From: Candidatus Bacteroides merdavium | GTDB taxonomy: Bacteria > Bacteroidota > Bacteroidia > Bacteroidales > Bacteroidaceae | Direction of reading: 5' to 3' | DNA length: 64,000 bases | Assembly (NCBI GenBank): GCA_019116805.1 | Contig: DXAV01000082.1 | Span: 1 to 64,000, forward strand | Shown: positions 1-64,000 of the stretch, one piece after another | How positions within the stretch are numbered: the first letter of the stretch is position 1 | Layout of the letters: every line of letters begins with the position of its first letter | Notes under the pieces: generated by a model | What the model was told of the DNA's origin: nothing | What the model saw: the letters and a program-made list of their open reading frames with translations, nothing else | Database searches by the model: none | Position numbers and translations under genes: made by a program

Positions 1-1
1 A

Positions 2-679
2 ATACAAAATGATCCAAATATGGGATGGAACAGATTCGGGTATAATATTTCAAATAACTTGCTCTCAGGTAAAATTCCTGAAGTGATATTGCACCATGAA
101 ATATTTCCCATATATCTGTATCAGATAATGCTGCAGAATTATGAACCTTATGTGTTTGATAAAACGGATATCCCTTGGTGGACTTGTAATTTGAAATCGA
201 CGGATGGGGTTGAGTACAACTTTGCTGAAATATTTAAGTCTAATAGATATACTATCTTATGGAATTTGGCAGAGGAAGGTATGGCTATGAATAATGATGG
301 CATGGAGTGGCCAAAGAAGATGGAAACCCTAATGAAGTTATATGGTGATAAAGGACTTGATATTTATGTGAATCAAAGTTTTGTTATGACAGATTCTAGA
401 ATGCAGGAGATAATGTCGTATATGCCAAGTGCTAAACTTATTTGTGTAGATAATAAGGGGAACAATCCTTATAATAAAGTAAGTTCATATTTGTTTCCAA
501 ATAATTATTTTTCAGCTTGTGCTGATGGTAGTGCTTACGGACAATTTTATATCATAGATTCTTTTGCATACCTTATTTATTGTGGATATGGAGGTGGTCC
601 TCATATGAAGTATCTACATGGATATCCTGAAACGAATGAAGATATATTTGATTTTGTTGCTAATTTGTTTGGAGATTAA
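2..679 (+). CDS. 5'-truncated protein, possible thioredoxin-like fold without a CXXC motif
   Basis: The frame is open to the left edge (the first ATG is at 20, with sense codons before it), so the real start probably lies outside the window. About 225 residues are visible. From about residue 75 the stretch beginning YTILWNLAEEG, then a long helix ending LYGDKGLDIYVNQ, has the spacing of TlpA/AhpC-type redoxin domains found C-terminal in Bacteroides exported proteins. The usual CxxC active site is missing: no Cys pair follows the first strand. The gene is AT-rich compared with the conserved genes to its right. I do not recognise a family with certainty; the redoxin-fold reading is an inference from spacing. 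Confidence 0.5.
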   Translation: MQNDPNMGWNRFGYNISNNLLSGKIPEVILHHEIFPIYLYQIMLQNYEPYVFDKTDIPWWTCNLKSTDGVEYNFAEIFKSNRYTILWNLAEEGMAMNNDGMEWPKKMETLMKLYGDKGLDIYVNQSFVMTDSRMQEIMSYMPSAKLICVDNKGNNPYNKVSSYLFPNNYFSACADGSAYGQFYIIDSFAYLIYCGYGGGPHMKYLHGYPETNEDIFDFVANLFGD

Positions 680-731
680 TCTAAAACTTGGATAGGAAAC
701 ATTTTCTTTTCTTCATAGGGGAAATATGGGT

Positions 732-1394
732 TTACAGCACCTTGAACTCATACCCTTCCTCCTTCAGGAAGCTGAGGGCACGGGGAAGGGCATATTGCAG
801 ATTGCCGCTGTCCCACGACTTGAGGGAATCGTGGAAGGTGATGATGGATCCGTTGCGGGCATAGCGCATGACGTTGGCCAGTACCTGCGGACCACGAAGC
901 TTCTTGCTATAGTCGCGGGTGACAAGATCCCACATCACAATTTTATATTTTCTTCTCAGTACCATGTATTGTGCCCAGCCCATGTGGCCGTGCGGCGGAC
1001 GGAACAGAAGCGGTCGGAGGGCCTTGTCGGTCGTTTCGGGCTCGCAGATGGAGAGCATGAAGTCATGGGCTTCTTCCGTATTCTCTAGGTAACTGTAGGA
1101 AGTGAAGTATTTGCGACTGAAACCACGGATATGATTGAAGGTGTGGTTGCCGATACGATGGCCACCTTCTACGACCATGCGGAATACCTCAGGATGTTTG
1201 CGGATGTTATCACCTACCATGAAGAAGGTGGCTTTGATGCCATGATGGTCCAATAAATCCAACACCCAAGGGGTGACTACGGGGATAGGTCCGTCGTCGA
1301 AGGTCAGGTAAACGGCTTTCTCGTCAGGATTCATTCGCCATAGGGCGCTGGGATAGAGTTTCCGGAGTAGTTCGGGAGGTTGTTCGATTAACAC
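732..1394 (-). CDS. Polysaccharide deacetylase family protein (NodB homology)
   Basis: A 220-residue carbohydrate esterase family 4-type protein expected to remove N- or O-acetyl groups from a glycan using a metal ion. NodB motifs are visible in order: TFDDGP (about residues 31-36), the metal-binding pair in GNHTFNH (about 82-88), RPPHG (about 132-136), WDLVTRDY and ITFHDS near the C-terminus. No signal peptide is apparent, so it may act in the cytoplasm or be exported by a non-standard route. It lies downstream of the DUF2723 gene on the same strand, separated by about 100 bp that hold a 24-bp inverted repeat, so cotranscription is possible but uncertain. The substrate cannot be told from sequence. 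Confidence 0.88.
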   Translation of the reverse strand: MLIEQPPELLRKLYPSALWRMNPDEKAVYLTFDDGPIPVVTPWVLDLLDHHGIKATFFMVGDNIRKHPEVFRMVVEGGHRIGNHTFNHIRGFSRKYFTSYSYLENTEEAHDFMLSICEPETTDKALRPLLFRPPHGHMGWAQYMVLRRKYKIVMWDLVTRDYSKKLRGPQVLANVMRYARNGSIITFHDSLKSWDSGNLQYALPRALSFLKEEGYEFKVL

Positions 1395-1418
1395 GGTAGT
1401 AGTGGTTGGCGGTTAATG

Positions 1419-1490
1419 GTTAGTGGTTAGCGATGAGGTGGCGAATACTATCCGGATGGGATATTTGCCACCTCATCGTTAACCGCTAAC
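1419..1490. repeat. Large imperfect inverted repeat between the DUF2723 and deacetylase genes
   Basis: Arms 1419-1442 and 1467-1490 are 24 bp long and pair with two mismatches around a 24-nt loop; the inner part GCGATGAGGTGGC pairs almost perfectly. No T-run follows on the minus strand, so it does not look like a standard intrinsic terminator. It may be an RNA stabilising hairpin or a genomic repeat. Confidence 0.7.
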
Positions 1491-1493
1491 TGT

Positions 1494-4400
1494 TTACTTC
1501 ATTCTGTTAACATACATGTCATATAGTTCTTCCAGCTTGGCACGATAGGTTTCGGCTAACGAAGATTTATATTGTTCCATTTTTTTGACTTCCTCGTTGA
1601 GTAGTGCCCAGTGGTACTCGTATTCACGGCTGGAAATCAAGAAGCGACCGTTGTCAAGGCTCATGTACCAGGTCATGTATTCCACAGCCTTGTCGGCAAG
1701 GGCCTGAATGATGTGATCTCCCTTTTCTGATTCACCTAGCTTGTACCAGGCCTCGGCCATTTGAAGAGCGCCGTTCTGCCAGTCGTAGGGCACGTTCTCG
1801 GCAGGGATCATCTTTTCGGCATACTCCAGTGCGGCACGGGCTTTATCGTTCTTGCCTTCGGCCAGGAGCTGCCCGATGAGTTGCGAGAAGATGCGGCGGT
1901 GTGAGTAGCACATGCGCATGGCGTTCTCGTCGATGTAGATACCGGGCTTGTCGATGCCGCCGAACTTGAACTTGTTCATCAGGTTGTCGTACATCTTTTC
2001 GCTGTCTATCTTCACGCCGGTCTTGTTGGTGTCGAAGGGAGTGAATCGGTAAGTCAGACCTTCTTGGATGAAGTAGTTGTCCAGACCAAGTTGATTCTCT
2101 TGTCCTACGCTGACAGCAATGTAGATGGGGCGCTCCCAGTTGGCTTCAGCCAACATCTCGAGCATCATCAGTTCGCTCTTGTAGAGGGCGCGCTTGGGAT
2201 GATAGTTGCCTTGGTTGTCCTTAGTGCGGAGCTTGATGGGCATATAGTCGGGGATGGAGTCACCCGGAATCAGCATACCGCTGCGGCGTACGGCTTCCTT
2301 GTCCACCTTAATGACCACACTATCCGTAGGTATCACTCTCATTTCCTGGTTCTTGTTGCGTACCCAATACTTCAGGATATTTTTCAGCTCGTAGGGGTTC
2401 TCACCGAATTCCTTCTGTACGTTTATCTTGGCTTCGGGGTTGCCAGCGAGGGCTTCTTTCTCGGCCTGTGCGTAGAGGGCGTCGATGCTCTTCTTGTATT
2501 CGGGATTGACGGTGATGTATTCGTTGGTACCCTCGACGTAGTCCATGCGGTCCCATGTGATGGGGAGCGACGGTGAGTCGTAGGCTGGACGTTTCATCTG
2601 GTCGATGTACCAGTCGGTGTTGAGGTACGACAGGTTGCAGGTACGGGCATCGGTACGGAAGCCTTCGGTCTCCTGGTTGTACCACAGGGGGAAGGTATCG
2701 TTGTCGCCGTTGGTGTAGATAATGGGGTTTCCGCTTTCCTGCAGGGACATCAGATAGTTCTGACCGAAGTCGCGGGCCATATAGCGGTCGCTGCGGTCGT
2801 GGTCGTCCCAAGTCTGGCTGGCCATTTGGATAGGGATGAGGAGGCAGACTACGGAAACGATGAGGGCAACGGCCAGCGAGGGCTTCAGCTCGGGAGCTTC
2901 ACTTTCGTCCGATGTCTCGGCCTTGGCGGCTGCCTTGCCCTGCATCCACTTGCTCAACAACTGGATGAGTCCGGCCACACCCATACCAATCCAGATGGCG
3001 AAGGCGTAGAACGAACCTGCATAGGCATAGTCGCGTTCACGCGGCTGGCTGGGTGTCTGGTTCAGGTAGAGCACGATGGCGATACCTGTCATGAAGAATA
3101 GGAAGAAGACAATCCAGAACTGCTGGATACCTTTCTGTCCGCGGTAGGCTTGCCACAGCAGGCCGATGATGCCGAGTAACAACGGAAGACCGTAGAATAC
3201 GTTGTGCCCCTTGTTCTCTTTTAATTCGGTGGGGAGCAGCGTCTGGTCGCCCACAAGCATGTTGTCGATGAAGCTGATGCCCGTGATCCAGTTGCCGTGC
3301 TCTATCTCGCCGAAGCCCTGGATATCGTTCTGGCGGCCCACAAAGTTCCACATGAAGTAGCGCCAGTACATCCAGTTCAGCTGGTAGGAGAAGAAGAACT
3401 TGATGTTCTCCCATTGTGTAGGCATCTTCACCATAATCATTTCGCCGCATTGGTCGTAGGGCACCTCGTAACCCTTGACGTCCTGCCAGGCTTCATACTG
3501 CTGGGTGTGCGTACTGCTGTACATGCGGGGGAAGAGCATGTTCTGTGCATATTCGTAATCGACGCGTCCGGGTATCTCGATGTACGAGTCTTTTTCGTCG
3601 GGCGTGGCCTTCTCTTTGCGGATGAACTTGGTGCCGTTGTATGAGATACGCGGTTGGCAGTAACCATCCTTCACGTCGAGGGCCACCTTCGAAGTATAGG
3701 CGGGGCCGTAGAACAATGGGCGTGTACCATACTGCTCGCGGCCCAGGTATTCGCCCAGCGTAAAGATGTCTTCGGGCGAGTTCTGGTCCATCGGCGTGTT
3801 GGCCGTGGAGCGGATGACGATGAGGGCGTATGACGAGTAACCGATGACCATCATCATGGTGCACAGCAAAGCGGTGTTCAGTGTACGGGCGCTGACGCGG
3901 TATTTCTCTTTCATGCTGTTCTGTGCCTTCGGGCTGAGGTAGAACCACAGCAGGGCGATGACCACGATGCCGATGACCACGGCACTGGCTCCGTGTCCGT
4001 AGAACGGAATACCCAGCATGGCGATGGTCAGGATGAACGAGAGGGCCATGCGCAGCTTGTCTTTCTCCGTATAGCTTTCGTACACACCCCAAACGAGGCA
4101 GGCAGCCAGTAGAATGATGTAAACGATGACACCCGTGTTGAACGGCATACTCAGGACATTGACGAACAGCAGTTCGAACCATCCGCCCACTTTCACGATG
4201 CCGGGCACGATGCCGTAGAGCACCACAGCCACCAAGATCATGGAAGCCAGGAGCGCCAGCAGAGAGCCTTTAGCATTGGCGTTGGGCACTTTCTTATAAT
4301 AATATACCAGCACGATGGCAGGCAAGCAGAGCAGGTTCAGCAGGTGGACACCGATGCTGAGGCCCGTCAGATAGGCAATCAGGATGAGCCAGCGGTCGGA

Positions 4401-4916
4401 ATGGGGTTGGTCGGCCACGTCTTCCCACTTCAGTATCAACCAGAACACGATGGCAGTGAACAGTGACGAGAACGCATATACCTCGCCCTCGACGGCCGAG
4501 AACCAGAATGTGTCGCTGAACGTATAGGCCAGCGCACCCACCACGCCGCTCCCCATGATGGTAACCAGCTGTCCGCGGGTGATGTGGTTTTCGTCCTTCA
4601 CCACAAGCTTGCGTACCAAGTGCGTGATGCTCCAGAAGAGGAACAGGATACAGGCACCACTCATCAGCGCGCTCATGTAGTTCACCATCTTGGCCACTTC
4701 TGAGGGGCCGGAGGCGAAGAGCGAGAAGAAGTTGGCCACGAGCATGAAGAACGGTGCTCCGGGCGGGTGTCCTACTTCCAGTTTATAACCGGTGGTGATG
4801 AATTCCGGGCAGTCCCAGAAACTGGCGGTCGGCTCGATGGTCAGGCAATAGACCGTGGCCGCGATAAGGAAAGTAATCCAACCTGTCAGGTTGTTGACGA
4901 ACTTGTACTGTTTCAT
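1494..4916 (-). CDS. DUF2723 family polytopic membrane protein (TMEM260/GT117-like)
   Basis: A 1140-residue protein with a multi-pass N-terminal half and a soluble C-terminal half. Family signatures are WDCPEF (residues 34-39) and GHPPGAP (49-55) just after the first membrane helix, RERDYAYAGSFY near 625-640, and a NGDNDTFPLWY block near 727. The C-terminal 250 residues are helical and TPR-like. DUF2723 proteins are lipid-linked-sugar glycosyltransferase-like (GT-C fold), and the human relative TMEM260 is a protein O-mannosyltransferase. A role in protein O-glycosylation in Bacteroides is therefore plausible but is inference. It has its own Bacteroides-type promoter at 4969-4999. The length is normal for Bacteroidales members. 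Confidence 0.9.
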   Translation of the reverse strand: MKQYKFVNNLTGWITFLIAATVYCLTIEPTASFWDCPEFITTGYKLEVGHPPGAPFFMLVANFFSLFASGPSEVAKMVNYMSALMSGACILFLFWSITHLVRKLVVKDENHITRGQLVTIMGSGVVGALAYTFSDTFWFSAVEGEVYAFSSLFTAIVFWLILKWEDVADQPHSDRWLILIAYLTGLSIGVHLLNLLCLPAIVLVYYYKKVPNANAKGSLLALLASMILVAVVLYGIVPGIVKVGGWFELLFVNVLSMPFNTGVIVYIILLAACLVWGVYESYTEKDKLRMALSFILTIAMLGIPFYGHGASAVVIGIVVIALLWFYLSPKAQNSMKEKYRVSARTLNTALLCTMMMVIGYSSYALIVIRSTANTPMDQNSPEDIFTLGEYLGREQYGTRPLFYGPAYTSKVALDVKDGYCQPRISYNGTKFIRKEKATPDEKDSYIEIPGRVDYEYAQNMLFPRMYSSTHTQQYEAWQDVKGYEVPYDQCGEMIMVKMPTQWENIKFFFSYQLNWMYWRYFMWNFVGRQNDIQGFGEIEHGNWITGISFIDNMLVGDQTLLPTELKENKGHNVFYGLPLLLGIIGLLWQAYRGQKGIQQFWIVFFLFFMTGIAIVLYLNQTPSQPRERDYAYAGSFYAFAIWIGMGVAGLIQLLSKWMQGKAAAKAETSDESEAPELKPSLAVALIVSVVCLLIPIQMASQTWDDHDRSDRYMARDFGQNYLMSLQESGNPIIYTNGDNDTFPLWYNQETEGFRTDARTCNLSYLNTDWYIDQMKRPAYDSPSLPITWDRMDYVEGTNEYITVNPEYKKSIDALYAQAEKEALAGNPEAKINVQKEFGENPYELKNILKYWVRNKNQEMRVIPTDSVVIKVDKEAVRRSGMLIPGDSIPDYMPIKLRTKDNQGNYHPKRALYKSELMMLEMLAEANWERPIYIAVSVGQENQLGLDNYFIQEGLTYRFTPFDTNKTGVKIDSEKMYDNLMNKFKFGGIDKPGIYIDENAMRMCYSHRRIFSQLIGQLLAEGKNDKARAALEYAEKMIPAENVPYDWQNGALQMAEAWYKLGESEKGDHIIQALADKAVEYMTWYMSLDNGRFLISSREYEYHWALLNEEVKKMEQYKSSLAETYRAKLEELYDMYVNRMK

Positions 4917-4968
4917 TCAGTTGTGTAGATATAACGTTATAATCTGCGATGTTTTCATCAAAACGTCG

Positions 4969-4999
4969 CAAAGATAGCGAAAGGCGAAAGCAATACAAA
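4969..4999 (-). promoter_or_regulatory. Bacteroides-type promoter of the DUF2723 gene
   Basis: Read on the minus strand, a -33 TTTG (4999-4996), a 19-bp spacer and a -7 TATCTTTG (4976-4969) match the Bacteroides primary sigma consensus (TTTG, 19-21 bp, TAnnTTTG). It lies 53 bp upstream of the ATG at 4916. The rest of 4917-5218 between this gene and the divergent SGNH gene holds no gene. Confidence 0.75.
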
Positions 5000-5183
5000 A
5001 TAAGCTTGCTTAATTTTTATTGCTGAGCCGCATCCTGTCTTATCAAAAGATAAGCATTTCATATCTAAATGTGCATTTTGAATGATTGTTGTGTTCTTAT
5101 TTGGAATGAGATATTTGAATATTGTTCACAGATGAGTTTCAAGATTTGGAAAAGTGAGAGTGAGGGATTTTCGTACTTTTCCT

Positions 5184-5191
5184 TATTTTTG
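5184..5191 (+). promoter_or_regulatory. -7 element upstream of the SGNH hydrolase gene
   Basis: TATTTTTG matches TAnnTTTG and lies 28 bp before the ATG at 5219. No clear -33 TTTG stands at the usual distance. Confidence 0.5.
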
Positions 5192-5218
5192 TAGCAAACA
5201 TTTGGAAAGGAGAAAATT

Positions 5219-6055
5219 ATGAATAGAAAAATCTGTGCATGTCTATTGTCAGCCTTGATACTGTCGGCCGAGGCAGCTCCGACAGTGCACTTTGTCGTAG
5301 AAGGACAGGAAATAGAGGTGGTGAGAAATCAGTGGAAAGGAAAGAAAGTGGCTTTTCTGGGTGACTCTATCACGGATAAACAACACGTGGGTACTACAAA
5401 ATGTTATTGGGAATATCTAATTGATCTGCTGGGGTTGGAGGCCTTTTCGTATGGCATCAATGGTAACCAAATGGATGGTCTGCTGAAGCAGGCTGAATGC
5501 TTGTACAAGGAATGGGGGGAGGATATTGATGCGATAGTCATTTTTGCTGGAACCAATGATTACAATGCCGGTGTGCCATTGGGTGAGTGGTACGAAGAGG
5601 TGTGGCGTAATGTTCCTTTACCTGATGGTGAAGTAGGTAGTCGCCGCTATCGTAAACCTGCAATGGATGCGAATACGTTTCGTGGACGTATCAATCGTTT
5701 GATGGATTACCTGAAAACACATTTCCCTGCAAAGCAGGTTATAGTGCTGACTCCGCTCCATCGTGGTTTTGCACAATTTAGTGCTGGAAATGTGCAACCC
5801 GAGGAGGCTTATCCCAATAAAATAGGAGTTTATGTGGATGAATATGTACAGGTGCTGAAAGAGACTGGTAACGTATGGGCTGTGCCGGTCATTGATCTGA
5901 ATAGTATTAGTGGCCTTTATCCAATGAACGATGCGCAAGCATGTTATTTTCATCGCGCGGACACCGATCGCTTGCATCCCAATGCTGAGGGACATCGGCG
6001 TATGGCTGTGGCTTTGATGTATCAGTTGCTGGCTTTTCCGGCTTCATTTGATTAA
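5219..6055 (+). CDS. Secreted SGNH/GDSL hydrolase
   Basis: A 278-residue esterase-fold protein with an N-terminal signal peptide (about residues 1-20). SGNH blocks are clear: GDSIT with nucleophile Ser50, GTND (residues 111-114) giving the Asn of block III, and DRLHPNAEGH near the C-terminus supplying Asp250 and His253. Relatives hydrolyse acyl or acetyl esters on carbohydrates or lipids; the substrate is unknown here. It is a single-gene plus-strand unit between two minus-strand genes, with a -7 element at 5184 and convergent to the ABC ATPase gene only 25 bp away. It may supply a periplasmic deacylase, but nothing links it to either PUL. Confidence 0.88.
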   Translation: MNRKICACLLSALILSAEAAPTVHFVVEGQEIEVVRNQWKGKKVAFLGDSITDKQHVGTTKCYWEYLIDLLGLEAFSYGINGNQMDGLLKQAECLYKEWGEDIDAIVIFAGTNDYNAGVPLGEWYEEVWRNVPLPDGEVGSRRYRKPAMDANTFRGRINRLMDYLKTHFPAKQVIVLTPLHRGFAQFSAGNVQPEEAYPNKIGVYVDEYVQVLKETGNVWAVPVIDLNSISGLYPMNDAQACYFHRADTDRLHPNAEGHRRMAVALMYQLLAFPASFD

Positions 6056-6080
6056 GTATCCTTAATTGAAGAGCTCTTGT

Positions 6081-6848
6081 TCAATCGTGGCTGTGCTTAC
6101 CCAAAATGCGGTGAGGAAGGTTGCCATGACCCAGTAATTCGATGGGGCAGTTGAAGTTTTGTTCCAGCCATTCGCCTGTAATGCCTGTGTCTGGATGGTA
6201 ATGTAGCGTTTCATTGACGCAGGCGATAGATTTCACTTGCTGAAGGACGGTACCGATATCGTGGCTAACAAGGATGATGGCACAGTCTCGATTGATTTCA
6301 GCTAGCAATTCGTAAAGTCGTGCTTCGAAGCGGCGGTCCAGATAAGTACCGGGTTCGTCAAGAATGACTACCTCGGGGTCGGAAACTATAGCTCGTCCCA
6401 GTAGGGTACGTTGTAGTTGGCCTCCGCTCAAGGCACCGATAGCTTTCTGTTCCATACCTTCCAACCCCATGCGGTTAATGACTTGGGCGGCTTTTTCGTG
6501 TTCGTTGGCGGTGAAGCGTGCACTGAGACTCTTACGGCTACTTAGGCCTGAGAGGATTACTTCTTGAACGGTGATGGGAAATTTACGGTCTATGGCTGTG
6601 TATTGGGGTAAGTAACCTATAGTTAAGGAAGCGTGTTCGTCCGTTGGGCGTTGCGGGTGGAAGGTGATAGTGCCATTCTGTGGCTTCAACAAGCCAAGAA
6701 TGCACTTGATGAGTGTGGTCTTTCCACCTCCGTTGGGGCCGATGATGCCCAAGAAGTCGCGGTCGTAGATAGTGAGGTCCACGTCGCGCAAGACTGTGCG
6801 GCCGTCATATCCGGCGCTGAGGTGGTGTATTTCGATGAGTGGCTGCAT
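6081..6848 (-). CDS. znuC: Metal (zinc/manganese-type) ABC transporter ATP-binding protein
   Basis: A 255-residue ABC ATPase with Walker A GPNGGGKT (37-44), signature LSGGQ (140-144), Walker B VVILDEP (160-166) and the switch histidine in LVSHD (His196). The sequence and the adjacent substrate-binding lipoprotein place it in the ZnuC/TroB group that drives zinc or manganese import. It lies 68 bp downstream of the binding-protein gene and is probably cotranscribed. The expected membrane permease (ZnuB) does not follow: the next gene to the left is the convergent SGNH hydrolase. The permease must be elsewhere, or the system is incomplete. Confidence 0.85.
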   Translation of the reverse strand: MQPLIEIHHLSAGYDGRTVLRDVDLTIYDRDFLGIIGPNGGGKTTLIKCILGLLKPQNGTITFHPQRPTDEHASLTIGYLPQYTAIDRKFPITVQEVILSGLSSRKSLSARFTANEHEKAAQVINRMGLEGMEQKAIGALSGGQLQRTLLGRAIVSDPEVVILDEPGTYLDRRFEARLYELLAEINRDCAIILVSHDIGTVLQQVKSIACVNETLHYHPDTGITGEWLEQNFNCPIELLGHGNLPHRILGKHSHD

Positions 6849-6916
6849 AGCGAAGTTGTTTTTAGGCGCGGATTACGCGGAAAAAGAATAAAATAATCCG
6901 CACCTAAAATTTATTT

Positions 6917-7819
6917 TTAATTCTTCATTGTCAATTCACGTGCGGTTTTCAACATCTCTGCCTCCCAGTCGTAGGCTAGAGGGTTGATGTCCACCACACG
7001 GGTACCGGTTTGTCGAGCAATAAGCTCGGCGTTGCGTCGGTCGAACTCTGGCTGCACGAAAATAACATGGATGTTTTCTTCGCGGCAGGCATTGATGAGC
7101 TCTTTCAAGTGGGCGGGCGAGGGCTCTTTGCCTTCGTTCTCAATGGAAAGCTGGAGCAGATCATAGTCGCGTGCAAAGTAGGAGAGAGCGGGGTGATAAA
7201 TCATGAACGCATGGTCGGCCTCCGGTTGGGCGAGCATCTGGCGGCAGAGACTGTCGGTACGGTCAATGACAGTACAGAGGCTGTCGTAGCGCTGAAGATA
7301 GTCGTCTCGATGTTTGTTGTCGAGCGAGCATAAGGCTTTGAAAACATTGGTAGCAATGATACGGGCATTGGCTGGAGAGTTCCAAACATGTGGTTCTGGG
7401 CCATTATGGTCGTGGTGATGTCCGTTTTCTTCCGATTCATCGTGGATGTCTTCTTGGAGAATTAGATCAATTCCCCGTGAAGTGTCGAATATCTGCAGAT
7501 GTGGAGCGTTGTCTGTTAGTTTGTCCATCCAAGTCTGTTCGAACCCAATGAAACCGATACGCAGATAGGCAGTACTTTTAGAAAGTGATATTAGTTGAGA
7601 GGGGGTAGGATCGTAGGTTTCAGGGCTGCTACCCTTGGGCACCATGCTGACTACTTCGAAGCAATCACCCGCGATGGCTTCGGTGAAGTAACGCAGGGGT
7701 TCGATGGTAACAGTGATAACCGGTTTGCCATCCGGATTGTCCGTCTTCTTTTCTCCTCCTGATTTGCAGGCAACGAGCAGCAAGATGAGGAATGTCCCTA
7801 TGATATATATTCTCTTCAT
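6917..7819 (-). CDS. znuA: Metal ABC transporter substrate-binding lipoprotein (ZnuA/TroA-like)
   Basis: A 300-residue cluster A-1 binding protein. The lipobox LVAC ends at Cys18, so it should be a lipoprotein. A His/Asp/Glu-rich loop (about residues 125-145, containing GHHHDHNGPEPH) is typical of zinc-specific members, and further ligand candidates are His in YHPALSYFARDY and Asp in VVDINPLAYDW. It binds Zn2+ (or Mn2+) in the periplasm and hands it to the permease driven by the neighbouring ATPase. A -7 element at 7849-7856 suggests transcription independent of the mnmD gene upstream. A Zur box was not identified by eye. Confidence 0.85.
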   Translation of the reverse strand: MKRIYIIGTFLILLLVACKSGGEKKTDNPDGKPVITVTIEPLRYFTEAIAGDCFEVVSMVPKGSSPETYDPTPSQLISLSKSTAYLRIGFIGFEQTWMDKLTDNAPHLQIFDTSRGIDLILQEDIHDESEENGHHHDHNGPEPHVWNSPANARIIATNVFKALCSLDNKHRDDYLQRYDSLCTVIDRTDSLCRQMLAQPEADHAFMIYHPALSYFARDYDLLQLSIENEGKEPSPAHLKELINACREENIHVIFVQPEFDRRNAELIARQTGTRVVDINPLAYDWEAEMLKTARELTMKN

Positions 7820-7848
7820 TTTTTGTTAAAATCTTTATGAAAGCTGGG

Positions 7849-7856
7849 CAAAGATA
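7849..7856 (-). promoter_or_regulatory. -7 element upstream of znuA
   Basis: On the minus strand TATCTTTG (7856-7849) matches TAnnTTTG about 30 bp before the znuA start. The -33 region is only a weak match. Confidence 0.5.
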
Positions 7857-7894
7857 CAAAGAATGTGTTAATTAACGGTAAAGTTTGGACATAT

Positions 7895-8566
7895 TTATGG
7901 GGTATCATTCGGTTTCGTAGCCCGTAATATCTCTCGTTTTCCTCCTGGAGGGCCAGGGAGCCGTTCCATGCGGAAGCCAATGTCCTGCATCATCCGTCGT
8001 ATGATTCCTTTGGCACAATAGGTGGTAAGAAGTCCTCCTGGTGCCAGACAACGATAGAGGTTTTCGAAGATCTCCCGTGTCCAAAGAGCAGGCTGTTTTT
8101 CAGGAGCGAAAGCGTCGAAGTAGATGATATCGCAGTGGAAAGGCGGAGTTTCATTCTCGGCTTTCCAAATAGCTAGGTCGCGTTGCAGCTTTAGTAGAGT
8201 GAAATGAGGGCTCAGTTGGACTTCCTTTTCCCAGATAGTTTCGTGGAGAAGCTGAAGGCGCGGATCGTCAGTATAATGTAGGGCTGCCACTTCCGACCAT
8301 GTTAGCGGATAGAGTTCTATACCGGTATAATGGACGTTCCGGAGACTATGTTCGGCTTCCTGCAGCGTGAGCAGAGCATTCAGGCCAGTGCCAAAACCTA
8401 CTTCAAGGATGCGTGGAGCAGAAGCCGTGGAAGCCTGCAGGCCCATCTCAATAAAGATGTGCTGCGATTCGGTACGTGCTCCCTTTACAGAGTGGTAGTG
8501 TTCATTTAGCTCAGGTACAAATAGTGTGGCGCTTCCGTCTTCAGTATGTTCAATGATTCTGTGCAT
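7895..8566 (-). CDS. mnmD: tRNA 5-methylaminomethyl-2-thiouridine methyltransferase MnmD
   Basis: A 223-residue SAM-dependent methyltransferase that completes the mnm5s2U wobble modification, the same reaction as the N-terminal half of E. coli MnmC. The SAM loop is EVGFGTGLNA with GFGTG at 57-61; YFDAFAPEKQPALW and CAKGIIRRMM are family blocks. The ATG at 8566 is chosen because MHRIIEHTEDG matches the family N-terminus and has AAAGAGAAA upstream; an upstream in-frame ATG at 8626 would overlap the previous gene by 40 bp. The FAD oxidase half of MnmC is absent, as in other stand-alone MnmD proteins. It is last in a tight minus-strand run. Confidence 0.85.
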   Translation of the reverse strand: MHRIIEHTEDGSATLFVPELNEHYHSVKGARTESQHIFIEMGLQASTASAPRILEVGFGTGLNALLTLQEAEHSLRNVHYTGIELYPLTWSEVAALHYTDDPRLQLLHETIWEKEVQLSPHFTLLKLQRDLAIWKAENETPPFHCDIIYFDAFAPEKQPALWTREIFENLYRCLAPGGLLTTYCAKGIIRRMMQDIGFRMERLPGPPGGKREILRATKPNDTP

Positions 8567-8586
8567 ATTTTTCTCTTTATGAATTC

Positions 8587-9066
8587 TCAGATGCCTACTG
8601 CCGAAATGGCTCCCTGGAGTGCCCATAACATGGCAACGTAACGGAGCAGCTTCCCGGCAAACATGGAGAGACTGGTCAGTATGAAGTTGCTGCGCATGAA
8701 GCCTAAGGCGATGGCAATGGCCTCGCCTACGAATGGGAGGAAAGCAAAGAAAGCCATCAACGCGCCTTTCCCCTGAAGAAAGCGCATCATGCGATCCACC
8801 TTCTCCTGCTTCACTTTGAAGTATTTCTCAATCCATTCCGTTTTGCCCAAGCGGCCCATGTAGTAGCAGGTCAGTCCACCGATTGTATTACCAACGGCGG
8901 CGGATAGTACACAGAGTGTCGGGCTCAGGCCTAGCTTAACCAAGGCGACGAGCACCAGTTCGGAGCTGAAGGGCAGAATGCTACCAGCCAGCAGTGCCGA
9001 TAGAAAAAGGCCGGCATAGCCCCAGTCTATGAGGAGTTGGACAAGTGAATCTATAAAAGCATCCAT
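8587..9066 (-). CDS. YqaA/DedA-like small integral membrane protein
   Basis: A 159-residue membrane protein of the VTT/SNARE-associated (DedA-related) superfamily, nearest in size to E. coli YqaA. Features include an acidic/Pro turn in GSILPFSSELVLVALV (about residues 28-43), the glycine-rich NTIGGLTCYYMGR and the FLPFVGEAIAIALGFMR block, with about four hydrophobic segments. DedA proteins are linked to lipid scrambling and membrane homeostasis; the exact role of this one is not known. Its start overlaps the end of the upstream gene by 16 bp, showing translational coupling within the operon. Confidence 0.8.
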   Translation of the reverse strand: MDAFIDSLVQLLIDWGYAGLFLSALLAGSILPFSSELVLVALVKLGLSPTLCVLSAAVGNTIGGLTCYYMGRLGKTEWIEKYFKVKQEKVDRMMRFLQGKGALMAFFAFLPFVGEAIAIALGFMRSNFILTSLSMFAGKLLRYVAMLWALQGAISAVGI

Positions 9067-10052
9067 ACGTGATAAGCAAACATGGCTGAGATTCCAATCA
9101 GGGAAATAACAAAGAATGCGTTGGAAAGTTTACTGCTCGTGAGGGCAAACAAATGGCCTGCCAGCATACTGATGACGATTAACAGTAGGGGGCAAAACGC
9201 AGTGAATAGATAGGGTTGCAATCCGATGCCGATAAAAAGGTAACAGCTGAAAAGAATCAGGAAATACAGATAGGCGCGCGTTCGGATTTTGTCTTCGTAT
9301 CCATTGAGGAAGTAGTGGAAAGTACTGGCGACAAAAAGCAGGAAGAGAATTCCCAGTGGCCATATCATCCAGAATTCGAAGCCATATCCGATGGGGCGGA
9401 ACAAGATTGTTTCGTAGAACAATTGGTGGAAGAACATTTGGCTGGTGTCTGTCAAGACTGTGTAGCTCAGCAGTATCCACCATGGCAGGGCAAAGCCTAT
9501 GAGAGAAGCGAGCAGGCTTTTCAGATTGAGTGATTGGAAGCTGGCTGCACCGATCCAGAGTAAAGGAGTCAGCAGCAGGCTTTGGGGTACGAACAGGCTG
9601 GCAATACCTGCGAAGGCAAAGGCATTGAACAACACTCCCGAAGACCTCTCTTGGCGGTAGCTGCCAAATAGCTGGTAGAAGGCAGTCAGGAAACAAAGGC
9701 CAACCAGTAATCCGGGTAATTCTTGGTAGAATTGCGGGATGGCAGCGGTCAGTAGCAAGTATAGAAAGCTCTGGATGGAGGTACGGATGCGGATAATGGC
9801 AAATATGTTATTCAGGTTGATTAGGAGAAAACAAGCTAGTATGTGCAGGGCAAAGCCAACCAGTGACGGGAAGAACCCTTTGGGGAACCAGTTTCCTATT
9901 TCTTTGAACCAAAGAGGCCAGTTTATCTTTTCCGTAGTTGCATCGGGCAACAACATAACAACCGCTGTCCAACAGATAGTGGAAATCAACAGGGCGACGG
10001 GTAGGATAAACCTCCCCGTCGCCACTTTGTTTTGAAATCGTTGCCGCCTCAT
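9051..10052 (-). CDS. Polytopic membrane protein, DUF6427-like
   Basis: A 333-residue, very hydrophobic protein with about nine or ten predicted membrane helices and an N-terminal basic stretch (MRRQRFQNK). It resembles Bacteroidales proteins annotated DUF6427, whose function is unknown; that assignment comes from general resemblance and position, not from a diagnostic motif. It sits 15 bp after purD and overlaps the YqaA-like gene by 16 bp, so it is part of the same transcript. The fold could be a GT-C-like membrane protein, but no catalytic motif is visible. Confidence 0.65.
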   Translation of the reverse strand: MRRQRFQNKVATGRFILPVALLISTICWTAVVMLLPDATTEKINWPLWFKEIGNWFPKGFFPSLVGFALHILACFLLINLNNIFAIIRIRTSIQSFLYLLLTAAIPQFYQELPGLLVGLCFLTAFYQLFGSYRQERSSGVLFNAFAFAGIASLFVPQSLLLTPLLWIGAASFQSLNLKSLLASLIGFALPWWILLSYTVLTDTSQMFFHQLFYETILFRPIGYGFEFWMIWPLGILFLLFVASTFHYFLNGYEDKIRTRAYLYFLILFSCYLFIGIGLQPYLFTAFCPLLLIVISMLAGHLFALTSSKLSNAFFVISLIGISAMFAYHVWMLL

Positions 10053-10067
10053 GCTCTCAGTTGTGGT

Positions 10068-11342
10068 TTACAGATCGAATCCGATGTCGCGACGGAAGTA
10101 TTTCTTGTCGAAGCTGATCAGGTCGGCTACGCAGTAGCTCTTCTGCAGGGCTTCTTCCTTGGTGTTGCCGTATGAGCAGACGGCAATGACACGTCCACCG
10201 TTGGTTACTACTTGTCCGTCCTTCAGCGCCGTACCGGCGTGGAAGAGGATGCTGTCCGTAGTGGCTGCCTGCTTCAGACCGGTCATCACTTTACCCTTCT
10301 CGTAGGCTTCGGGATATCCGCCGCTGACGAGCATCACGCAGGCGGCCGTACGTGGGTCGAGAACCAGTTCCTTGGTGTCGAGGTTGCCGTCGCGCACGCC
10401 TTCGAGCAGGTCCACCAGGTCGCTTTGGATGCGCAGCATCACGCTTTCCGTTTCGGGATCACCCATGCGGACATTGTATTCGATGACCATCGGTTCGCCC
10501 TTCACGTTGATGAGACCCAGGAAGATGAAGCCTTTGTAGAGGATGTTCTCCTCAATGAGGCCGTTCACAGTGGGCTCGATGATGCGGGTGCGCACTTTCT
10601 CCATGAAGACGTCGTCGGCAAAGGGTACAGGCGTCACGCTGCCCATACCGCCGGTGTTCAGGCCCTTGTCGCCCTCACCGATGCGCTTGTAGTCTTTGGC
10701 TACGGGTAGCACCTTGTAGTTCTTGCCGTCGGTCAGTACGAAGACGGAGCACTCGATGCCGCTGAGGAACTCCTCAATGACCACCGTGGCACTGGCGTCA
10801 CCGAACATGCCGCCCAGCATCTCCTTCAGTTCGCGCTTGGCTTCGTCCAGCGTGGGCAGGATGAGCACGCCCTTGCCGGCGCAGAGGCCGTCAGCTTTCA
10901 GCACGTAGGGAGCTTCGAGGGTTTCGAGGAAGGCGAGGCCTTCTTCCAGATTGGCAGCAGTGATGCTCTTGTAGCGCGCGGTGGGGATGTTGTGGCGCTG
11001 CATGAAGCCTTTGGCAAACTCCTTACTGCCTTCGAGCGTGGCTCCGGCCTTCGTAGGGCCTATCACGGCGATGTGGCGTGTTTCGGAGTCTTCGGCAAAG
11101 TAGTCGTAGATGCCTTTCACCAGCGGGTCTTCGGGGCCCACTACGATCATTTCCACTCCATTCTTCAGGACGAAGTCCTTGATGGCAGGGAAGTCCGTAG
11201 CCTTGATGTCCACGTTCTCGCCGGCGGCGTGTGTGCCTGCATTGCCCGGGGCGATGTAGAGCTTCTCCACTTTGGGGCTTTGGGCTATTTTCCATGCTAG
11301 GGCATGTTCACGGCCGCCCGAGCCTAAGAGTAATATTTTCAT
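10068..11342 (-). CDS. purD: Phosphoribosylamine-glycine ligase (GAR synthetase)
   Basis: A 424-residue ATP-grasp enzyme for the second step of de novo purine synthesis: 5-phosphoribosylamine + glycine + ATP to GAR. Signatures are the N-terminal [15 protein letters not shown], the ATP-grasp segment [14 protein letters not shown] (about 147-160) and the metal/phosphate block [11 protein letters not shown] (about 292-302). Length is normal. It is preceded 28 bp upstream by the S9 peptidase gene and followed 15 bp downstream by a membrane-protein gene, so it is transcribed in a mixed housekeeping operon rather than with other pur genes. Confidence 0.95.
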
Positions 11343-11370
11343 AACTTTATGCTATTTGTTTCGTTTATTC

Positions 11371-13629
11371 TTATAAGTAGTCTTCGAAGTATCTCGTAAT
11401 CTTCTCGTGTAGATGCACGCGGTCGCGGCCCAGCACGTTGTGCTTGTGGCCGGGATAGATGAAGAGGTCGGGATACGTACGTGCATCCACACAGGCCTTC
11501 ATGAACGAGAGGGTGTGCTGGGGCACGCAAGTGTCGTCGTGGTCGTCGTGGATGATCATCAGGTGGCCTTTGAGGTTGGGCGCCAGATTCTTCAGGTCGC
11601 ACTGCTTGTAACCTTCGGGGTTGGTTTGCGGCGTGTCCATGTAGCGTTCGCCGTACATCACCTCGTAGTAGCCCCAGTCGATGACGGGGCCACCTGCCAC
11701 GCCAACCTTGAAGATTTCGGGGTAGCGCAGCATCAGGGCCGTGGTCATGTGGCCACCGAAGCTCCAGCCGTGTACGCCAATGCGGCTACTGTCCACGTAG
11801 GGCAGCGACTGGAGGAACTCGACGCCTTTCACCTGGTCCTTGCCCTCTTCAATGCCGAGGTGGCGGAAGGTGCAGTTCTCAAACTCCAGACCGCGGTTCG
11901 AGCTGCCGCGGTTGTCCACGGTGAAGAGGATGTATCCCTTGTTGGCCATGTAGAGGTCCCAGCCGCGGGCGGCGTAGTTCCAGTTGGCTGCAATCATCTG
12001 GGCGTGCGGGCCGCCATAGACATAGACGATTGCAGGATATTTCTTGGCCGGATCGAAATCGGCCGGCTTGATAATGCGGTAGTAGAGGTCAGTTTTGCCG
12101 TCAGCAGCCTTGAGGGTGCCCACTTCCACGCTGGGCATCTTGAAGCCCTCGAAGGGATTGGCAGCGGTGAGGAGGCGCACAGTCTCCTTGCCGTTGGCGG
12201 TGGAGGCGATGTTGATGGCGCGAGGCACGTCGGGTGCCGACCAGTTGTCCAGCAGGTACGTGCCCGAGGTGGAGAGTTGTGCGTTGTGCACGCCCTGTCC
12301 GTTGTCTATCGGAGTCAGTTTGCCGTTGGCGATGCTCACCTTATACAGATTGCTCTGCAGGGGCGACTCCTTGGTGGCGGCGATGATGACTTCCTTCTTC
12401 TTGGCGTTGAAGCCGAGGATGCTCTGCACGAGCCATTCGCCCGAAGTGAGCTGTATGCCTGCGGCTCCGGAGGGAGTCTTTCCCTTTCCGGCCTTCTCGA
12501 TAGTCTTCCACAGCTTCTCTACCTCTCCTTTGGTGAGCTTCTGGGGTTGGATGGCGTGGAGTTGCTTCAGGTCGTACAGATAGAGGTGGTTGTAACCGTC
12601 GCATTGGCTCTGGTAAATGAACTTGTTGCTGTCCCACGGCAGGAACAGGATGGGATTCTGCGGCTCCACGTACTTGGAATGCGTTTCCTCGATGAGCACC
12701 TGTATCAGTTCGCCCGATACGGCGTCGTATTGGCAGAGCTTGGAGTGGTTCTGATCGCGGTTTAGCTCGATGAGGAAGAGGGCCTTCTCGTCGGGTGCCC
12801 ACGCGATGTTGGTGAAGTAGCGGTCGGTGGGATCGCCTGTGTTCAGATAGATGGTTTTGCCGTTGGCGGGATTGTAGATGCCCACCTGCACCTTGTGGCT
12901 CGTCATGCCGGCCATGGGGTAGCGGATGTTGTTTACTTCACCCACACGCGCGGTGATGTCCACCAGCGGATATTGGGTTACCATCGACTCGTCCATGCGG
13001 TAGAAGGCCAGCAGGCTGCCTGTGGGGCTCCAGAAAGTACCTTTCGAGATACCGAACTCGTTACGGTGTACGCTCTGTCCGCACACGATGCCTTCGGGTT
13101 CGTCGGTCACCTGCTTGCTGTCCACGTAGAGGTTGTTGCCTATCGTATAGGCTACGTGTCCGCCTGCCACGGTGTAGTCCGTGTTGGCGGCTTTCTTGTC
13201 GAAGGTCAGTACGTCGGTCGTCTTTCCAGTTTTCCAGTCATAAGTGATGTATCGGCCGGGCAGGGTGATGAGAATTTGTGTTTTATCTTCCCATGGCAGT
13301 TGTACGTTGTAGAGGTGCGACAGCTTGCCCAGCTTTTCGGCTTCGAGTGCCTGATTGATGCTTTCGCGGGTGGTGAGCAGCATCTCCTTGCCGTTCTTGG
13401 GGTTGACAGCCACGAGGGAGTCGATGCCTGGCTTGATACACTGGTCGCCCCACCATTGCAGGCCATAGAGACTCTCGGCATAGCGGTAGGTCGCTCCGCC
13501 GGGGATGAGGTCCTCCAGTGTAGGGTATTTCAGTTCGTTCGTTGCAGTTTCTTGTGCCATAAGTTGGGTACCGGTCAGGGTGGTTGCTGCCATCAGCAGG
13601 GCCACCACGTTCTTACTGATTCTTTTCAT
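11371..13629 (-). CDS. S9 family prolyl dipeptidyl peptidase (DPP IV-like), exported
   Basis: A 752-residue serine peptidase. The start at 13629 is chosen because MKRISKNVVALLMAATTLTG is a good signal peptide, whereas the long in-frame extension upstream lies inside the preceding gene. An N-terminal beta-propeller (about residues 60-480) is followed by the alpha/beta hydrolase domain, with the nucleophile in GWSFGG (near 621), Asp in HDDHDDTCVP (near 695) and His in YPGHKHNV (near 730). Such enzymes release X-Pro dipeptides from peptides in the periplasm or at the cell surface. The start overlaps the upstream methyltransferase gene by 17 bp, implying coupled translation. Confidence 0.88.
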   Translation of the reverse strand: MKRISKNVVALLMAATTLTGTQLMAQETATNELKYPTLEDLIPGGATYRYAESLYGLQWWGDQCIKPGIDSLVAVNPKNGKEMLLTTRESINQALEAEKLGKLSHLYNVQLPWEDKTQILITLPGRYITYDWKTGKTTDVLTFDKKAANTDYTVAGGHVAYTIGNNLYVDSKQVTDEPEGIVCGQSVHRNEFGISKGTFWSPTGSLLAFYRMDESMVTQYPLVDITARVGEVNNIRYPMAGMTSHKVQVGIYNPANGKTIYLNTGDPTDRYFTNIAWAPDEKALFLIELNRDQNHSKLCQYDAVSGELIQVLIEETHSKYVEPQNPILFLPWDSNKFIYQSQCDGYNHLYLYDLKQLHAIQPQKLTKGEVEKLWKTIEKAGKGKTPSGAAGIQLTSGEWLVQSILGFNAKKKEVIIAATKESPLQSNLYKVSIANGKLTPIDNGQGVHNAQLSTSGTYLLDNWSAPDVPRAINIASTANGKETVRLLTAANPFEGFKMPSVEVGTLKAADGKTDLYYRIIKPADFDPAKKYPAIVYVYGGPHAQMIAANWNYAARGWDLYMANKGYILFTVDNRGSSNRGLEFENCTFRHLGIEEGKDQVKGVEFLQSLPYVDSSRIGVHGWSFGGHMTTALMLRYPEIFKVGVAGGPVIDWGYYEVMYGERYMDTPQTNPEGYKQCDLKNLAPNLKGHLMIIHDDHDDTCVPQHTLSFMKACVDARTYPDLFIYPGHKHNVLGRDRVHLHEKITRYFEDYL

Positions 13630-15013
13630 CTTTGCGGAGATTATCTTTAGGGTTGTTGCGTAATTCTCTTTTTTTTCTTTCAGGATATGATTCGCCCGAG
13701 CGCGGCTTGCGTTCGCTCTTGAAATCTTTTCGTTCGCCATGGGGCTTGAACTCCTTTTTTTTCTCACCATCGCCGAAGTTGCGTCGTTCGCGGGGCTTGG
13801 AGTCCTTGCGGGTGGCAAGACGTGGTTCGCGCTGCTCTTTTTTCAGTTCTTCGCCCTCAGCGCGGAAGTTTTTGTACTTGCCGTCAAAGATTTCGTACTT
13901 GCGGAACTGGCACTCCAGCGCGCCATTGAAGAGTGGGATACGTGCGCTGGCCTTCAGACCTATCTGGTCGAAGCACTCGTCGCGATAGGAGAGTATCCAG
14001 GCAGTGTTGCCCGTAAAGGCGTGTTTCAGGCGTTCGCCTATCATCTCGTAGAGGCCCAGCAGGTCGTCCGTCGAGATGCGTTCGCCGTAGGGTGGGTTGG
14101 TGATGATGATGGATTTCTCCTGCGGCTGCTCGAATTGCTGGAAGGGTTGCAGCTTCAGGACGATGTCTTTCGTGACTCCAGCCGCCTTGACGTTGCGGGT
14201 GGCTATCTCGTTGGCTTTCGGGTTGTTGTCGTAGCCGTATATCTTGTGGGCGAACTCACGCTCCTGGCTGTCGTCGTTGTAGATGGCGTCGAAGAGGTCG
14301 CGGTCGAAGTCGGGCCACTTCTCGAAGGCAAATTCCTGGCGGAAGACGCCGGGCGCAATGTTGCGGGCGATGAGGGCCGCTTCGATGGGGATGGTGCCCG
14401 AACCGCACATGGGGTCGATGAGGTCGCATTCGCCTCTCCAGCCCGTCATCAGAATCATGCCGGCGGCCAGTACCTCGTTCAGTGGTGCCTCTACGGCCTC
14501 TTGGCGATAACCGCGGCGGTGGAGCGACTCGCCGCTCGAGTCAAGCGACAGAGTGCAGGTATTTTCGGCAATGTGGATGTTCAGCAACACATCGGGCTTG
14601 TTGATGCGCACGTTGGGGCGCTTGCCCGTCTTCTCGCGGAAGTAATCCACGATGGCGTCCTTCACGCGGTAGGATACGAACTTGCTGTGGCGGAACTCTT
14701 CGCTGAACACGACAGCATCCACGGCAAATGACTTGTCCGTCGTCAGATAGTCTTCCCAGCGGATGGCTTTCACCTCGTTGTACACCTCGTCGGCGTCGTG
14801 AGCAGTGAAGTGCTTCAGCGGCTTCAGGATGCGGACGGCGGTGCGGAGGCAGAAGTTGGCTTTGTAAAGCATTGCTTTGTCACCCGTAAAAGATACCATT
14901 CTTCGGCCTATCTCTATGTTATCGGCACCCAGTTCCGTCAGTTCCTGTGCCAGTATTTCTTCCAGACCTTGGAAGGTCTTGGCTATCATCTCAAAAGAAG
15001 GTTGTTCGCTCAT
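13613..15013 (-). CDS. THUMP-domain class I rRNA methyltransferase (RlmL/YpsC-like)
   Basis: A 466-residue protein: an N-terminal THUMP RNA-binding domain (about 1-165), then a SAM methyltransferase with MCGSGTIPIEAAL (about 200-213) and the N6/N2-methylase motif NPPYGE (about 304-309). The last 90 residues form a low-complexity Lys/Arg/Glu/Gly-rich tail, probably an RNA-binding extension. By family it modifies a guanosine (N2) in 23S rRNA; the exact position is not deducible. First gene of the run leading to purD and mnmD; a 58-bp gap separates it from the serine acetyltransferase gene, with which it may also be cotranscribed. Confidence 0.85.
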   Translation of the reverse strand: MSEQPSFEMIAKTFQGLEEILAQELTELGADNIEIGRRMVSFTGDKAMLYKANFCLRTAVRILKPLKHFTAHDADEVYNEVKAIRWEDYLTTDKSFAVDAVVFSEEFRHSKFVSYRVKDAIVDYFREKTGKRPNVRINKPDVLLNIHIAENTCTLSLDSSGESLHRRGYRQEAVEAPLNEVLAAGMILMTGWRGECDLIDPMCGSGTIPIEAALIARNIAPGVFRQEFAFEKWPDFDRDLFDAIYNDDSQEREFAHKIYGYDNNPKANEIATRNVKAAGVTKDIVLKLQPFQQFEQPQEKSIIITNPPYGERISTDDLLGLYEMIGERLKHAFTGNTAWILSYRDECFDQIGLKASARIPLFNGALECQFRKYEIFDGKYKNFRAEGEELKKEQREPRLATRKDSKPRERRNFGDGEKKKEFKPHGERKDFKSERKPRSGESYPERKKRELRNNPKDNLRKDEKNQ

Positions 15014-15071
15014 TTCAAATTATTTCAGATTTCAGAATTCAGATTTCAATGTTTCTTTCCCTCGTGTGCCT

Positions 15072-15974
15072 TTATTTTTTTGCTTTGGTTTGTACGATGC
15101 GTGCGCCGGCGGCCACGTCTTCGGTTACCCAAATATTACCACCCACGGTTGCTCCGCGTCCCACGGTAATACGTCCCAAAATGGTGGCGTTGGAATAAAC
15201 GATGACGTCGTCTTCCAGAATGGGATGGCGGGGGATACCCTTGATGGGCTTGCCGTCGGCGTCGAGGGGGAAACTCTTGGCACCCAGCGTGACGCCTTGG
15301 TAGAGCTTGACGTTGTTTCCGATGATACAGGTCTCGCCGATAACCACACCCGTGCCGTGGTCGATGGTGAAATGATGGCCTATTTGTGCGCCCGGATGGA
15401 TGTCGATACCCGTTTCGCTATGTGCCATTTCGGTAATGATACGGGGAATGAGAGGCACGCCGAGGCATAGAAGTTGGTGGGCCATGCGGTAGTTACTGAT
15501 GGCGCGGATGGCCGGGTAGCAGCTGATGACTTCGCCGAAGGAGTGGGCAGCCGGGTCACCATTGTAGGCGGCTTCGACATCGGTGGCCAGGATGCGACGC
15601 ATTTCGGGCAAGGTAGCGATGAAGCCTGCTGCTTTCTCGGCGGCTTGTTGGCGGAGCTGCTCAGTACAGCAACCGTTCTCTTGTCCGTCGTTCGCGAAGC
15701 AGAGACCAGCCAGTATTTGTTCGGTCAGTTGCTCGAAGAGCTGTTCGACGTAAACACCGATGTGGTATTTCAGTGTACGGCTGTTTACATTCGAGATGCC
15801 GAAGTAGCCGGGGAAAACGATGGCGCGTGTCAGTTCGACAATCTGTTGCAGCGCTTTTCCCGAGGGAAGGGGGTTACCGTCCGTATGCTGGTGGAAAAGG
15901 CCTTTGTAGGACTCGCTTTCCGAAAGCTCGTCTACCGTCTGTGCCAAGATGTGAGTAAAGTTGAGTGGACTCAT
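15072..15974 (-). CDS. cysE: Serine O-acetyltransferase
   Basis: A 300-residue enzyme of the hexapeptide-repeat (left-handed beta-helix) acyltransferases: L-serine + acetyl-CoA to O-acetylserine, the precursor of cysteine. The N-terminal helical domain includes DVEAAYNGDPAAHSFGEVI; the beta-helix carries IDIHPGAQIGHHFTIDHG with the catalytic-type His, GTGVVIGE, and the cofactor loop KPIKGIPRHPILEDDV. It is longer at the N-terminus than E. coli CysE, as is usual in the EpsC-type proteins of Bacteroidetes. A -7 element (16007-16014) lies upstream. Confidence 0.9.
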   Translation of the reverse strand: MSPLNFTHILAQTVDELSESESYKGLFHQHTDGNPLPSGKALQQIVELTRAIVFPGYFGISNVNSRTLKYHIGVYVEQLFEQLTEQILAGLCFANDGQENGCCTEQLRQQAAEKAAGFIATLPEMRRILATDVEAAYNGDPAAHSFGEVISCYPAIRAISNYRMAHQLLCLGVPLIPRIITEMAHSETGIDIHPGAQIGHHFTIDHGTGVVIGETCIIGNNVKLYQGVTLGAKSFPLDADGKPIKGIPRHPILEDDVIVYSNATILGRITVGRGATVGGNIWVTEDVAAGARIVQTKAKK

Positions 15975-16006
15975 CCGAATATCCTTTATGGTTTTTAAAG
16001 TGGCAA

Positions 16007-16014
16007 CAAAGGTA
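16007..16014 (-). promoter_or_regulatory. -7 element upstream of cysE
   Basis: On the minus strand TACCTTTG matches TAnnTTTG 33 bp before the start at 15974. No well-spaced -33 TTTG was found. Confidence 0.45.
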
Positions 16015-16049
16015 GCAAAAACTTGCCAAATATCCTACATCTTGTTCAT

Positions 16050-16526
16050 TTATAGCTCACTCGGACGAAGACCGAACGACTTGCAGGTCATTTTTTCTAC
16101 CTGTACGCGCCATACGACCACGTTGCGTACAGCCGGGTCGCCCATCGTGCAGGGATAATCAGTGTAGTGCTTCATCAGGAGGGTAAGGATGCGCCGTTTC
16201 TCGTCCATGTCGTCCACAAACTCCACTTGTCCGCGGCAGATGACGCTACGGCTCTTCATGCTGTACGAACAGGCTACCTGCTGGTGCATCCACACCAATT
16301 CGTGTCCGTCGCAGAAGGTGATACATACATGAGGGCGTTGGCGAAGCATTGCAAGTTTGCCGCCGTCGGGGCCTGAGTGCAGATAAACGATACCGTTCTC
16401 GTATGCAAAGTTCATGGGGAGAACATAAGGATGGCCATCCGCATCAGTGATACCTACCATGCAATAAGGGCATTGGCGGATGACGGCTTCCATTTCTTGA
16501 GGCTCGGTGATGGAGATTGTTTTCAT
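16050..16526 (-). CDS. Pyridoxamine 5'-phosphate oxidase-like (Nim-type) flavoprotein
   Basis: A 158-residue split-barrel FMN-binding protein. The ATG at 16526 is preferred (MKTISITEPQEME); the 17 extra upstream codons overlap the promoter. The order YVLPMNFAYENGIVYLHSGPDGGKLAMLRQRPHVCI contains the usual barrel strands and the K/R phosphate-contacting region, and SRSVICRGQVEFVDD is the dimer strand. It resembles the Nim family (5-nitroimidazole reductase-like) in layout, but a resistance function cannot be claimed from the family alone. Single-gene unit with its own promoter. Confidence 0.8.
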   Translation of the reverse strand: MKTISITEPQEMEAVIRQCPYCMVGITDADGHPYVLPMNFAYENGIVYLHSGPDGGKLAMLRQRPHVCITFCDGHELVWMHQQVACSYSMKSRSVICRGQVEFVDDMDEKRRILTLLMKHYTDYPCTMGDPAVRNVVVWRVQVEKMTCKSFGLRPSEL

Positions 16527-16547
16527 TGTGTTGTTGTTTTTGAACGA

Positions 16548-16578
16548 CAAAGTTACGTGTTTGTAGGAAAAAAGCAAG
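16548..16578 (-). promoter_or_regulatory. Promoter of the Nim-like flavoprotein gene
   Basis: Minus-strand -7 TAACTTTG (16555-16548), 19-bp spacer and a near-consensus -33 CTTG (16578-16575). It lies 22 bp before the ATG at 16526, which supports that start over the longer one at 16577. Confidence 0.6.
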
Positions 16579-16674
16579 ACTTTTCTTTTTTGTAATGTGG
16601 GAAAAATGAATAAGCGCTTGGATTGTATCTCGAAATAAATGATAAAATATAGAGTATGATTAGTTGAAATAATC

Positions 16675-16682
16675 TATTTTTG
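16675..16682 (+). promoter_or_regulatory. -7 element upstream of the ECF sigma gene
   Basis: TATTTTTG matches TAnnTTTG 25 bp before the ATG at 16707. The -33 position is not convincing. Confidence 0.5.
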
Positions 16683-16706
16683 CCAGCATATAGATTATGA
16701 TATGAA

Positions 16707-17300
16707 ATGACATTGCAAAACGAGCACCTCTTAATCGCGGATTTGAAGAAAGGTTCGAAGGAGGCTTTCGGCGAGATCTACAGACTCTATGCAGGACGTC
16801 TGTTGGCCTATTGTGCGCAATATACCAAATGTCGCGAAGATGCCGAGGAGATAGTGCAAGATGTGTTTGTTGCTTTGTGGAACAGTCGTCAGACCATCCG
16901 TCAGGAAGAGACTCTGCGTTCCTTGTTGTTCACGATATCCAAACATCGTGTCATCAATGCGTATCGGTCCACCCTTAATTCTCCAGTTTACGAAGATTAT
17001 GTCGATTATCAGAATGAATTGCCTGCAGGTGAGGATTACCATCGTCTGGAATACGAGCAATATGTGAGGATTGTCAAGGATGCTATCCGTAGGCTTCCTT
17101 CTACCCAACAACGTGTCATCACTCTTTCCCGTTTCTCCCAATTGTCTAACAAGGAAATAGCCGAACATCTCTCGTTGAGTGAACAGACGGTCAAAAATCA
17201 GTTGTCAATCGGTTTGAAAACTCTTCGTGAACTGCTTGCAAAAGTTCTGGTGCTTTTTGTGGCAGGTTTGATATTAAATATTGTGAATAGATTTCTCTGA
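16707..17300 (+). CDS. ECF RNA polymerase sigma factor (Bacteroidetes sigma-70 family 1)
   Basis: A 197-residue extracytoplasmic-function sigma factor. Region 2 spans about 10-80 (FGEIYRLYAGRLLAYCAQYTK and the -10 recognition segment DAEEIVQDVFVALW); region 4 spans about 120-178 with the helix-turn-helix LSNKEIAEHLSLSEQTVKNQ. A hydrophobic C-terminal tail (KVLVLFVAGLILNIV) is common in this Bacteroidetes group. It is followed by an anti-sigma factor and a SusC with an STN domain, the classic surface-signalling trio: substrate transport releases the sigma factor to transcribe the PUL. Confidence 0.93.
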   Translation: MTLQNEHLLIADLKKGSKEAFGEIYRLYAGRLLAYCAQYTKCREDAEEIVQDVFVALWNSRQTIRQEETLRSLLFTISKHRVINAYRSTLNSPVYEDYVDYQNELPAGEDYHRLEYEQYVRIVKDAIRRLPSTQQRVITLSRFSQLSNKEIAEHLSLSEQTVKNQLSIGLKTLRELLAKVLVLFVAGLILNIVNRFL

Positions 17301-17351
17301 AATGGTACGTTGAAACAAAATGATTGTCTTTACTAATGCATTGTGAACGAA

Positions 17352-18323
17352 ATGGATAATTTGGAACAAAAATATAGAAATGACAGCCTGACTCCTGATG
17401 AACTGAGGTGTTTGCGGGAGAAAGTCAATTCGGTAAGTGACGACCGTTTGGAAGACTCATTGCGTGAAACGTGGGAAGCGGTAGAAGCCTCTTCGGCAGA
17501 CATATATCGTTTGGGTAAATTGAAGGAACGGATAGACGAACAGCTCTTCCCGACAAAACGTATCGTCCCTCTTTATTGGAAGGTACTTCGTATAGCGGCA
17601 GCTGTCCTTCTTCCTCTTTTTATGATCGCTACCGTTTACCTGTATCAAGAGAATACCGTTCTTTCTCAGAAAGATTTTGTGGCTTCTACTGGTGAGGGTG
17701 AGCAGGTGACTATCTCTCTGCCTGACGGTACACAGGTGACACTGAATGCCGGTTCTCGTCTTTCTTATAATCTTTCCGATTACAATTCGGACGAACGTCA
17801 GATAAAGTTTGATGGAGAAGGCTATTTTCGTGTGGCGAAAAATCCTTCCAGTCCCTTTTCTATTGCGGCAAAAGGATTGAAGGTTTCGGTTTTGGGTACT
17901 ACGTTTAATCTTCGTGCTCGTTCCTCTGATGCTACGGCAGAATTGTCGTTGGAAGAAGGTAGCGTCCGTTTCCTGGCTCTCAAGACTGGGCAGAATGTTA
18001 TTTTGTCTCCTAATCAAAAGGGTATTCTTGATCAAAAGCGTGGGACACTGACCGTCGAAGAAGAGCGGCATGTGACAGACGCTTCCGCTTGGAGGAGGGG
18101 AGAGCTGGTATTCCGTAATATTCCGTTTGCAGAGGTATTGAAAGAAATAGAAGGTGTTTATCATGTATCTATCGTCATGGAAGCGGAGCTCTATCAGGAC
18201 GACTTGTTCACAGGTGTCCTGAGCCGTACGAACATCAATGAAGTGTTGGAAGTCATAGAACATTCATATCATCTGAAAGCCACATTAAAAGACGGAATAA
18301 TAAGGTTGGTGGATTTACACTAA
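17352..18323 (+). CDS. FecR family anti-sigma factor (DUF4974 C-terminus)
   Basis: A 323-residue inner-membrane anti-sigma regulator. A cytoplasmic N-terminal region of about 75 residues binds the sigma factor; one membrane helix follows (about 78-98, IAAAVLLPLFMIATVYLY); the periplasmic FecR domain has GEGEQVTISLPDGTQVTLNAGS and LGTTFNLRA, then a DUF4974-like C-terminal domain (NIPFAEVLKEIEGVY). The periplasmic part should receive the signal from the STN domain of the next gene. ATG 17352 is preferred; an in-frame GTG at 17343 is possible. A terminator-like hairpin (18349-18405) separates it from susC. Confidence 0.92.
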   Translation: MDNLEQKYRNDSLTPDELRCLREKVNSVSDDRLEDSLRETWEAVEASSADIYRLGKLKERIDEQLFPTKRIVPLYWKVLRIAAAVLLPLFMIATVYLYQENTVLSQKDFVASTGEGEQVTISLPDGTQVTLNAGSRLSYNLSDYNSDERQIKFDGEGYFRVAKNPSSPFSIAAKGLKVSVLGTTFNLRARSSDATAELSLEEGSVRFLALKTGQNVILSPNQKGILDQKRGTLTVEEERHVTDASAWRRGELVFRNIPFAEVLKEIEGVYHVSIVMEAELYQDDLFTGVLSRTNINEVLEVIEHSYHLKATLKDGIIRLVDLH

Positions 18324-18348
18324 AGATTGGACAGGGTAATGTCGCATG

Positions 18349-18405
18349 AAATCCTATTCAAGGCATAAGGTAGAAAATCTTGTGTGCTGCGAATAGGATT
18401 TTTTT
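18349..18405 (+). terminator. Intrinsic terminator between anti-sigma and susC genes
   Basis: AAATCCTATTC (18349-18359) pairs perfectly with GAATAGGATTT (18391-18401) across a 31-nt loop, and a T-run (18399-18405) follows. It should limit read-through from the sigma/anti-sigma unit into the transport genes. Confidence 0.75.
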
Positions 18406-18429
18406 AATTTACATGTTCTTTAACATATA

Positions 18430-18437
18430 TATTTTTG
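18430..18437 (+). promoter_or_regulatory. -7-like element upstream of susC (PUL A)
   Basis: TATTTTTG matches TAnnTTTG and lies about 100 bp before the susC ATG, just after the terminator. The cognate ECF sigma factor may use a different promoter here that I cannot recognise. Confidence 0.4.
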
Positions 18438-18533
18438 GGTACAAATCTTTTTCAGTCCTGTCTTTATTTACAGACAAGCTTGTTTTAACCTTTTAAATTT
18501 CAAGAATCGTTAATCTAATAACCAAAAAGAAAC

Positions 18534-21500
18534 ATGAACAATCGATTAAAGTTGCAGAAATTGTTTTGCATGGCGGTTTGTTTCTTCTGTATAGGCATTG
18601 TGAGTGCCTTTGCTCAAGAGCAAAAAGTAACCGTCGAGCTGAAAAATGCCACACTGCGGCAAGTTTTTAAAAGTATTGAGAGACAGACGACATACCGTTT
18701 CTCCTATCGGAATACGTTGGTGGACGACAAAAGTGACATCACAATCTCGAAGCGTCAGGTTGACGTTTCGGTTGTGCTCGATGAGGCACTGAAAGGGCGT
18801 AACCTGACGTATACTATTGTATCTTCCAAATCCATCGTCATCAGCGACCTGAACGAGGAAGCTGCTCCTGCAAAGAGCAAGCGAGTGTCCGGCACGGTAA
18901 AAGCGGCTAATGGCGAATCTATTATCGGTGCGAATATCAAGGTGACCGGTACTACAATTGGTTGCATCACCGATGTTGACGGAAACTTCACGCTCGAAGT
19001 GCCAGAAAACGCCAAGTTGACCATTTCATATATTGGTTTTCAGACACAGGAAATCACACTGAATGGAAAATCCTCGGTCAACATCGTCATGAAAGAAGAT
19101 GCAGAGATGCTTGACGAAGTAGTCGTAATCGGTTATGGTGTTGCTAAAAAAACAGATTTAACAGGTTCTATTACACAAGTGAAATCAGAGAGCCTAGAAA
19201 ACTACACCCCATCAAACGTGGAAGATTTACTAAGGACCAGCATTCCAGGAATGAGAGTGGACTATTCTGTGTCAGCGAAAGGAAACAGCAACATGAATAT
19301 CAGAGGTAATAATACGCTTACCGCAGGTTCAAGTCCGTTGATTGTAGTTGATGGCTCTATTTACAATGGTGATATATCAGATATTAATCCAAACGACATT
19401 GAACGCCTTGACGTAATGAAAGACGCAAGTTCGGCAGCAGTATACGGATCAAGAGCAACGAACGGAGTCGTATCTATTACTACTAAAAAAGGAGCGTCAT
19501 CTAAACCCACAATCAATTTTAGTGGAACAGTAGGTGTTGCAACAAAAGCCAATCGCATGAAGCCATACGATGAAAACGGTTTTATAAAGTGGCGTTCTGA
19601 TATGTTTAAATCAGTTTATGCCGCTACTGTAGCGCAAACACCTTGGAGTCCGTTTGACGATCCACGAACCATTGACCCGCAATATTTGGATCAATGGCTG
19701 GCTTATCACAGTACAAATGAGGAAAATATGGTTGACGCTTGGTTGGCAGGCCTGAGATTAACCGGACTGGAAATCGAAAATTATAAACAGGGAAAATATA
19801 TAGACTGGGAAGATTGTATTTTCCATAATGGACTTAGACAAGATTACAATTTAAGTTTATCCGGGAAAAAAGAAGATTTCTCCTACTACTGGTCCTTGGG
19901 GTATGCGAAAAATGAAGCATTAACAAGAGGCGATGAGTTTTCAACAATTCGTTCAAGAGTCAATATTGAAGGGAAGCCGGCTAAATTCTTAAAAGTCGGT
20001 TTAAATGCTCAATTCTCTTATCGGGATGAGAGTCCTGTATCTATGGATGCCGGTGCTTATAAAAAGCTTACACCTTACAGTTCTTTCTATGAAGAAGATG
20101 GAGAGACCCTAAGACTATATCCCAACGATGACATTCAGGTGAAACATCCCCTACTACCGCCCTCGTTTAGAACTCGTGAGCAAGAGTATTTTACCTTTTT
20201 CCCTAAAATTTATTCCGTATTGGAATTGCCGTTTGGCATCACTTATACAATGAATTATACAACCCGATTTGTCTTTTATCATAATTATGTTCATGACTCT
20301 TCTCTGCATCCGGAATGGGCTTTATTTGGAGGAAAGGCTTCCCGCGACAATGCACTACGCCGGGAATGGCAGATTGACCATATCATTAACTGGAACAGAA
20401 CATTTTTAGATAGTCATAAAGTAGATCTTACGCTGCTTTTCAATGCAGAAAAATATAGAGAAGATTCAGATGGTATGTCAAATCAGTATTTTAGCCCGAA
20501 TGACAAATTAGGCTATCATGCAATGGCGAATGGATCCCTTCCAACGATTTCAAGTTCAGATCAGGTTCGTACCGCAGAAGCCTTAATGGCCAGATTGAAT
20601 TATTCGTATAAGAACAGATACCTGGCAACAGTCTCCGTACGAAGAGACGGGTCGTCATTATTCGGATATTCTAATCCCTATGCGACATTCCCCGCCGCAG
20701 CTTTAGGATGGGTCATTTCAGAAGAAAAATTCTTCAATGTAAAGTTCATCGATTACCTAAAACTGAGGGCTTCGTGGGGTGTTAATGGAAATAGAGATAT
20801 AACCAATTATGCCGCATTGTCCAGAATTGTTGCGGATAAATCGCTGAATGCAGAACAAAATGGAAATTATGTTATTATCCCCACATTGGAAATCAACACG
20901 ATGGAAAATCGGAAATTGAAATGGGAAAGAACTGCCGCATATAACTTTGCGTTGGACTTTAGACTGTTGAACGGTATCTTGGGAGGTTCTGTAGAATTTT
21001 ATACGATGTCCACTACAGATGTGTTGGTAAATAGAAAGTTACCTATAATTACAGGATTTGACAGAGTTTATGCGAACTTGGGAGAAGTAAAAAACAAGGG
21101 ATTTGAATTGTCCTTAAACAGTACAAATATTAAAAACCGTAATTTTGAATGGAGGTCAGATTTTACATTCTCTTTGAATCGTGATGAAATTGTATCAATC
21201 ACGGGTGAGAAAACGGATGTTTTCGATAGCGAAGGAAATCTAATCGGACAGAAAGAAGTAGATGATAAAGATAACGGTTGGTTTATCGGGCAATCGAAAG
21301 ATGTTATCTGGGATTATAAGATATTAGGAACGTGGAAAACCGGACAAGAAGAGGAAGCGGAAAAATGGAATCAACAACCCGGTGATTTCAGATTGGAGGA
21401 TGTAAACAATGACGGCCTGCTGACGGATGATGACAAGCAGTTCTTAGGCTATACAACACCCCGCTTTGCATGGACATTGTCCAATAACTTCCGGCTGTTT

Positions 21501-21905
21501 AAGGATTTTGAAGTTTCCTTTATCCTATACTCCCTTTGGGGACATAAAGGTAATTTTAATCTTGCAAAACATGCTGATCACATAGAAGATCGTTGCAATT
21601 CTTGGGATATCCCTTATTGGACTCCGGAGAACCAAATAGATGATTTTGCCAGATTACGCTCTGCGGCACCTCAAGGCGTTTCGCACAATGTTTGGTTTGA
21701 CAAATCATACATCCGTCTGGAGAATGTGGCTTTGGCATACCATTTTCCCAAGAAGTTGTTAAATAAAACATTTATTTCCAATCTGAAATTCACGTTTAAC
21801 ATAAGAAATGCGGCCGTTTGGGCTCCCAGATGGAAATTTGGTGATCCGGAAGATGGTACGCGCGCACAAAGAATTTATAATTTTGGGGTTAGTTTGACGA
21901 TATAA
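18534..21905 (+). CDS. SusC/RagA TonB-linked outer membrane transporter with STN signalling domain
   Basis: An 1123-residue transducer-type SusC. A signal peptide (about 1-28) is followed by the STN secretin/TonB short N-terminal domain (about 35-105, VELKNATLRQVFKSIERQT), a carboxypeptidase-D-like domain (about 117-190), the TonB-box-like DEVVVIGYG (about 193-201), a plug with DVMKDASSAAVYGSRATNG and a beta-barrel to the C-terminus. It imports an oligosaccharide captured with the SusD lipoprotein and signals to FecR. The Arg codon pattern changes near 19150: one AGA among eight Arg codons before it, mostly AGA/AGG after it. This suggests that the barrel half has a different origin from the signalling half. 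Confidence 0.95.
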   Translation: MNNRLKLQKLFCMAVCFFCIGIVSAFAQEQKVTVELKNATLRQVFKSIERQTTYRFSYRNTLVDDKSDITISKRQVDVSVVLDEALKGRNLTYTIVSSKSIVISDLNEEAAPAKSKRVSGTVKAANGESIIGANIKVTGTTIGCITDVDGNFTLEVPENAKLTISYIGFQTQEITLNGKSSVNIVMKEDAEMLDEVVVIGYGVAKKTDLTGSITQVKSESLENYTPSNVEDLLRTSIPGMRVDYSVSAKGNSNMNIRGNNTLTAGSSPLIVVDGSIYNGDISDINPNDIERLDVMKDASSAAVYGSRATNGVVSITTKKGASSKPTINFSGTVGVATKANRMKPYDENGFIKWRSDMFKSVYAATVAQTPWSPFDDPRTIDPQYLDQWLAYHSTNEENMVDAWLAGLRLTGLEIENYKQGKYIDWEDCIFHNGLRQDYNLSLSGKKEDFSYYWSLGYAKNEALTRGDEFSTIRSRVNIEGKPAKFLKVGLNAQFSYRDESPVSMDAGAYKKLTPYSSFYEEDGETLRLYPNDDIQVKHPLLPPSFRTREQEYFTFFPKIYSVLELPFGITYTMNYTTRFVFYHNYVHDSSLHPEWALFGGKASRDNALRREWQIDHIINWNRTFLDSHKVDLTLLFNAEKYREDSDGMSNQYFSPNDKLGYHAMANGSLPTISSSDQVRTAEALMARLNYSYKNRYLATVSVRRDGSSLFGYSNPYATFPAAALGWVISEEKFFNVKFIDYLKLRASWGVNGNRDITNYAALSRIVADKSLNAEQNGNYVIIPTLEINTMENRKLKWERTAAYNFALDFRLLNGILGGSVEFYTMSTTDVLVNRKLPIITGFDRVYANLGEVKNKGFELSLNSTNIKNRNFEWRSDFTFSLNRDEIVSITGEKTDVFDSEGNLIGQKEVDDKDNGWFIGQSKDVIWDYKILGTWKTGQEEEAEKWNQQPGDFRLEDVNNDGLLTDDDKQFLGYTTPRFAWTLSNNFRLFKDFEVSFILYSLWGHKGNFNLAKHADHIEDRCNSWDIPYWTPENQIDDFARLRSAAPQGVSHNVWFDKSYIRLENVALAYHFPKKLLNKTFISNLKFTFNIRNAAVWAPRWKFGDPEDGTRAQRIYNFGVSLTI

Positions 21906-21927
21906 TTAAATTTAAAATCCGACGTTT

Positions 21928-23787
21928 ATGAAAACAATATTCAAGCTTGGAGCATATAGCATCAGTCTCCTTTACACTCTATGTTCTTGTGGATCTGACT
22001 TTTTGGATCCAAAACCGTTGTCCTTTTATGCCCCTGAAAATGTACTGGTGGACGAAACCGGTTTACAGGCGGTTTTGGATAAAGCCATGACTTCTTTCAG
22101 AGGCGAGTTTTGCACCGACCAAGCTCCTTTTCTCACAAATCTGAAATATTCTGATGTTGCGGTTGATGGTACGACTGACAAAGCAAGCCCATGGCAGGAT
22201 TTGAATAAGCAAATGTTACCGGATGCGAAAAATAATGACCTTGCAAATACAAAAATAGGATGGTACTGGGACAATTCGTATGTAAACATAAAGAATTGCA
22301 ACACCATAATCAACCGAATTGTTGACGCTACTTTTAGCTCGGAGGAAGCCAAAAACGCGCTTCTGGGTAGCGCTTACTTCATTCGTGCATATCGTTATTA
22401 CATGAAAACTCTGCAATTTGGAGATGTACCATTGGTTTTAGAAGAGACAAAAGAGCCTAAAGTAGATTATCAGACAACAACCAAAGAGTCCATTTGGTTA
22501 AAAATGATAAAAGATTTGGAGTTCGCTGTTGAACATGTTCCGGAAGCTAATCAAGTTCTAAAAGGCCAGGTCACAAAAGCAGCATGCAAGCATCTCTTGG
22601 CAAAATATTATTTATTGGAAGGGCGGTTTGACGATGCAATCAGAATCACATCGGAAGTTATAGATGGAGGCATTCATCGGTTATGTACAAACCGTTTTGG
22701 AGTTGATAAGGATGTGGCAGATAAAGACGTCGTCTATGATATGTTTCGTCCGGAAAATAAGAGTCTTGCCGAGAACACAGAAGGCCTGCTGATGACCATT
22801 GACCGAAATGGCGTTGATGGAAATACGGATGGCGTTAAGACAATGAGAAATGCGGTCCCCCATTATGGTCTGACAGGAATCATTAAAACGCCCAACGGGG
22901 CAAACGGTTTGTCAGATGCCGCAGGCTGCGACATTGGTTTAGTAGAAGAATATGGTCGAGGCATAGCCCGTATCCGTCCTACATTTTATTCACAGAAAGG
23001 TGTATGGGGAATAAACGGAACTGAAGATTTTCAGGATTACCGACATCGGACAGACAATAAAAATTGGATGACAATGGAAATGTTAGTCTATAACAATCCA
23101 TCGTTAAAAGACAAAAACGAATGGTATGGCAAAAACCTTCGCTTGTATAATGACGCAGGACAAATCCTATGCTCGGACACAATCAGATGTTGGTTCAGTT
23201 GGCCGCATTATAAAATCTATGTCCCCGATCCTGATTTAGTTCAACCACAAGGAGGGCAGAGTGATTGGTATATTTTCCGTTTAGCGGAAACTTATCTGCT
23301 ACGAGCTGAAGCCTATGTATGGAAAAGAGAATGGCAAAAGGCTGCGGATGACATCAATGTAATACGGAAAAGAGCAAATGCCCAATACATGTATACAGCG
23401 GCAGATATTGAAGAACAACAGATAGGCGCAGTATTGGATGAAAGAACCAGGGAGCTGTTTTATGAGGAACCTCGTAAAGTGGAATTGACAAGAATGTCCA
23501 TCATATATGCAAGAACGGGAATCCCTTGCTACAATGGCAAGACTTATAATATGGAAAATATTAGCAGTGATAATTTCTGGTATGACAGAGTCATGGAAAA
23601 GAGTGATTTTTATAATAAAAATGTCCAAACTCCATACGGAAACTTTTTTACCTGTTCGCCATTCCACATTTTCTGGCCGATACCTTCTTATGCAATTACT
23701 ACAAACACAGGAGGTGTGATAAACCAAAATATAGGTTATCCCGGAACAGAAAAGAATATTGAGCCGTTAGTTTATGAAGGAGATTGA
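21928..23787 (+). CDS. SusD/RagB family glycan-binding outer membrane lipoprotein
   Basis: A 619-residue surface lipoprotein that lids the SusC barrel. The lipobox LCSC ends at Cys21 and is followed by GSDFLDPKPLS, the usual SusD start. TPR-like helices lie in the first half (AYFIRAYRYYMKTLQFGDVPLVLEE), and the C-terminal region has LAETYLLRAEAYVWKREWQKAADDINVIRKRAN and the closing PIPSYAITTN. It begins 22 bp after susC and shares that gene's AGA-rich codon pattern, so the pair probably moved together. The bound glycan is unknown. Confidence 0.94.
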   Translation: MKTIFKLGAYSISLLYTLCSCGSDFLDPKPLSFYAPENVLVDETGLQAVLDKAMTSFRGEFCTDQAPFLTNLKYSDVAVDGTTDKASPWQDLNKQMLPDAKNNDLANTKIGWYWDNSYVNIKNCNTIINRIVDATFSSEEAKNALLGSAYFIRAYRYYMKTLQFGDVPLVLEETKEPKVDYQTTTKESIWLKMIKDLEFAVEHVPEANQVLKGQVTKAACKHLLAKYYLLEGRFDDAIRITSEVIDGGIHRLCTNRFGVDKDVADKDVVYDMFRPENKSLAENTEGLLMTIDRNGVDGNTDGVKTMRNAVPHYGLTGIIKTPNGANGLSDAAGCDIGLVEEYGRGIARIRPTFYSQKGVWGINGTEDFQDYRHRTDNKNWMTMEMLVYNNPSLKDKNEWYGKNLRLYNDAGQILCSDTIRCWFSWPHYKIYVPDPDLVQPQGGQSDWYIFRLAETYLLRAEAYVWKREWQKAADDINVIRKRANAQYMYTAADIEEQQIGAVLDERTRELFYEEPRKVELTRMSIIYARTGIPCYNGKTYNMENISSDNFWYDRVMEKSDFYNKNVQTPYGNFFTCSPFHIFWPIPSYAITTNTGGVINQNIGYPGTEKNIEPLVYEGD

Positions 23788-23808
23788 TATTTTTTAAAAC
23801 TCTGAGAC

Positions 23809-25443
23809 ATGCACATTTCTTCAAAGTTATTACTATCAATTGCTCCGGCGCTATTGATGACCGGATGCAATGACAAGGAGAAAGGGAAAACGGCATTAGA
23901 CCGTCCGAACATTCTTTTTGTAATCAATGACGACCAGTCATTTGCCCATACGAGCTTCTCGGGTTCCCGTTTCGTTCAGACGCCGGGATTTGACCGGGTG
24001 GCTGCCAATGGCGTTTATTTCACGAACTGCTATGCGGGATCTCCCGGAAGTGCCCCCTCTAGGAGCGCATTGGTTACGGGAAGACATCATTGGCAGAATG
24101 AACAATCCGGGCAACATGCGTCTTCCTGGCTGAAAAAGTTTGTTCCTTTTGTTGATCTGCTGGAAGCGAGCGGTTACCACACCGGCTTTACAGGAAAAGG
24201 AGTGGCTCCGTTCCAATATGCAAGGAACGAACAAGACTCATTATGGAGGAAAGGAAACGCCGCCGGAAAAGCGTATAATAAGCATAAATACAAAAAAGGT
24301 ACTCCATCGGATGTGCGGACGGCCAAGGGAATAGGGTTGAACAACTATTTCGAGAACTTCAAGGACTTTATGAGCCAGCGTAAGGAGGGCGAACCGTTCT
24401 ACTTCTGGTATGGGTCGACAGAGCCCCATCGCGGATATGAAAAGGATTCGTGGAAACGCAACGGGAAAAGCCTCGAACAAGTGGATGTTCCCGGTTTCCT
24501 GCCGGATTCGGAAGAGGTCCGTAGGGATCTGCTGGATTATGCCGTCGAGATAGAGTGGGCCGACAGCCATCTGGAGAAAATGCTGAACTATCTGGATTCC
24601 ATCGGAGAACTGGAGAACACAATCGTAGTGGTGACGGCAGACAATGGCATGCCTTTCCCGCGTGCAAAAGCCAATTGCTTTGAATTCGGGGCTCATGTCC
24701 CGTTGGCGATCAGTTATCCGAAGGGATTTCCGTCGGGCCGGAAAGTCAACGACCCTGTAGGCTTTGTCGACTTGGCTCCGACCTTGCTGGAGCTTGCCGG
24801 CGTCAGTCCGGAAGGAATGTTGCCCATCTCAGGAAAAAGCTTCGTCAATATTCTTACTTCAAAAAAGGAAGGTACGGTCGATAAGGACAGGAAATATGTT
24901 TTCTCCGGCAGAGAGCGTCACTCTTCGTCAAGATGGAAAAACCTGGGCTATCCCCAGCGTGCCATCAGAAGCGCGGATTACCTGCTGATTTGGAACATGA
25001 AACCGGAGCGTTGGCCGGCCGGTGCTCCTCAGGCGATGGATAAGAAAACAGGGAAACCAGTTCCTCTGTATGGATTAGATAAGAATGGCAAACATCATTC
25101 GGACTGGGCTTTTACTGACGTGGACGCTTCCCCCACTAAATCATATATGGTAGAAAAACATGAAGAAGCCGGGGTTCGGCCTTATTTTGAATTGGCGTTC
25201 TTGAAACGGCCGGAATTTGAACTTTACGATGTGGTTCACGATCCGTATTGCCTAAAGAACTTATCCGGGGCAGCCGAACTTGCCGCCATTGAAAGTGAAA
25301 TGAAAAGGGAACTGTTGAATGAATTAAAGCGAACCTCGGATCCTCGAGTGACAGGACCTGATAAAGAGATTTTTGATAGCTATAAACGTTATAGTCCTAT
25401 TAGGGATTTTCCTGAACCAGATTGGTTGAAACAGAATAATTAA
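23809..25443 (+). CDS. S1-family sulfatase lipoprotein (serine-type)
   Basis: A 544-residue arylsulfatase-superfamily enzyme that removes sulfate esters from glycans. The maturation motif is Ser81-Ala-Pro-Ser-Arg85 followed by SALVTGR, so Ser81 would be converted to formylglycine by an anaerobic maturase (anSME); no such maturase gene lies in the window. Metal ligands are expected at Asp41/Asp42 (NDDQS) and in TADNG. A lipobox LMTGC (Cys20) predicts a lipoprotein. It starts 21 bp after susD and is the only enzyme gene in PUL A, which points to a sulfated ligand such as host mucin-type or glycosaminoglycan sugars. The subfamily is not determinable by eye. Confidence 0.92.
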   Translation: MHISSKLLLSIAPALLMTGCNDKEKGKTALDRPNILFVINDDQSFAHTSFSGSRFVQTPGFDRVAANGVYFTNCYAGSPGSAPSRSALVTGRHHWQNEQSGQHASSWLKKFVPFVDLLEASGYHTGFTGKGVAPFQYARNEQDSLWRKGNAAGKAYNKHKYKKGTPSDVRTAKGIGLNNYFENFKDFMSQRKEGEPFYFWYGSTEPHRGYEKDSWKRNGKSLEQVDVPGFLPDSEEVRRDLLDYAVEIEWADSHLEKMLNYLDSIGELENTIVVVTADNGMPFPRAKANCFEFGAHVPLAISYPKGFPSGRKVNDPVGFVDLAPTLLELAGVSPEGMLPISGKSFVNILTSKKEGTVDKDRKYVFSGRERHSSSRWKNLGYPQRAIRSADYLLIWNMKPERWPAGAPQAMDKKTGKPVPLYGLDKNGKHHSDWAFTDVDASPTKSYMVEKHEEAGVRPYFELAFLKRPEFELYDVVHDPYCLKNLSGAAELAAIESEMKRELLNELKRTSDPRVTGPDKEIFDSYKRYSPIRDFPEPDWLKQNN

Positions 25444-25502
25444 TATTCTGTGGATAGTTATTCTTAACATGAACGTGATATAGTCTCTAAACATGCTTGG
25501 TT

Positions 25503-25544
25503 GCCCGTCTTTGACTCCATATAGGTCAATGGCGGGCTTCTTTT
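25503..25544 (+). terminator. Intrinsic terminator after the sulfatase gene
   Basis: GCCCG (25503-25507) pairs with CGGGC (25533-25537), and inside them TTGAC (25511-25515) pairs with GTCAA (25525-25529). TTCTTTT follows. It closes the PUL A transcript 60 bp after the stop codon. Confidence 0.8.
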
Positions 25545-25594
25545 CAAAGAGGCCGTTTCTGAAGAATGAATCCACCAAACAAAAGCTTCATTAA

Positions 25595-25740
25595 TAATCA
25601 TGGACATTACGCCCGCCAAGTCCATGATTAGCCGGCCAAAGTCCCTCTTTAGCGGACGAAGGTAGGTCGTGACAAGAAGCACTGTTACGCCACAACAAAA
25701 GCACTGTTACATCATGGCAAAAGCACTGTTCTTTTCAGCA
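25595..25740. repeat. Composite periodic array A (GGACTTGGC units plus 22-bp CACTG units)
   Basis: Left part: two or three diverged 20-21-bp units, read on the minus strand as GGACTTTGGCCGGCTAAT and GGACTTGGCGGGCGTAAT, with a perfect 11-bp inverted repeat (25595-25605 with 25620-25630). Right part: AGCACTGTT occurs three times with its core CACTG at 25680, 25702 and 25724, exactly 22 bp apart. It lies in the 763-bp gene-free stretch after PUL A. No protein is encoded; the function is unknown. Confidence 0.75.
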
Positions 25741-25789
25741 TATCCCCGACCATTCCTCATCGGATGCGGAAACCATGAGGGAGCGGTAT

Positions 25790-26003
25790 CCTTCACACCT
25801 GAAAACACACCACATCAACTTGTGTATCTGTAGAAGCCTTCACGCCTTCACAGCCTCACAACGCGCTGATGATAAGTCGATTGCGGTGAAAGCAAGATAA
25901 TCCGTATGAGCTTTCACACATCCATGCCTTCAACCGAAACGGCTTATTTCCAGCCTGTTCACGTGAAACTTCACGCGAACAACTTTCACATACCGTATGA
26001 AAG
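25790..26003. other. TTCAC-rich gene-free segment with two palindromes
   Basis: TTCAC recurs at least six times between 25790 and 25990. GTTCACGTGAA (25957-25967) pairs with TTCACGCGAAC (25970-25980), 11-bp arms with one mismatch and a 2-bp centre. Directly after it (about 25982-26004) lies a second near-palindrome centred on CATACCGTATG. The mirrored motif GTGAA recurs upstream of the VirE-type gene at 29030-29170. These may be operators or remnants of a replication/mobile element; nothing is proven. Confidence 0.5.
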
Positions 26004-26144
26004 TATGTATTAAAAAGTAAGCTTATCCCGAACTCACGTATAAAAAAATTCTCCCCAAGCTTTGGTTTGCAGATTTTCCACCTTGACATTTTGTTAAAAT
26101 TCCCTTATTGCATCATAAAAGTATATTTTCCGCATTCCAAGTAT

Positions 26145-26152
26145 TATTTTTG
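26145..26152 (+). promoter_or_regulatory. -7 element upstream of the acyltransferase gene
   Basis: TATTTTTG matches TAnnTTTG 55 bp before the ATG at 26207. No good -33 TTTG at 19-21 bp was seen. Confidence 0.45.
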
Positions 26153-26206
26153 TCCACGATTAAAGAAATAGATTTCCACTTTTAACAAAAACAAAATTTA
26201 ACTCAG

Positions 26207-27295
26207 ATGAAACGTATTGTGTTTTTGGATTACGTACGCGTATTCGCGTGCCTTCTTGTAATGCTGGTTCATGCCAGCGAAAATTTCTATGGGGCCGCCG
26301 GAGCTGGAGAAATGGCTGGTCCTCAGTCGTACCTCGCCAATGAAACCGACCGCTTTTGGGTGTCACTTTATGATGGTTTCTCGCGCATGTCAGTACCTTT
26401 ATTTATAATTGTCTCTGCCTACCTGCTTGTGCCGATGAAAAAAGAGCAGACTTCATGGCAGTTTTATCGCCGCCGCTTCCTGCACATCATGCCTCCCTTC
26501 CTTTTGTTTATGATTTTATACAGCACACTGCCTTTGCTATGGGGACAGATTAACAGTGACACTTCCGCCAGAGACCTATCGCGTATTCTGCTGAATTTTC
26601 CCTCCCTAGCAGGGCATCTTTGGTTCATGTATCCGCTAATTAGCCTTTATTTGTTTATTCCTGTAATATCACCATGGCTTGACAAGGTGACAGCAAAAGA
26701 AGAACGTTTTTTTATATTGCTGTTTCTAATCTCCACCTGCATCCCCTATCTGAACCGCTGGTTTGGAGAAGTCTGGGGGCAATGTTTCTGGAATGAGTAT
26801 CACATGTTATGGTATTTTTCCGGTTATCTGGGATACCTTGTACTGGCGCATTACATCCGTGTGCATCTCAGGTGGAACCGTTCGCGCCGTTTTATCGTGG
26901 GACTCATCTCAATGATTGTGGGGGCGATACTTACCATAGGCTCTTTTTACGTACAGGCAATTCCGGGTCAGGTTCATTCTACACCCGTCATTGAAATCGG
27001 ATGGGCCTTCTGCACAATAAATTGCGTGCTTCTTACCGTAGGAACTTTCTTGATGTTTACTTGCATCGAAACGGAGCAATGCCCACGGATTATTACAGAA
27101 ACCTCCAAACTCAGCTATGGCATGTATCTCATGCACATTTTTTGGCTTTTCCTATGGGTTACCATTTTTAAACAAGAACTGGCCTTCCCCACTGCTGTCG
27201 CTATTCCTTCCATAGCTCTATGTACCTTTATTTGTTGCTTCTTTTCTACGAAACTTATTTCGTATATTCCCGGAAGCAAGTGGCTTATCGGATAA
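26207..27295 (+). CDS. Acyltransferase family 3 membrane protein (OafA/YrhL-like)
   Basis: A 362-residue integral membrane acyltransferase with about ten membrane helices. The N-terminal signature FLDYVRVFACLLVMLVHASENF (from residue 6), with His22, matches the acyltransferase-3 family, and FYRRRFLHIMPPFLLFM is the conserved Arg-rich second segment. Family members move acetyl or other acyl groups onto exported glycans such as capsule, O-antigen or peptidoglycan. It is a single-gene plus-strand unit in the block between the two PULs and converges on the VirE-type gene. No glycan-synthesis genes are adjacent, so the acceptor is unknown. Confidence 0.88.
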   Translation: MKRIVFLDYVRVFACLLVMLVHASENFYGAAGAGEMAGPQSYLANETDRFWVSLYDGFSRMSVPLFIIVSAYLLVPMKKEQTSWQFYRRRFLHIMPPFLLFMILYSTLPLLWGQINSDTSARDLSRILLNFPSLAGHLWFMYPLISLYLFIPVISPWLDKVTAKEERFFILLFLISTCIPYLNRWFGEVWGQCFWNEYHMLWYFSGYLGYLVLAHYIRVHLRWNRSRRFIVGLISMIVGAILTIGSFYVQAIPGQVHSTPVIEIGWAFCTINCVLLTVGTFLMFTCIETEQCPRIITETSKLSYGMYLMHIFWLFLWVTIFKQELAFPTAVAIPSIALCTFICCFFSTKLISYIPGSKWLIG

Positions 27296-27354
27296 GTTTG
27301 CTTATGTGACTTACGTGTGTTGGAAGCAAAGAAGATAAAACGCCGGGATTATGA

Positions 27355-27410
27355 CAAGAACAGACTGCCCTGACCATTACAATGGTTTAGTGAGCAGTCC
27401 TTGTGTTTTA
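27355..27410. terminator. Probable bidirectional terminator between convergent genes
   Basis: GACTGC (27363-27368) pairs with GCAGTC (27394-27399), and ACCATT (27373-27378) with AATGGT (27381-27386). CAAG/CTTG extends the base across a 4-nt bulge. GTGTTTTA follows on the plus strand. It sits between the acyltransferase and VirE-type genes. Confidence 0.55.
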
Positions 27411-27424
27411 TAAGATTTGTCTGC

Positions 27425-28894
27425 TCAGATTCTTTTTACCCAATATCCGTTCCCATACCTTGTATGTACCCTCCGTCCCAGTTGTGCCAGCAGGCGACTG
27501 AATGCGATGCAGGAACAATCGCGCAAGGCTGCCGGATTTTTCTTTTTCAGTACGGCATAGATGTCTGCCGCCGACATCAGGCGGGCACCGGCTTCGCCAG
27601 CCTTGGCGAACGCAAAGCAGCTGCCAATGAGCTCTTCGGCGGGTGTCACGCGATAGAACGGACGGTTGGCCGTTTGGATTTCCGCTTCTTCGGCTTTGCT
27701 GAACCAGCAACGCTCGCCGTTGTTCAGTTCGTGCAGGAGTTGGGCATAGAGTTGGGCATGGTCAATGGGGGTAGCGCAGTCGATGGCATGTTCCACCTCC
27801 ACGCAGATGAACCTTCGGCTGCCCGATAAGTCGGTCAACAGGTCGCGGCGGTTGCTGGTGCCGATGAAGGAGGCGATGCGTGGCAGGGGCTCGGCCGAGC
27901 GGCGGTAGGCGCGGCGTACGCGCAGGTCTTCCATCTGCATCAGGTTCTTCAGCTGGGGCATGCGGTTGGCGGGAAGGCGGTCGAATTCGTCAAGGTTGAT
28001 CAGTCCGTAGGAGGCCAACTTGTTTTCTGCCGATGAGGTATTAGTCAGGTCGAAACTTTCGGTGAAATAGTCGCGCAGTTCGGGGGGGAGCAGGAGGCGG
28101 CAGAAGGTGGACTTGCCCAGGCCTTGCCGAGTGCTGACCAGAAGCGGGGCTACACTGTTGGCACGGTGGCCACGGTTGCCGGAACCTGTCCACTGGGCCG
28201 TGACGGCCAGCATCCAGCGGTGGAAGGAACGTATCCATACTTCTTTATCGGACACTCTTCGGGCCAGTTCTGTCACACGGTCGCAGCCGTCCCACTTGGG
28301 CAGGTGGCTGAAATACAGGTCGAAGGGGTGGTAGACCTGCACATGATCGGACTCCACAAATCGTTTCACGTCGCGATCCCAGCAATCCACACCGCTCTCC
28401 ATCGCGCGAAGGGCGATGCCGTTCAGCGTGCGGCTATTTATGGGTGTATAAATAAGGTGGTGGGAATTGTCCACGGCCTCCATGTTCAGGCGGGCACATT
28501 CGGTACGCTCCGTCAGAAGATTGTAGCGGAAGGCGTAGTGCAGCCTTAGGTAGCTTGCGAGGCGCTTTATCACTTGTCTTTGCTTAGGTTCCTTTTCCTC
28601 CTTTTCTGCGGTGGGGTGGTTCTTAACGATGGTAGGATTCGCTTCTATCCATTCGGTTACTTCATTTTGTCCGTTCAGGGTGAAGAAGCGTTTTATGGGT
28701 TTCTCTGCTTGGGGTTTCCAAGTCAGGCGGATGGTGAATTCTCCGTCGCCTGTCGTGAGGAAGGCTTGTCCTGCGGGCAGGTGGGAACAGGCTTGGTTCA
28801 GGTCGCTGAGAAGTTGGTGGTAGGATTGTGCCGATGAAGGTGCAGGAGCCGTGTGTCGGCGAAGCAGTTGTTTCAGATGTACCAGTAGTTGCAT
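27425..28894 (-). CDS. VirE/VapE-type P-loop ATPase (DUF3874-like C-terminus)
   Basis: A 489-residue protein related to the virulence-associated E / primase-helicase group that is widespread as single copies in Bacteroides. The ATG at 28894 (MQLLVHLKQLLRRH) is preferred over an upstream in-frame ATG at 29056. The core has a P-loop-like STRQGLGKSTF (about 258-268) and a Walker B-like LINLDEFDRL (about 300-309), followed by an arginine-finger-like RAYRRSAEPLPRIASFIGTSNR. The C-terminal 90 residues (SAADIYAVLKKKNPAAL onward) resemble DUF3874. The N-terminal BT4734-type domain of larger relatives is reduced. Cellular function is not established; mobile-element ancestry is likely. The usual DUF4248, HU-family and amidase neighbours are missing. 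Confidence 0.78.
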   Translation of the reverse strand: MQLLVHLKQLLRRHTAPAPSSAQSYHQLLSDLNQACSHLPAGQAFLTTGDGEFTIRLTWKPQAEKPIKRFFTLNGQNEVTEWIEANPTIVKNHPTAEKEEKEPKQRQVIKRLASYLRLHYAFRYNLLTERTECARLNMEAVDNSHHLIYTPINSRTLNGIALRAMESGVDCWDRDVKRFVESDHVQVYHPFDLYFSHLPKWDGCDRVTELARRVSDKEVWIRSFHRWMLAVTAQWTGSGNRGHRANSVAPLLVSTRQGLGKSTFCRLLLPPELRDYFTESFDLTNTSSAENKLASYGLINLDEFDRLPANRMPQLKNLMQMEDLRVRRAYRRSAEPLPRIASFIGTSNRRDLLTDLSGSRRFICVEVEHAIDCATPIDHAQLYAQLLHELNNGERCWFSKAEEAEIQTANRPFYRVTPAEELIGSCFAFAKAGEAGARLMSAADIYAVLKKKNPAALRDCSCIAFSRLLAQLGRRVHTRYGNGYWVKRI

Positions 28895-29180
28895 AAAAAT
28901 TTTCGCTTGTTTTTCGTTTCTAAAGATACGACATACGGAAGGCGAAGTCAACCCTTTTTGGGGAAATAACGGACGATAATCAACTTTACGGCACCTTTTG
29001 GCATCTTTAGTCCGAGATGAAGGACTTCTTCTTTGTGAAGTTTCAACGGAAACCATTGGAAATGTGCGTTATACGTTGAAAGCAACTAAGCGCATTCATT
29101 GTGAAGGGAAGGTTCGTTTCACCGCAACTCATTTAAAGAAAGCGGTTTGCTTATAGGAGTGAAAGGATGAAGCCTGGGGA
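28895..29180. other. Gene-free stretch upstream of the VirE-type gene
   Basis: No convincing gene. It contains several GTGAA/TTCAC motifs (for example near 29034, 29099, 29128 and 29158), which echo the TTCAC-rich segment at 25790-26003, and it presumably holds the minus-strand promoter of the VirE-type gene. Confidence 0.4.
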
Positions 29181-29330
29181 AAGCATTGCTTTGTCCAGCT
29201 TAAAACACCGCTTTTCCCAGCTTAAATGATTGTTTTGAGCTGGGTAAAGGAAGTGTTTGTCCAGCTTAAACACCTACATGGATGGCGTAACTATGGACTT
29301 GGCGGAGCTAATTACCTACTTGGCAGACAT
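29181..29330. repeat. Composite periodic array B (22-bp CATTG/CCAGCT units plus GGACTTGGC units)
   Basis: The core CATTG-like pentamer stands at 29184 (CATTG), 29206 (CACCG) and 29228 (GATTG). A second motif CCAGCT stands at 29195, 29217 and 29261, with its reverse complement form GCTGGG at 29239, all on the same 22-bp register offset by 11. CCCAGCTTAAA (29216-29226) can pair with TTTTGAGCTGGG (29233-29244). Two GGACTTGGC-type units follow (29295 and about 29316). The 25 bp at 29288-29312 match the reverse complement of 25606-25630 at 20 positions. Confidence 0.75.
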
Positions 29331-29409
29331 GCATAATGCCTAGTTTCATTTGCATTTCTCGGAAAAAAGTACGAATATTGCATTTTCTCACACAAACATT
29401 TGATAGGGT

Positions 29410-31626
29410 ATGAAAACAATATTCAGCGTTTTGTTCATTTTTCTGTGTGCAATCGTATGTCCTGCACAAGTCTTGACGTTGCCGTCCTCGGAGGCAGTAT
29501 CGCCCGGCATGTGGTTGTGCTATCGCATGAGCCTGCACTTGGGCGATGAACCGTCGGATGTCGAACTCCGTATCGCGGCGGACAGCAAATATTGGCTTTG
29601 GGTGAACGGTGAGTTGCAGGTGAGGGAAGGCGGACTGAAGCGGGGGCCCAATCCGCAGGATACGTATTGCGACGTGCTTCGTGGGCGGCAGGGTTTGCGT
29701 GAGGGTGACAATACGGTGGCCGTATTGGTGTGGTACTTCGGCAAGGACGGGTTCAGCCATCGTAATTCGCCGACGCCGGGACTGGCTTTCAGCCTGTCGG
29801 TGGACGGCAGGACGCTGGATACGGACAATGCCTGGAGGGTGTGCAGGCATCCTGCCTATTACTTGCCCGAAGGCGAAAAGCCTAACTATCGTTTGCCTGA
29901 GTCGAACATCGGATTTGATGCTGCGAAGGATTTCGCTTTCCAGCAAGCCGGATATGATGACGGCAGCTGGAGCAAGGCTCGGCGGGTGTCGCTGACGGAG
30001 GCCGGATGGAATCGGTTGGTGGATCGCCCCATCCCTCAATGGAAGGACTATGGCCTGAAGACTTATACACGGACGGAGCGGCAGGGAAATCAGATTTTGG
30101 CCTATTTGCCCTACAATGCGCAGGTAACTCCTTATCTGAAGGTGAAGGCGGCGGCCGGACGGAAGATTGATATCCGTACGGACGATTATCGGGGCGGTTC
30201 GGTCACAAACGTGTTTGCCGAATATATCACGCGCGAGGGCATTCAGGAGTTTGAATGCCGCGGATGGATGAACGGTCATTATGTCATTTATACCCTCCCC
30301 GAGGATTGTGAAGTGCTGGAGCTGAGATACCGCGAGACGGGATATGATACGGATTTTGCAGGCAATTTCTGGTGTGACGATCCTTTTTTGACCCGCTTGT
30401 GGACGAAGTCTCAACGTACACTCTACATCACGATGCGCGACACCTACATGGATTGTCCCGACCGAGAGCGGGCACAATGGTGGGGCGACGTGGTAAACGA
30501 ACTTGGCGAGGCTTTTTATGCCTTGGACGAGAAGGCCCATCGGCTGACGCGCAAAGGCATCTGTGAACTGATGGACTGGCAACGGGCGGACAGTACCATT
30601 TTCGCTCCTGTACCTGCCGGCAACTACAAGGACGAACTGCCCATGCAGATGCTGGCCAGTGTGGGCTACTATGGCTTCTGGACCTACTACATGGGGACGG
30701 GCGACAAGGAACTGATTGAATACGTGTTTCCCAAAGTGAAGAAATACATCCACGTCTGGAAGACCTCTCTCGAGGGGCTGGTCATTCCCCGCAAGGGTGG
30801 ATGGACATGGGGTGACTGGGGTGACAACAAGGATATGGAACTTTTGTTCAGCTTGTGGTACTCCATCGCCTTGGACGGCTATGCCCACATGGCCCGTCTG
30901 GTGGATGAGCCGGCAGAGGCGCAATGGGCGGACGAGGTGAACGACCGTCTGCGCAAAGTTTTCCATCAGAAATATTGGACGGGGACGTATTATCGGTCGC
31001 CCGACTATAAAGGATTGCCCGACGACCGTGCGCAGGCTTTGGCCGTTGTGGCCGGCGTGTTGCCCGAGGAACTTTATCCGACCCTTCGTCCTTTTTTCCG
31101 CCAGCAATATCATGCCAGTCCCTATATGGAAAAATATGTCCTGCAGGCGCTTTGTGAGATGGGATACTATCAGGATGCGATGGACAGGATGAGGTTTCGC
31201 TATGGGGCAATGGTGGACAGCCCGCTGACCACGCTCTGGGAAGGATGGGGTATCGGAAATGAAGGATTTGGCGGTGGTAGTTATAATCATGCCTGGAGTG
31301 GCGGTCCGTTGACAATCTTGAGCAGCTACGTGGCTGGAGTGAAAGTTGTCGAGCCTGGCTTCAAGGTCTTTTCTGTCAGTCCCAATTTGGGCAATTTAAG
31401 CCATGTGAAAGTGATGGTGCCGCTTGCGGGCGGACGCTTCATCGAGGTCGATGTGAAAAAGGATGCGAAGCGGTGTGTGCTTGAATTGACAGTGCCCGAA
31501 GGCACGTCGGGAGTGATAAACTTACCTGATGGATATACGCAAATGAGCGTGAACGGAAAGTCTGCCCGACCGGGGATGCAATTGGAGACAGGAGTCTGGA
31601 AGGTAGAGTTTTTTGAGGGAGTTTAA
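29410..31626 (+). CDS. GH78 alpha-L-rhamnosidase-like glycoside hydrolase
   Basis: A 738-residue exported enzyme (signal peptide about 1-20, cleaved near CPAQ). N-terminal beta-sandwich domains precede the (alpha/alpha)6 catalytic barrel. The GH78 general-acid motif is DCPDRERAQWWGD (from residue 348; catalytic-type Glu353), and the second conserved carboxylate lies in TTLWEGWG (Glu near 611), followed by SYNHAWSGGP and the C-terminal beta-domain. GH78 enzymes release terminal alpha-L-rhamnose. It is a single-gene unit between repeat array B and the HTCS regulator and is GC-richer than the genes after it. It is probably part of the PUL B regulon, with the caveat that rhamnose specificity is inferred from the family. 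Confidence 0.88.
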   Translation: MKTIFSVLFIFLCAIVCPAQVLTLPSSEAVSPGMWLCYRMSLHLGDEPSDVELRIAADSKYWLWVNGELQVREGGLKRGPNPQDTYCDVLRGRQGLREGDNTVAVLVWYFGKDGFSHRNSPTPGLAFSLSVDGRTLDTDNAWRVCRHPAYYLPEGEKPNYRLPESNIGFDAAKDFAFQQAGYDDGSWSKARRVSLTEAGWNRLVDRPIPQWKDYGLKTYTRTERQGNQILAYLPYNAQVTPYLKVKAAAGRKIDIRTDDYRGGSVTNVFAEYITREGIQEFECRGWMNGHYVIYTLPEDCEVLELRYRETGYDTDFAGNFWCDDPFLTRLWTKSQRTLYITMRDTYMDCPDRERAQWWGDVVNELGEAFYALDEKAHRLTRKGICELMDWQRADSTIFAPVPAGNYKDELPMQMLASVGYYGFWTYYMGTGDKELIEYVFPKVKKYIHVWKTSLEGLVIPRKGGWTWGDWGDNKDMELLFSLWYSIALDGYAHMARLVDEPAEAQWADEVNDRLRKVFHQKYWTGTYYRSPDYKGLPDDRAQALAVVAGVLPEELYPTLRPFFRQQYHASPYMEKYVLQALCEMGYYQDAMDRMRFRYGAMVDSPLTTLWEGWGIGNEGFGGGSYNHAWSGGPLTILSSYVAGVKVVEPGFKVFSVSPNLGNLSHVKVMVPLAGGRFIEVDVKKDAKRCVLELTVPEGTSGVINLPDGYTQMSVNGKSARPGMQLETGVWKVEFFEGV

Positions 31627-31754
31627 GGAAAGCTTTGAGCAGCTTATGGAAGGGATGATGACGCGTAGTTTGGGTTAAGTATTGTTGGACAGTTGAAAAA
31701 AGATAGTATTTTTACGAGACAATTTTAATTTGGTATTAAAAAGAACATCTAATC

Positions 31755-34700
31755 ATGAAACACATCAGCCTTTTGGCTCTTCTTATTAGCACTTTCTTTT
31801 ATCATGTTTATGCTGCACCTCGGGACTTTTATTTTTCCAATCTGAATTTAAAGGACGGTCTGTCGCAGATTTCGGTATTGGATATTCTTCAAGACTCCAA
31901 AGGTTATATGTGGTTTGCCACAAGAAATGGGTTGAACCGTTATGACGGGAAAAATTTTGTAGTTTATAAAAATGACCCGAAGGACTCGTTGAGCTTGAGC
32001 AACAATCATATTTATTGTCTGGCAGAAGATTATAATCAGAATCTGTGGATTGGAACTTTTCACGGTTTGAATGTGTTGGATATGAAGACAAACAGAATGA
32101 CACGTGTAGTCAACAGTCCGTATTGGGAACTTGAAGAGATTGCAATCAATTGTCTGTTGGTCGATTCGCATGACCGTTTGTGGATAGGGACTGGACAAGG
32201 ACTTTATATATATGAGATACCAACAGGTAATTATCGTTCTTTTCAGCACATCGAAGAATTAAGGAATAAAGTCATTACTTCTATTTGCGAAACACACGAC
32301 GGGCAATTTTGGATAGGTACCTCTGGTGATGGGATATGGATCTGTAATCCGCAGTTACATGTGCAAAGGCATTTGACAGAGTCTTCACCCGATATTCGTT
32401 TGTCAGGAAACTCGGTATCTGTGATTTATGAAGATGTGAAGGGGAATGTTTGGGTAGGCAGTAAGTATACAGGACTCTGCCGGATTAATTTACAACAAAA
32501 TACGACTCACTTCTTTACGCAGTATAATAGTCCGCTGAACAGTAACAGTATTCGGCAACTTATAGAATATCAAGGACAGTTATTGATTGGAACTTTCGAC
32601 GGATTGTACGTGTTGGATCTGAATACGGATGAGATTGTCCGGCATTCGGATGTGTCGTTGAGACGTGGATATTTAACGCATTTTTCCGTTTATGCCTTGT
32701 ATGTGGACAAAAGTCAGACATTGTGGGTGGGAACCTATTCGGGTGGAGTAAACTACTCCAGTGTTCTTAATGACAGATTTGTATTCCATGATCCCGCTTC
32801 TATCTTGAATACTTATTTAAGTGTATATGGCATTATGGCATGCGGAGCTGACGATGATGTGTATATTGCAACGGAGGGGGGAGGAATTCTTGTGTATGAT
32901 TATAAGGAGGGCTCTAAATACACTTATTATCCGATTGAAGGAAAAGCTGTCCAGAAATATAATCAGAATATGGTGAAATGCCCTTATTTGGAAGGGGATA
33001 CTTTATGGTGTGGAACAGCTAAAGGAACTATCTATCGGTTTGATCTAAAAAAGAAGTTTTATACGTTAGTTTATCGTCTGCCGGAAGAGACAGCAGCCAT
33101 CTATTCGATATTGAGAGATGGGGCTGGGCGTATGTGGGTTGCCAATGCATCAGGAAAAGGATTGCTCTGTCGATGGCCGGATGGTAGGACACAGAAGGAT
33201 TTCCAGACGGCTGATGGTCGGATTTTGCCGGCTTTCAGTGCTCGTTGTCTGTTTGAGTTGGCGCCGGATGTAATGTTGTTTGGTACCCGAAGTCATGGCT
33301 TGTTCAGGTATGACTTGTTGTCAAAGAAATATGAACATTATTATGCGGGTGGAAAGGGAAGTGCACATTTGTTGAACAATTATGTAACTTCTATCTTGAA
33401 AGATCAGCGTGGAAGAATCTGGGTTGGCACATTTGGAGGCGGTATAGCCCTGTATGAGGATGGTAAAGGTATCATCAAATCGTATACAAAGGATCAGGGG
33501 TTGATTGATAACGAGGTTGCAGCTGTAGTTGAAGACAGAAAAGGTAATTTGTGGTTGTCTACTACCAGCGGAATTTCGTGTTTTAATCCTGAGGAGGAAT
33601 CTTTTGTAAATTATCACTTGAATAATGGCATTGGAATAGAAGAATTTACACCTCATAGCGGTATTTTGTTGCCCAACGGTGAGATTGCCTTTGGAGGTAA
33701 TAATGGTTTCATAACGTTCAATCCGGCAGAAATACAGCAAAATTCTTATGTACCTTCGTTGGTATTGAACAGTCTGACTATCAATAACCGGCTTATCAAG
33801 CCACAGGATGAAACGGGTATTTTGAATGTTGTGTTGGATGATGTTGATAAAGTAAGTTTGAAGTATAACCAAAATAATCTGTCCATCGCTTACAGTGCCT
33901 TGAACTATGTGTTTTCGGACCAGAATCAGTATGCTACTTTTTTACATGGGTACGATAAGGAATGGCATTATATAGGTAATCGAACGGAAGCCTACTATAC
34001 GAATCTCTCGCCTGGTACGTATGTGTTTGAGGTAAAGGCTGCCAATAACGACGGTGTGTGGCAGGAAAAAACCAGAAAGCTTGTGATTGAAATTCATCCA
34101 CCTCTGTGGAGAACCTGGTATGCCTATTCGTTTTATGTCGTCCTTGTGTTGACGGTTCTGGTACTTATCATGTATTATGTCAGCAAGAAGCAGAAGCTTG
34201 AGAGAGAACTGTACTATCAGCAACAATTGCAAAAGCAGCAGGATGAATTCCATGAAAACAAGATTCGTATGTTTACCAATTTCTCGCATGAATTGCGAAC
34301 TCCGTTGACATTGGTCATTTCGCCATTGCAGGAACTGGTAGCAATGTCGGGATTGACGAGCGTTGTCCGTAACAAGTTGGATTTGGTGTATAGTAATGCC
34401 CAGCGTCTGTTGTTGTTGGTCAATCAGCTGTTGGATTTGAGAAAGAGTCAGGAAGGAAAGCTGGATTTGCACATATCCAAGAGCAATCTGACACCTTTCT
34501 TGGAGGAGATTCATTTGGCCTTCTCTCATTTGGCCATGAGGAAGTCCATTCATTTTGAGTTTGAGAAAGATGAGAGTTCTTTTTATGCCTGGTTCGATAA
34601 ATCACTGGTTGAGAAGGTCGTTTTCAATCTTCTTTCCAATGCGATAAAGTTTACTCCCGATAATGGGCGCATCGTCTTGTCTTTGAAGAAATGTGGGTAT

Positions 34701-35843
34701 CAAGAGATTCCGACAGAATTGCGGACAACATTACCGGCGGAAATACCGCAAGAGATGGAGTTTGCCCTCATTAGTGTTTCAGATAGTGGTTGTGGCATAC
34801 CTGAGGAGGAATTGAAACACATATTCACTCCTTTCTATCAGGTAGAGGAGCAAGTGCCGGCAGAAGTAGGAACAGGCTTGGGGCTTAGTCTGGTACACAT
34901 GATAGTCAAGTTGCATCATGGTTGTATAACGGTCGATTCCAGCCCTTCAAAAGGTAGTGTGTTCACTGTGTATATCCCCATTCTTTCTTCGGCTTATTCC
35001 GAGCAGGATATCGAAAGGGGCAGTTCGGTGGCGGATGAGGTGATTGTTTCTGGAGGAACGCATGAAAGGGTACCCGTTGAACGGAAATGGACAGTACTGC
35101 TGGTAGAAGACAATGCCGATGTACGTCAGTATGTGAAGGAATATCTGGAAGATTATTATTACATTGTGGAAGCAGATAATGGAGCAGATGCTTTGGAGTT
35201 GGCTTTACAGAAATATCCAGACTTGGTGTTGAGCGACATTATGATGCCTAAGATGGATGGTCTGGAGTTGTGCAGGCGCATTAAGGATGATATTCAGCTG
35301 GAGCATATTCCGGTAGTTCTGATGACAGCCAAGTCGATGGTAGAACATATCAAAGAAGGTTTCTCGGTAGGGGCTGATGACTACATTGTGAAGCCTTTCA
35401 ACATTGAAATTCTGGTAACTCGGTTGCAAAATATGCTGTTGTCACGAGAAAAACTGAAAAAGTTGTATGGCAAAAAATTTGCACCTGATGCAATGGGAAT
35501 TGAGATTGTATCGGGAGACGACCGTTTTACCCAAAAATTGTTTGGAATCATTGAGAAAAATATTTCAAATCCAGATTTAAATATCGATTTGCTAAGTTCA
35601 GAATTAGGGTTAAGCAGATCCAATCTGTATCGAAAGTTAAAAGCGGTTACGGAATTGTCGCCGACAGAGTTGATACGGAATAAAAGACTGGAAATTGCGG
35701 CTAAACTTTTGTTGGAGTCATCTTATACGATCTCAGAGGTTGCGGTATATACAGGGTTTAACAGTCATGCCTATTTTACCAGTTGTTTCAAGAACTTTTA
35801 TGGATACTCTCCAACAGAATGGGTACTGATGAAGAAAGGATAG
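31755..35843 (+). CDS. Hybrid two-component system (HTCS) sensor-regulator
   Basis: A 1362-residue single-protein sensor, kinase and transcription factor. Order: signal peptide (about 1-20); periplasmic double beta-propeller of Reg_prop repeats (GLSQISVLDILQDSKGYMWF, then repeated LWIGT blades); Y_Y_Y domain (about 700-780); membrane helix (about 787-808); HisKA with FSHELRTPLTL (His near 846); HATPase with DSGCGIPEE; receiver domain (about 1112-1230) with LLVEDNADV and phospho-acceptor Asp in LVLSDIMMPKMDG; and a C-terminal AraC-type HTH (about 1260-1362). In Bacteroides these sense an oligosaccharide in the periplasm and activate the adjacent PUL. A weak promoter-like TATTTTTA lies at 31707. 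Confidence 0.96.
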   Translation: MKHISLLALLISTFFYHVYAAPRDFYFSNLNLKDGLSQISVLDILQDSKGYMWFATRNGLNRYDGKNFVVYKNDPKDSLSLSNNHIYCLAEDYNQNLWIGTFHGLNVLDMKTNRMTRVVNSPYWELEEIAINCLLVDSHDRLWIGTGQGLYIYEIPTGNYRSFQHIEELRNKVITSICETHDGQFWIGTSGDGIWICNPQLHVQRHLTESSPDIRLSGNSVSVIYEDVKGNVWVGSKYTGLCRINLQQNTTHFFTQYNSPLNSNSIRQLIEYQGQLLIGTFDGLYVLDLNTDEIVRHSDVSLRRGYLTHFSVYALYVDKSQTLWVGTYSGGVNYSSVLNDRFVFHDPASILNTYLSVYGIMACGADDDVYIATEGGGILVYDYKEGSKYTYYPIEGKAVQKYNQNMVKCPYLEGDTLWCGTAKGTIYRFDLKKKFYTLVYRLPEETAAIYSILRDGAGRMWVANASGKGLLCRWPDGRTQKDFQTADGRILPAFSARCLFELAPDVMLFGTRSHGLFRYDLLSKKYEHYYAGGKGSAHLLNNYVTSILKDQRGRIWVGTFGGGIALYEDGKGIIKSYTKDQGLIDNEVAAVVEDRKGNLWLSTTSGISCFNPEEESFVNYHLNNGIGIEEFTPHSGILLPNGEIAFGGNNGFITFNPAEIQQNSYVPSLVLNSLTINNRLIKPQDETGILNVVLDDVDKVSLKYNQNNLSIAYSALNYVFSDQNQYATFLHGYDKEWHYIGNRTEAYYTNLSPGTYVFEVKAANNDGVWQEKTRKLVIEIHPPLWRTWYAYSFYVVLVLTVLVLIMYYVSKKQKLERELYYQQQLQKQQDEFHENKIRMFTNFSHELRTPLTLVISPLQELVAMSGLTSVVRNKLDLVYSNAQRLLLLVNQLLDLRKSQEGKLDLHISKSNLTPFLEEIHLAFSHLAMRKSIHFEFEKDESSFYAWFDKSLVEKVVFNLLSNAIKFTPDNGRIVLSLKKCGYQEIPTELRTTLPAEIPQEMEFALISVSDSGCGIPEEELKHIFTPFYQVEEQVPAEVGTGLGLSLVHMIVKLHHGCITVDSSPSKGSVFTVYIPILSSAYSEQDIERGSSVADEVIVSGGTHERVPVERKWTVLLVEDNADVRQYVKEYLEDYYYIVEADNGADALELALQKYPDLVLSDIMMPKMDGLELCRRIKDDIQLEHIPVVLMTAKSMVEHIKEGFSVGADDYIVKPFNIEILVTRLQNMLLSREKLKKLYGKKFAPDAMGIEIVSGDDRFTQKLFGIIEKNISNPDLNIDLLSSELGLSRSNLYRKLKAVTELSPTELIRNKRLEIAAKLLLESSYTISEVAVYTGFNSHAYFTSCFKNFYGYSPTEWVLMKKG

Positions 35844-35964
35844 GTATAAGTACTATACTGGCTGTACATTAATTTAGTATCAGTGTTTCAATTCTTATTA
35901 TGCTTTTGGGACAATATTTATAGGTTTCTGAATATATTTGATAAGATTTCTGGTAGAATTCTCT

Positions 35965-35972
35965 TATTTTTG
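35965..35972 (+). promoter_or_regulatory. -7 element upstream of the GH105 gene
   Basis: TATTTTTG (35965-35972) matches TAnnTTTG. A TTTG at 35937-35940 stands 24 bp upstream, slightly beyond the usual spacing. It would start the GH105-oxidoreductase unit 45 bp before the ATG. Confidence 0.5.
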
Positions 35973-36016
35973 TTTTTGATAATTGATAAACATAAACATA
36001 GATTGATATTCTATCC

Positions 36017-37180
36017 ATGAGAACATTGATTAAAACGTATTGTGCGGCTTTTTGTATGTCCGCAAGTATAATGGCTGCTTATGCTGCCAATGAGAATGGG
36101 CTGAATGTGCCTCAAGTATCCGAAGTTAGAGTTGAAGGCGTATGGAATCGTCAGAGTATTAAAGAACTTGGGAAGAAGGTTGCTGACTGGCAGATTAAGG
36201 AATTTCCCAATACCCGGCATGGTTCTAAAGACCAGCGTGGCTGGGTGGCTGGCGCTTGGTATATGGGCTTGTGCGACTGGGCTGAACTTTCGAATGATAC
36301 TACATATTATAAATGGATGAGAAAGACTTTCTCGGGGCAACGCTGGCAACTGGGTAATCGCATGTATCATGCGGATGACTTTTGTGTAGCCCAAACCTAC
36401 ATTGATTTGTACGAAAAGTTTAAGGATAAGAATATGTTGGAACCTACGTTGGCCCGTACAGAGTGGTTGGTGGGTCATCCTTCTAATGGAAGTGTAGATT
36501 TCAGAGTTCCTCATTTGCGTCAGGAACGTTGGACGTGGTGTGATGCCTTGTTTATGGCTCCTGCGGTGTATACCCGTCTTTATCGCTTGACAGGTAATCG
36601 GAAATATATGCATTTTATGGATGCAGAATTCAAGGCGACTTACAATCATCTGTATGATAAGGAAGAGAAGATGTTCTATCGAGACAGCCGCTACTTCGAC
36701 CAGCGTGAAGCGAATGGCAAGAAAATCTTTTGGGGCCGTGGTAATGGTTGGGTAATTGCCGGTTTGGCTGAGATACTGAGAACTTTGCCGGATTCTGATA
36801 CAGAATTCCGTCCTTTCTATGAGAAATTGTTTGTAGAGTTTGCTACCCGTCTGGCCGAACTTCAAGGTGAGGATGGTTATTGGCATGCCAGCCTCCTCGA
36901 TCCGGATAGTTATCCCTCTCCCGAAACGAGTTCAACGGGCTTCATTGTTTATGGTTTGGCGTATGGTATTAATCGTGGCTATCTGCCGGCAAAGGATTTC
37001 TTGCCTATTGTTAAGAAAGGCTGGCAGGCTTTGGCTGAGGCTGTGGCCCCGGACGGTAAGTTGTGTTGGGTACAGCCAATTGGAGCCGATCCTAAGAAAG
37101 TGACACGCGAAATGACGGAACTTTATGGACCGGGTGCTTTTCTGATGGCGGCATGTGAGATTTATAAATTATGCGACTAA
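36017..37180 (+). CDS. GH105 unsaturated uronyl hydrolase (YteR-like)
   Basis: A 387-residue exported (alpha/alpha)6-barrel enzyme; the signal peptide ends near AAYA (about 23). Conserved blocks are YHADDFCVAQ, WTWCDALFMAPAVY with the catalytic-type Asp (near residue 176), WGRGNGWVIAGLAEIL and PETSSTGFIVYGLAYGINRG. GH105 enzymes hydrate the double bond of 4,5-unsaturated galacturonic or glucuronic acid left by lyases and so release it from the next sugar, often rhamnose. It is the first gene of the oxidative module (next gene 19 bp downstream). With GH88 further on, the locus has two different unsaturated-uronide hydrolases, suggesting two linkage types. Confidence 0.93.
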   Translation: MRTLIKTYCAAFCMSASIMAAYAANENGLNVPQVSEVRVEGVWNRQSIKELGKKVADWQIKEFPNTRHGSKDQRGWVAGAWYMGLCDWAELSNDTTYYKWMRKTFSGQRWQLGNRMYHADDFCVAQTYIDLYEKFKDKNMLEPTLARTEWLVGHPSNGSVDFRVPHLRQERWTWCDALFMAPAVYTRLYRLTGNRKYMHFMDAEFKATYNHLYDKEEKMFYRDSRYFDQREANGKKIFWGRGNGWVIAGLAEILRTLPDSDTEFRPFYEKLFVEFATRLAELQGEDGYWHASLLDPDSYPSPETSSTGFIVYGLAYGINRGYLPAKDFLPIVKKGWQALAEAVAPDGKLCWVQPIGADPKKVTREMTELYGPGAFLMAACEIYKLCD

Positions 37181-37199
37181 ACATAATGAAGTGTAAGTT

Positions 37200-38474
37200 A
37201 TGTTGTCCCGTCGTGAATTTTTGAAAAATGTAGGCTTGGCCGGTGGAGGATTGTTTCTGTCGGCTTCGCCATGGCTTTCCGCTTTCTCCCAGAAAGAAGA
37301 GACGATGGGAAACCGTGCTCGTTTGGGCATCATCGGTCCGGGGTCACGAGGACGGTTTCTGATGAGCTTTTTGGCCAAGAACCCGAAGGCGGAAATAGCG
37401 GCTCTTTGTGACATTTATCAGCCTTCTCTTGACAAGGCGTTGGAGTTGGCACCTAATGCCAAAGTATATCGGGATTATCGTGCCTTACTTGATGATCCGA
37501 CGATAGATGCTGTGCTGGTGACTACTCCTCTAGACCGCCATTATCAGATGGCTATGGATGTACTTGATGCAGGCAAACATCTTTTCTGTGAAAAAGCTCT
37601 TTGCTATACGATCCCTGAATGTTATGAGGTTTATCAGAAATTTAAATCGGGTAATAGGGTCTTCTTCATTGGGCAGCAGCGGCTTTTTGATCCCCGTTAT
37701 ATTAAGGTTATGTCCATGGTACATGATGGCGTTTTTGGTGAAATTAATGCCATCCGTGCTTATTGGTACCGGAATAATGATTGGCGTCGTCCTGTCCCTT
37801 CTCCAGAGTTGGAGCGACTTATTAACTGGCGTCTCTATCGGGAGCACTCTAAAGGATTGATGACTGAGTTGGCTTGTCATCAGTTACAGACCGGTACTTG
37901 GGCCTTGAAGCGTATTCCTGACAGGGTGATGGGACATGGAGCGTTGACCTATTGGAAGGATGGACGTGAGGTCGATGATAATGTTACTTGTATATATATA
38001 TTTGATAATGGTGTCAAGATGACCTATGATTCGGTGATTTCCAATAAGTTTTATGGTCTTGAGGAAAAAATACTGGGTAAAAAGGGTACGGTAGAACCTG
38101 AGAAAGGAAAGTTTTATTTTGAGGAGGTAGAGCCTGCACCCGCTTTCATGAGGTTGGTCAGCGATATTGAAAACACATTGTTTGATGCAGTTCCTTTTGC
38201 TGGAACTAGTTGGGAACCGGAATCTGCAGATGCTAATACTGGGTATTATATTTTGGGAAAGAGCCCCAAAACAGATGGTACTTCATTGATGCTGGATGCT
38301 TTTGTTGAAGCAGTGATTACGGGAAAACAACCAAAAGGGATTGCGGAAGAAGCATATTATGCAAGTACGTTGTGTCTGTTGGGATATCAAGCTATGGAAG
38401 AGGGAGGCATGTTGTCCTTCCCGGATGCGTATAAACTGAATTATCTGAATCATTCCAATCCTCATTCATTGTGA
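37200..38474 (+). CDS. Gfo/Idh/MocA oxidoreductase with twin-arginine-like signal (first copy)
   Basis: A 424-residue NAD(P)-dependent oxidoreductase. The N-terminus SRREFLKNVGLAGGGLFL is a twin-arginine-type signal, so the folded, cofactor-loaded enzyme is probably exported like glucose-fructose oxidoreductase. A Rossmann fold starts at LGIIGPGSRGRF, and the EKP-type catalytic lysine motif appears as HLFCEKALC. The C-terminal half is the Gfo substrate domain (WRLYREHSKGLMTELACHQL). The next gene overlaps its stop if read from GTG. Together with the DUF1080 protein it would oxidise a glycoside at C3; this follows from known 3-keto-glycoside pathways and is not shown by this sequence alone. 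Confidence 0.9.
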   Translation: MLSRREFLKNVGLAGGGLFLSASPWLSAFSQKEETMGNRARLGIIGPGSRGRFLMSFLAKNPKAEIAALCDIYQPSLDKALELAPNAKVYRDYRALLDDPTIDAVLVTTPLDRHYQMAMDVLDAGKHLFCEKALCYTIPECYEVYQKFKSGNRVFFIGQQRLFDPRYIKVMSMVHDGVFGEINAIRAYWYRNNDWRRPVPSPELERLINWRLYREHSKGLMTELACHQLQTGTWALKRIPDRVMGHGALTYWKDGREVDDNVTCIYIFDNGVKMTYDSVISNKFYGLEEKILGKKGTVEPEKGKFYFEEVEPAPAFMRLVSDIENTLFDAVPFAGTSWEPESADANTGYYILGKSPKTDGTSLMLDAFVEAVITGKQPKGIAEEAYYASTLCLLGYQAMEEGGMLSFPDAYKLNYLNHSNPHSL

Positions 38475-38479
38475 TAGTT

Positions 38480-38719
38480 ATGAGAGATATTGTAATCAAG
38501 AAACACCAAATAAAAAGGGAGCTTTGTCTATTGGGCTTGTGCTTAGTGGTTGCTGAGGCTTTGAATATCTACGCAATAGTTCGCTATGAAGGACGTTGGA
38601 CAGAAGTGTTTATGTCATTGGGGTACGTATGTGTAGCTGGAGTAGTGATATATGTTGTTCTTGCTTTCTGCAGGTTGTTGTATGCCGGGTTGCGTAGTTT
38701 GTTCCGTTCGAGAAAATAG
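38480..38719 (+). CDS. Small two-helix membrane protein of unknown function
   Basis: A 79-residue protein (82 if the GTG at 38471 is used) with a basic N-terminus, two hydrophobic helices (about residues 15-33 and 46-70) and a basic C-terminus RSLFRSRK. It begins 5 bp after the oxidoreductase stop and ends 38 bp before the DUF1080 gene, so it is embedded in the operon. I recognise no family. Its position inside a redox gene set makes a membrane partner for the exported enzymes conceivable, but that is speculation. Confidence 0.6.
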   Translation: MRDIVIKKHQIKRELCLLGLCLVVAEALNIYAIVRYEGRWTEVFMSLGYVCVAGVVIYVVLAFCRLLYAGLRSLFRSRK

Positions 38720-38757
38720 AAAGTTTTTAATAGTATTTTAATCGATTTTTATAGCTT

Positions 38758-40134
38758 ATGAGAAAAAGTTTGGTTTTGGCTGCGTGCTTGTTTTCATGTA
38801 TGAGCCTTTCAGTTTGGGCACAGGCCAAATGGGAACCGTTATTTAACGGAAAAAATTTTAAAGGGTGGACCAAATTGAATGGAGAAGCCGAGTATAAAAT
38901 TGAAGACGGTGCCATTGTTGGTATCAGTAAAATGGGTACTCCCAATACGTTTTTAGCAACCAAAAAACAGTATGCTGATTTTATTCTGGAGTTTGAATTT
39001 AAAGTGGACAATGGCTTGAATTCTGGCGTACAGTTACGTTCGGCCAGTACAAAGGACTACAATAAAGGGCGTGTTCATGGTTATCAGTTTGAGATAGATC
39101 CTTCAGCACGTGCTTGGACAGGGGGGATTTATGATGAGGCACGTAGCGGTTGGCTTTATTCGTTGACAGATCCTGCCTCCAAAGCGGCTTTCAGAGCAGG
39201 TGAGTGGAACAAGGCTCGTATTGAGGCCGTGGGACAGAACATCCGTACGTGGGTGAACGGTATTCCTTGTACCAATTTGTTGGATCCGCAATCGGCCAGT
39301 GGTTTCATCGCTCTTCAGGTACATTCCATCGGTAAAAAGAAGGAATTGGAAGGAAAACAAGTTTGTTGGCGTAACATCCGTATCTGTACGGAGGGTTTGG
39401 AACAGGAAGTTTATCCCAAATCGCGTCGGGCTGCAGAGATCAATCGTCTGGATAATGTGCTTTCCGAACAGGAGCAGCGTGAAGGCTGGCAATTGTTGTG
39501 GGACGGCAAAAGTACCGAAGGATGGCGTGGGGCCAAACTTAATACCTTCCCACAGCATGGATGGGTCATTGAGGACGGTGTCCTGAAGGTGAAGAAGTCA
39601 GACGGTAAAGAATCGGCTAACGGAGGTGATATTGTAACCATCAAGAAATATCGGAATTTTGAATTGAAGGTAGATTTTAAGTTGACGCAAGGAGCCAATA
39701 GCGGTATCAAATATTTCGTAAATACAGATTGGAATAAGGGAGAAGGTTCTTCTATCGGTTGTGAATTCCAGATTTTGGACGATGCGCGCCATCCGGATGC
39801 TAAACTTGGAGTATTGGGCAATAGAAAACTGGGTTCTTTGTATGATTTGATTTCGGCTCCGGCAGATAAATTCCTTTATCCAATCTGGAAATCGGAAAGA
39901 GGAGGATACAATACCGCTCTGATCAAGGTCCGCGGTAATCATGTAGAACACTGGTTGAATGGTGTGAAGCTCCTGGAGTATGAACGTAATACGGATATGT
40001 GGCAGGCGCTGGTCAACTATAGTAAATATCAGAAATGGTCAGGCTTTGGTTGTTCAGAAACAGGAAACATCCTTTTGCAGGATCATGGAGATGAAGTTTG
40101 GTTTAAGAATATAAAAATCAAGGAATTGCCTTGA
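38758..40134 (+). CDS. Double DUF1080 protein (3-keto-glycoside hydrolase/lyase family)
   Basis: A 458-residue exported protein (signal peptide about 1-22) made of two concanavalin-like DUF1080 domains. Domain 1 (about 24-215) begins [15 protein letters not shown] and has [20 protein letters not shown]; domain 2 (about 238-457) begins [15 protein letters not shown] and has [20 protein letters not shown]. The matching motifs show an internal duplication. DUF1080 (PF06439) proteins cleave 3-keto-disaccharides, acting after C3 oxidation of a sugar by a Gfo/Idh/MocA enzyme; both partners are here. Which domain is catalytic and which binding cannot be told. Confidence 0.9.
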
Positions 40135-40152
40135 TTTATAACAAGAAAGAGT

Positions 40153-40938
40153 GTGGAGCATATCTGTCGGAATATGAGAGGAGCAAGTCTGTTGTATGCA
40201 TGGTTTGAAGCTATGCATACACGGATAGACCTTCTGCTGTATCATCTGGATTTTTCTGAAAGGGAATTGCTCCTTTTAACTGATGGCATACAGGAAGAAG
40301 TGGTGCGAATAGAAGCATTCGGCAGCCGCTTTCTTCCTTGTAGTGAAGTTTCGGCCGTCAATACTTCCATACCTGGAGAGTGGACAAATGTCTCGGTTGA
40401 GCTTTTGCAGATTATCATAGATTGTATGGATTACGCGGTGAAGACCGATGGGTTGTTTGATATTACAGCTTCTCCCGAAAGTAGAGGAATATCGTTGTCC
40501 GAGAAGCTTGAGGTTGACGTAAACCGATGTGCTGTAAGGCGTCTTTCGGAATCTGTCCGTATTGACCTGTCCGGCTATCTGAAGGGCTATGCACTGGGAC
40601 GTTGCGTGAACTTGCTCCGTAAGGGTGGAATAAATGATGCTTTGCTCAGCTTCGGGAATAGCTCGGTATATGGGATGGGTAATCATCCTTGTGGTGACGG
40701 ATGGCCGGTTTCTACCAGGTTTTGCCCGGAGAAGGTGTATCGTTTGTGTAATGCCTGTTTGACCACTTCCGGAAACTATGCTGAAGGCAGAATGCATATT
40801 GTTCATCCGTTGACCGGTGAATTGATTAGTGGAAAGAAGGAAGTTTCGGTGTTGACCGACCGTCCCGAGGAAGGTGAGGTGATGTCCATCGTGCGTTTTC
40901 TTCAACAATACGGTTCTTCCCCGTCTGTAAGTAAATGA
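40153..40938 (+). CDS. ApbE-like FAD:protein FMN transferase lacking a signal peptide
   Basis: A 261-residue protein of the ApbE/DUF2271 fold. Visible blocks: EEVVRIEAFGSRFLPCSEVSAVN near the N-terminus, TDGLFDITASP, the IDLSGYLKGYALGRCVNLL helix, LLSFGNSSV, and TTSGNYAEGRMHIVHPLTGE, which holds the metal/flavin-binding region. ApbE enzymes attach FMN covalently to a Thr/Ser of redox proteins such as NqrC/RnfG. Usual members are about 330 residues with a lipobox; this one is shorter with no signal peptide, so it would act in the cytoplasm. The start is GTG 40153 (AAGAAAGAG just upstream) or ATG 40174. Its place between DUF1080 and the second oxidoreductase is unusual. Confidence 0.78.
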   Translation: MEHICRNMRGASLLYAWFEAMHTRIDLLLYHLDFSERELLLLTDGIQEEVVRIEAFGSRFLPCSEVSAVNTSIPGEWTNVSVELLQIIIDCMDYAVKTDGLFDITASPESRGISLSEKLEVDVNRCAVRRLSESVRIDLSGYLKGYALGRCVNLLRKGGINDALLSFGNSSVYGMGNHPCGDGWPVSTRFCPEKVYRLCNACLTTSGNYAEGRMHIVHPLTGELISGKKEVSVLTDRPEEGEVMSIVRFLQQYGSSPSVSK

Positions 40939-40974
40939 ATAAAAAGTCAATAAACAAATAAATATTTGATATCA

Positions 40975-42417
40975 ATGAAAAACAGGGATAATTCGCGTCG
41001 TAATTTTTTGCGTCAAGTATCTACATTGGCCGCGGCAGCTGCCGTTATGCCTCATTTAGTTCATGGTGAGAATCTTTCAAGCCCCTTGGTCTCTCCACGG
41101 GTATTAGGTGCCAATGAAAAAGTAAATTTGGCCTGTGTGGGCATCGGTAATCGTGGTGAACAGATTATCAAGGCTTTTGCTAAAACAGGATTGTGTAACA
41201 TTGTGGCTCTTTGTGATATAGATATGGGTGCCAAGCAGACGCAGTCCATCTTGAAAATGTATCCGAACGTTCCTCGCTTTCAAGATTTCCGACAGATGTT
41301 CGACAAGATGGGGCGTGACATCGATGCTGTCTGTATCGGTACTCCCGACCATAGCCACTTCCCCGTCACTATGCTGGCCATGTCTTTGGGTAAGCACGTC
41401 TATGTGGAGAAGCCCATGGCGCACACTTTCTATGAGTGTGAACTGATGATGGAGGGAGAAAAGAAGTACAAAGTGGTTACTCAGATGGGTAATCAGGGGC
41501 ATTCAGAGGCAAACTATTTCCAGTTCAAGGCCTGGCAGGATGCAGGTATCATCAAGAATGTGCGTGCGGTGACTGCCCATATGAACAGTGCGCGTCGTTG
41601 GCACGGCTGGGATGCAAAAATGAAGACTTACTTGCCAGGAGAAAGCATTCCTAATACGTTGGATTGGGATAGTTGGCTCTGTGGTGAACAGTATCATGCC
41701 TATAACAAAGATTATATCAACGGCCAGTGGCGTTGCTGGTATGATTTCGGTATGGGAGCCTTGGGTGACTGGGGAGCACATATTCTGGATACGGTGCATG
41801 AATTCTGCCAGCTGGGTCTTCCTACAGAGATCAACATGCTTCGTGCCGATGGTCACAATCCTTTCTTCTATCCATTCTCGTCCACCATTCAGTTCCGTTT
41901 CCCGGCTCGTGGCACCATGCCGCCAGTTGACATTACTTGGTATGACGGTTTGAATAATTTGCCCGATATCCCCGAAGGCTACGGATCGGTAGAACTTGAT
42001 CCTAATATTCCGGCCGCCAGCAACGGCAAGATCCGGCCGGCTAAGTTAAATCCAGGAAAGATAATTTATACAGACGATTTGACCTTCCGCGGTGGTTCTC
42101 ATGGTTCCACTCTTTCTATTATTCCTGAAGAAAAGGCTAAGGCGATGGCATCCCGTCTGCCCGAAGTGCCCAAGAGTCCGTCCAATCACTTTGAGAACTT
42201 CTTGTTGGCTTGCAAGGGACAAGAAAAGCCTCGTTCACCTTTCAGCGTGGCTGGTCCTTTAAGTCAGGTTTTCTGTTTGGGTGTGATTGCCCAACAACTG
42301 AATGCGCACTTGTGCTTCGATCCGAAATTGAAGTTGTTTACGAACAGCCCGGTAGGCAACGTTCTGTTGCGTAGAGGAGTACCGCGTAAGGGATGGGAAG
42401 AGTTTTATAACTTGTAA
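40975..42417 (+). CDS. Gfo/Idh/MocA oxidoreductase with twin-arginine-like signal (second copy)
   Basis: A 480-residue oxidoreductase of the longer subgroup. The ATG at 40975 is used; upstream codons in frame have only a TTG. The N-terminus SRRNFLRQVSTLAAAAAVMP is a twin-arginine-type signal. Rossmann motif LACVGIGNRGEQ, EKPM catalytic motif in HVYVEKPMAH, and tryptophan-rich WLCGEQYHAYNKDYINGQWRCWYDFGMGALGDWG, which typifies the exported Bacteroidetes subgroup. It differs clearly from the first copy, so the two probably act on different sugars or run opposite directions (C3 oxidation and later reduction). Last gene of the oxidative unit, followed by array C and a terminator. Confidence 0.9.
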   Translation: MKNRDNSRRNFLRQVSTLAAAAAVMPHLVHGENLSSPLVSPRVLGANEKVNLACVGIGNRGEQIIKAFAKTGLCNIVALCDIDMGAKQTQSILKMYPNVPRFQDFRQMFDKMGRDIDAVCIGTPDHSHFPVTMLAMSLGKHVYVEKPMAHTFYECELMMEGEKKYKVVTQMGNQGHSEANYFQFKAWQDAGIIKNVRAVTAHMNSARRWHGWDAKMKTYLPGESIPNTLDWDSWLCGEQYHAYNKDYINGQWRCWYDFGMGALGDWGAHILDTVHEFCQLGLPTEINMLRADGHNPFFYPFSSTIQFRFPARGTMPPVDITWYDGLNNLPDIPEGYGSVELDPNIPAASNGKIRPAKLNPGKIIYTDDLTFRGGSHGSTLSIIPEEKAKAMASRLPEVPKSPSNHFENFLLACKGQEKPRSPFSVAGPLSQVFCLGVIAQQLNAHLCFDPKLKLFTNSPVGNVLLRRGVPRKGWEEFYNL

Positions 42418-42472
42418 TGAAACCAGAGATAGACAGGATGGCGGGATGGCCGTGTTGACTGTCTGATTCGGA

Positions 42473-42568
42473 AAGCATTGCTTTGCCCTGCCTAAGCCAT
42501 TGTTTTCTCCAGCACAAAAGACTGTTTTGTGTTCGGCGAAAGAATGGGTTGGGCAGGGCATTCTTTTT
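42473..42568 (+). terminator. Repeat array C forming a terminator-like structure
   Basis: A 22-bp register: CATTG at 42476 and 42498, GACTG at 42520, GAATG at 42542; CCTGCC at 42487, CCAGCA at 42509 and GCAGGG at 42553 stand in the alternate 11-bp slots. GCCCTGCCTAA (42485-42495) pairs with TTGGGCAGGGC (42549-42559), one G-T wobble, followed by a run of eight T. Inside, CACAAAA (42513-42519) pairs with TTTTGTG (42525-42531). The array therefore doubles as the 3' end of the oxidative unit. Confidence 0.7.
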
Positions 42569-42645
42569 TTTGTGAAGTAAGTTCTCGTGAACTGAATTTA
42601 ATAGGATTGGGGATATTATTGATAATGACTTTGGAGTCTGGTTCC

Positions 42646-42653
42646 TATTTTTG
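42646..42653 (+). promoter_or_regulatory. -7 element upstream of the lyase-deacetylase gene
   Basis: TATTTTTG matches TAnnTTTG 50 bp before the ATG at 42703. TTTGG at 42630 is too close (12 bp) to be an ideal -33 element. Confidence 0.5.
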
Positions 42654-42702
42654 TGTCTGACAAGTGAAACTTATAAATGACGTCACCTAAAATTTAGTAC
42701 CA

Positions 42703-44631
42703 ATGAAGAAATTTATTTTATTATTAGTTGTGCTTTATGCTTGTGTGCTGGGGATGAAAGCTGAAACTAAAGTAATCCCCGTTATCCAAGTAACGTCCGT
42801 TTGGGACATGGAGCATCTGGCCAAAGTGAAGAAACAACTTCGGAAGCCTTTTTATACAGCGTCTTATGGAGCATTGCTTCAAGAAGCGGACGATTGGTTG
42901 AAACAGGAGCCGCTTTCGGTCATGATGAAGAAGCAGGTGCCGGCCAGTGGTGACAAGCATGATTATATGAGTATCGCCCGATATTATTGGCCTGACCCGT
43001 CGAAGCCCGACGGACTTCCCTACATAAATAAGGACGGAGAGGTAAATCCTGAAATCTTCGATTACGACCGCTATCCTTTGGGACAGATGGTGGACAGGGT
43101 CATTGCGTTGACATTGGCCTGGTATTTCAGCGGGGAAGAACGGTATGCGGCTGAAGCTACGAAACAGGTACGCGTTTGGTTCTTGGATAAAGACACTCGT
43201 ATGAATCCGAATCTGGAGTATTCGCAAGTGGTGATGGGAAAGGACAATAACAAAGGACGCAGTTCAGGACTTATTGATACCTACTCCTTTATCGAAATGC
43301 TGGAGGCAGTGACGCTGCTTGAGAAATCACGCTCGTTTACAGAGGCAGACAGCAAGGCACTGAAAGCGTGGTTTGAACAGCTGACAGAATGGATGCTGAC
43401 AAGCCCACAAGGTAGGAAAGAGGCCGCCAGTGCAAATAATCATAGTGTGTCCTACGATACGCAGGTTATTGCTTTTGCTCTCTATTCGGGTAACCGAAAG
43501 TTGGCTGAAGAGACAATCAAGGCTTTCCCTGAAAAACGCCTTTTCCGCCAGGTGGAGCCAGATGGCAGCCAGCCGCAAGAACTGCGCAGGACACTTGCTT
43601 TCCACTACTCCAGAGAGAACTTGACCCATGTCATCAATATCATGCTGATGGCGAAACGAGCCGGCTTGCCTATTGACCGACTGGAGTCGGCAGACGGAAG
43701 AAGTTTCTACAAAGCAATAGATTTCCTCACTCCATATGTTGAAAAAGGTCAGGAGGCATGGCCCTATCAACAGATTAGCGGGTGGGAGGGAGAAGTACAG
43801 AGTTTCTGTAAGGATCTGTATCGCATTGCTTCTTGCCTGAATCCTGCGAAGAAGGAGGATTATCTGCGCCTTTTCCGCTCCCATCATGTGTATCATCTGA
43901 AGGACCGTTTCAATCTGTTGTTTTTGGATGAAGACCTGCTAGCTGGATGTTCTCCTAAAGTAATATTGAAATTGGATGATTTGTCGGTGAAGAACCATAT
44001 ATGCAGTTGTGCATCTGTGATGGATGTATTGAAACGACGTGGAATATCGGCCTCATTTGGTGTCATTATGCAACGTTGCGATGCTACTCTGCAATCGTCC
44101 TTACGCCCTTACATGCAAGCCAAGGATGCGGAAGGAAACCGCCTTTTCGAATTCTGGCATCATGGATACGATCACAAACGCCCTGAATTCGGAGGGGCCT
44201 CCTATGAACATCAGAAGCGCCATTTTGAGCTGGCTGACTCTCTGGGCAAGGCGATGTTGGGTGTTGAACTGACTACTTTTGGAGCTCCTTTCAATCAGGT
44301 GGACAGTTTGACGGCACGGGTTATTCAAGAAAATGGTGGTTATCGGTATGTGTTCTTTGCCAACGAACGTCTGTTTCAGGGTACAGGTATTTGTGTCCTG
44401 AATAATCGGATCAATATGGAGGATGGTACCGGTAAGGTGGATTACAAGTATTTCCTGAAGAACTATAAGGCTGGAGGAGCAGTAGAGAAACCCTACATCG
44501 TTCTGCAGGGACATCCCAACCAATGGGACGAGCAAAGGATAAAGGAGTTTGTGCAGATTATAGAATTCCTGAAAAAAGGAGGTTGCGAGTTTGTATTGCC
44601 TTCTCAGATGGATATAATGACTAATTTATAA
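42703..44631 (+). CDS. Fusion of PL38-like (alginate lyase superfamily) lyase and polysaccharide deacetylase
   Basis: A 642-residue exported protein (signal peptide about 1-20). Residues about 25-405 form an alginate-lyase-superfamily (PF05426, PL38-like) helical domain, with the catalytic-type motif NNHSVSYDTQ (from about 245), a YYWPDPSKPDGLPY entry block and WPYQQISGWE. Residues about 418-640 are a polysaccharide-deacetylase-like domain: VILKLDDLSV (metal Asp pair), FWHHGYDH (metal His), TTFGAPFN and YIVLQGHPNQWDE. PL38 members cut glucuronan or related uronic polymers by beta-elimination. Combining it with a deacetylase suits an acetylated uronic polymer. The fusion is in one frame with no break, and the GH2 gene follows 19 bp later. 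Confidence 0.82.
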   Translation: MKKFILLLVVLYACVLGMKAETKVIPVIQVTSVWDMEHLAKVKKQLRKPFYTASYGALLQEADDWLKQEPLSVMMKKQVPASGDKHDYMSIARYYWPDPSKPDGLPYINKDGEVNPEIFDYDRYPLGQMVDRVIALTLAWYFSGEERYAAEATKQVRVWFLDKDTRMNPNLEYSQVVMGKDNNKGRSSGLIDTYSFIEMLEAVTLLEKSRSFTEADSKALKAWFEQLTEWMLTSPQGRKEAASANNHSVSYDTQVIAFALYSGNRKLAEETIKAFPEKRLFRQVEPDGSQPQELRRTLAFHYSRENLTHVINIMLMAKRAGLPIDRLESADGRSFYKAIDFLTPYVEKGQEAWPYQQISGWEGEVQSFCKDLYRIASCLNPAKKEDYLRLFRSHHVYHLKDRFNLLFLDEDLLAGCSPKVILKLDDLSVKNHICSCASVMDVLKRRGISASFGVIMQRCDATLQSSLRPYMQAKDAEGNRLFEFWHHGYDHKRPEFGGASYEHQKRHFELADSLGKAMLGVELTTFGAPFNQVDSLTARVIQENGGYRYVFFANERLFQGTGICVLNNRINMEDGTGKVDYKYFLKNYKAGGAVEKPYIVLQGHPNQWDEQRIKEFVQIIEFLKKGGCEFVLPSQMDIMTNL

Positions 44632-44650
44632 ATAGTTAGATGATAGGACT

Positions 44651-47080
44651 ATGAATAAATACATTGGATGTTGGTTGGTGTTATTTTGCCTGATTTCAGT
44701 AGAATCTTTAGCCAAGATTCCTGTTACTAAAGACAAGAAAATCAGGCTGGTTGAGAATTGGCAATTCCTGAAGGGAGATGTGGGCAACGTTTGGGAACTG
44801 GTGCGCCCTGTACGGAAGGGGCAGCCCGAATGTCAGCCGATATGGACATCGGTCACTCTTCCGCATTGTTTCAATGCAGAAGATGGGGTTGACCCTGATG
44901 TGAACTATTATCAGGGGCCGGGTTGGTACAAGACGCTGCTCGATGTGAACAACCCTTATGCCGGCGGACGTGTGTTGCTGGAATTCGAAGGAGCTGGGCA
45001 GAAGACTGAAGTATATGTCTATATGGAGAAAGTAGCCTCTCATGTAGGAGGTTACGACAGCTGGAATGTGGATATAACAGAAGCCGTCAACCGTTTCTTG
45101 GCTACCAAGGATGCGGAGCGTTTTAAGGGAAAGATACCGTTGAGCATCCGTTGTGACAATTCGCGCGATGCGGAGATGATTCCTTCCGACTTGTCTGACT
45201 TCAATCTTTATGGAGGCCTTTACCGCTATGTCAATTTGGTATATACACCTTCCGTTTCGGTCAGCTCCTTGCAGATTACCCCTGAAGTGCCTACCTACAA
45301 ACGGGGAGTGTTGAGTATTGCAGGCCGTTTCTATAATCCAACGGATGTGAAAACGGCTTCTGTCTCTGTCGAAATCGAGAATCCTCAAGGCGAGGTCGTG
45401 GCTTCGCGTCAGATGGATTCAGTGGTGCCGTTGGGCGATTTCCGTGTGGAGGATATTGAGATTCAGAAACCCGTCTGGTGGCATGTGGACGCTCCGAAGC
45501 TGTATACCTGTCGGGTATCTGTTACGGCCGATGGACAGACATGGGTGTCAACGGAGCGTTTCGGCTTCCGCACGTATGAGTTTCAGGAGAAAGGCCCGTT
45601 CTTCTTGAACGGCGAGAGACTTTTGTTGAGGGGAACCCACCGCCACGAAGACCATGCCGGCGTGGGAGCAGCAATGACCGAAGAGCAGATGGTGGAGGAG
45701 ATGAAGATGATGAAGCAGATGGGTGTCAACTTTATCCGCCTGGGCCATTATCAGCAATCGGAAATCATTCTGAATCTTTGTGACGAACTGGGCATTCTGG
45801 TGTGGGAGGAAATTCCCTGGTGTCGAGGTGGTTTGGGAGGTGAAGCATATCAGGCACAGGCCAAACGGATGCTTACTCATATGATAGAGCAACACTACAA
45901 CCACCCTTCTGTCATCATCTGGGGACTGGGCAACGAGAATGATTGGCCCAATGATTTCCCTGAATTCGACAAGGCCAAGATTCGCGCTTTCATGAGCGAA
46001 TTGCATAGTTTGGCCCATTGTTTGGATGCCAGCCGCCTGACGGCTATCCGCCGTTGTGCTTTCTGTAGCGACATTGTGGATGTCTATTCACCTTCCATCT
46101 GGCGGGGATGGTATGGCGGTGTGTTCACCGATTACAAGGAAACCTCGCGGACGGAAATGGAGAAGGTGAAGCGTTTCCTGCATGTGGAGTGGGGTGGAGA
46201 CAGCCATGCCGGTCGTCACAACGAGGTAATCGATGGCGGTTGGGATACGGAAAGCTATCTGAAAGCCTGGACAAAGAAGAAGAACGAATGGAGTGAATCC
46301 TACATCGTACGCCTGATAGACTGGCATCTGAAGGAGCAGGAGACAATGCCGTGGCTGACGGGTACGGCCTATTGGCCTTTCAAGGACTTTTCCACACCTG
46401 TCCGTCCTGAGAACCCTGTCCCTTACGTCAATCAGAAGGGAGTGGTGGAGCGTGATTTCACGAAGAAGGAAGCCTACTACGTCTTCCAGTCTTATTGGGC
46501 AAAAGAGCCGATGATTCATATCTATGGACACACGTGGCCCATCCGTTGGGGAGAACCTGGCCAAGAGCAGGAAGTGCTGGTTTACTCCAATTGCGGAGAA
46601 GTGGAATTGTTCTTGAATGGAATGAGCCAGGGTATCAGAAAAAGAAATTCACAGGACTTCCCTGCCGCCGGTCTCCATTGGCATGTGAAATTTCAGAAAG
46701 GGAAGAACGTGCTGAAAGCCGTTTCGCGTGGCAAGGCTGTGGTGGAAGACGAAATTTCCTTTGAATATCAGACCGAAAAATGGGAGAAACCCACCCGTCT
46801 CGAGGTGACTTCCTCGATAGTAGCCGATGGAGTAGCAGAGGTTGAGGCTTATCTGGTGGACAAGAACGGCGTGAAATGTCTGGATGCAGACGACTTTGTT
46901 TACTTTGGTTTGACTGGCGACGGAGTACTGATTCAGAATCAGGGCACTTCCATCGGTTCGCGTAAGGTACAGGCTCAGAACGGTCGGGCACGAATCCGTG
47001 TACGTCTGAATGGGAGTGTTTCTTGTGTGTCGGTAAAGGCAGAGGGAGTACCTACGGCCTTTTTGCAGGTGAAGCCTTAA
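44651..47080 (+). CDS. GH2 family beta-glycosidase
   Basis: An 809-residue exported enzyme (signal peptide about 1-21). Domains in order: sugar-binding jelly roll (about 25-215), immunoglobulin-like domain, TIM barrel from about 305, and C-terminal Ig/DUF4982-type domains. The acid/base Glu429 is in WGLGNEN and the nucleophile Glu513 in FLHVEWGG. GH2 covers beta-galactosidase, beta-glucuronidase and beta-mannosidase; the barrel lacks an obvious motif deciding among these. It is cotranscribed with the lyase-deacetylase gene and ends at a strong terminator (47096-47151). It would act on oligosaccharides after lyase cleavage. Confidence 0.92.
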   Translation: MNKYIGCWLVLFCLISVESLAKIPVTKDKKIRLVENWQFLKGDVGNVWELVRPVRKGQPECQPIWTSVTLPHCFNAEDGVDPDVNYYQGPGWYKTLLDVNNPYAGGRVLLEFEGAGQKTEVYVYMEKVASHVGGYDSWNVDITEAVNRFLATKDAERFKGKIPLSIRCDNSRDAEMIPSDLSDFNLYGGLYRYVNLVYTPSVSVSSLQITPEVPTYKRGVLSIAGRFYNPTDVKTASVSVEIENPQGEVVASRQMDSVVPLGDFRVEDIEIQKPVWWHVDAPKLYTCRVSVTADGQTWVSTERFGFRTYEFQEKGPFFLNGERLLLRGTHRHEDHAGVGAAMTEEQMVEEMKMMKQMGVNFIRLGHYQQSEIILNLCDELGILVWEEIPWCRGGLGGEAYQAQAKRMLTHMIEQHYNHPSVIIWGLGNENDWPNDFPEFDKAKIRAFMSELHSLAHCLDASRLTAIRRCAFCSDIVDVYSPSIWRGWYGGVFTDYKETSRTEMEKVKRFLHVEWGGDSHAGRHNEVIDGGWDTESYLKAWTKKKNEWSESYIVRLIDWHLKEQETMPWLTGTAYWPFKDFSTPVRPENPVPYVNQKGVVERDFTKKEAYYVFQSYWAKEPMIHIYGHTWPIRWGEPGQEQEVLVYSNCGEVELFLNGMSQGIRKRNSQDFPAAGLHWHVKFQKGKNVLKAVSRGKAVVEDEISFEYQTEKWEKPTRLEVTSSIVADGVAEVEAYLVDKNGVKCLDADDFVYFGLTGDGVLIQNQGTSIGSRKVQAQNGRARIRVRLNGSVSCVSVKAEGVPTAFLQVKP

Positions 47081-47095
47081 ATCATTAAATCTGTG

Positions 47096-47151
47096 AGGTG
47101 GTATGTCGTCGGCATTCGGCTGGTGGCGTACCACCTTGTTTTTCTTTCTTG
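47096..47151 (+). terminator. Intrinsic terminator after the GH2 gene
   Basis: AGGTGGTA (47096-47103) pairs perfectly with TACCACCT (47129-47136), followed by the T-rich run TGTTTTTCTTTCTT. It ends the lyase-deacetylase/GH2 unit 16 bp after the stop codon. Confidence 0.8.
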
Positions 47152-47152
47152 G

Positions 47153-47248
47153 AAAGAAAGCATTGTTTTTATGGGAAGAAAACATTGCTTTATCGGGTGT
47201 AAAACATTGCTTTCTTTTATCTGAAGCATTGTATGGGCGAAACGAATG
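47153..47248. repeat. Periodic array D: four CATTG units at exactly 22 bp
   Basis: CATTG stands at 47161, 47183, 47205 and 47227, each preceded by AAG or AAA and usually followed by a T-rich GTTTT/GCTTT segment. AAAGAAAGCA (47153-47162) can pair with TGCTTTCTTT (47208-47217), and TTTCTTTC (47141-47148) with GAAAGAAA (47152-47159). It fills part of the 365-bp gap before susC; no protein is encoded. The remainder (47249-47405) shows nothing further I can name. Confidence 0.75.
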
Positions 47249-47409
47249 TCTTTCTCCGTTCGCTGAACGTGGTCAGGCTGATAGTGCAGCTTGGAACCGA
47301 TTTGCCTGATATAATTAAATAAGTCGTTGATTTATAATGTACTAATTGGAGTTGTATAATATCTAAAGGTTTTGGTATAATTCCTAAAGTGCGACTCTAT
47401 GAATGTGCT

Positions 47410-47417
47410 TATCTTTG
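47410..47417 (+). promoter_or_regulatory. -7 element upstream of susC (PUL B)
   Basis: TATCTTTG matches TAnnTTTG and lies 28 bp before the ATG at 47446. Since it falls downstream of the alternative in-frame start at 47389, it supports the later start. Confidence 0.55.
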
Positions 47418-47445
47418 TACATATAAACATTTTAATCTATTTATT

Positions 47446-50400
47446 ATGAAGTTAAAAACATCTATGAAAACACAGCGATTGTTATGTGTTATATGCTGTG
47501 TACTTTTGGCATTGAATGCATGGAGCCAGAACAGGACGACTGTGAAAGGCCGAGTGATTGACAAGGGATTGAATGAGCCGCTTATTGGTGTTTCTATCCA
47601 AGAGAAAGGTACCGCAAATGGAGTTATTACAGACATTGACGGTAATTTTGAGTTTAGTGCTCCTTCTGATGCAACAATTGTTTTCTCTTTTATAGGCTAT
47701 AAAACGATTGAAATGCCGGCTTCATCAGTTAAATCTACTATTTATATGGTAGAAGATACGCAAACTTTGCAAGAAGTTGTAGTTGTAGGTTATGGTGTTC
47801 AGAAAAAGGTGAATTTGTCGGGATCTGTTTCAGCGATTGAAGGAGAAGAATTGGCTTCAAAACCGGCAGCAGATGCCCTGTCTGCCTTGCAGGGTGAACT
47901 TCCAGGCGTTGCTGTGTTGAGAAGCAGCGGTGAGCCGGGAGCGGAAACTTCAGGTATGAGAATCCGTGGTTTTTCGTCAGTCAATGATGCTTCAGCTTTA
48001 GTCTTAATTGATGGTATTGAAGGCGATATGACCTTGCTTAATCCTAATGATATTGCTTCCGTTTCTGTGTTGAAGGATGCGGCATCCTGTGCTATTTATG
48101 GTGCACGTGCAGCTGCCGGTGTAGTATTGATTACTACTAAGAATGGTACGGAAGGTAAGGCTCGTGTGTCTTATAATGGATACTATGCTTTCAATACTCC
48201 TGGTAATATGCCTGAACGCCTACCTGCTTGGGAAGAACAGGAATTTATTAATTTGGGACGTATTGCGGCCTCAGGCTCTCCTGAATGGAGTGCGGAAAAA
48301 AGTTCTTGGGTCGGTAATCCGAATTTTAATTATCGTCCTTTGTCCAATGGTCGTTGGGACTTTTTTGGAGCTACCAACTGGCTCGAAGAGGGAACAAAGG
48401 ACGTGATGGGACAACAAAGCCATTCTGTATCGGTAAGTGGAGGAACAAGTAAAATGAATTATATGGTTTCTGCCAATTATTTTACGAAGTCTGGTATTCT
48501 TAAGTATGGTCCCAACAATAATGAACGGTATAACTTGCTGGCTAAGTTTAATGCTGATATTAACAAATATGTTTCTTTAGGAATCAATGTTCAGTATCAA
48601 GGTAGAGATCGTGAAACCACTTCTTATGGAGCGGGTAGCGTGCTCAATGCACTCTATTCTTCACGAGGCCGCCAGCCTATATATAATCCGGAAGAGGATA
48701 CCAATGATAGTCCCTATAATGGAGACTTACAGGTAAATGCTATTGATATTATGAAGAATGGTGGTGTACGTACCATTAAGTATGAGAATTTCATAGGGAA
48801 AGCCAATCTTACTATTAAAGATATTGTAAAAGGCTTGAGAATCAATTTGAGTGCATCCCGTAAGGCAGGTTATTATTCAGAAGCTTCGGAAAAGCGAACA
48901 TTAATATGGTATGATCGTTTGGGAAAAACAATTCGTCAAAGCGTGAATGATCCTAACTCTTTATACAAGAAAAAGAATTCTTCTTATCAGGATCTGTTGG
49001 AAGCTACAGTGAATTATGATTTTAATATATTGGATAAGAACCAGTTTAATATTCTGTTGGGCAGTAGTTATGAGAGGTATCGTTTGGATGAAATGGATGC
49101 GACTGCCAAGAATATGAATTCCAATGATTTCTTCTCATTTAATTATTATGATACATCTGATGCCAACAATACTGAATTAGGGGATAATATTGACCCATGG
49201 GCAATGATGTCTTATTTTGGAAGAATCAATTATAGTTTTGCAGATAAGTATTTGTTGGAACTCAACCTTCGTTATGATGGTAGTTCTCGTTTGGATCCAT
49301 CCAAACGTTGGCGTGCTTTCCCTTCTGTTTCTGCAGCATGGCGTGTCAATCAAGAAAACTGGTTCAAAGTTGATTGGATTTCTAATTTGAAGCTTCGTGC
49401 GTCTTGGGGACAATTGGGTAATGGTGCAGTTTTGGGATTGTATGATTATTTGCCTTTGATTAGTAGAGGTGATAGTTATATGGGTGAAGGAACATATTAT
49501 CAAAAGGCATTGGCTTCAAAAGATAAGACTTGGGAAGTTATAACCACAACTAATATTGGTATTGATTTGGGCTTTTTGAATAATCGTCTGACAACCACTT
49601 TTGAATACTATTGGAAGTATAATGATGATATGTTGGCTGCACTTCAATTACCTCATACAATTGGTATTGATGTCCCCAATGTGAATGTTGGTCGTTTGAA
49701 AACGTGGGGATGGGATTTTGATATTACTTGGAAAGATAAAATCAAAGACTTTACTTATCAAGTGGGCTTCAATTTATCAGATAGTGATAATAGATTGCTT
49801 GAATACGATGGAGCTAGCAGTATAAAGGCCGGATCTGTAACTCTTTTGGAAGGATATGCTTTGAATACAATTTGGGGATATCAGACAGATGGCTATTGGT
49901 CTAGTCGGGAAGAGTATTTGCAGTACAAGAAAGACCATCCAGGTTACCAGTCGTTTAATGATGGTAAAGTGGCTGGTGGTGATGTGAAATATGTGGCACA
50001 GGGAACTCCAGATCATACAATTAGTGCCGGTAGTGGTACTCCGGAAGATCCGGGTGATTTGATTTATTTAGGTAATTCTAACGGACGCTATCTTTATGGT
50101 ATTAATCTTGGCGCACAATGGAAAGGATTTGACTTGTCGGTGATGTTCCAAGGAGTAGCCAAGCGTAAGATGTTAATTGATGCAGCAGCTCTAGCTCCAT
50201 TTTATCAAGATTATCAGATGCCTTGGACCATCCATCGTGATTATTGGACGGAAGACAATCAGGATGCTTTTTGGCCCCGTCTATATCAATATAAAGGAAA
50301 TGACTTCAATTTTGAAGCCTCAGATAAATGGGTACAGAATGCAGCATATATTCGTTTGAAGAATGTGACATTGGGCTATACAGTTCCTATTTCCAAAAAA

Positions 50401-50556
50401 TATATTGAACGTTTAAGAGTATATGTGACAGGCGAAGATATTTGGGAACATTCTCAGTTGTTGGAGGTATTTGACCCAGAGGCTGGTAATAATGTTGGCC
50501 GCTCTTATTATCCTTTCTTCCGTACCTGGACTATTGGTTTAAATCTGACATTTTAA
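47446..50556 (+). CDS. SusC/RagA TonB-linked outer membrane transporter (PUL B)
   Basis: A 1036-residue transporter without an STN domain. The start at 47446 follows the promoter; MKTQRLLCVICCVLLALNAWSQ is the signal peptide. A carboxypeptidase-D-like domain (TTVKGRVIDKGLNEPLIGVSI), TonB-box-like EVVVVGYGVQKK, plug motif VSVLKDAASCAIYGARAAAG and a barrel ending in GLNLTF follow. It imports oligosaccharides across the outer membrane with its SusD partner. Lacking STN, it fits control by the HTCS rather than by a sigma/anti-sigma pair. First gene of a six-gene transcript running to the second PL8 gene. Confidence 0.95.
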   Translation: MKLKTSMKTQRLLCVICCVLLALNAWSQNRTTVKGRVIDKGLNEPLIGVSIQEKGTANGVITDIDGNFEFSAPSDATIVFSFIGYKTIEMPASSVKSTIYMVEDTQTLQEVVVVGYGVQKKVNLSGSVSAIEGEELASKPAADALSALQGELPGVAVLRSSGEPGAETSGMRIRGFSSVNDASALVLIDGIEGDMTLLNPNDIASVSVLKDAASCAIYGARAAAGVVLITTKNGTEGKARVSYNGYYAFNTPGNMPERLPAWEEQEFINLGRIAASGSPEWSAEKSSWVGNPNFNYRPLSNGRWDFFGATNWLEEGTKDVMGQQSHSVSVSGGTSKMNYMVSANYFTKSGILKYGPNNNERYNLLAKFNADINKYVSLGINVQYQGRDRETTSYGAGSVLNALYSSRGRQPIYNPEEDTNDSPYNGDLQVNAIDIMKNGGVRTIKYENFIGKANLTIKDIVKGLRINLSASRKAGYYSEASEKRTLIWYDRLGKTIRQSVNDPNSLYKKKNSSYQDLLEATVNYDFNILDKNQFNILLGSSYERYRLDEMDATAKNMNSNDFFSFNYYDTSDANNTELGDNIDPWAMMSYFGRINYSFADKYLLELNLRYDGSSRLDPSKRWRAFPSVSAAWRVNQENWFKVDWISNLKLRASWGQLGNGAVLGLYDYLPLISRGDSYMGEGTYYQKALASKDKTWEVITTTNIGIDLGFLNNRLTTTFEYYWKYNDDMLAALQLPHTIGIDVPNVNVGRLKTWGWDFDITWKDKIKDFTYQVGFNLSDSDNRLLEYDGASSIKAGSVTLLEGYALNTIWGYQTDGYWSSREEYLQYKKDHPGYQSFNDGKVAGGDVKYVAQGTPDHTISAGSGTPEDPGDLIYLGNSNGRYLYGINLGAQWKGFDLSVMFQGVAKRKMLIDAAALAPFYQDYQMPWTIHRDYWTEDNQDAFWPRLYQYKGNDFNFEASDKWVQNAAYIRLKNVTLGYTVPISKKYIERLRVYVTGEDIWEHSQLLEVFDPEAGNNVGRSYYPFFRTWTIGLNLTF

Positions 50557-50568
50557 GTAGTAGAAATT

Positions 50569-52230
50569 ATGAAAAAATATTTTTATATTATTTGGGCAGC
50601 TTTGTGTGTTACAAGCTGTAGCCTTGATATCGAGCCGGAAACAGAGTTGACTGATCTTCAGTTCTGGAAATCAGAAACGGATTTACGTGGTGCATGTAAT
50701 TATTTATATCGAGATTTGCCAGGATTTTCTCACGACATGCGATCTGAAGAACTTGTAGGACCTAATCAGAATAGTATTTCTAGTGGCAATCGGACGGTCC
50801 CGAATACTTCTAGTGATTGGACAGATCCTTATGATAAAATAGGTCGATGCAATAATATTGTAATGAAAGGAAGTGAAGCTCCGTTGGCAGAGGCACAAAA
50901 AAATCGTTGGATTGCTGAAGCGCGCTTTTTCCGTGCGTATCATTATTTTGATTTGGTAAAAAAGTATGGCGATGTTCCTTTGATACTTAAAGTGTTTGAT
51001 TCAACTGATGATCCGGAGATAAAGAAAGCGCGTGATTCTCGTGAGACCGTTTTGCAGCAATGTTATGCTGATTTACAATTTGCGGCGCAATGGCTTCCTG
51101 ATATAGATAAATTGACGGATGAGGCCAACTGGGGACGTGTCTCTCGTTCTGCGGCTTTGGGTATGATTATGCGAATTGGTTTGTATGAGGGGACATACAT
51201 TAAATACCATAATTTATCTGAAGGAGACTTGCGAAGCCATCTTTTAAAAGCGATTAATGCGGCAGATACAATTATTAACATTGAAAAGAAGCATGAACTC
51301 TATCCTGATTTTCAGACGTTATTCTATTTTGAGGGTGAGGGTCGCCAAAATAAGGAAAATGTATTTGTAAAAGTATATGGACCCGATAAAACAGGAATTG
51401 TGCATAATAACTCTCGCGGCCTTGAAAATGCGGCTGCTGTTAGTCGGCAGATGCTGGATAACTTTTTGTATGCGGACGGACTTCCAAGAGAGATTTCACC
51501 TTTGCGTGTCGTTCCTGAAGTAAGTTATAGTGATATAATTGAGAATCGTGACCCACGTCTGAAGATGACGATTTACTCTATTAAGGAGCAAGCTTATAAG
51601 GGACCTTATACGCCTTTTAAAAATGATGATCAGACACATGGTTATGGTTATCCTATTAAAAAAGGCTTTATGGCCGATCAATGGGCAACAAGTAGTAAAG
51701 AAACCGTTGACAAGATGATTATCAGATATGCAGAGGTCTTATTATCTTATGCTGAGGCGTTGTATGAATATAATGGTGGAATAACGGATGAAGAACTGGA
51801 CGAAACGGTTAATCTTGTTCGTGCCCGTGTTGGTTTTGATGTAAAACTGACAAATGCTTTTGTTCAAGAACATCAGTTGGATATGTTGCAGGAGATTCGT
51901 AGGGAACGTATGGTTGAGTTCATAGATGAAAATCTTCATTATGATGATATCATTCGCTGGAAGACGGCAGAGGTTGTATTGCCTAAAGCGATGGTCGGAT
52001 TGTTGTATAACGAAAATGAGACTACTAAAGAACGTGGTGAGTTGGGTAATCGTTTTACAGATGAAAACGGATATTATAATGGAGTAAAGGTTTACGATCA
52101 GGCCAACCTTTATGTTATTGAAGAAGCCAGTTCTCGTAGTTTTGATCCGGATCGCGATTATTTGTATCCTATACCGACTTACGAGATATCTACTTCGAAT
52201 GGGAATGTTAAACAGAATCCTAAATGGTAA
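50569..52230 (+). CDS. SusD/RagB family glycan-binding lipoprotein (PUL B)
   Basis: A 553-residue surface lipoprotein with lipobox VTSC (Cys17) followed by SLDIEPE. Typical SusD blocks are ARFFRAYHYFDLVKKYGDVPLI, YAEVLLSYAEALYEY and the closing YPIPTYEISTSNGNVKQNPKW. It starts 12 bp after susC and forms the lid of the transporter. Sequence identity to the PUL A SusD is low by eye, so the two bind different glycans. Confidence 0.95.
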   Translation: MKKYFYIIWAALCVTSCSLDIEPETELTDLQFWKSETDLRGACNYLYRDLPGFSHDMRSEELVGPNQNSISSGNRTVPNTSSDWTDPYDKIGRCNNIVMKGSEAPLAEAQKNRWIAEARFFRAYHYFDLVKKYGDVPLILKVFDSTDDPEIKKARDSRETVLQQCYADLQFAAQWLPDIDKLTDEANWGRVSRSAALGMIMRIGLYEGTYIKYHNLSEGDLRSHLLKAINAADTIINIEKKHELYPDFQTLFYFEGEGRQNKENVFVKVYGPDKTGIVHNNSRGLENAAAVSRQMLDNFLYADGLPREISPLRVVPEVSYSDIIENRDPRLKMTIYSIKEQAYKGPYTPFKNDDQTHGYGYPIKKGFMADQWATSSKETVDKMIIRYAEVLLSYAEALYEYNGGITDEELDETVNLVRARVGFDVKLTNAFVQEHQLDMLQEIRRERMVEFIDENLHYDDIIRWKTAEVVLPKAMVGLLYNENETTKERGELGNRFTDENGYYNGVKVYDQANLYVIEEASSRSFDPDRDYLYPIPTYEISTSNGNVKQNPKW

Positions 52231-52250
52231 AAGACATAAATTATATAGTT

Positions 52251-52826
52251 ATGAGAAAGTTTGTTTTTATTTTAATGGCAGTTACTCTGTGTGGGATGTT
52301 TACAAATTGTGGTGATGATGAATGGGGTAACAACAACCCTGCAATGGAACATATATATTATTATGGATTAGACAATGAAGCTTATCCGGGTGGTAATGAA
52401 AAAGTATATAATGTAGCTCAGGGGCAAACTGTTGCTATTCCATCTAGATTCTGGAGTGCTTTTATTCGCTCGTATAGTCCCGAAGTATATTATTATACCT
52501 ATTCCAAAAACGAGGATGGTGAGATATTATCTTCTCCGGAGTTGGTTCGCGGAGTAGATTACCAGGTTGTGAATCAGGATGGTGAAGTCTTGATTCCCGA
52601 TGAAAATGGAGCTTATTCAATGGTTTGGCCGAATGCCAAGCAAGGGATACAGAACATTTACATTAAAGCATTAAATGGAAATAAGGGAATGATACGCGTA
52701 TTGACTTTTGATCCGAAAAAGACAATGAACAGTAGTGATGTAAGTAGTACTACAATAGTTCTGACTAATGAGTATGAGGTCCGTGCTTTTACTGAAAATT
52801 ATTATGTTACGGTTCATATTCAATAG
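52251..52826 (+). CDS. Small surface lipoprotein, probable glycan-binding protein of PUL B
   Basis: A 191-residue lipoprotein with lipobox FTNC (Cys20) followed by GDDEWGNN. An upstream in-frame start at 52224 would overlap susD by 7 bp; ATG 52251 gives the proper signal peptide. The body is beta-rich with many Tyr/Trp residues (YYYGLDN, FWSAFIRSYSPEVYYYTY) and looks like an Ig/DUF1735-type domain seen in SusE-position proteins. Position directly after susD suggests surface glycan binding. No catalytic motif is seen. A strong hairpin at 52842-52885 separates it from the lyase genes. Confidence 0.75.
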   Translation: MRKFVFILMAVTLCGMFTNCGDDEWGNNNPAMEHIYYYGLDNEAYPGGNEKVYNVAQGQTVAIPSRFWSAFIRSYSPEVYYYTYSKNEDGEILSSPELVRGVDYQVVNQDGEVLIPDENGAYSMVWPNAKQGIQNIYIKALNGNKGMIRVLTFDPKKTMNSSDVSSTTIVLTNEYEVRAFTENYYVTVHIQ

Positions 52827-52841
52827 TTAATCTGATGGGAG

Positions 52842-52885
52842 AAAAGGCATGCCTTAGATTACTATAGTCTTTGGTGTGCCTTTTT
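52842..52885 (+). terminator. Attenuator-like hairpin between binding-protein and lyase genes
   Basis: AAAAGGCATGCC (52842-52853) pairs with GGTGTGCCTTTT (52873-52884) through 12 pairs including two wobbles, with a 19-nt loop and a run of five T (52881-52885). No promoter is evident before the next gene, so it probably causes partial termination and lowers enzyme expression relative to SusC/SusD. Confidence 0.7.
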
Positions 52886-52935
52886 GTTCCGGAGATATAG
52901 AAGAATTGAGGATATATTTAATATGGTTAGAAGAT

Positions 52936-55143
52936 ATGGCTGTTTGTAAAGATATCAAAGTTCGAATAATGGCGTTTTATGGCATTGTTTGTTTCTTGCT
53001 TCTATATCCTTTAAAAAGTTCGGGCGCTCAAGTTGACAAAGATTTTCAGTGCTTACGGAGCCTGTTTGTCCATCAGGCACTGGATGCTGAAGTTGATGAA
53101 CGTAAGGTCAAATCAATCATGACTACTTTGACTCCTGAGGGATTTTGGCCGGGAATTGATTATACGGATGTATCTCGTACAGGTTTCCGTCATACTATTC
53201 ATCTGGACAATCTGCTGCTGATGGCACGTGCCTACAGGCAGCCTGCTTCACCTTTACAAGGCGATGAAAAGTTACGTGAGAAGTTCGACTTGGCGTTGAA
53301 ATATTGGTTGGCACATGATTTCCGTTGCGACAACTGGTGGCATAATGAGATAGGAACACCCGGTTCTTTCATTTCTTTATTGCTAGTGATGGATGAGAGT
53401 CTGACTGAAGAGCAAAAGGAGGGTATGCTTCCAATCGCCCGGCGGGCAAATCTGAACGCATGGGGAGCCAGACCTAGTGGCGACCGTATTAAGATTGCCG
53501 GCATGCAGGCCAAGACGGCTTTATTCTGCCGGGACGAACCGGAGTTGGAAATGGTATTGAAGGTGATTGAAGGTGAAATAAAAAAAGTGTCGCCTACGGA
53601 AAGAGGGATACAGGCTGATTACAGTTTTCATCATCGTGTAGATCGTGTCAACAATACGTTGTCGTATGGGTTGGGTTATGTAGATGCTTTTGCAGAATGG
53701 GCCTCTAATGTCAACGGAACCAGATATGCTTTTTCGGAGAAGGCTGTCAGGATGGCGGTGGATTATTATCTGGACGGAATCTGTAAGCAGATGGTGTACG
53801 GACGGATAGAAGATCCTGGTATTCAAAACAGAGATATAACGAGAAGGCATGGAAGGCTGGTTTTTTCTTCTGTTACTCCAACGAGGTTGATGAAAGTTAC
53901 AGATTACCGACATGAAGAACTGGAGAATGTAGTTAAGGCTAGGGAGGGCAAGGACTATACTCCTGCTTCATTTGCTAAGTTCTTCTGGCAAAGTGAGCAT
54001 TTTGTATTCCAACGTCCCAGTTTCTATACTTCAGTACGAATGTTTTCTTCCCGAAACAGGAATATGGAAGAACCTTATAATGGTGAAGGACTGAAAAATC
54101 ATTTTAGGGGAGATGGTACCAATTATTTGTCTTTGGATGGAGAGGAATATGTTAATCTGGCTCCTGTCTATGATTGGTCCTGTATCCCAGGCGCTACAAC
54201 TGTTCGATTGGAAGAGATGCCTTCCGAGAAGGAAATACAGAAAAAGGGGGAAATGGATTTTGTAGGCGGTGTGACGGACGGTTTGTATGGGGCGGCGGCA
54301 TTCGACTTTTCCAGCCCTCATAATCCGTTGCATGCCAGAAAGAGCTGGTTCTTCTTTGACGATATGTATGTTTGTTTGGGCACTGGTATCGAATCTGATT
54401 CCGAATACCCGATTGTGACAACTATAAATCAATGTCGTTTGTCTGGAGAGGTCGTGGCTGGTACATCTGATGAAACGAAAGTCTTGGCTTCAGGAAGTAT
54501 TTCTTCTGATTGTCTGACTTGGGTCTGGCACGATTATGTGGGCTATATTTTCCCCGTCGGTCAGAGTCTTGAAATTAAGAATGATTTGGTGAAGGGCAGC
54601 TGGGCCAGTGTAAATCGCCAAACCAGTTCTTCCAAGGCAATTGTGACAGATTCTATCTTTAAACTGTTGCTTAACCATGGGAAGCAGCCTCGTGGAAAGG
54701 AATATGTCTATTATGTGGTTCCGCATGTTGACAAGGAGCATCTTTCCAGATATGTAAAACACTCTCCTGTACAGGTTTTGGCAAATACCAGGCAGATGCA
54801 GGCGGTAGAACATCGGGAAAATGGAGTACTTTATGTCGCGTGCTATGAAGCCTGTAAGTTGGATTGTGGGAAAGGGAATATTCTTGCAATAGATACCCCC
54901 GGCATGTATATGCTGCGTTTTGATACGCAGGGGAATATACTTTCGCTGACGGTATCTGATCCTACTCGTAAGCTGTCGGCTATGCATTTGTCTGTAAAAG
55001 GACATTGTTTTCCTGTTGGCAAAGCAATGCTTTCCTCTTATGAATACGATGCTTTGTCTGATATGACTGAATTTGTTGTCAGAATGCCTGAAGATGAATA
55101 TGCAGGAAAGAGTGTGGTGATTGAATTGGAAAAGAAGAAATAA
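52936..55143 (+). CDS. PL8-superfamily polysaccharide lyase, divergent active site
   Basis: A 735-residue exported lyase. ATG 52936 gives a signal peptide with a basic start (MAVCKDIKVRIMAFYG...); ATG 52969 is an alternative, and the GTG at 52876 lies inside a terminator hairpin. The helical toroid domain has NWWHNEIGTP (from 133) and SFHHR (230-234) with SYGLGY (Tyr244). A super-sandwich domain follows (SWFFFDDMYVCLGTGIES). PL8 enzymes split hyaluronan, chondroitin or xanthan side chains by beta-elimination. The usual catalytic Asn of the TGxN motif appears as Asp183 in PSGDRIK, and the His-Tyr spacing is 11-12 rather than 9, so it may belong to a separate subfamily. Confidence 0.8.
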   Translation: MAVCKDIKVRIMAFYGIVCFLLLYPLKSSGAQVDKDFQCLRSLFVHQALDAEVDERKVKSIMTTLTPEGFWPGIDYTDVSRTGFRHTIHLDNLLLMARAYRQPASPLQGDEKLREKFDLALKYWLAHDFRCDNWWHNEIGTPGSFISLLLVMDESLTEEQKEGMLPIARRANLNAWGARPSGDRIKIAGMQAKTALFCRDEPELEMVLKVIEGEIKKVSPTERGIQADYSFHHRVDRVNNTLSYGLGYVDAFAEWASNVNGTRYAFSEKAVRMAVDYYLDGICKQMVYGRIEDPGIQNRDITRRHGRLVFSSVTPTRLMKVTDYRHEELENVVKAREGKDYTPASFAKFFWQSEHFVFQRPSFYTSVRMFSSRNRNMEEPYNGEGLKNHFRGDGTNYLSLDGEEYVNLAPVYDWSCIPGATTVRLEEMPSEKEIQKKGEMDFVGGVTDGLYGAAAFDFSSPHNPLHARKSWFFFDDMYVCLGTGIESDSEYPIVTTINQCRLSGEVVAGTSDETKVLASGSISSDCLTWVWHDYVGYIFPVGQSLEIKNDLVKGSWASVNRQTSSSKAIVTDSIFKLLLNHGKQPRGKEYVYYVVPHVDKEHLSRYVKHSPVQVLANTRQMQAVEHRENGVLYVACYEACKLDCGKGNILAIDTPGMYMLRFDTQGNILSLTVSDPTRKLSAMHLSVKGHCFPVGKAMLSSYEYDALSDMTEFVVRMPEDEYAGKSVVIELEKKK

Positions 55144-55163
55144 ACATAAAAAAGAAACGAATT

Positions 55164-56357
55164 ATGAAAGATTTATTTGCAAAATTGGTAGGTGGATTAG
55201 GAGTATGCTTGTTCGCCTCATGTGTGAGTCATTCCCAAGTTGAGCCTATAGAGTCTGTCATATCCAGAGGATTGGACAGGGCTGCCGAACAGGCTGTTCT
55301 GATGGCCAAGGAGCTGGAGGATAAGGACGGCCGTTTGCCTAAAAGTATCAAAGACGGGAAATTGGAAACGAGTAACTGTTATTGGTGGTGCAGCGGCTTC
55401 TTCCCAGGTGAACTCTGGTATCTGTATGAATACACCCAGAAGCCGGAGCTGAAGCAATATGCGGAACTGTTTACGAATCGTTTGGAAAAAGTGCAGTATG
55501 TGACGGATAATCATGATGTAGGTTTTATGTTGTATTGTAGTTACGGAAATGGGCTTCGTCTGACAGGTAATGAACGGTATAAGGATATATTGGTACAGGG
55601 GGCTCGTTCGTTGAGTACTCGTTATAGGGAAACTGTGAAGGCTATTCGTTCGTGGGACTTTGGCGATTGGGAGTATCCGGTTATTATCGATAATATGATG
55701 AATCTGGAACTTTTGACTTGGGCTGGTAAGGTGACGGGAGACAGCACTTTCTGCAACATAGCAACCAATCATGCCAATACTACATTGAAAAACCACTTCC
55801 GTCCAGATTATAGTTGTTATCATGTTGTGTCTTATGATACGATAAGTGGTTTGCCGGAAAAAAAACAGACCCATCAAGGGTATGCAGATGAGTCAGCTTG
55901 GGCCAGAGGGCAAGCTTGGGCTTTGTATGGCTATACGATGATGGCTCGTGAAACGGGTGATGAGGCTTATTTACAACAGGCCAAACGTGTTGCTTCGTTC
56001 TTGATGAATCATCCACGTATGCCGGAAGATAAGGTACCATATTGGGATTTTGATACACCCGATATTCCCAATACGACTCGTGATGCTTCTGCTGCTGCTA
56101 TTATGGCCTCCGCATTGATCGAATTGAGCCAGATAGACCAATCGGATAAAGCTGGGGATTACTTGGCTTATGCGGAAGCTCAGCTGCGTTCACTCTCGTC
56201 TTCCGAATATTTGGCTGAGGCAGGAACGAATTGTAATTTCGTGTTAAAGCACTCGACAGGTCATTTTAAGGCTGGTAGTGAGGTGGATGTACCTTTAAGC
56301 TATGCCGACTATTATTATGTGGAGGCTTTGATGAGACTGAAAAAAATAGTAGAATAG
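55164..56357 (+). CDS. GH88 unsaturated glucuronyl hydrolase, lipoprotein
   Basis: A 397-residue (alpha/alpha)6-barrel enzyme. The lipobox FASC (Cys20) predicts a lipoprotein. The two catalytic aspartates of UGL enzymes are visible as Asp117 in NHDVGFM and Asp176 in IIDNMMNLELL; ESAWARGQAWALYGY and the C-terminal ADYYYVEALMRL are family blocks. It hydrates the 4,5 double bond of unsaturated glucuronic acid produced by PL8-type lyases and so releases it. It lies between the two PL8 genes (20 bp and 8 bp gaps), a direct substrate-product arrangement. Confidence 0.94.
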   Translation: MKDLFAKLVGGLGVCLFASCVSHSQVEPIESVISRGLDRAAEQAVLMAKELEDKDGRLPKSIKDGKLETSNCYWWCSGFFPGELWYLYEYTQKPELKQYAELFTNRLEKVQYVTDNHDVGFMLYCSYGNGLRLTGNERYKDILVQGARSLSTRYRETVKAIRSWDFGDWEYPVIIDNMMNLELLTWAGKVTGDSTFCNIATNHANTTLKNHFRPDYSCYHVVSYDTISGLPEKKQTHQGYADESAWARGQAWALYGYTMMARETGDEAYLQQAKRVASFLMNHPRMPEDKVPYWDFDTPDIPNTTRDASAAAIMASALIELSQIDQSDKAGDYLAYAEAQLRSLSSSEYLAEAGTNCNFVLKHSTGHFKAGSEVDVPLSYADYYYVEALMRLKKIVE

Positions 56358-56365
56358 TAGATTCT

Positions 56366-58534
56366 ATGGTGAAGAAAAAATATTTGTTTTGTGTCATTCT
56401 TCCTTTGTGGTTAATGGTATGTGCCTGTACATCTACGGGGCAGGAGGCTGATTTGTCAAAAATAAAGGAGAATTTCAAGAAGGTATATATTGTAGGGTCT
56501 CCATTGACTTCCGATTTACAGGAAGCGCTCAATGCCAATCCGCCAGGATTCGGAGTATCAGACAGGGTAGTGATGGAGCTTCAGCAGCGTGTTCCTTTCA
56601 GCAAGGCTTTCATTGAAGAACTGCTTGCCAAGCAAAATGAGGAAGGAGCTTGGACGGATATTAATTACGCCGACAAGACCCGTTCGGGTTGGGAGCCTCG
56701 TCTGCATCCTGAGCGGATTTTGGGCCTGGTGAAAGCCTGTCAGGATGAGAATGGCGAGTACTATCAATCGGAAAAGGTGATTCAGGCCATACATGCTGCC
56801 TTGGGATTCTGGTTCAAGGAAAAGCTGAAATGCCCGAATTGGTACTATAATCAGATTGGTGTGCCGCGTACGCTGGGTGTGGCTTTTGTTTTGTTCGAAG
56901 AACATCTGACAGCCGATGAGAAGAAAGAGGCTGTTGAGCTGATGAAAAATTCACAATTTGGTATGACTGGGCAGAACAAGGTATGGCTGGCCGGCAATGT
57001 AATGATGCGGGCTTTGCTGGAGAATGATTTGGCTTTGGTTCAACAGGCTCGGGACACCATCGTATCGGAAATCTGTACAGGGAAGAAGGAAGGCATCAAA
57101 GATGATTGGAGCTTCCATCAGCATGGCCCACAGCAACAATTTGGCAACTATGGTCTGGCCTATATCAGTAGTATGAGCCTCTTTTCCGGCCTGTTTGCAG
57201 AGACCTCAATGGCTTTTTCGGATGAACAGTTGGATATTATTGGATCATTGCTTGACAAGGGTTATCAGTGGGTCATCTGGAAAAACAACATGGATATCAG
57301 TGCTTTAGGGCGCCAGTTATTTCGGTCGGCACCCGAACACAAGGCTTTGGGGGCAGCTTTTGCTGCCGCAGAGCTGGGAGGCGGAACAAACCATTTCTGC
57401 AATGAAGTGGCCGAAAGGGTGATGCGCAATTGTTTCAGCCCGAAAAATTCGCTGGTAGGGCACAAACACTTCTGGCAGTCCGACTATACGCTCATGAGGC
57501 AGCCGGCTTGGATGGCTTCCCTGAAAATGGCTTCCACGCGTGTATTGGGCACAGAAAGCATGAATGGAGACAATAAGAAAGGATATTACTTGGCGGATGG
57601 CGCTTTATTTGTCTATGACACTGGGCAAGAGTATCTGAATATATTCCCTGTGTGGGATTGGAGAAAAGTGCCGGGTGTTACGACTTATGAAAGTGATGCT
57701 TCTATGCCTATGTTAGAAAAATCTTATTATCCAGGTAATGAATCGGATTTTGTCGGAGGCATTTCGGACGGAAAGCAGGGACTGAGTGTGATGGAGTTGA
57801 AGCGTGACGGGCTGACGGTCCGTAAGTATTGCCTGTTCACCCCTGAAGCACTGGTCGTTTTGGGAAGTGGCATACAGTCTGACAGCCTGTTGCCGGTAAC
57901 GACCTCGATAGAGCAATGCTGGGCCGAAGATAAAGCTGAGGTATGGATTGATGGGGGATGGAAGAAGCTGGAGTCTCGTCAGACGTTTGTTCAAAAAGGG
58001 CTCCGTGTGCTTCATGGTCAGAAGGGATATATCATACCAGAGGGACAATGCGTGGCCGAGGTGGAAAACAGAACCGGCCGTTGGAACGACATCATGCAGA
58101 TTTATAGGGAACAGACAGAAGAGGGGAAGGTGTTCAGTCTTTATATGAATCATGGCACTCGTCCGAGTGGAGCTTCCTATCAGTATTACATCCTTCCCCA
58201 AGCCGACAGGAAGGCGGTGGAGCGCTTCTCCACGGACGACCTCAAGATAATGACCAATACGGAGAAAATGCAGGTGGTACATGTGGCCAAGGAAGATGCC
58301 TGGTGGATTGCGGCATGGAAAGAAGGAACGTGTACGTTGGGCAGCTCCCTTCGGGTGGATGTTCTCACTCCGGGACTTTATTGCATCAAGCGGCAGGGAA
58401 ACTCATACCAGATACTCTGTGGTGATCCGACACAGCAACGCGATTCGTTGGTGCTTGAAATCAACGGTGTGAAGAAAACCATTCAGTTACCTCAAGGGAA
58501 GGACAGGGGTACGTCAGTCGCTTGTAAACTCTGA
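56366..58534 (+). CDS. PL8 polysaccharide lyase, lipoprotein
   Basis: A 722-residue lipoprotein (VCAC, Cys21). N-terminal alpha/alpha toroid with NWYYNQIGVP (from 158). The classical PL8 triad is complete: Asn204 in TGQNKVW, His253 in SFHQH and Tyr262 in GNYG, with spacings of 49 and 9 that match chondroitin AC, hyaluronate and xanthan lyases. The central super-sandwich (DFVGGISDGKQGLSVM, LGSGIQSDS) and the C-terminal beta domain are present. It removes or cuts at uronic acids, leaving the 4,5-unsaturated end handled by the GH88 just upstream. Last gene of PUL B, followed by a perfect terminator. Confidence 0.92.
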   Translation: MVKKKYLFCVILPLWLMVCACTSTGQEADLSKIKENFKKVYIVGSPLTSDLQEALNANPPGFGVSDRVVMELQQRVPFSKAFIEELLAKQNEEGAWTDINYADKTRSGWEPRLHPERILGLVKACQDENGEYYQSEKVIQAIHAALGFWFKEKLKCPNWYYNQIGVPRTLGVAFVLFEEHLTADEKKEAVELMKNSQFGMTGQNKVWLAGNVMMRALLENDLALVQQARDTIVSEICTGKKEGIKDDWSFHQHGPQQQFGNYGLAYISSMSLFSGLFAETSMAFSDEQLDIIGSLLDKGYQWVIWKNNMDISALGRQLFRSAPEHKALGAAFAAAELGGGTNHFCNEVAERVMRNCFSPKNSLVGHKHFWQSDYTLMRQPAWMASLKMASTRVLGTESMNGDNKKGYYLADGALFVYDTGQEYLNIFPVWDWRKVPGVTTYESDASMPMLEKSYYPGNESDFVGGISDGKQGLSVMELKRDGLTVRKYCLFTPEALVVLGSGIQSDSLLPVTTSIEQCWAEDKAEVWIDGGWKKLESRQTFVQKGLRVLHGQKGYIIPEGQCVAEVENRTGRWNDIMQIYREQTEEGKVFSLYMNHGTRPSGASYQYYILPQADRKAVERFSTDDLKIMTNTEKMQVVHVAKEDAWWIAAWKEGTCTLGSSLRVDVLTPGLYCIKRQGNSYQILCGDPTQQRDSLVLEINGVKKTIQLPQGKDRGTSVACKL

Positions 58535-58559
58535 GCGTCTGTTTTTGATGGCTCGTATG

Positions 58560-58606
58560 AATGATTCAGGTTCGGATGTATGCTGGATCTGAATCATTTA
58601 TTTTTA
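58560..58606 (+). terminator. Intrinsic terminator at the end of PUL B
   Basis: AATGATTCAG (58560-58569) pairs perfectly with CTGAATCATT (58589-58598) and is followed by TATTTTT. It lies 26 bp after the stop of the second PL8 gene. Confidence 0.85.
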
Positions 58607-58671
58607 CAAGACGAGAGGCTGCTACGAGTTCTAGCACCCGATAAAACAGATTTCTTCTGTTCGTGTTATTT

Positions 58672-58798
58672 TTCAGGTAGGACCTGAAGACCTTTCAGCC
58701 CCTACCTGAAGACCTTTCAGTCCGTGCCTGAAAACCTTTCAGGTGCTGTCTGAATAAAACCTGAAAACTTTTCAGGTAAATGATAGATTGCACCTGAA
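58672..58798. repeat. Periodic array E: CCTGAA/TTCAGG half-sites on an exact 11-bp grid
   Basis: Forward CCTGAA (or one-base variants) starts at 58683, 58705, 58727, 58749, 58760 and 58793. Its reverse complement TTCAG(G) starts at 58672, 58694, 58716, 58738 and 58771. All these starts are spaced by multiples of 11; only slot 58782 is empty. ACCTGAAAACTTTTCAGGT (58759-58777) is a perfect 19-bp palindrome about a central C. The rest of the 710-bp gap (58799-59141) shows no gene. Confidence 0.85.
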
Positions 58799-59141
58799 AA
58801 AATAGATGCTGTTTATCAATGGTTTATCTCTTCATTTGATTTCGATAATCCCTTTGCCGGGGAGAACAGGGGTCGGAAGGGCGATTTACCTTTGAACGCA
58901 GTGCTTTTGTCGATTTCCACGAGGATTTCTATTTTCCTTTATTTTTACATTGTATTGAGTATTTGGGATTCCTTTACCATTTCAAATGAACAGGTGTCCT
59001 GTCTGACTGTTATTTTTCTCAGAAAGATTTGAGAACGTTTCGGAGCAAGCCTTCGGCATCGTATGAGATAGCTTTAGGAAGGCTTTTTGTAAAAAGCACC
59101 GGCTTCTATGGCCGATTTTCCCACATTTTTCTCCGTAATAT

Positions 59142-59172
59142 TTTGTACTCGAAGAGATTATTTATATCTTTG
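59142..59172 (+). promoter_or_regulatory. Bacteroides-type promoter of rimP-nusA-infB
   Basis: -33 TTTG (59142-59145), 19-bp spacer, -7 TATCTTTG (59165-59172): a full consensus match, 72 bp before the rimP ATG. Confidence 0.8.
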
Positions 59173-59244
59173 CCGTCGGAAACGGATGAAAGGTGGAGGG
59201 GCAGTCAAGCTCCTCTTTTTTATTCTTATACGGTTTAATCTGGT

Positions 59245-59712
59245 ATGATAGAGAAAAAAACGATTTGTGAACTTGTAGAAGAGTGGCTGAAGGACAAAGA
59301 CTATTTTCTGGTCGAAGTCACGGTAAGCCCTGATGACAAGATTGTGGTAGAAATAGACCACAAGGACGGTGTTTGGATTGAAGATTGTGTGGACCTGAGC
59401 CGCTACATCGAGTCGCGCTTGAATCGCGATACCGAGGATTTCGAACTGGAAGTGGGTTCTGCCGGTATCGGGCAGCCCTTCAAGGTGCTTCAGCAGTACA
59501 TCAACCACATTGGCGAAGAAGTGGAGGTGCTGACCAAGGACGGACGTAAGCTGAGCGGTGTGTTGAAAGAAGCTGATGAACAGCATTTTACGATTACCAT
59601 TCAGAAGAAAGTGAAAGAAGAGGGCATGAAACGCCCGAAGATGGTGGATGAAGATTTGAACTTTGCGTACGAAGAAATAAAATATACTAAATACTTAATC
59701 AGTTTTAAATAA
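59245..59712 (+). CDS. rimP: Ribosome maturation factor RimP
   Basis: A 155-residue protein needed for 30S subunit maturation. N-terminal alpha/beta domain with VEVTVSPDDKIVVEIDHKDGVWIEDCVDLSRYIE, the junction ELEVGSAGIGQPFKVLQQY (normally EVSSPGxxRPL, here a divergent Bacteroidetes form) and a C-terminal SH3-like domain (EVEVLTKDGRKLSGVLKEAD). First gene of the conserved rimP-nusA-infB order, with nusA 4 bp downstream. Confidence 0.93.
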   Translation: MIEKKTICELVEEWLKDKDYFLVEVTVSPDDKIVVEIDHKDGVWIEDCVDLSRYIESRLNRDTEDFELEVGSAGIGQPFKVLQQYINHIGEEVEVLTKDGRKLSGVLKEADEQHFTITIQKKVKEEGMKRPKMVDEDLNFAYEEIKYTKYLISFK

Positions 59713-59716
59713 GATT

Positions 59717-60976
59717 ATGGCCAAGAAAGAAGAGACTGTCAGTATGATTGACACATTTTCGGAGTTTAAGGAGCTGAAGAATATCGACAGAACCACGATG
59801 GTGAGCGTACTTGAGGAGTCGTTCCGAAGCGTGATTGCGAAAATGTTCGGTACGGATGAGAATTATGACGTCATTGTAAACCCTGACAAGGGAGACTTCG
59901 AAATCTGGCGTAACCGTGAGGTGGTTGCCGATGAGGAATTGACGAACCCCAATTTGCAAATCCCCTTGAGCGAGGCGCAGAAAATTGATGCTTCTTACGA
60001 AGTGGGTGAGGAAGTGACGGATGAGGTGAACTTTGCGAAGTTTGGTCGTCGTGCCATCTTGAATCTGCGTCAGACATTGGCTTCCAAGATACTGGAGTTG
60101 GAGAAAGACAGCCTTTACAACAAATATATCGACAAGGTGGGTACGGTAGTAAACGCCGAAGTCTATCAGATTTGGAAGAAAGAAATGTTGTTGCTTGATG
60201 ACGAAGGCAATGAATTGTTGCTGCCCAAGACCGAGCAGATACCGAGCGACTTCTACCGTAAGGGAGAGACGGCTCGTGCGGTTGTAGCTCGTGTGGAGAA
60301 TAAGAACAACAATCCGAAGATTATCTTGAGCCGTACCTCTCCCGTCTTTTTGCAACGTCTCTTCGAGATGGAAGTGCCTGAAATCAATGACGGCCTCATC
60401 ACTATTCGCAAGATTGCCCGCATCCCCGGCGAACGTGCCAAGATTGCTGTAGAAAGCTACGATGACCGCATCGATCCGGTTGGTGCATGTGTGGGTGTGA
60501 AGGGTAGCCGTATTCATGGAATCGTGCGCGAGTTGCGTAATGAGAACATTGATGTTATCAACTATACTTCGAATATACAACTGTTCATCCAGCGTGCACT
60601 GAGTCCCGCTAAGATCTCTTCTATCCGACTGAATGAGGAAGAACGCAAGGCAGAAGTATTTTTGAAGCCGGAGGAAGTTTCTTTGGCTATCGGTAAGGGT
60701 GGCTTGAACATCAAGCTGGCCAGCATGTTGACCGAATACACCATTGATGTCTTCCGTGAGATTGACGGAAACGTGGAAGATGAGGATATTTATCTGGATG
60801 AATTCCGTGACGAGATTGAAGGCTGGGTTATTGATGCAATCAAAGGCATTGGTATCGATACGGCCAAGGCAGTGCTGAACGCTCCTCGCGAAATGCTGAT
60901 TGAGAAGGCCGATTTGGAAGAGGAGACCGTGGACGAAGTGCTGCGTATATTGAGACAAGAGTTTGAAGAAGAGTAA
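59717..60976 (+). CDS. nusA: Transcription termination/antitermination factor NusA
   Basis: A 419-residue RNA polymerase-binding factor. An N-terminal domain (about 1-125), S1 domain (about 130-200), and two KH domains with RIPGERAKIAVESYD, the GVKGSRIHGIVREL loop and AIGKGGLNIKLASMLT follow. The C-terminal acidic repeats of E. coli NusA are reduced to one helical stretch (KGIGIDTAKAVLNAPREML), as usual in Bacteroidetes. It modulates pausing, termination and antitermination. Confidence 0.96.
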   Translation: MAKKEETVSMIDTFSEFKELKNIDRTTMVSVLEESFRSVIAKMFGTDENYDVIVNPDKGDFEIWRNREVVADEELTNPNLQIPLSEAQKIDASYEVGEEVTDEVNFAKFGRRAILNLRQTLASKILELEKDSLYNKYIDKVGTVVNAEVYQIWKKEMLLLDDEGNELLLPKTEQIPSDFYRKGETARAVVARVENKNNNPKIILSRTSPVFLQRLFEMEVPEINDGLITIRKIARIPGERAKIAVESYDDRIDPVGACVGVKGSRIHGIVRELRNENIDVINYTSNIQLFIQRALSPAKISSIRLNEEERKAEVFLKPEEVSLAIGKGGLNIKLASMLTEYTIDVFREIDGNVEDEDIYLDEFRDEIEGWVIDAIKGIGIDTAKAVLNAPREMLIEKADLEEETVDEVLRILRQEFEEE

Positions 60977-60979
60977 TTG

Positions 60980-61079
60980 ATGTGCTACTATGATTTGAAT
61001 GTGCTGATGTGCTGTTGATACAGTGGAGCACATTGAGGAAGGAAGATAAGTCGTTGGCACATTACATATTGGCACATTA
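60980..61079. repeat. ATGTGCT/GCACATT repeat cluster in the nusA-infB spacer
   Basis: ATGTGCT occurs at 60980, 60999 and 61007. AGCACATT stands at 61027, and TTGGCACATTA at 61054 and 61069 (15 bp apart). AATGTGCT (60998-61005) pairs perfectly with AGCACATT (61027-61034). No T-run follows, so termination is unlikely; alternative pairings among the copies are possible. Confidence 0.65.
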
Positions 61080-61098
61080 AAATCATTAAAACTAATAT

Positions 61099-64000
61099 AT
61101 GACGATAAGGTTAAATAAAGTAACAAGAGATTTAAATGTAGGAATTACAACGGCTGTCGAATTCCTGCAAAAAAAAGGCTTTGTCGTAGAGGCAAATCCA
61201 AATACCAAAATTACCGACGAACAATTTGAACTTTTGAAGAAGGAATTCAGCACAGACAAAGATCTCAAAATGAAGTCGGAACGTTTCTTGCAGGAACGGC
61301 AGACTAAAGAGCGTAATAAGGGTTCTGTTGCTATCGAAGGTTATGAAACTAAAGAAACCAAAGAGAAAGTAGAGGAAATAAAAACTGTAATTCCCGAAGA
61401 TGTACGTCCAAAATTCAAGCCTGTGGGCAAAATAGATTTGGAGAATCTCGGTAAAAAAACGATGGTTGAGAAAGAGCCAGAAGTAGAATTACAGACAGAA
61501 CCTGTTCAAGAGGAAGCCGAACTGAAAGACGTTCAACAGGAGCCCGTTGTAGAACCAGCTGTCGTTGTGGAGGAAGAGGTTGTCCCTGCTCAAGAAACTG
61601 CATCGGAAGATGTTATGGTGAAACCTGTGGAAGAAACGAGTGTTGCAGAAGAAATTGAAGTGGAAGATACTCATGAAGATACAACGAATATCGGAGCAGA
61701 AGACCTGAAGGGTAGTGAAAGCTCTGATGAGATTTTTACAATCCGTAAACCTGAGTTTGTATCGAAAATCAATGTGATTGGTCAGATAGACCTTGCTGCA
61801 CTGAACCAATCGACTCGTCCCAAGAAAAAGTCCAAAGAAGAGAAACGTAAGGAACGTGAAGAGAAGGAAAAGCTGCGTCAGGACCAGCGTAAGCAGATGA
61901 AAGAAGCTATCATGAAGGAAATTCGTCGGGAAGATAGCAAGATGAGGGATGAAAATGACGGTGATGGCAGCGGTAAGAAAAAACGTGTCCGTATCAATAA
62001 GGAAAAGGTGGACATTAATAATGCTTCCACTTATCAGAAAGGTAGTGAACATCAGAAAGGTGGAAATGCGTTTGCACAGCAAAGTAGTAAGAAAAATAAG
62101 GACCGTTTCAAGAAGCCTGTAGTCAAACAGGAAGTAAGCGAGGAAGATGTAGCCAAACAGGTGAAAGAAACACTGGCGCGTCTGACCTCGAAGGGCAAGA
62201 ACAAAGGAGCCAAGTATCGTAAGGAGAAACGCGAACAGGCTGCTGACCGTATGCATGAGCTTGAAAGTCAGGAAATGGCCGAAAGCAAGATCTTGAAACT
62301 GACAGAGTTTGTGACCGCCAACGAATTGGCCAACATGATGGATGTACCTGTTACGCAGGTTATCGGTACTTGTATGAGTATCGGTATCATGGTGTCTATT
62401 AACCAGCGTTTGGATGCGGAAACTATCAATCTGGTAGCCGAAGAGTTCGGTTTCAAGACAGAATATGTCAGCGCGGAAGTCGCACAGGCCATTGTAGAGG
62501 AGGCAGATGCTGAAGAAGACCTGCAGCCCCGTGCACCGATTGTTACCGTCATGGGTCACGTTGACCATGGTAAGACTTCGTTGCTTGACTACATCCGTAA
62601 GGCCAATGTAATTGCTGGCGAGGCGGGAGGTATTACGCAGCATATCGGTGCCTACCACGTGACGCTGGAGGATGGTCGTAAGATTACCTTCCTTGATACG
62701 CCGGGTCACGAGGCATTTACCGCTATGCGTGCCCGTGGTGCTAAGGTGACTGACGTGGTCATCATCATTGTGGCAGCCGATGACAACGTGATGCCTCAGA
62801 CGAAAGAGGCTATCAATCATGCCATGGCGGCTGGTGTACCTATCGTATTTGCTATCAATAAAATAGATAAACCTACAGCTAATCCCGATAAGATTAAGGA
62901 GGAACTGGCCAGCATGAACTTCCTCGTTGAAGAGTGGGGAGGTAAGTACCAGTCTCAAGATATATCGGCCAAGAAAGGTATCGGTGTATCCGAGTTGTTG
63001 GAAAAAGTGTTGCTTGAGGCAGAAATGCTTGATCTGAAGGCCAATCCTGATCGTAAGGCGACGGGTTCTATCATTGAATCGTCGTTGGATAAAGGACGTG
63101 GTTACGTGGCTACGGTACTTGTTTCCAATGGAACTTTGAAGGTCGGTGATATCGTGTTGGCCGGTACCAATTATGGTAAGGTGAAGGCGATGTTCAATGA
63201 ACGTAACCAGCGTATGACACAAGCTGGTCCTGCAGAGCCTGCATTGATTTTGGGCTTGAACGGTGCACCTGCCGCAGGTGATACCTTCCATGTAATTGAA
63301 ACAGAACAGGAAGCACGTGAGATTGCGAACAAACGTGAACAACTCCAGCGCGAACAAGGTCTGCGTACGCAGAAGATGTTGACACTCGACGAAGTGGGCC
63401 GTCGCTTGGCTCTGGGTGACTTCCATGAGCTGAATGTCATCGTTAAGGGTGATGTGGACGGTTCAGTTGAGGCGTTGAGCGATTCGCTGATCAAACTTTC
63501 TACCGAACAGATACAGGTCAACGTTATTCACAAGGGTGTAGGACAGATTTCCGAGTCAGATGTTTCGCTGGCTGCCGCTTCCGATGCCATTATCGTAGGA
63601 TTCCAGGTACGTCCTTCGGGTGCTGCCGCCAAGTTGGCTGAACAGGAAGGTGTGGATATTCGCAAGTATTCTGTTATTTACGATGCCATTGAGGAAGTGA
63701 AGTCCGCTATGGAAGGTATGCTTGCCCCGACATTGAAAGAGCAGGTTACGGCTACTATCGAGGTGCGTGAGGTGTTCAATATCAGTAAGGTAGGTATGGT
63801 TGCCGGTGCTATGGTGAAGACGGGTAAGGTGAAGCGTTCCGACCGTGCACGCCTCATCCGCGACGGTATCGTTATCTTTACCGGTAATATCAATGCCTTG
63901 AAGCGTTTCAAGGACGATGTGAAGGAGGTAGGTACTAACTTCGAATGTGGTATTAGCCTGACCAATTGTAATGATATTAAGGTAGGTGACGTTATCGAGT
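61099..64000 (+). CDS. infB: Translation initiation factor IF-2 (3' end outside window)
   Basis: The frame opens at ATG 61099 ([23 protein letters not shown]) and is still open at the right edge, giving 967 visible residues. The N-terminal IF2_N domain with its long acidic and Lys/Glu-rich linker (about 80-400) precedes the GTPase: G1 GHVDHGKT (about 485-492), G3 DTPGHE, G4 NKID. Domain II and the C-terminal fMet-tRNA-binding domain begin before the edge (VGDV at the end). IF-2 places initiator tRNA on the 30S subunit. The gene is third in the rimP-nusA-infB operon, after a 122-bp repeat-rich spacer. Confidence 0.96.

Follow-up and report, generated by a model that had tools for sequence, protein, structure and literature searches.

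A conserved trio of a Gfo/Idh/MocA dehydrogenase, an ApbE-like protein and a small membrane protein suggests a flavin-linked sugar-oxidizing module in Bacteroidales

Six adjacent plus-strand genes at positions 36017..42417 of a 64,000-nucleotide stretch of a Candidatus Bacteroides merdavium contig (DXAV01000082.1; the window) had been read as an exported oxidative glycan-processing module inside a polysaccharide utilization locus, and the gene list was confirmed. The run opens with a GH105/GH88-type unsaturated glucuronyl hydrolase (36017..37180; PF07470, 313 bits) and continues with GfoA (37200..38474), an exported Gfo/Idh/MocA dehydrogenase (PF01408, PF22725, PF02894; TIGR01409) and predicted flavinylation target; SM (38480..38719), a two-helix membrane protein of 79 residues, or 82 if GTG at 38471 is the start; a two-domain 3-keto-disaccharide hydrolase (DUF1080; 38758..40134); an ApbE-like protein (40153..40938; PF02424), the predicted flavin transferase for GfoA; and GfoB (40966..42417, with an ATG at 40975). 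The hybrid two-component sensor/regulator encoded upstream on the same strand (31755..35843; Reg_prop, HisKA, HATPase_c, Response_reg and HTH_18) is likely the regulator of the locus. The DUF1080 protein matches PF06439 in two stretches at 301 bits against a cut-off of 26.8, and 4jqt is a near-full-length relative (695 bits). GfoB is a BT_2158-like glycoside 3-dehydrogenase, matching 8tdf and 8tdh at 212 and 210 bits; its score with NF058561 (289 bits, with 1-431 of 487 aligned to BT_2158_fam) lies below the cut-off of 750, that of a relative rather than an equivalog.

The ApbE-like protein, GfoA and SM form the core of the module, with the DUF1080 protein and GfoB as optional partners and GH105 more so. 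Among 198 Bacteroidales genomes spread over the order, SM was found in 11 (E <= 1e-3), GfoA in 11 (E <= 1e-60) and the ApbE-like protein in 10 (E <= 1e-35), all ten of these being among the 11 with SM, and ten genomes hold all three; at most 28 SM, 13 ApbE-like and 8 GfoA candidates were scored per genome in the order, and at most 4 GfoA candidates in the phylum. The small protein and the ApbE-like protein had been expected to co-occur with Gfo genes, and they do so far beyond chance and more strongly than had been proposed (Fisher p = 5e-16 for SM with ApbE-like over the 198 genomes). The trio genes adjoin each other in nearly all examined loci, the ApbE-like gene sharing one gene run with Gfo and SM. 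Because of this association and this shared run, the original prediction of co-occurrence stands against both a lack of co-occurrence and a separate placement of the ApbE-like gene.

Loci from a wider sample agree. The 37 Bacteroidota ApbE-like loci, which are the Bacteroidota share, judged by record title, of L003-L042 as drawn from the best 80 of 432 confirmed loci (the acidobacterial L037, L038 and L041 falling outside the 37, and L043-L082, mostly from other phyla, being left uncounted), contain GfoA in 34 cases and SM in 33. A GfoB match is present in 20 and a DUF1080 match in 18, counts that may miss divergent DUF1080 or GfoB genes, since the members of the module were identified with single-sequence or profile searches. 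The proposed tie of the ApbE-like protein and SM to the oxidoreductases thus holds for GfoA but not for GfoB, and the DUF1080 and GH105 genes, counted originally as module parts and present here, are optional: GH105 had weak matches (72 and 85 bits) in only two of the 11 loci fetched by SM alone. All 11 of those loci carry GfoA and nine carry the ApbE-like gene, and each of the two genes was found in 9 of 10 further SM loci across Bacteroidales, one of the ApbE-like genes being a fragment. Other classes have the trio as well (L119, L120 and L121). There are exceptions: GfoA and SM lie without an ApbE-like gene nearby in L102, neither GfoA nor SM lies near the ApbE-like genes of L012 and L033, or of L006, which is at a contig edge, and SM is missing from L039. 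Among the uncounted loci, a Gfo match lies near ApbE in L043, L045 and L073.

GfoA has the features expected of a Gfo/Idh/MocA dehydrogenase. It has a Rossmann domain (PF01408, 73.9 bits) with the glycine motif, the EK motif and the catalytic histidine, the residues G46, G48, E131, K132 and H227 being present in 46/46 aligned sequences; it scores higher with the iolG model (107 bits) than with BT_2158 (79 bits), and neither score comes near the cut-off of its model. TIGR01409 matches its twin-arginine signal and TatC was found in 7/7 genomes tested; export is a prediction, the RRxF/RKxF motif being missing in 10/64 core GfoA sequences, one of them through truncation. An N-terminal PW does not mark the SM-linked form strictly and was kept as a tendency (59/64 core versus 0/24 mid-range sequences). 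Of the five core sequences without it, one has a truncated N-terminus and another an over-extended one.

A loop near residue 337 of GfoA (A334-G-T-S337-W-E-P-E341; 38199..38222) has the general form [AG]-G-x-[S/T]-W. Once sequences identical over the last 250 residues were merged, Ser or Thr was found at this position in 64/64 distinct core sequences, and Gly two residues before it in 63/64. The window's AGTSW does not fit the canonical flavinylation motif [DN]xx[ST]GA[ST], and [ST]GA[ST] was found in none of the 13 window proteins scanned. GfoA relatives, however, most of which belong to different orders and classes and which often lie close to DUF1080 genes, carry DGV[S/T]GA[S/T] in the same loop. 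Among the 120 relatives listed of 3441 in the database, [SA]GA[ST] is present in 119 and the full motif in 91, compared with 0/66 paralogous Gfo enzymes, 6/1284 other open reading frames of at least 250 residues (spurious frames included) and 12/2400 shuffled relatives; since the relatives share descent, neither 64/64 nor 119/120 represents independent events. Bridging forms of the loop are present in group B and in divergent members, namely GGATW, GGASW and AGASW. The last residue of the canonical motif aligned to Ser337 in 14/18 MAFFT alignments; the register is shifted by two residues in the other four, and likewise in HHalign as read here. Ser337 (codon 38208-38210) is, with moderate support, the predicted FMN acceptor. 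The flavin-linked path of the original prediction thereby gains a probable molecular site, and the GfoA loop, as probable target of the ApbE-like enzyme, is what is new here.

ApbE genes also adjoin Gfo genes in several lineages. In L161 a Gfo gene with VDGVTGAT overlaps by one base a full-scoring ApbE gene (266 bits), and Gfo genes with a GAT loop adjoin ApbE in the acidobacterial L041 and L045. Eight wider loci with a GA[ST]-loop Gfo outside Bacteroidales contain the full motif in 7/8 and, within the stretch examined, DUF1080 in 6/8. ApbE was found in all 14 tested genomes that carry a Gfo of the GA[ST]-loop kind, which is weak evidence because it was also found in 7/14 control genomes. The Gfo genes beside ApbE in L132, L138 and L140 lack the canonical motif and have Met in the Ser337 column in one alignment and T/S in another. 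Judged by name alone, the 60 PDB matches listed of 98 are other Gfo/Idh/MocA-type enzymes or unnamed dehydrogenases, none being recognisable by name as a solved GfoA-type structure with the motif loop.

We give about an even chance to the reading that GfoA, SM and the ApbE-like protein work as one functional unit, in which FMN on Ser337 would let bound NADH be reoxidised towards the membrane. The 3-keto pathway of oxidation, elimination, hydration and reduction can proceed redox-neutrally, so that electrons need not strictly be led away to an external acceptor. GfoA and GfoB might accordingly keep one tightly bound NAD(H), reduced in the first step and reoxidised on the 3-keto product, leaving the ApbE-like protein and SM only to assembly or membrane attachment, and the resemblance of GfoB to 8tdf/8tdh and BT_2158, together with the DUF1080 matches at about half of the ApbE-like loci (18/37), is in keeping with this, as is the report that BT2158 is periplasmic and required for disaccharide use (PMC11300592). 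Such a module is nonetheless unlikely, as it leaves unexplained both the strict pairing of an ApbE-fold protein with GfoA and the presence, at this loop in GfoA relatives, of the canonical motif for flavinylation.

The ApbE-like protein scores above the curated PF02424 cut-off and has the ApbE fold. The catalytic triad of ApbE is reported to be Asp285-Ser241-His257 in Vibrio cholerae numbering (PMC12052999). Across 42 ApbE-like proteins Ser and Lys are retained in 42/42 and His in 38/42 (lost in 4/42), the catalytic Asp is replaced by Glu in 42/42, and the stretch between TSGN and His is shortened. The window protein has Ile at the position of an Mg-binding Thr. By inspection, no signal peptide is present in it or in the Bacteroidota module members inspected, so that it departs from the periplasmic lipoprotein location of ApbE; the acidobacterial L041, L045 and L037 proteins have hydrophobic N-termini. 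We predict that the window protein is a cytoplasmic flavin transferase for GfoA. The altered Asp, the shortened loop and the predicted location would also suit a protein that acts on GfoA with another donor or has lost transferase activity, loading or checking the cofactor (FAD or NAD) ahead of export by Tat, with Ser337 bound to or modified by something besides FMN, and a pre-export step fits a Tat substrate; retention of Ser, Lys and mostly His, and the overlap of a canonical-motif relative with an ordinary ApbE gene, make this improbable.

SM has no Pfam or NCBIfam match. A 28-sequence alignment shows E14, N29 and Y58 to be invariant and contains no invariant Ser, Thr or His for flavin or haem binding. 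Mean K+R counts (N-tail 4.5, loop 0.8, C-tail 4.1) lead us to predict that both tails are inside. The sole candidate for a fusion of SM to another protein (G014; 24 bits, 424-residue frame) was taken as chance, since no module genes lie within the 3 kb examined. As SM is linked to the ApbE-like protein as tightly as GfoA is, the ApbE-like enzyme could instead flavinylate SM or a protein encoded at another place in the genome. SM was set aside as a flavin carrier because it lacks an invariant Ser/Thr; this, the absence of [ST]GA[ST] from the 13 window proteins scanned and the location of the conserved Ser/Thr loop in GfoA leave such a reading distinctly improbable. That the loop serves structure or contact with SM and resembles a flavinylation motif by chance is highly improbable: W338 and E341 are conserved equally to S337 (65 sequences merged to 54 by identical last 200 residues) and the register may be off by two residues, but the motif counts in relatives, paralogues and other frames, and Gfo-ApbE adjacency in several lineages, argue against it.

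To return to the joint unit, conservation of the trio, the loop with its relation to the canonical motif, and the ApbE fold with most catalytic residues can be read directly from sequence; the five-step scheme that follows, the exact residue and the substrate we infer. GfoA, together with its nicotinamide cofactor, would fold in the cytoplasm, and the signal-less ApbE-like protein would move FMN from FAD onto Ser337 in a loop that is probably flexible (pLDDT below 50 for residues 329-336 and 338-342 of the structure model). GfoA would then be exported by Tat and retained at the inner membrane by its N-terminal helix and SM. There it may oxidize a sugar, probably at the C3 hydroxyl, on oligosaccharides released by lyases and GH105; the DUF1080 protein would cleave the 3-keto product, and GfoB could provide a second oxidation or a reduction. 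Lastly, the covalent FMN would reoxidise the GfoA-bound NADH and pass electrons to a membrane acceptor, either SM plus quinone or another carrier, an electron route that is likewise inferred.

More tentatively, and with somewhat less than an even chance, the module may represent a new class of exported sugar dehydrogenases, Gfo/Idh/MocA enzymes with both nicotinamide and an ApbE-attached FMN, linking the breakdown of 3-keto glycans directly with the membrane electron-transport chain and existing in two forms. One form would have the canonical motif and be modified by ordinary periplasmic ApbE; the other, commonest in Bacteroidales, would have a cytoplasmic ApbE of its own together with a membrane subunit of two helices. 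The proposed range is Bacteroidota, with signs in Acidobacteriota. Extracytoplasmic nicotinamide enzymes cannot swap NADH, and how they reoxidise it is usually left unanswered unless they are redox-neutral. If the proposal is correct, covalent FMN on an exported nicotinamide enzyme would directly answer this problem, make the Gfo/Idh/MocA fold a further target of protein flavinylation, tie gut glycan degradation to respiration and assign a function to an unnamed family of ~80-residue membrane proteins.

Several known systems share parts of this arrangement. Zymomonas glucose-fructose oxidoreductase is Tat-exported with a tightly bound nicotinamide cofactor, which is recycled by a second sugar with no need for a flavin or membrane partner; it shares its fold with GfoA (PDB 1rye; also 1ofg and 1ryd). 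Lactose 3-dehydrogenase LacABC of Caulobacter includes LacA, a flavoprotein of the GMC type that has a cytochrome as partner, whereas the eight proteins encoded here from GH105 to GH2 show neither a GMC nor a cytochrome domain in a Pfam scan. The scheme proposed here shares with LacABC a membrane-bound C3 oxidation in the periplasm, with cleavage by DUF1080 as a proposed step (PMC9007349). The 3-keto-glycoside pathway of Bacteroides thetaiotaomicron (BT2157-BT2159; NCBIfam BT_2158_fam and BT_2159_fam) likewise pairs an exported Gfo dehydrogenase with DUF1080, and the present module adds GfoA, SM and the ApbE-like protein. The terms 'Gfo' and 'MocA' are absent from the main texts of two flavinylation surveys, and the titles and opening abstract lines of the open PMC papers listed contain no report of a flavinylated Gfo enzyme or of ApbE with DUF1080. 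The ApbE-like protein of the module resembles ApbE FAD:protein FMN transferase in fold, conserved Ser and His, and an extracytosolic redox role, differing in its missing signal peptide, Asp-to-Glu change and shortened loop. GfoA, finally, shares with known ApbE substrates (NqrB/NqrC, FMN-bind, Flavodoxin_4 and FMN_red domains) a Gly two residues before the Ser/Thr that is the acceptor in them and the predicted one in GfoA, and differs from them as a nicotinamide-dependent Gfo/Idh/MocA sugar dehydrogenase.

The six genes proposed in the original prediction (36017..42417, plus strand) are all real, with correct positions and family matches as described: a GH105/GH88-type hydrolase (36017..37180), the exported Gfo/Idh/MocA dehydrogenase GfoA (37200..38474), a small two-helix membrane protein of 79 residues (SM; 38480..38719), a two-domain DUF1080 3-keto-disaccharide hydrolase (38758..40134), a predicted flavin transferase lacking a signal peptide (ApbE-like; 40153..40938) and the BT_2158-like glycoside 3-dehydrogenase GfoB (40966..42417). 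The genes are almost contiguous, with short gaps, and a terminator scan found no plus-strand terminator-like site in any of these gaps. A hybrid two-component regulator (31755-35843) lies upstream, and an alginate-lyase/deacetylase-type protein, a GH2 enzyme, a SusC-like protein (assigned by length and sequence only), SusD and two PL8 lyases lie downstream; the setting is therefore a polysaccharide-utilisation locus, probably directed at an acidic glycan. The first of the downstream proteins (42703-44631) carries an alginate-lyase-type domain and, after it, a weakly scoring polysaccharide-deacetylase-like domain, and a 200-aa ORF without a Pfam match (52224-52826) separates SusD from the first PL8 lyase. 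On the minus strand, a VapE-like protein with DUF3874, of mobile-element type (27425-29056), sits between two glycan-utilisation clusters.

Two independent genome searches were run, one with the ApbE-like protein and one with SM as query. Among the 37 Bacteroidota loci found with the ApbE-like profile (L003-L036, L039, L040 and L042, from the best 80 of 432), a GfoA-type enzyme is present in 34 and SM in 33; the exceptions are L006 at a contig edge, L012 and L033, together with L039, which lacks SM only. Within the stretches examined, 18 of the 37 have a DUF1080 match and 20 have GfoB. All 11 loci of the same genus fetched by SM alone have GfoA directly adjoining SM, and nine have the ApbE-like gene, the other two being L097, where 423 contig bases are left past DUF1080, and L102. 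As anticipated in the original prediction, SM and the ApbE-like gene co-occur with Gfo enzymes in a sample of 198 genomes drawn from across the order: SM was detected in 11 (E <= 1e-3), the ApbE-like gene in 10 (E <= 1e-35), GfoA in 11 (E <= 1e-60) and all three together in ten (Fisher test for SM and ApbE-like presence, p = 5e-16). The two genomes outside these ten are G157, where SM adjoins an ApbE fragment and GfoA is absent, and G125, which has only a weaker Gfo match (303 bits). In 10 loci from the sampled genomes GfoA adjoins SM in nine and the ApbE-like gene is found in nine, counting the fragment of G157; the locus of G092 is seemingly split, with a GfoA piece and adjoining ApbE on a second contig. 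The trio is also present in other classes (L119, L120, L121). Neighbourhood counts and co-occurrence thus identify the conserved unit as the ApbE-like protein, GfoA and SM.

The genome of the window holds a second copy of the module on contig 30 (G000; L097, bases 424-8873), comprising an HTCS, GfoA, SM, GfoB and DUF1080, and the expected place of its ApbE-like gene is the short remainder of contig after DUF1080. A Parabacteroides MAG carries an orphan ApbE-like gene (L033, 8974-9792), GfoA and SM being absent from the 18.7 kb around it. In Bacteroides faecichinchillae a fragmented DUF1080 gene is followed by an ApbE-like gene (L012, 7092-8730), GfoA and SM again being absent, possibly a decaying module copy.

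SM has no Pfam or NCBIfam match. Its basic residues are frequent in the tails (means of 4.5 and 4.1 at the N- and C-terminus) and rare in the loop between its two hydrophobic segments (0.8), from which both termini are predicted to lie inside. A 28-sequence alignment shows no variation at Glu14, Asn29 and Tyr58, nor at Met1, and very little at Glu42 and Arg65 (positions counted from the ATG start). It is unlikely that SM itself carries flavin or haem, because the alignment contains no fully conserved Ser, Thr or His.

GfoA is the probable flavin acceptor. Its residues 334-341 lie where model confidence is very low (under 50 for 329-336 and 338-342) and, despite this, are among the most conserved parts of the protein, with the pattern [AG]-G-x-[S/T]-W-x-x-E. 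Ser or Thr occupies the acceptor column in 64/64 core GfoA sequences (56 Ser, 8 Thr), with Gly two residues ahead in 63/64, and in 21/24 intermediate Gfo enzymes; paralogous Gfo enzymes have Thr in 2/66, a gap in 36/66 and the full ApbE acceptor motif, [DN]xx[ST]GA[ST], in 0/66. In the equivalent loop, GfoA relatives in further orders and classes, as well as the one in G125 within the order, carry the textbook ApbE acceptor motif DGV[S/T]GA[S/T] or close variants, SM being absent from the stretches examined; phylum-wide, Gfo relatives were found in 54/395 genomes (E <= 1e-50). Among 120 database relatives listed, of 3441, [SA]GA[ST] is present in 119 and the full motif in 91. The full motif occurs in 6/1284 other ORFs of at least 250 aa, spurious frames included, and in 12/2400 shuffles. 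GGATW, GGASW and AGASW bridge the core loop and the canonical form. Because of common descent, the counts for core GfoA and for its relatives alike reflect conservation and not independent events. Ser337 aligned with the acceptor Thr in 14/18 MAFFT runs (six settings by three samplings) and fell two residues off in 4/18, an offset also read from the HHalign output; the same loop is concerned under either register. Ser337 is the best candidate, being the sole loop position that is Ser/Thr throughout, and is likely but not certain to be the exact acceptor.

In L161 (genome G620, 8109-10408), a full-scoring ApbE gene (266 bits) ends in a stop codon that shares one base with the start codon of a Gfo gene carrying the canonical motif (VDGVTGAT), and the locus also has matches to SusC, SusD and DUF1080; this pair is probably the cleanest natural test case. 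In two Terriglobia loci (L041, L045) an AGAT-loop Gfo adjoins an ApbE whose N-terminus is hydrophobic and signal-like. Eight wider loci outside the order have a GA[ST]-loop Gfo (L149-L156), with the full motif in 7/8 (VAGAT in L149) and DUF1080 in 6/8 within the 18 kb examined. A loop resembling an ApbE site thus accompanies the Gfo enzyme in at least two lineages, and the 3-keto chemistry of the metabolic context is shared. L132, L138 and L140, where ApbE lies beside a Gfo gene without a clear motif, count against this. In L157 and L158 (group B), ApbE accompanies a PW-type GfoA with a GGATW loop, SM is not detectable, the stretch examined has no DUF1080 match, and another small Gfo gene adjoins ApbE.

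We propose that GfoA would receive NAD(H) and be flavinylated while still cytoplasmic, then be exported by Tat and kept at the membrane. TatC is present in 7/7 genomes tested, and the window GfoA matches the twin-arginine signal model. An unusual Pro-Trp follows the N-terminal hydrophobic stretch in 59/64 core GfoA versus 0/24 intermediates, pointing to an anchor that may be kept after export and may touch SM. RRxF/RKxF is absent from 10/64 core sequences (one truncated), and in one clade LRxF or LRRF replaces it, which makes export uncertain for some members; if GfoA stayed cytoplasmic, another explanation for the flavin would still be needed. Exported GfoA would oxidise a sugar hydroxyl, DUF1080 would cleave the resulting 3-keto glycoside, and covalent FMN would putatively take electrons from bound NADH and hand them on. 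No haem- or quinone-binding protein was found in the trio. We regard flavinylation of GfoA by the ApbE-like enzyme as marginally favoured, and the full path of electrons as far as the membrane as a tentative proposal, somewhat less probable.

The observation behind the original prediction is confirmed, and its interpretation holds in part and is now more specific, centring on the ApbE-like protein, GfoA and SM, with GfoA as the probable target. No flavinylated Gfo/Idh/MocA enzyme, dedicated ApbE or SM was found in the open-access papers searched, and a term search found neither 'Gfo' nor 'MocA' in the main texts of two flavinylation surveys. ApbE flavinylation is already known, including that of substrates related to non-covalent flavoproteins (PMC11334425). 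Degradation by exported Gfo and DUF1080 proteins is known as well, described for BT2157-BT2159 in PMC11300592 and PMC9007349, the latter reporting 3-keto glycoside cleavage for BT2157 and proposing it for a Caulobacter relative, and is reflected in NCBIfam names and in PDB entries 8tdf, 8tdh and 8tda.
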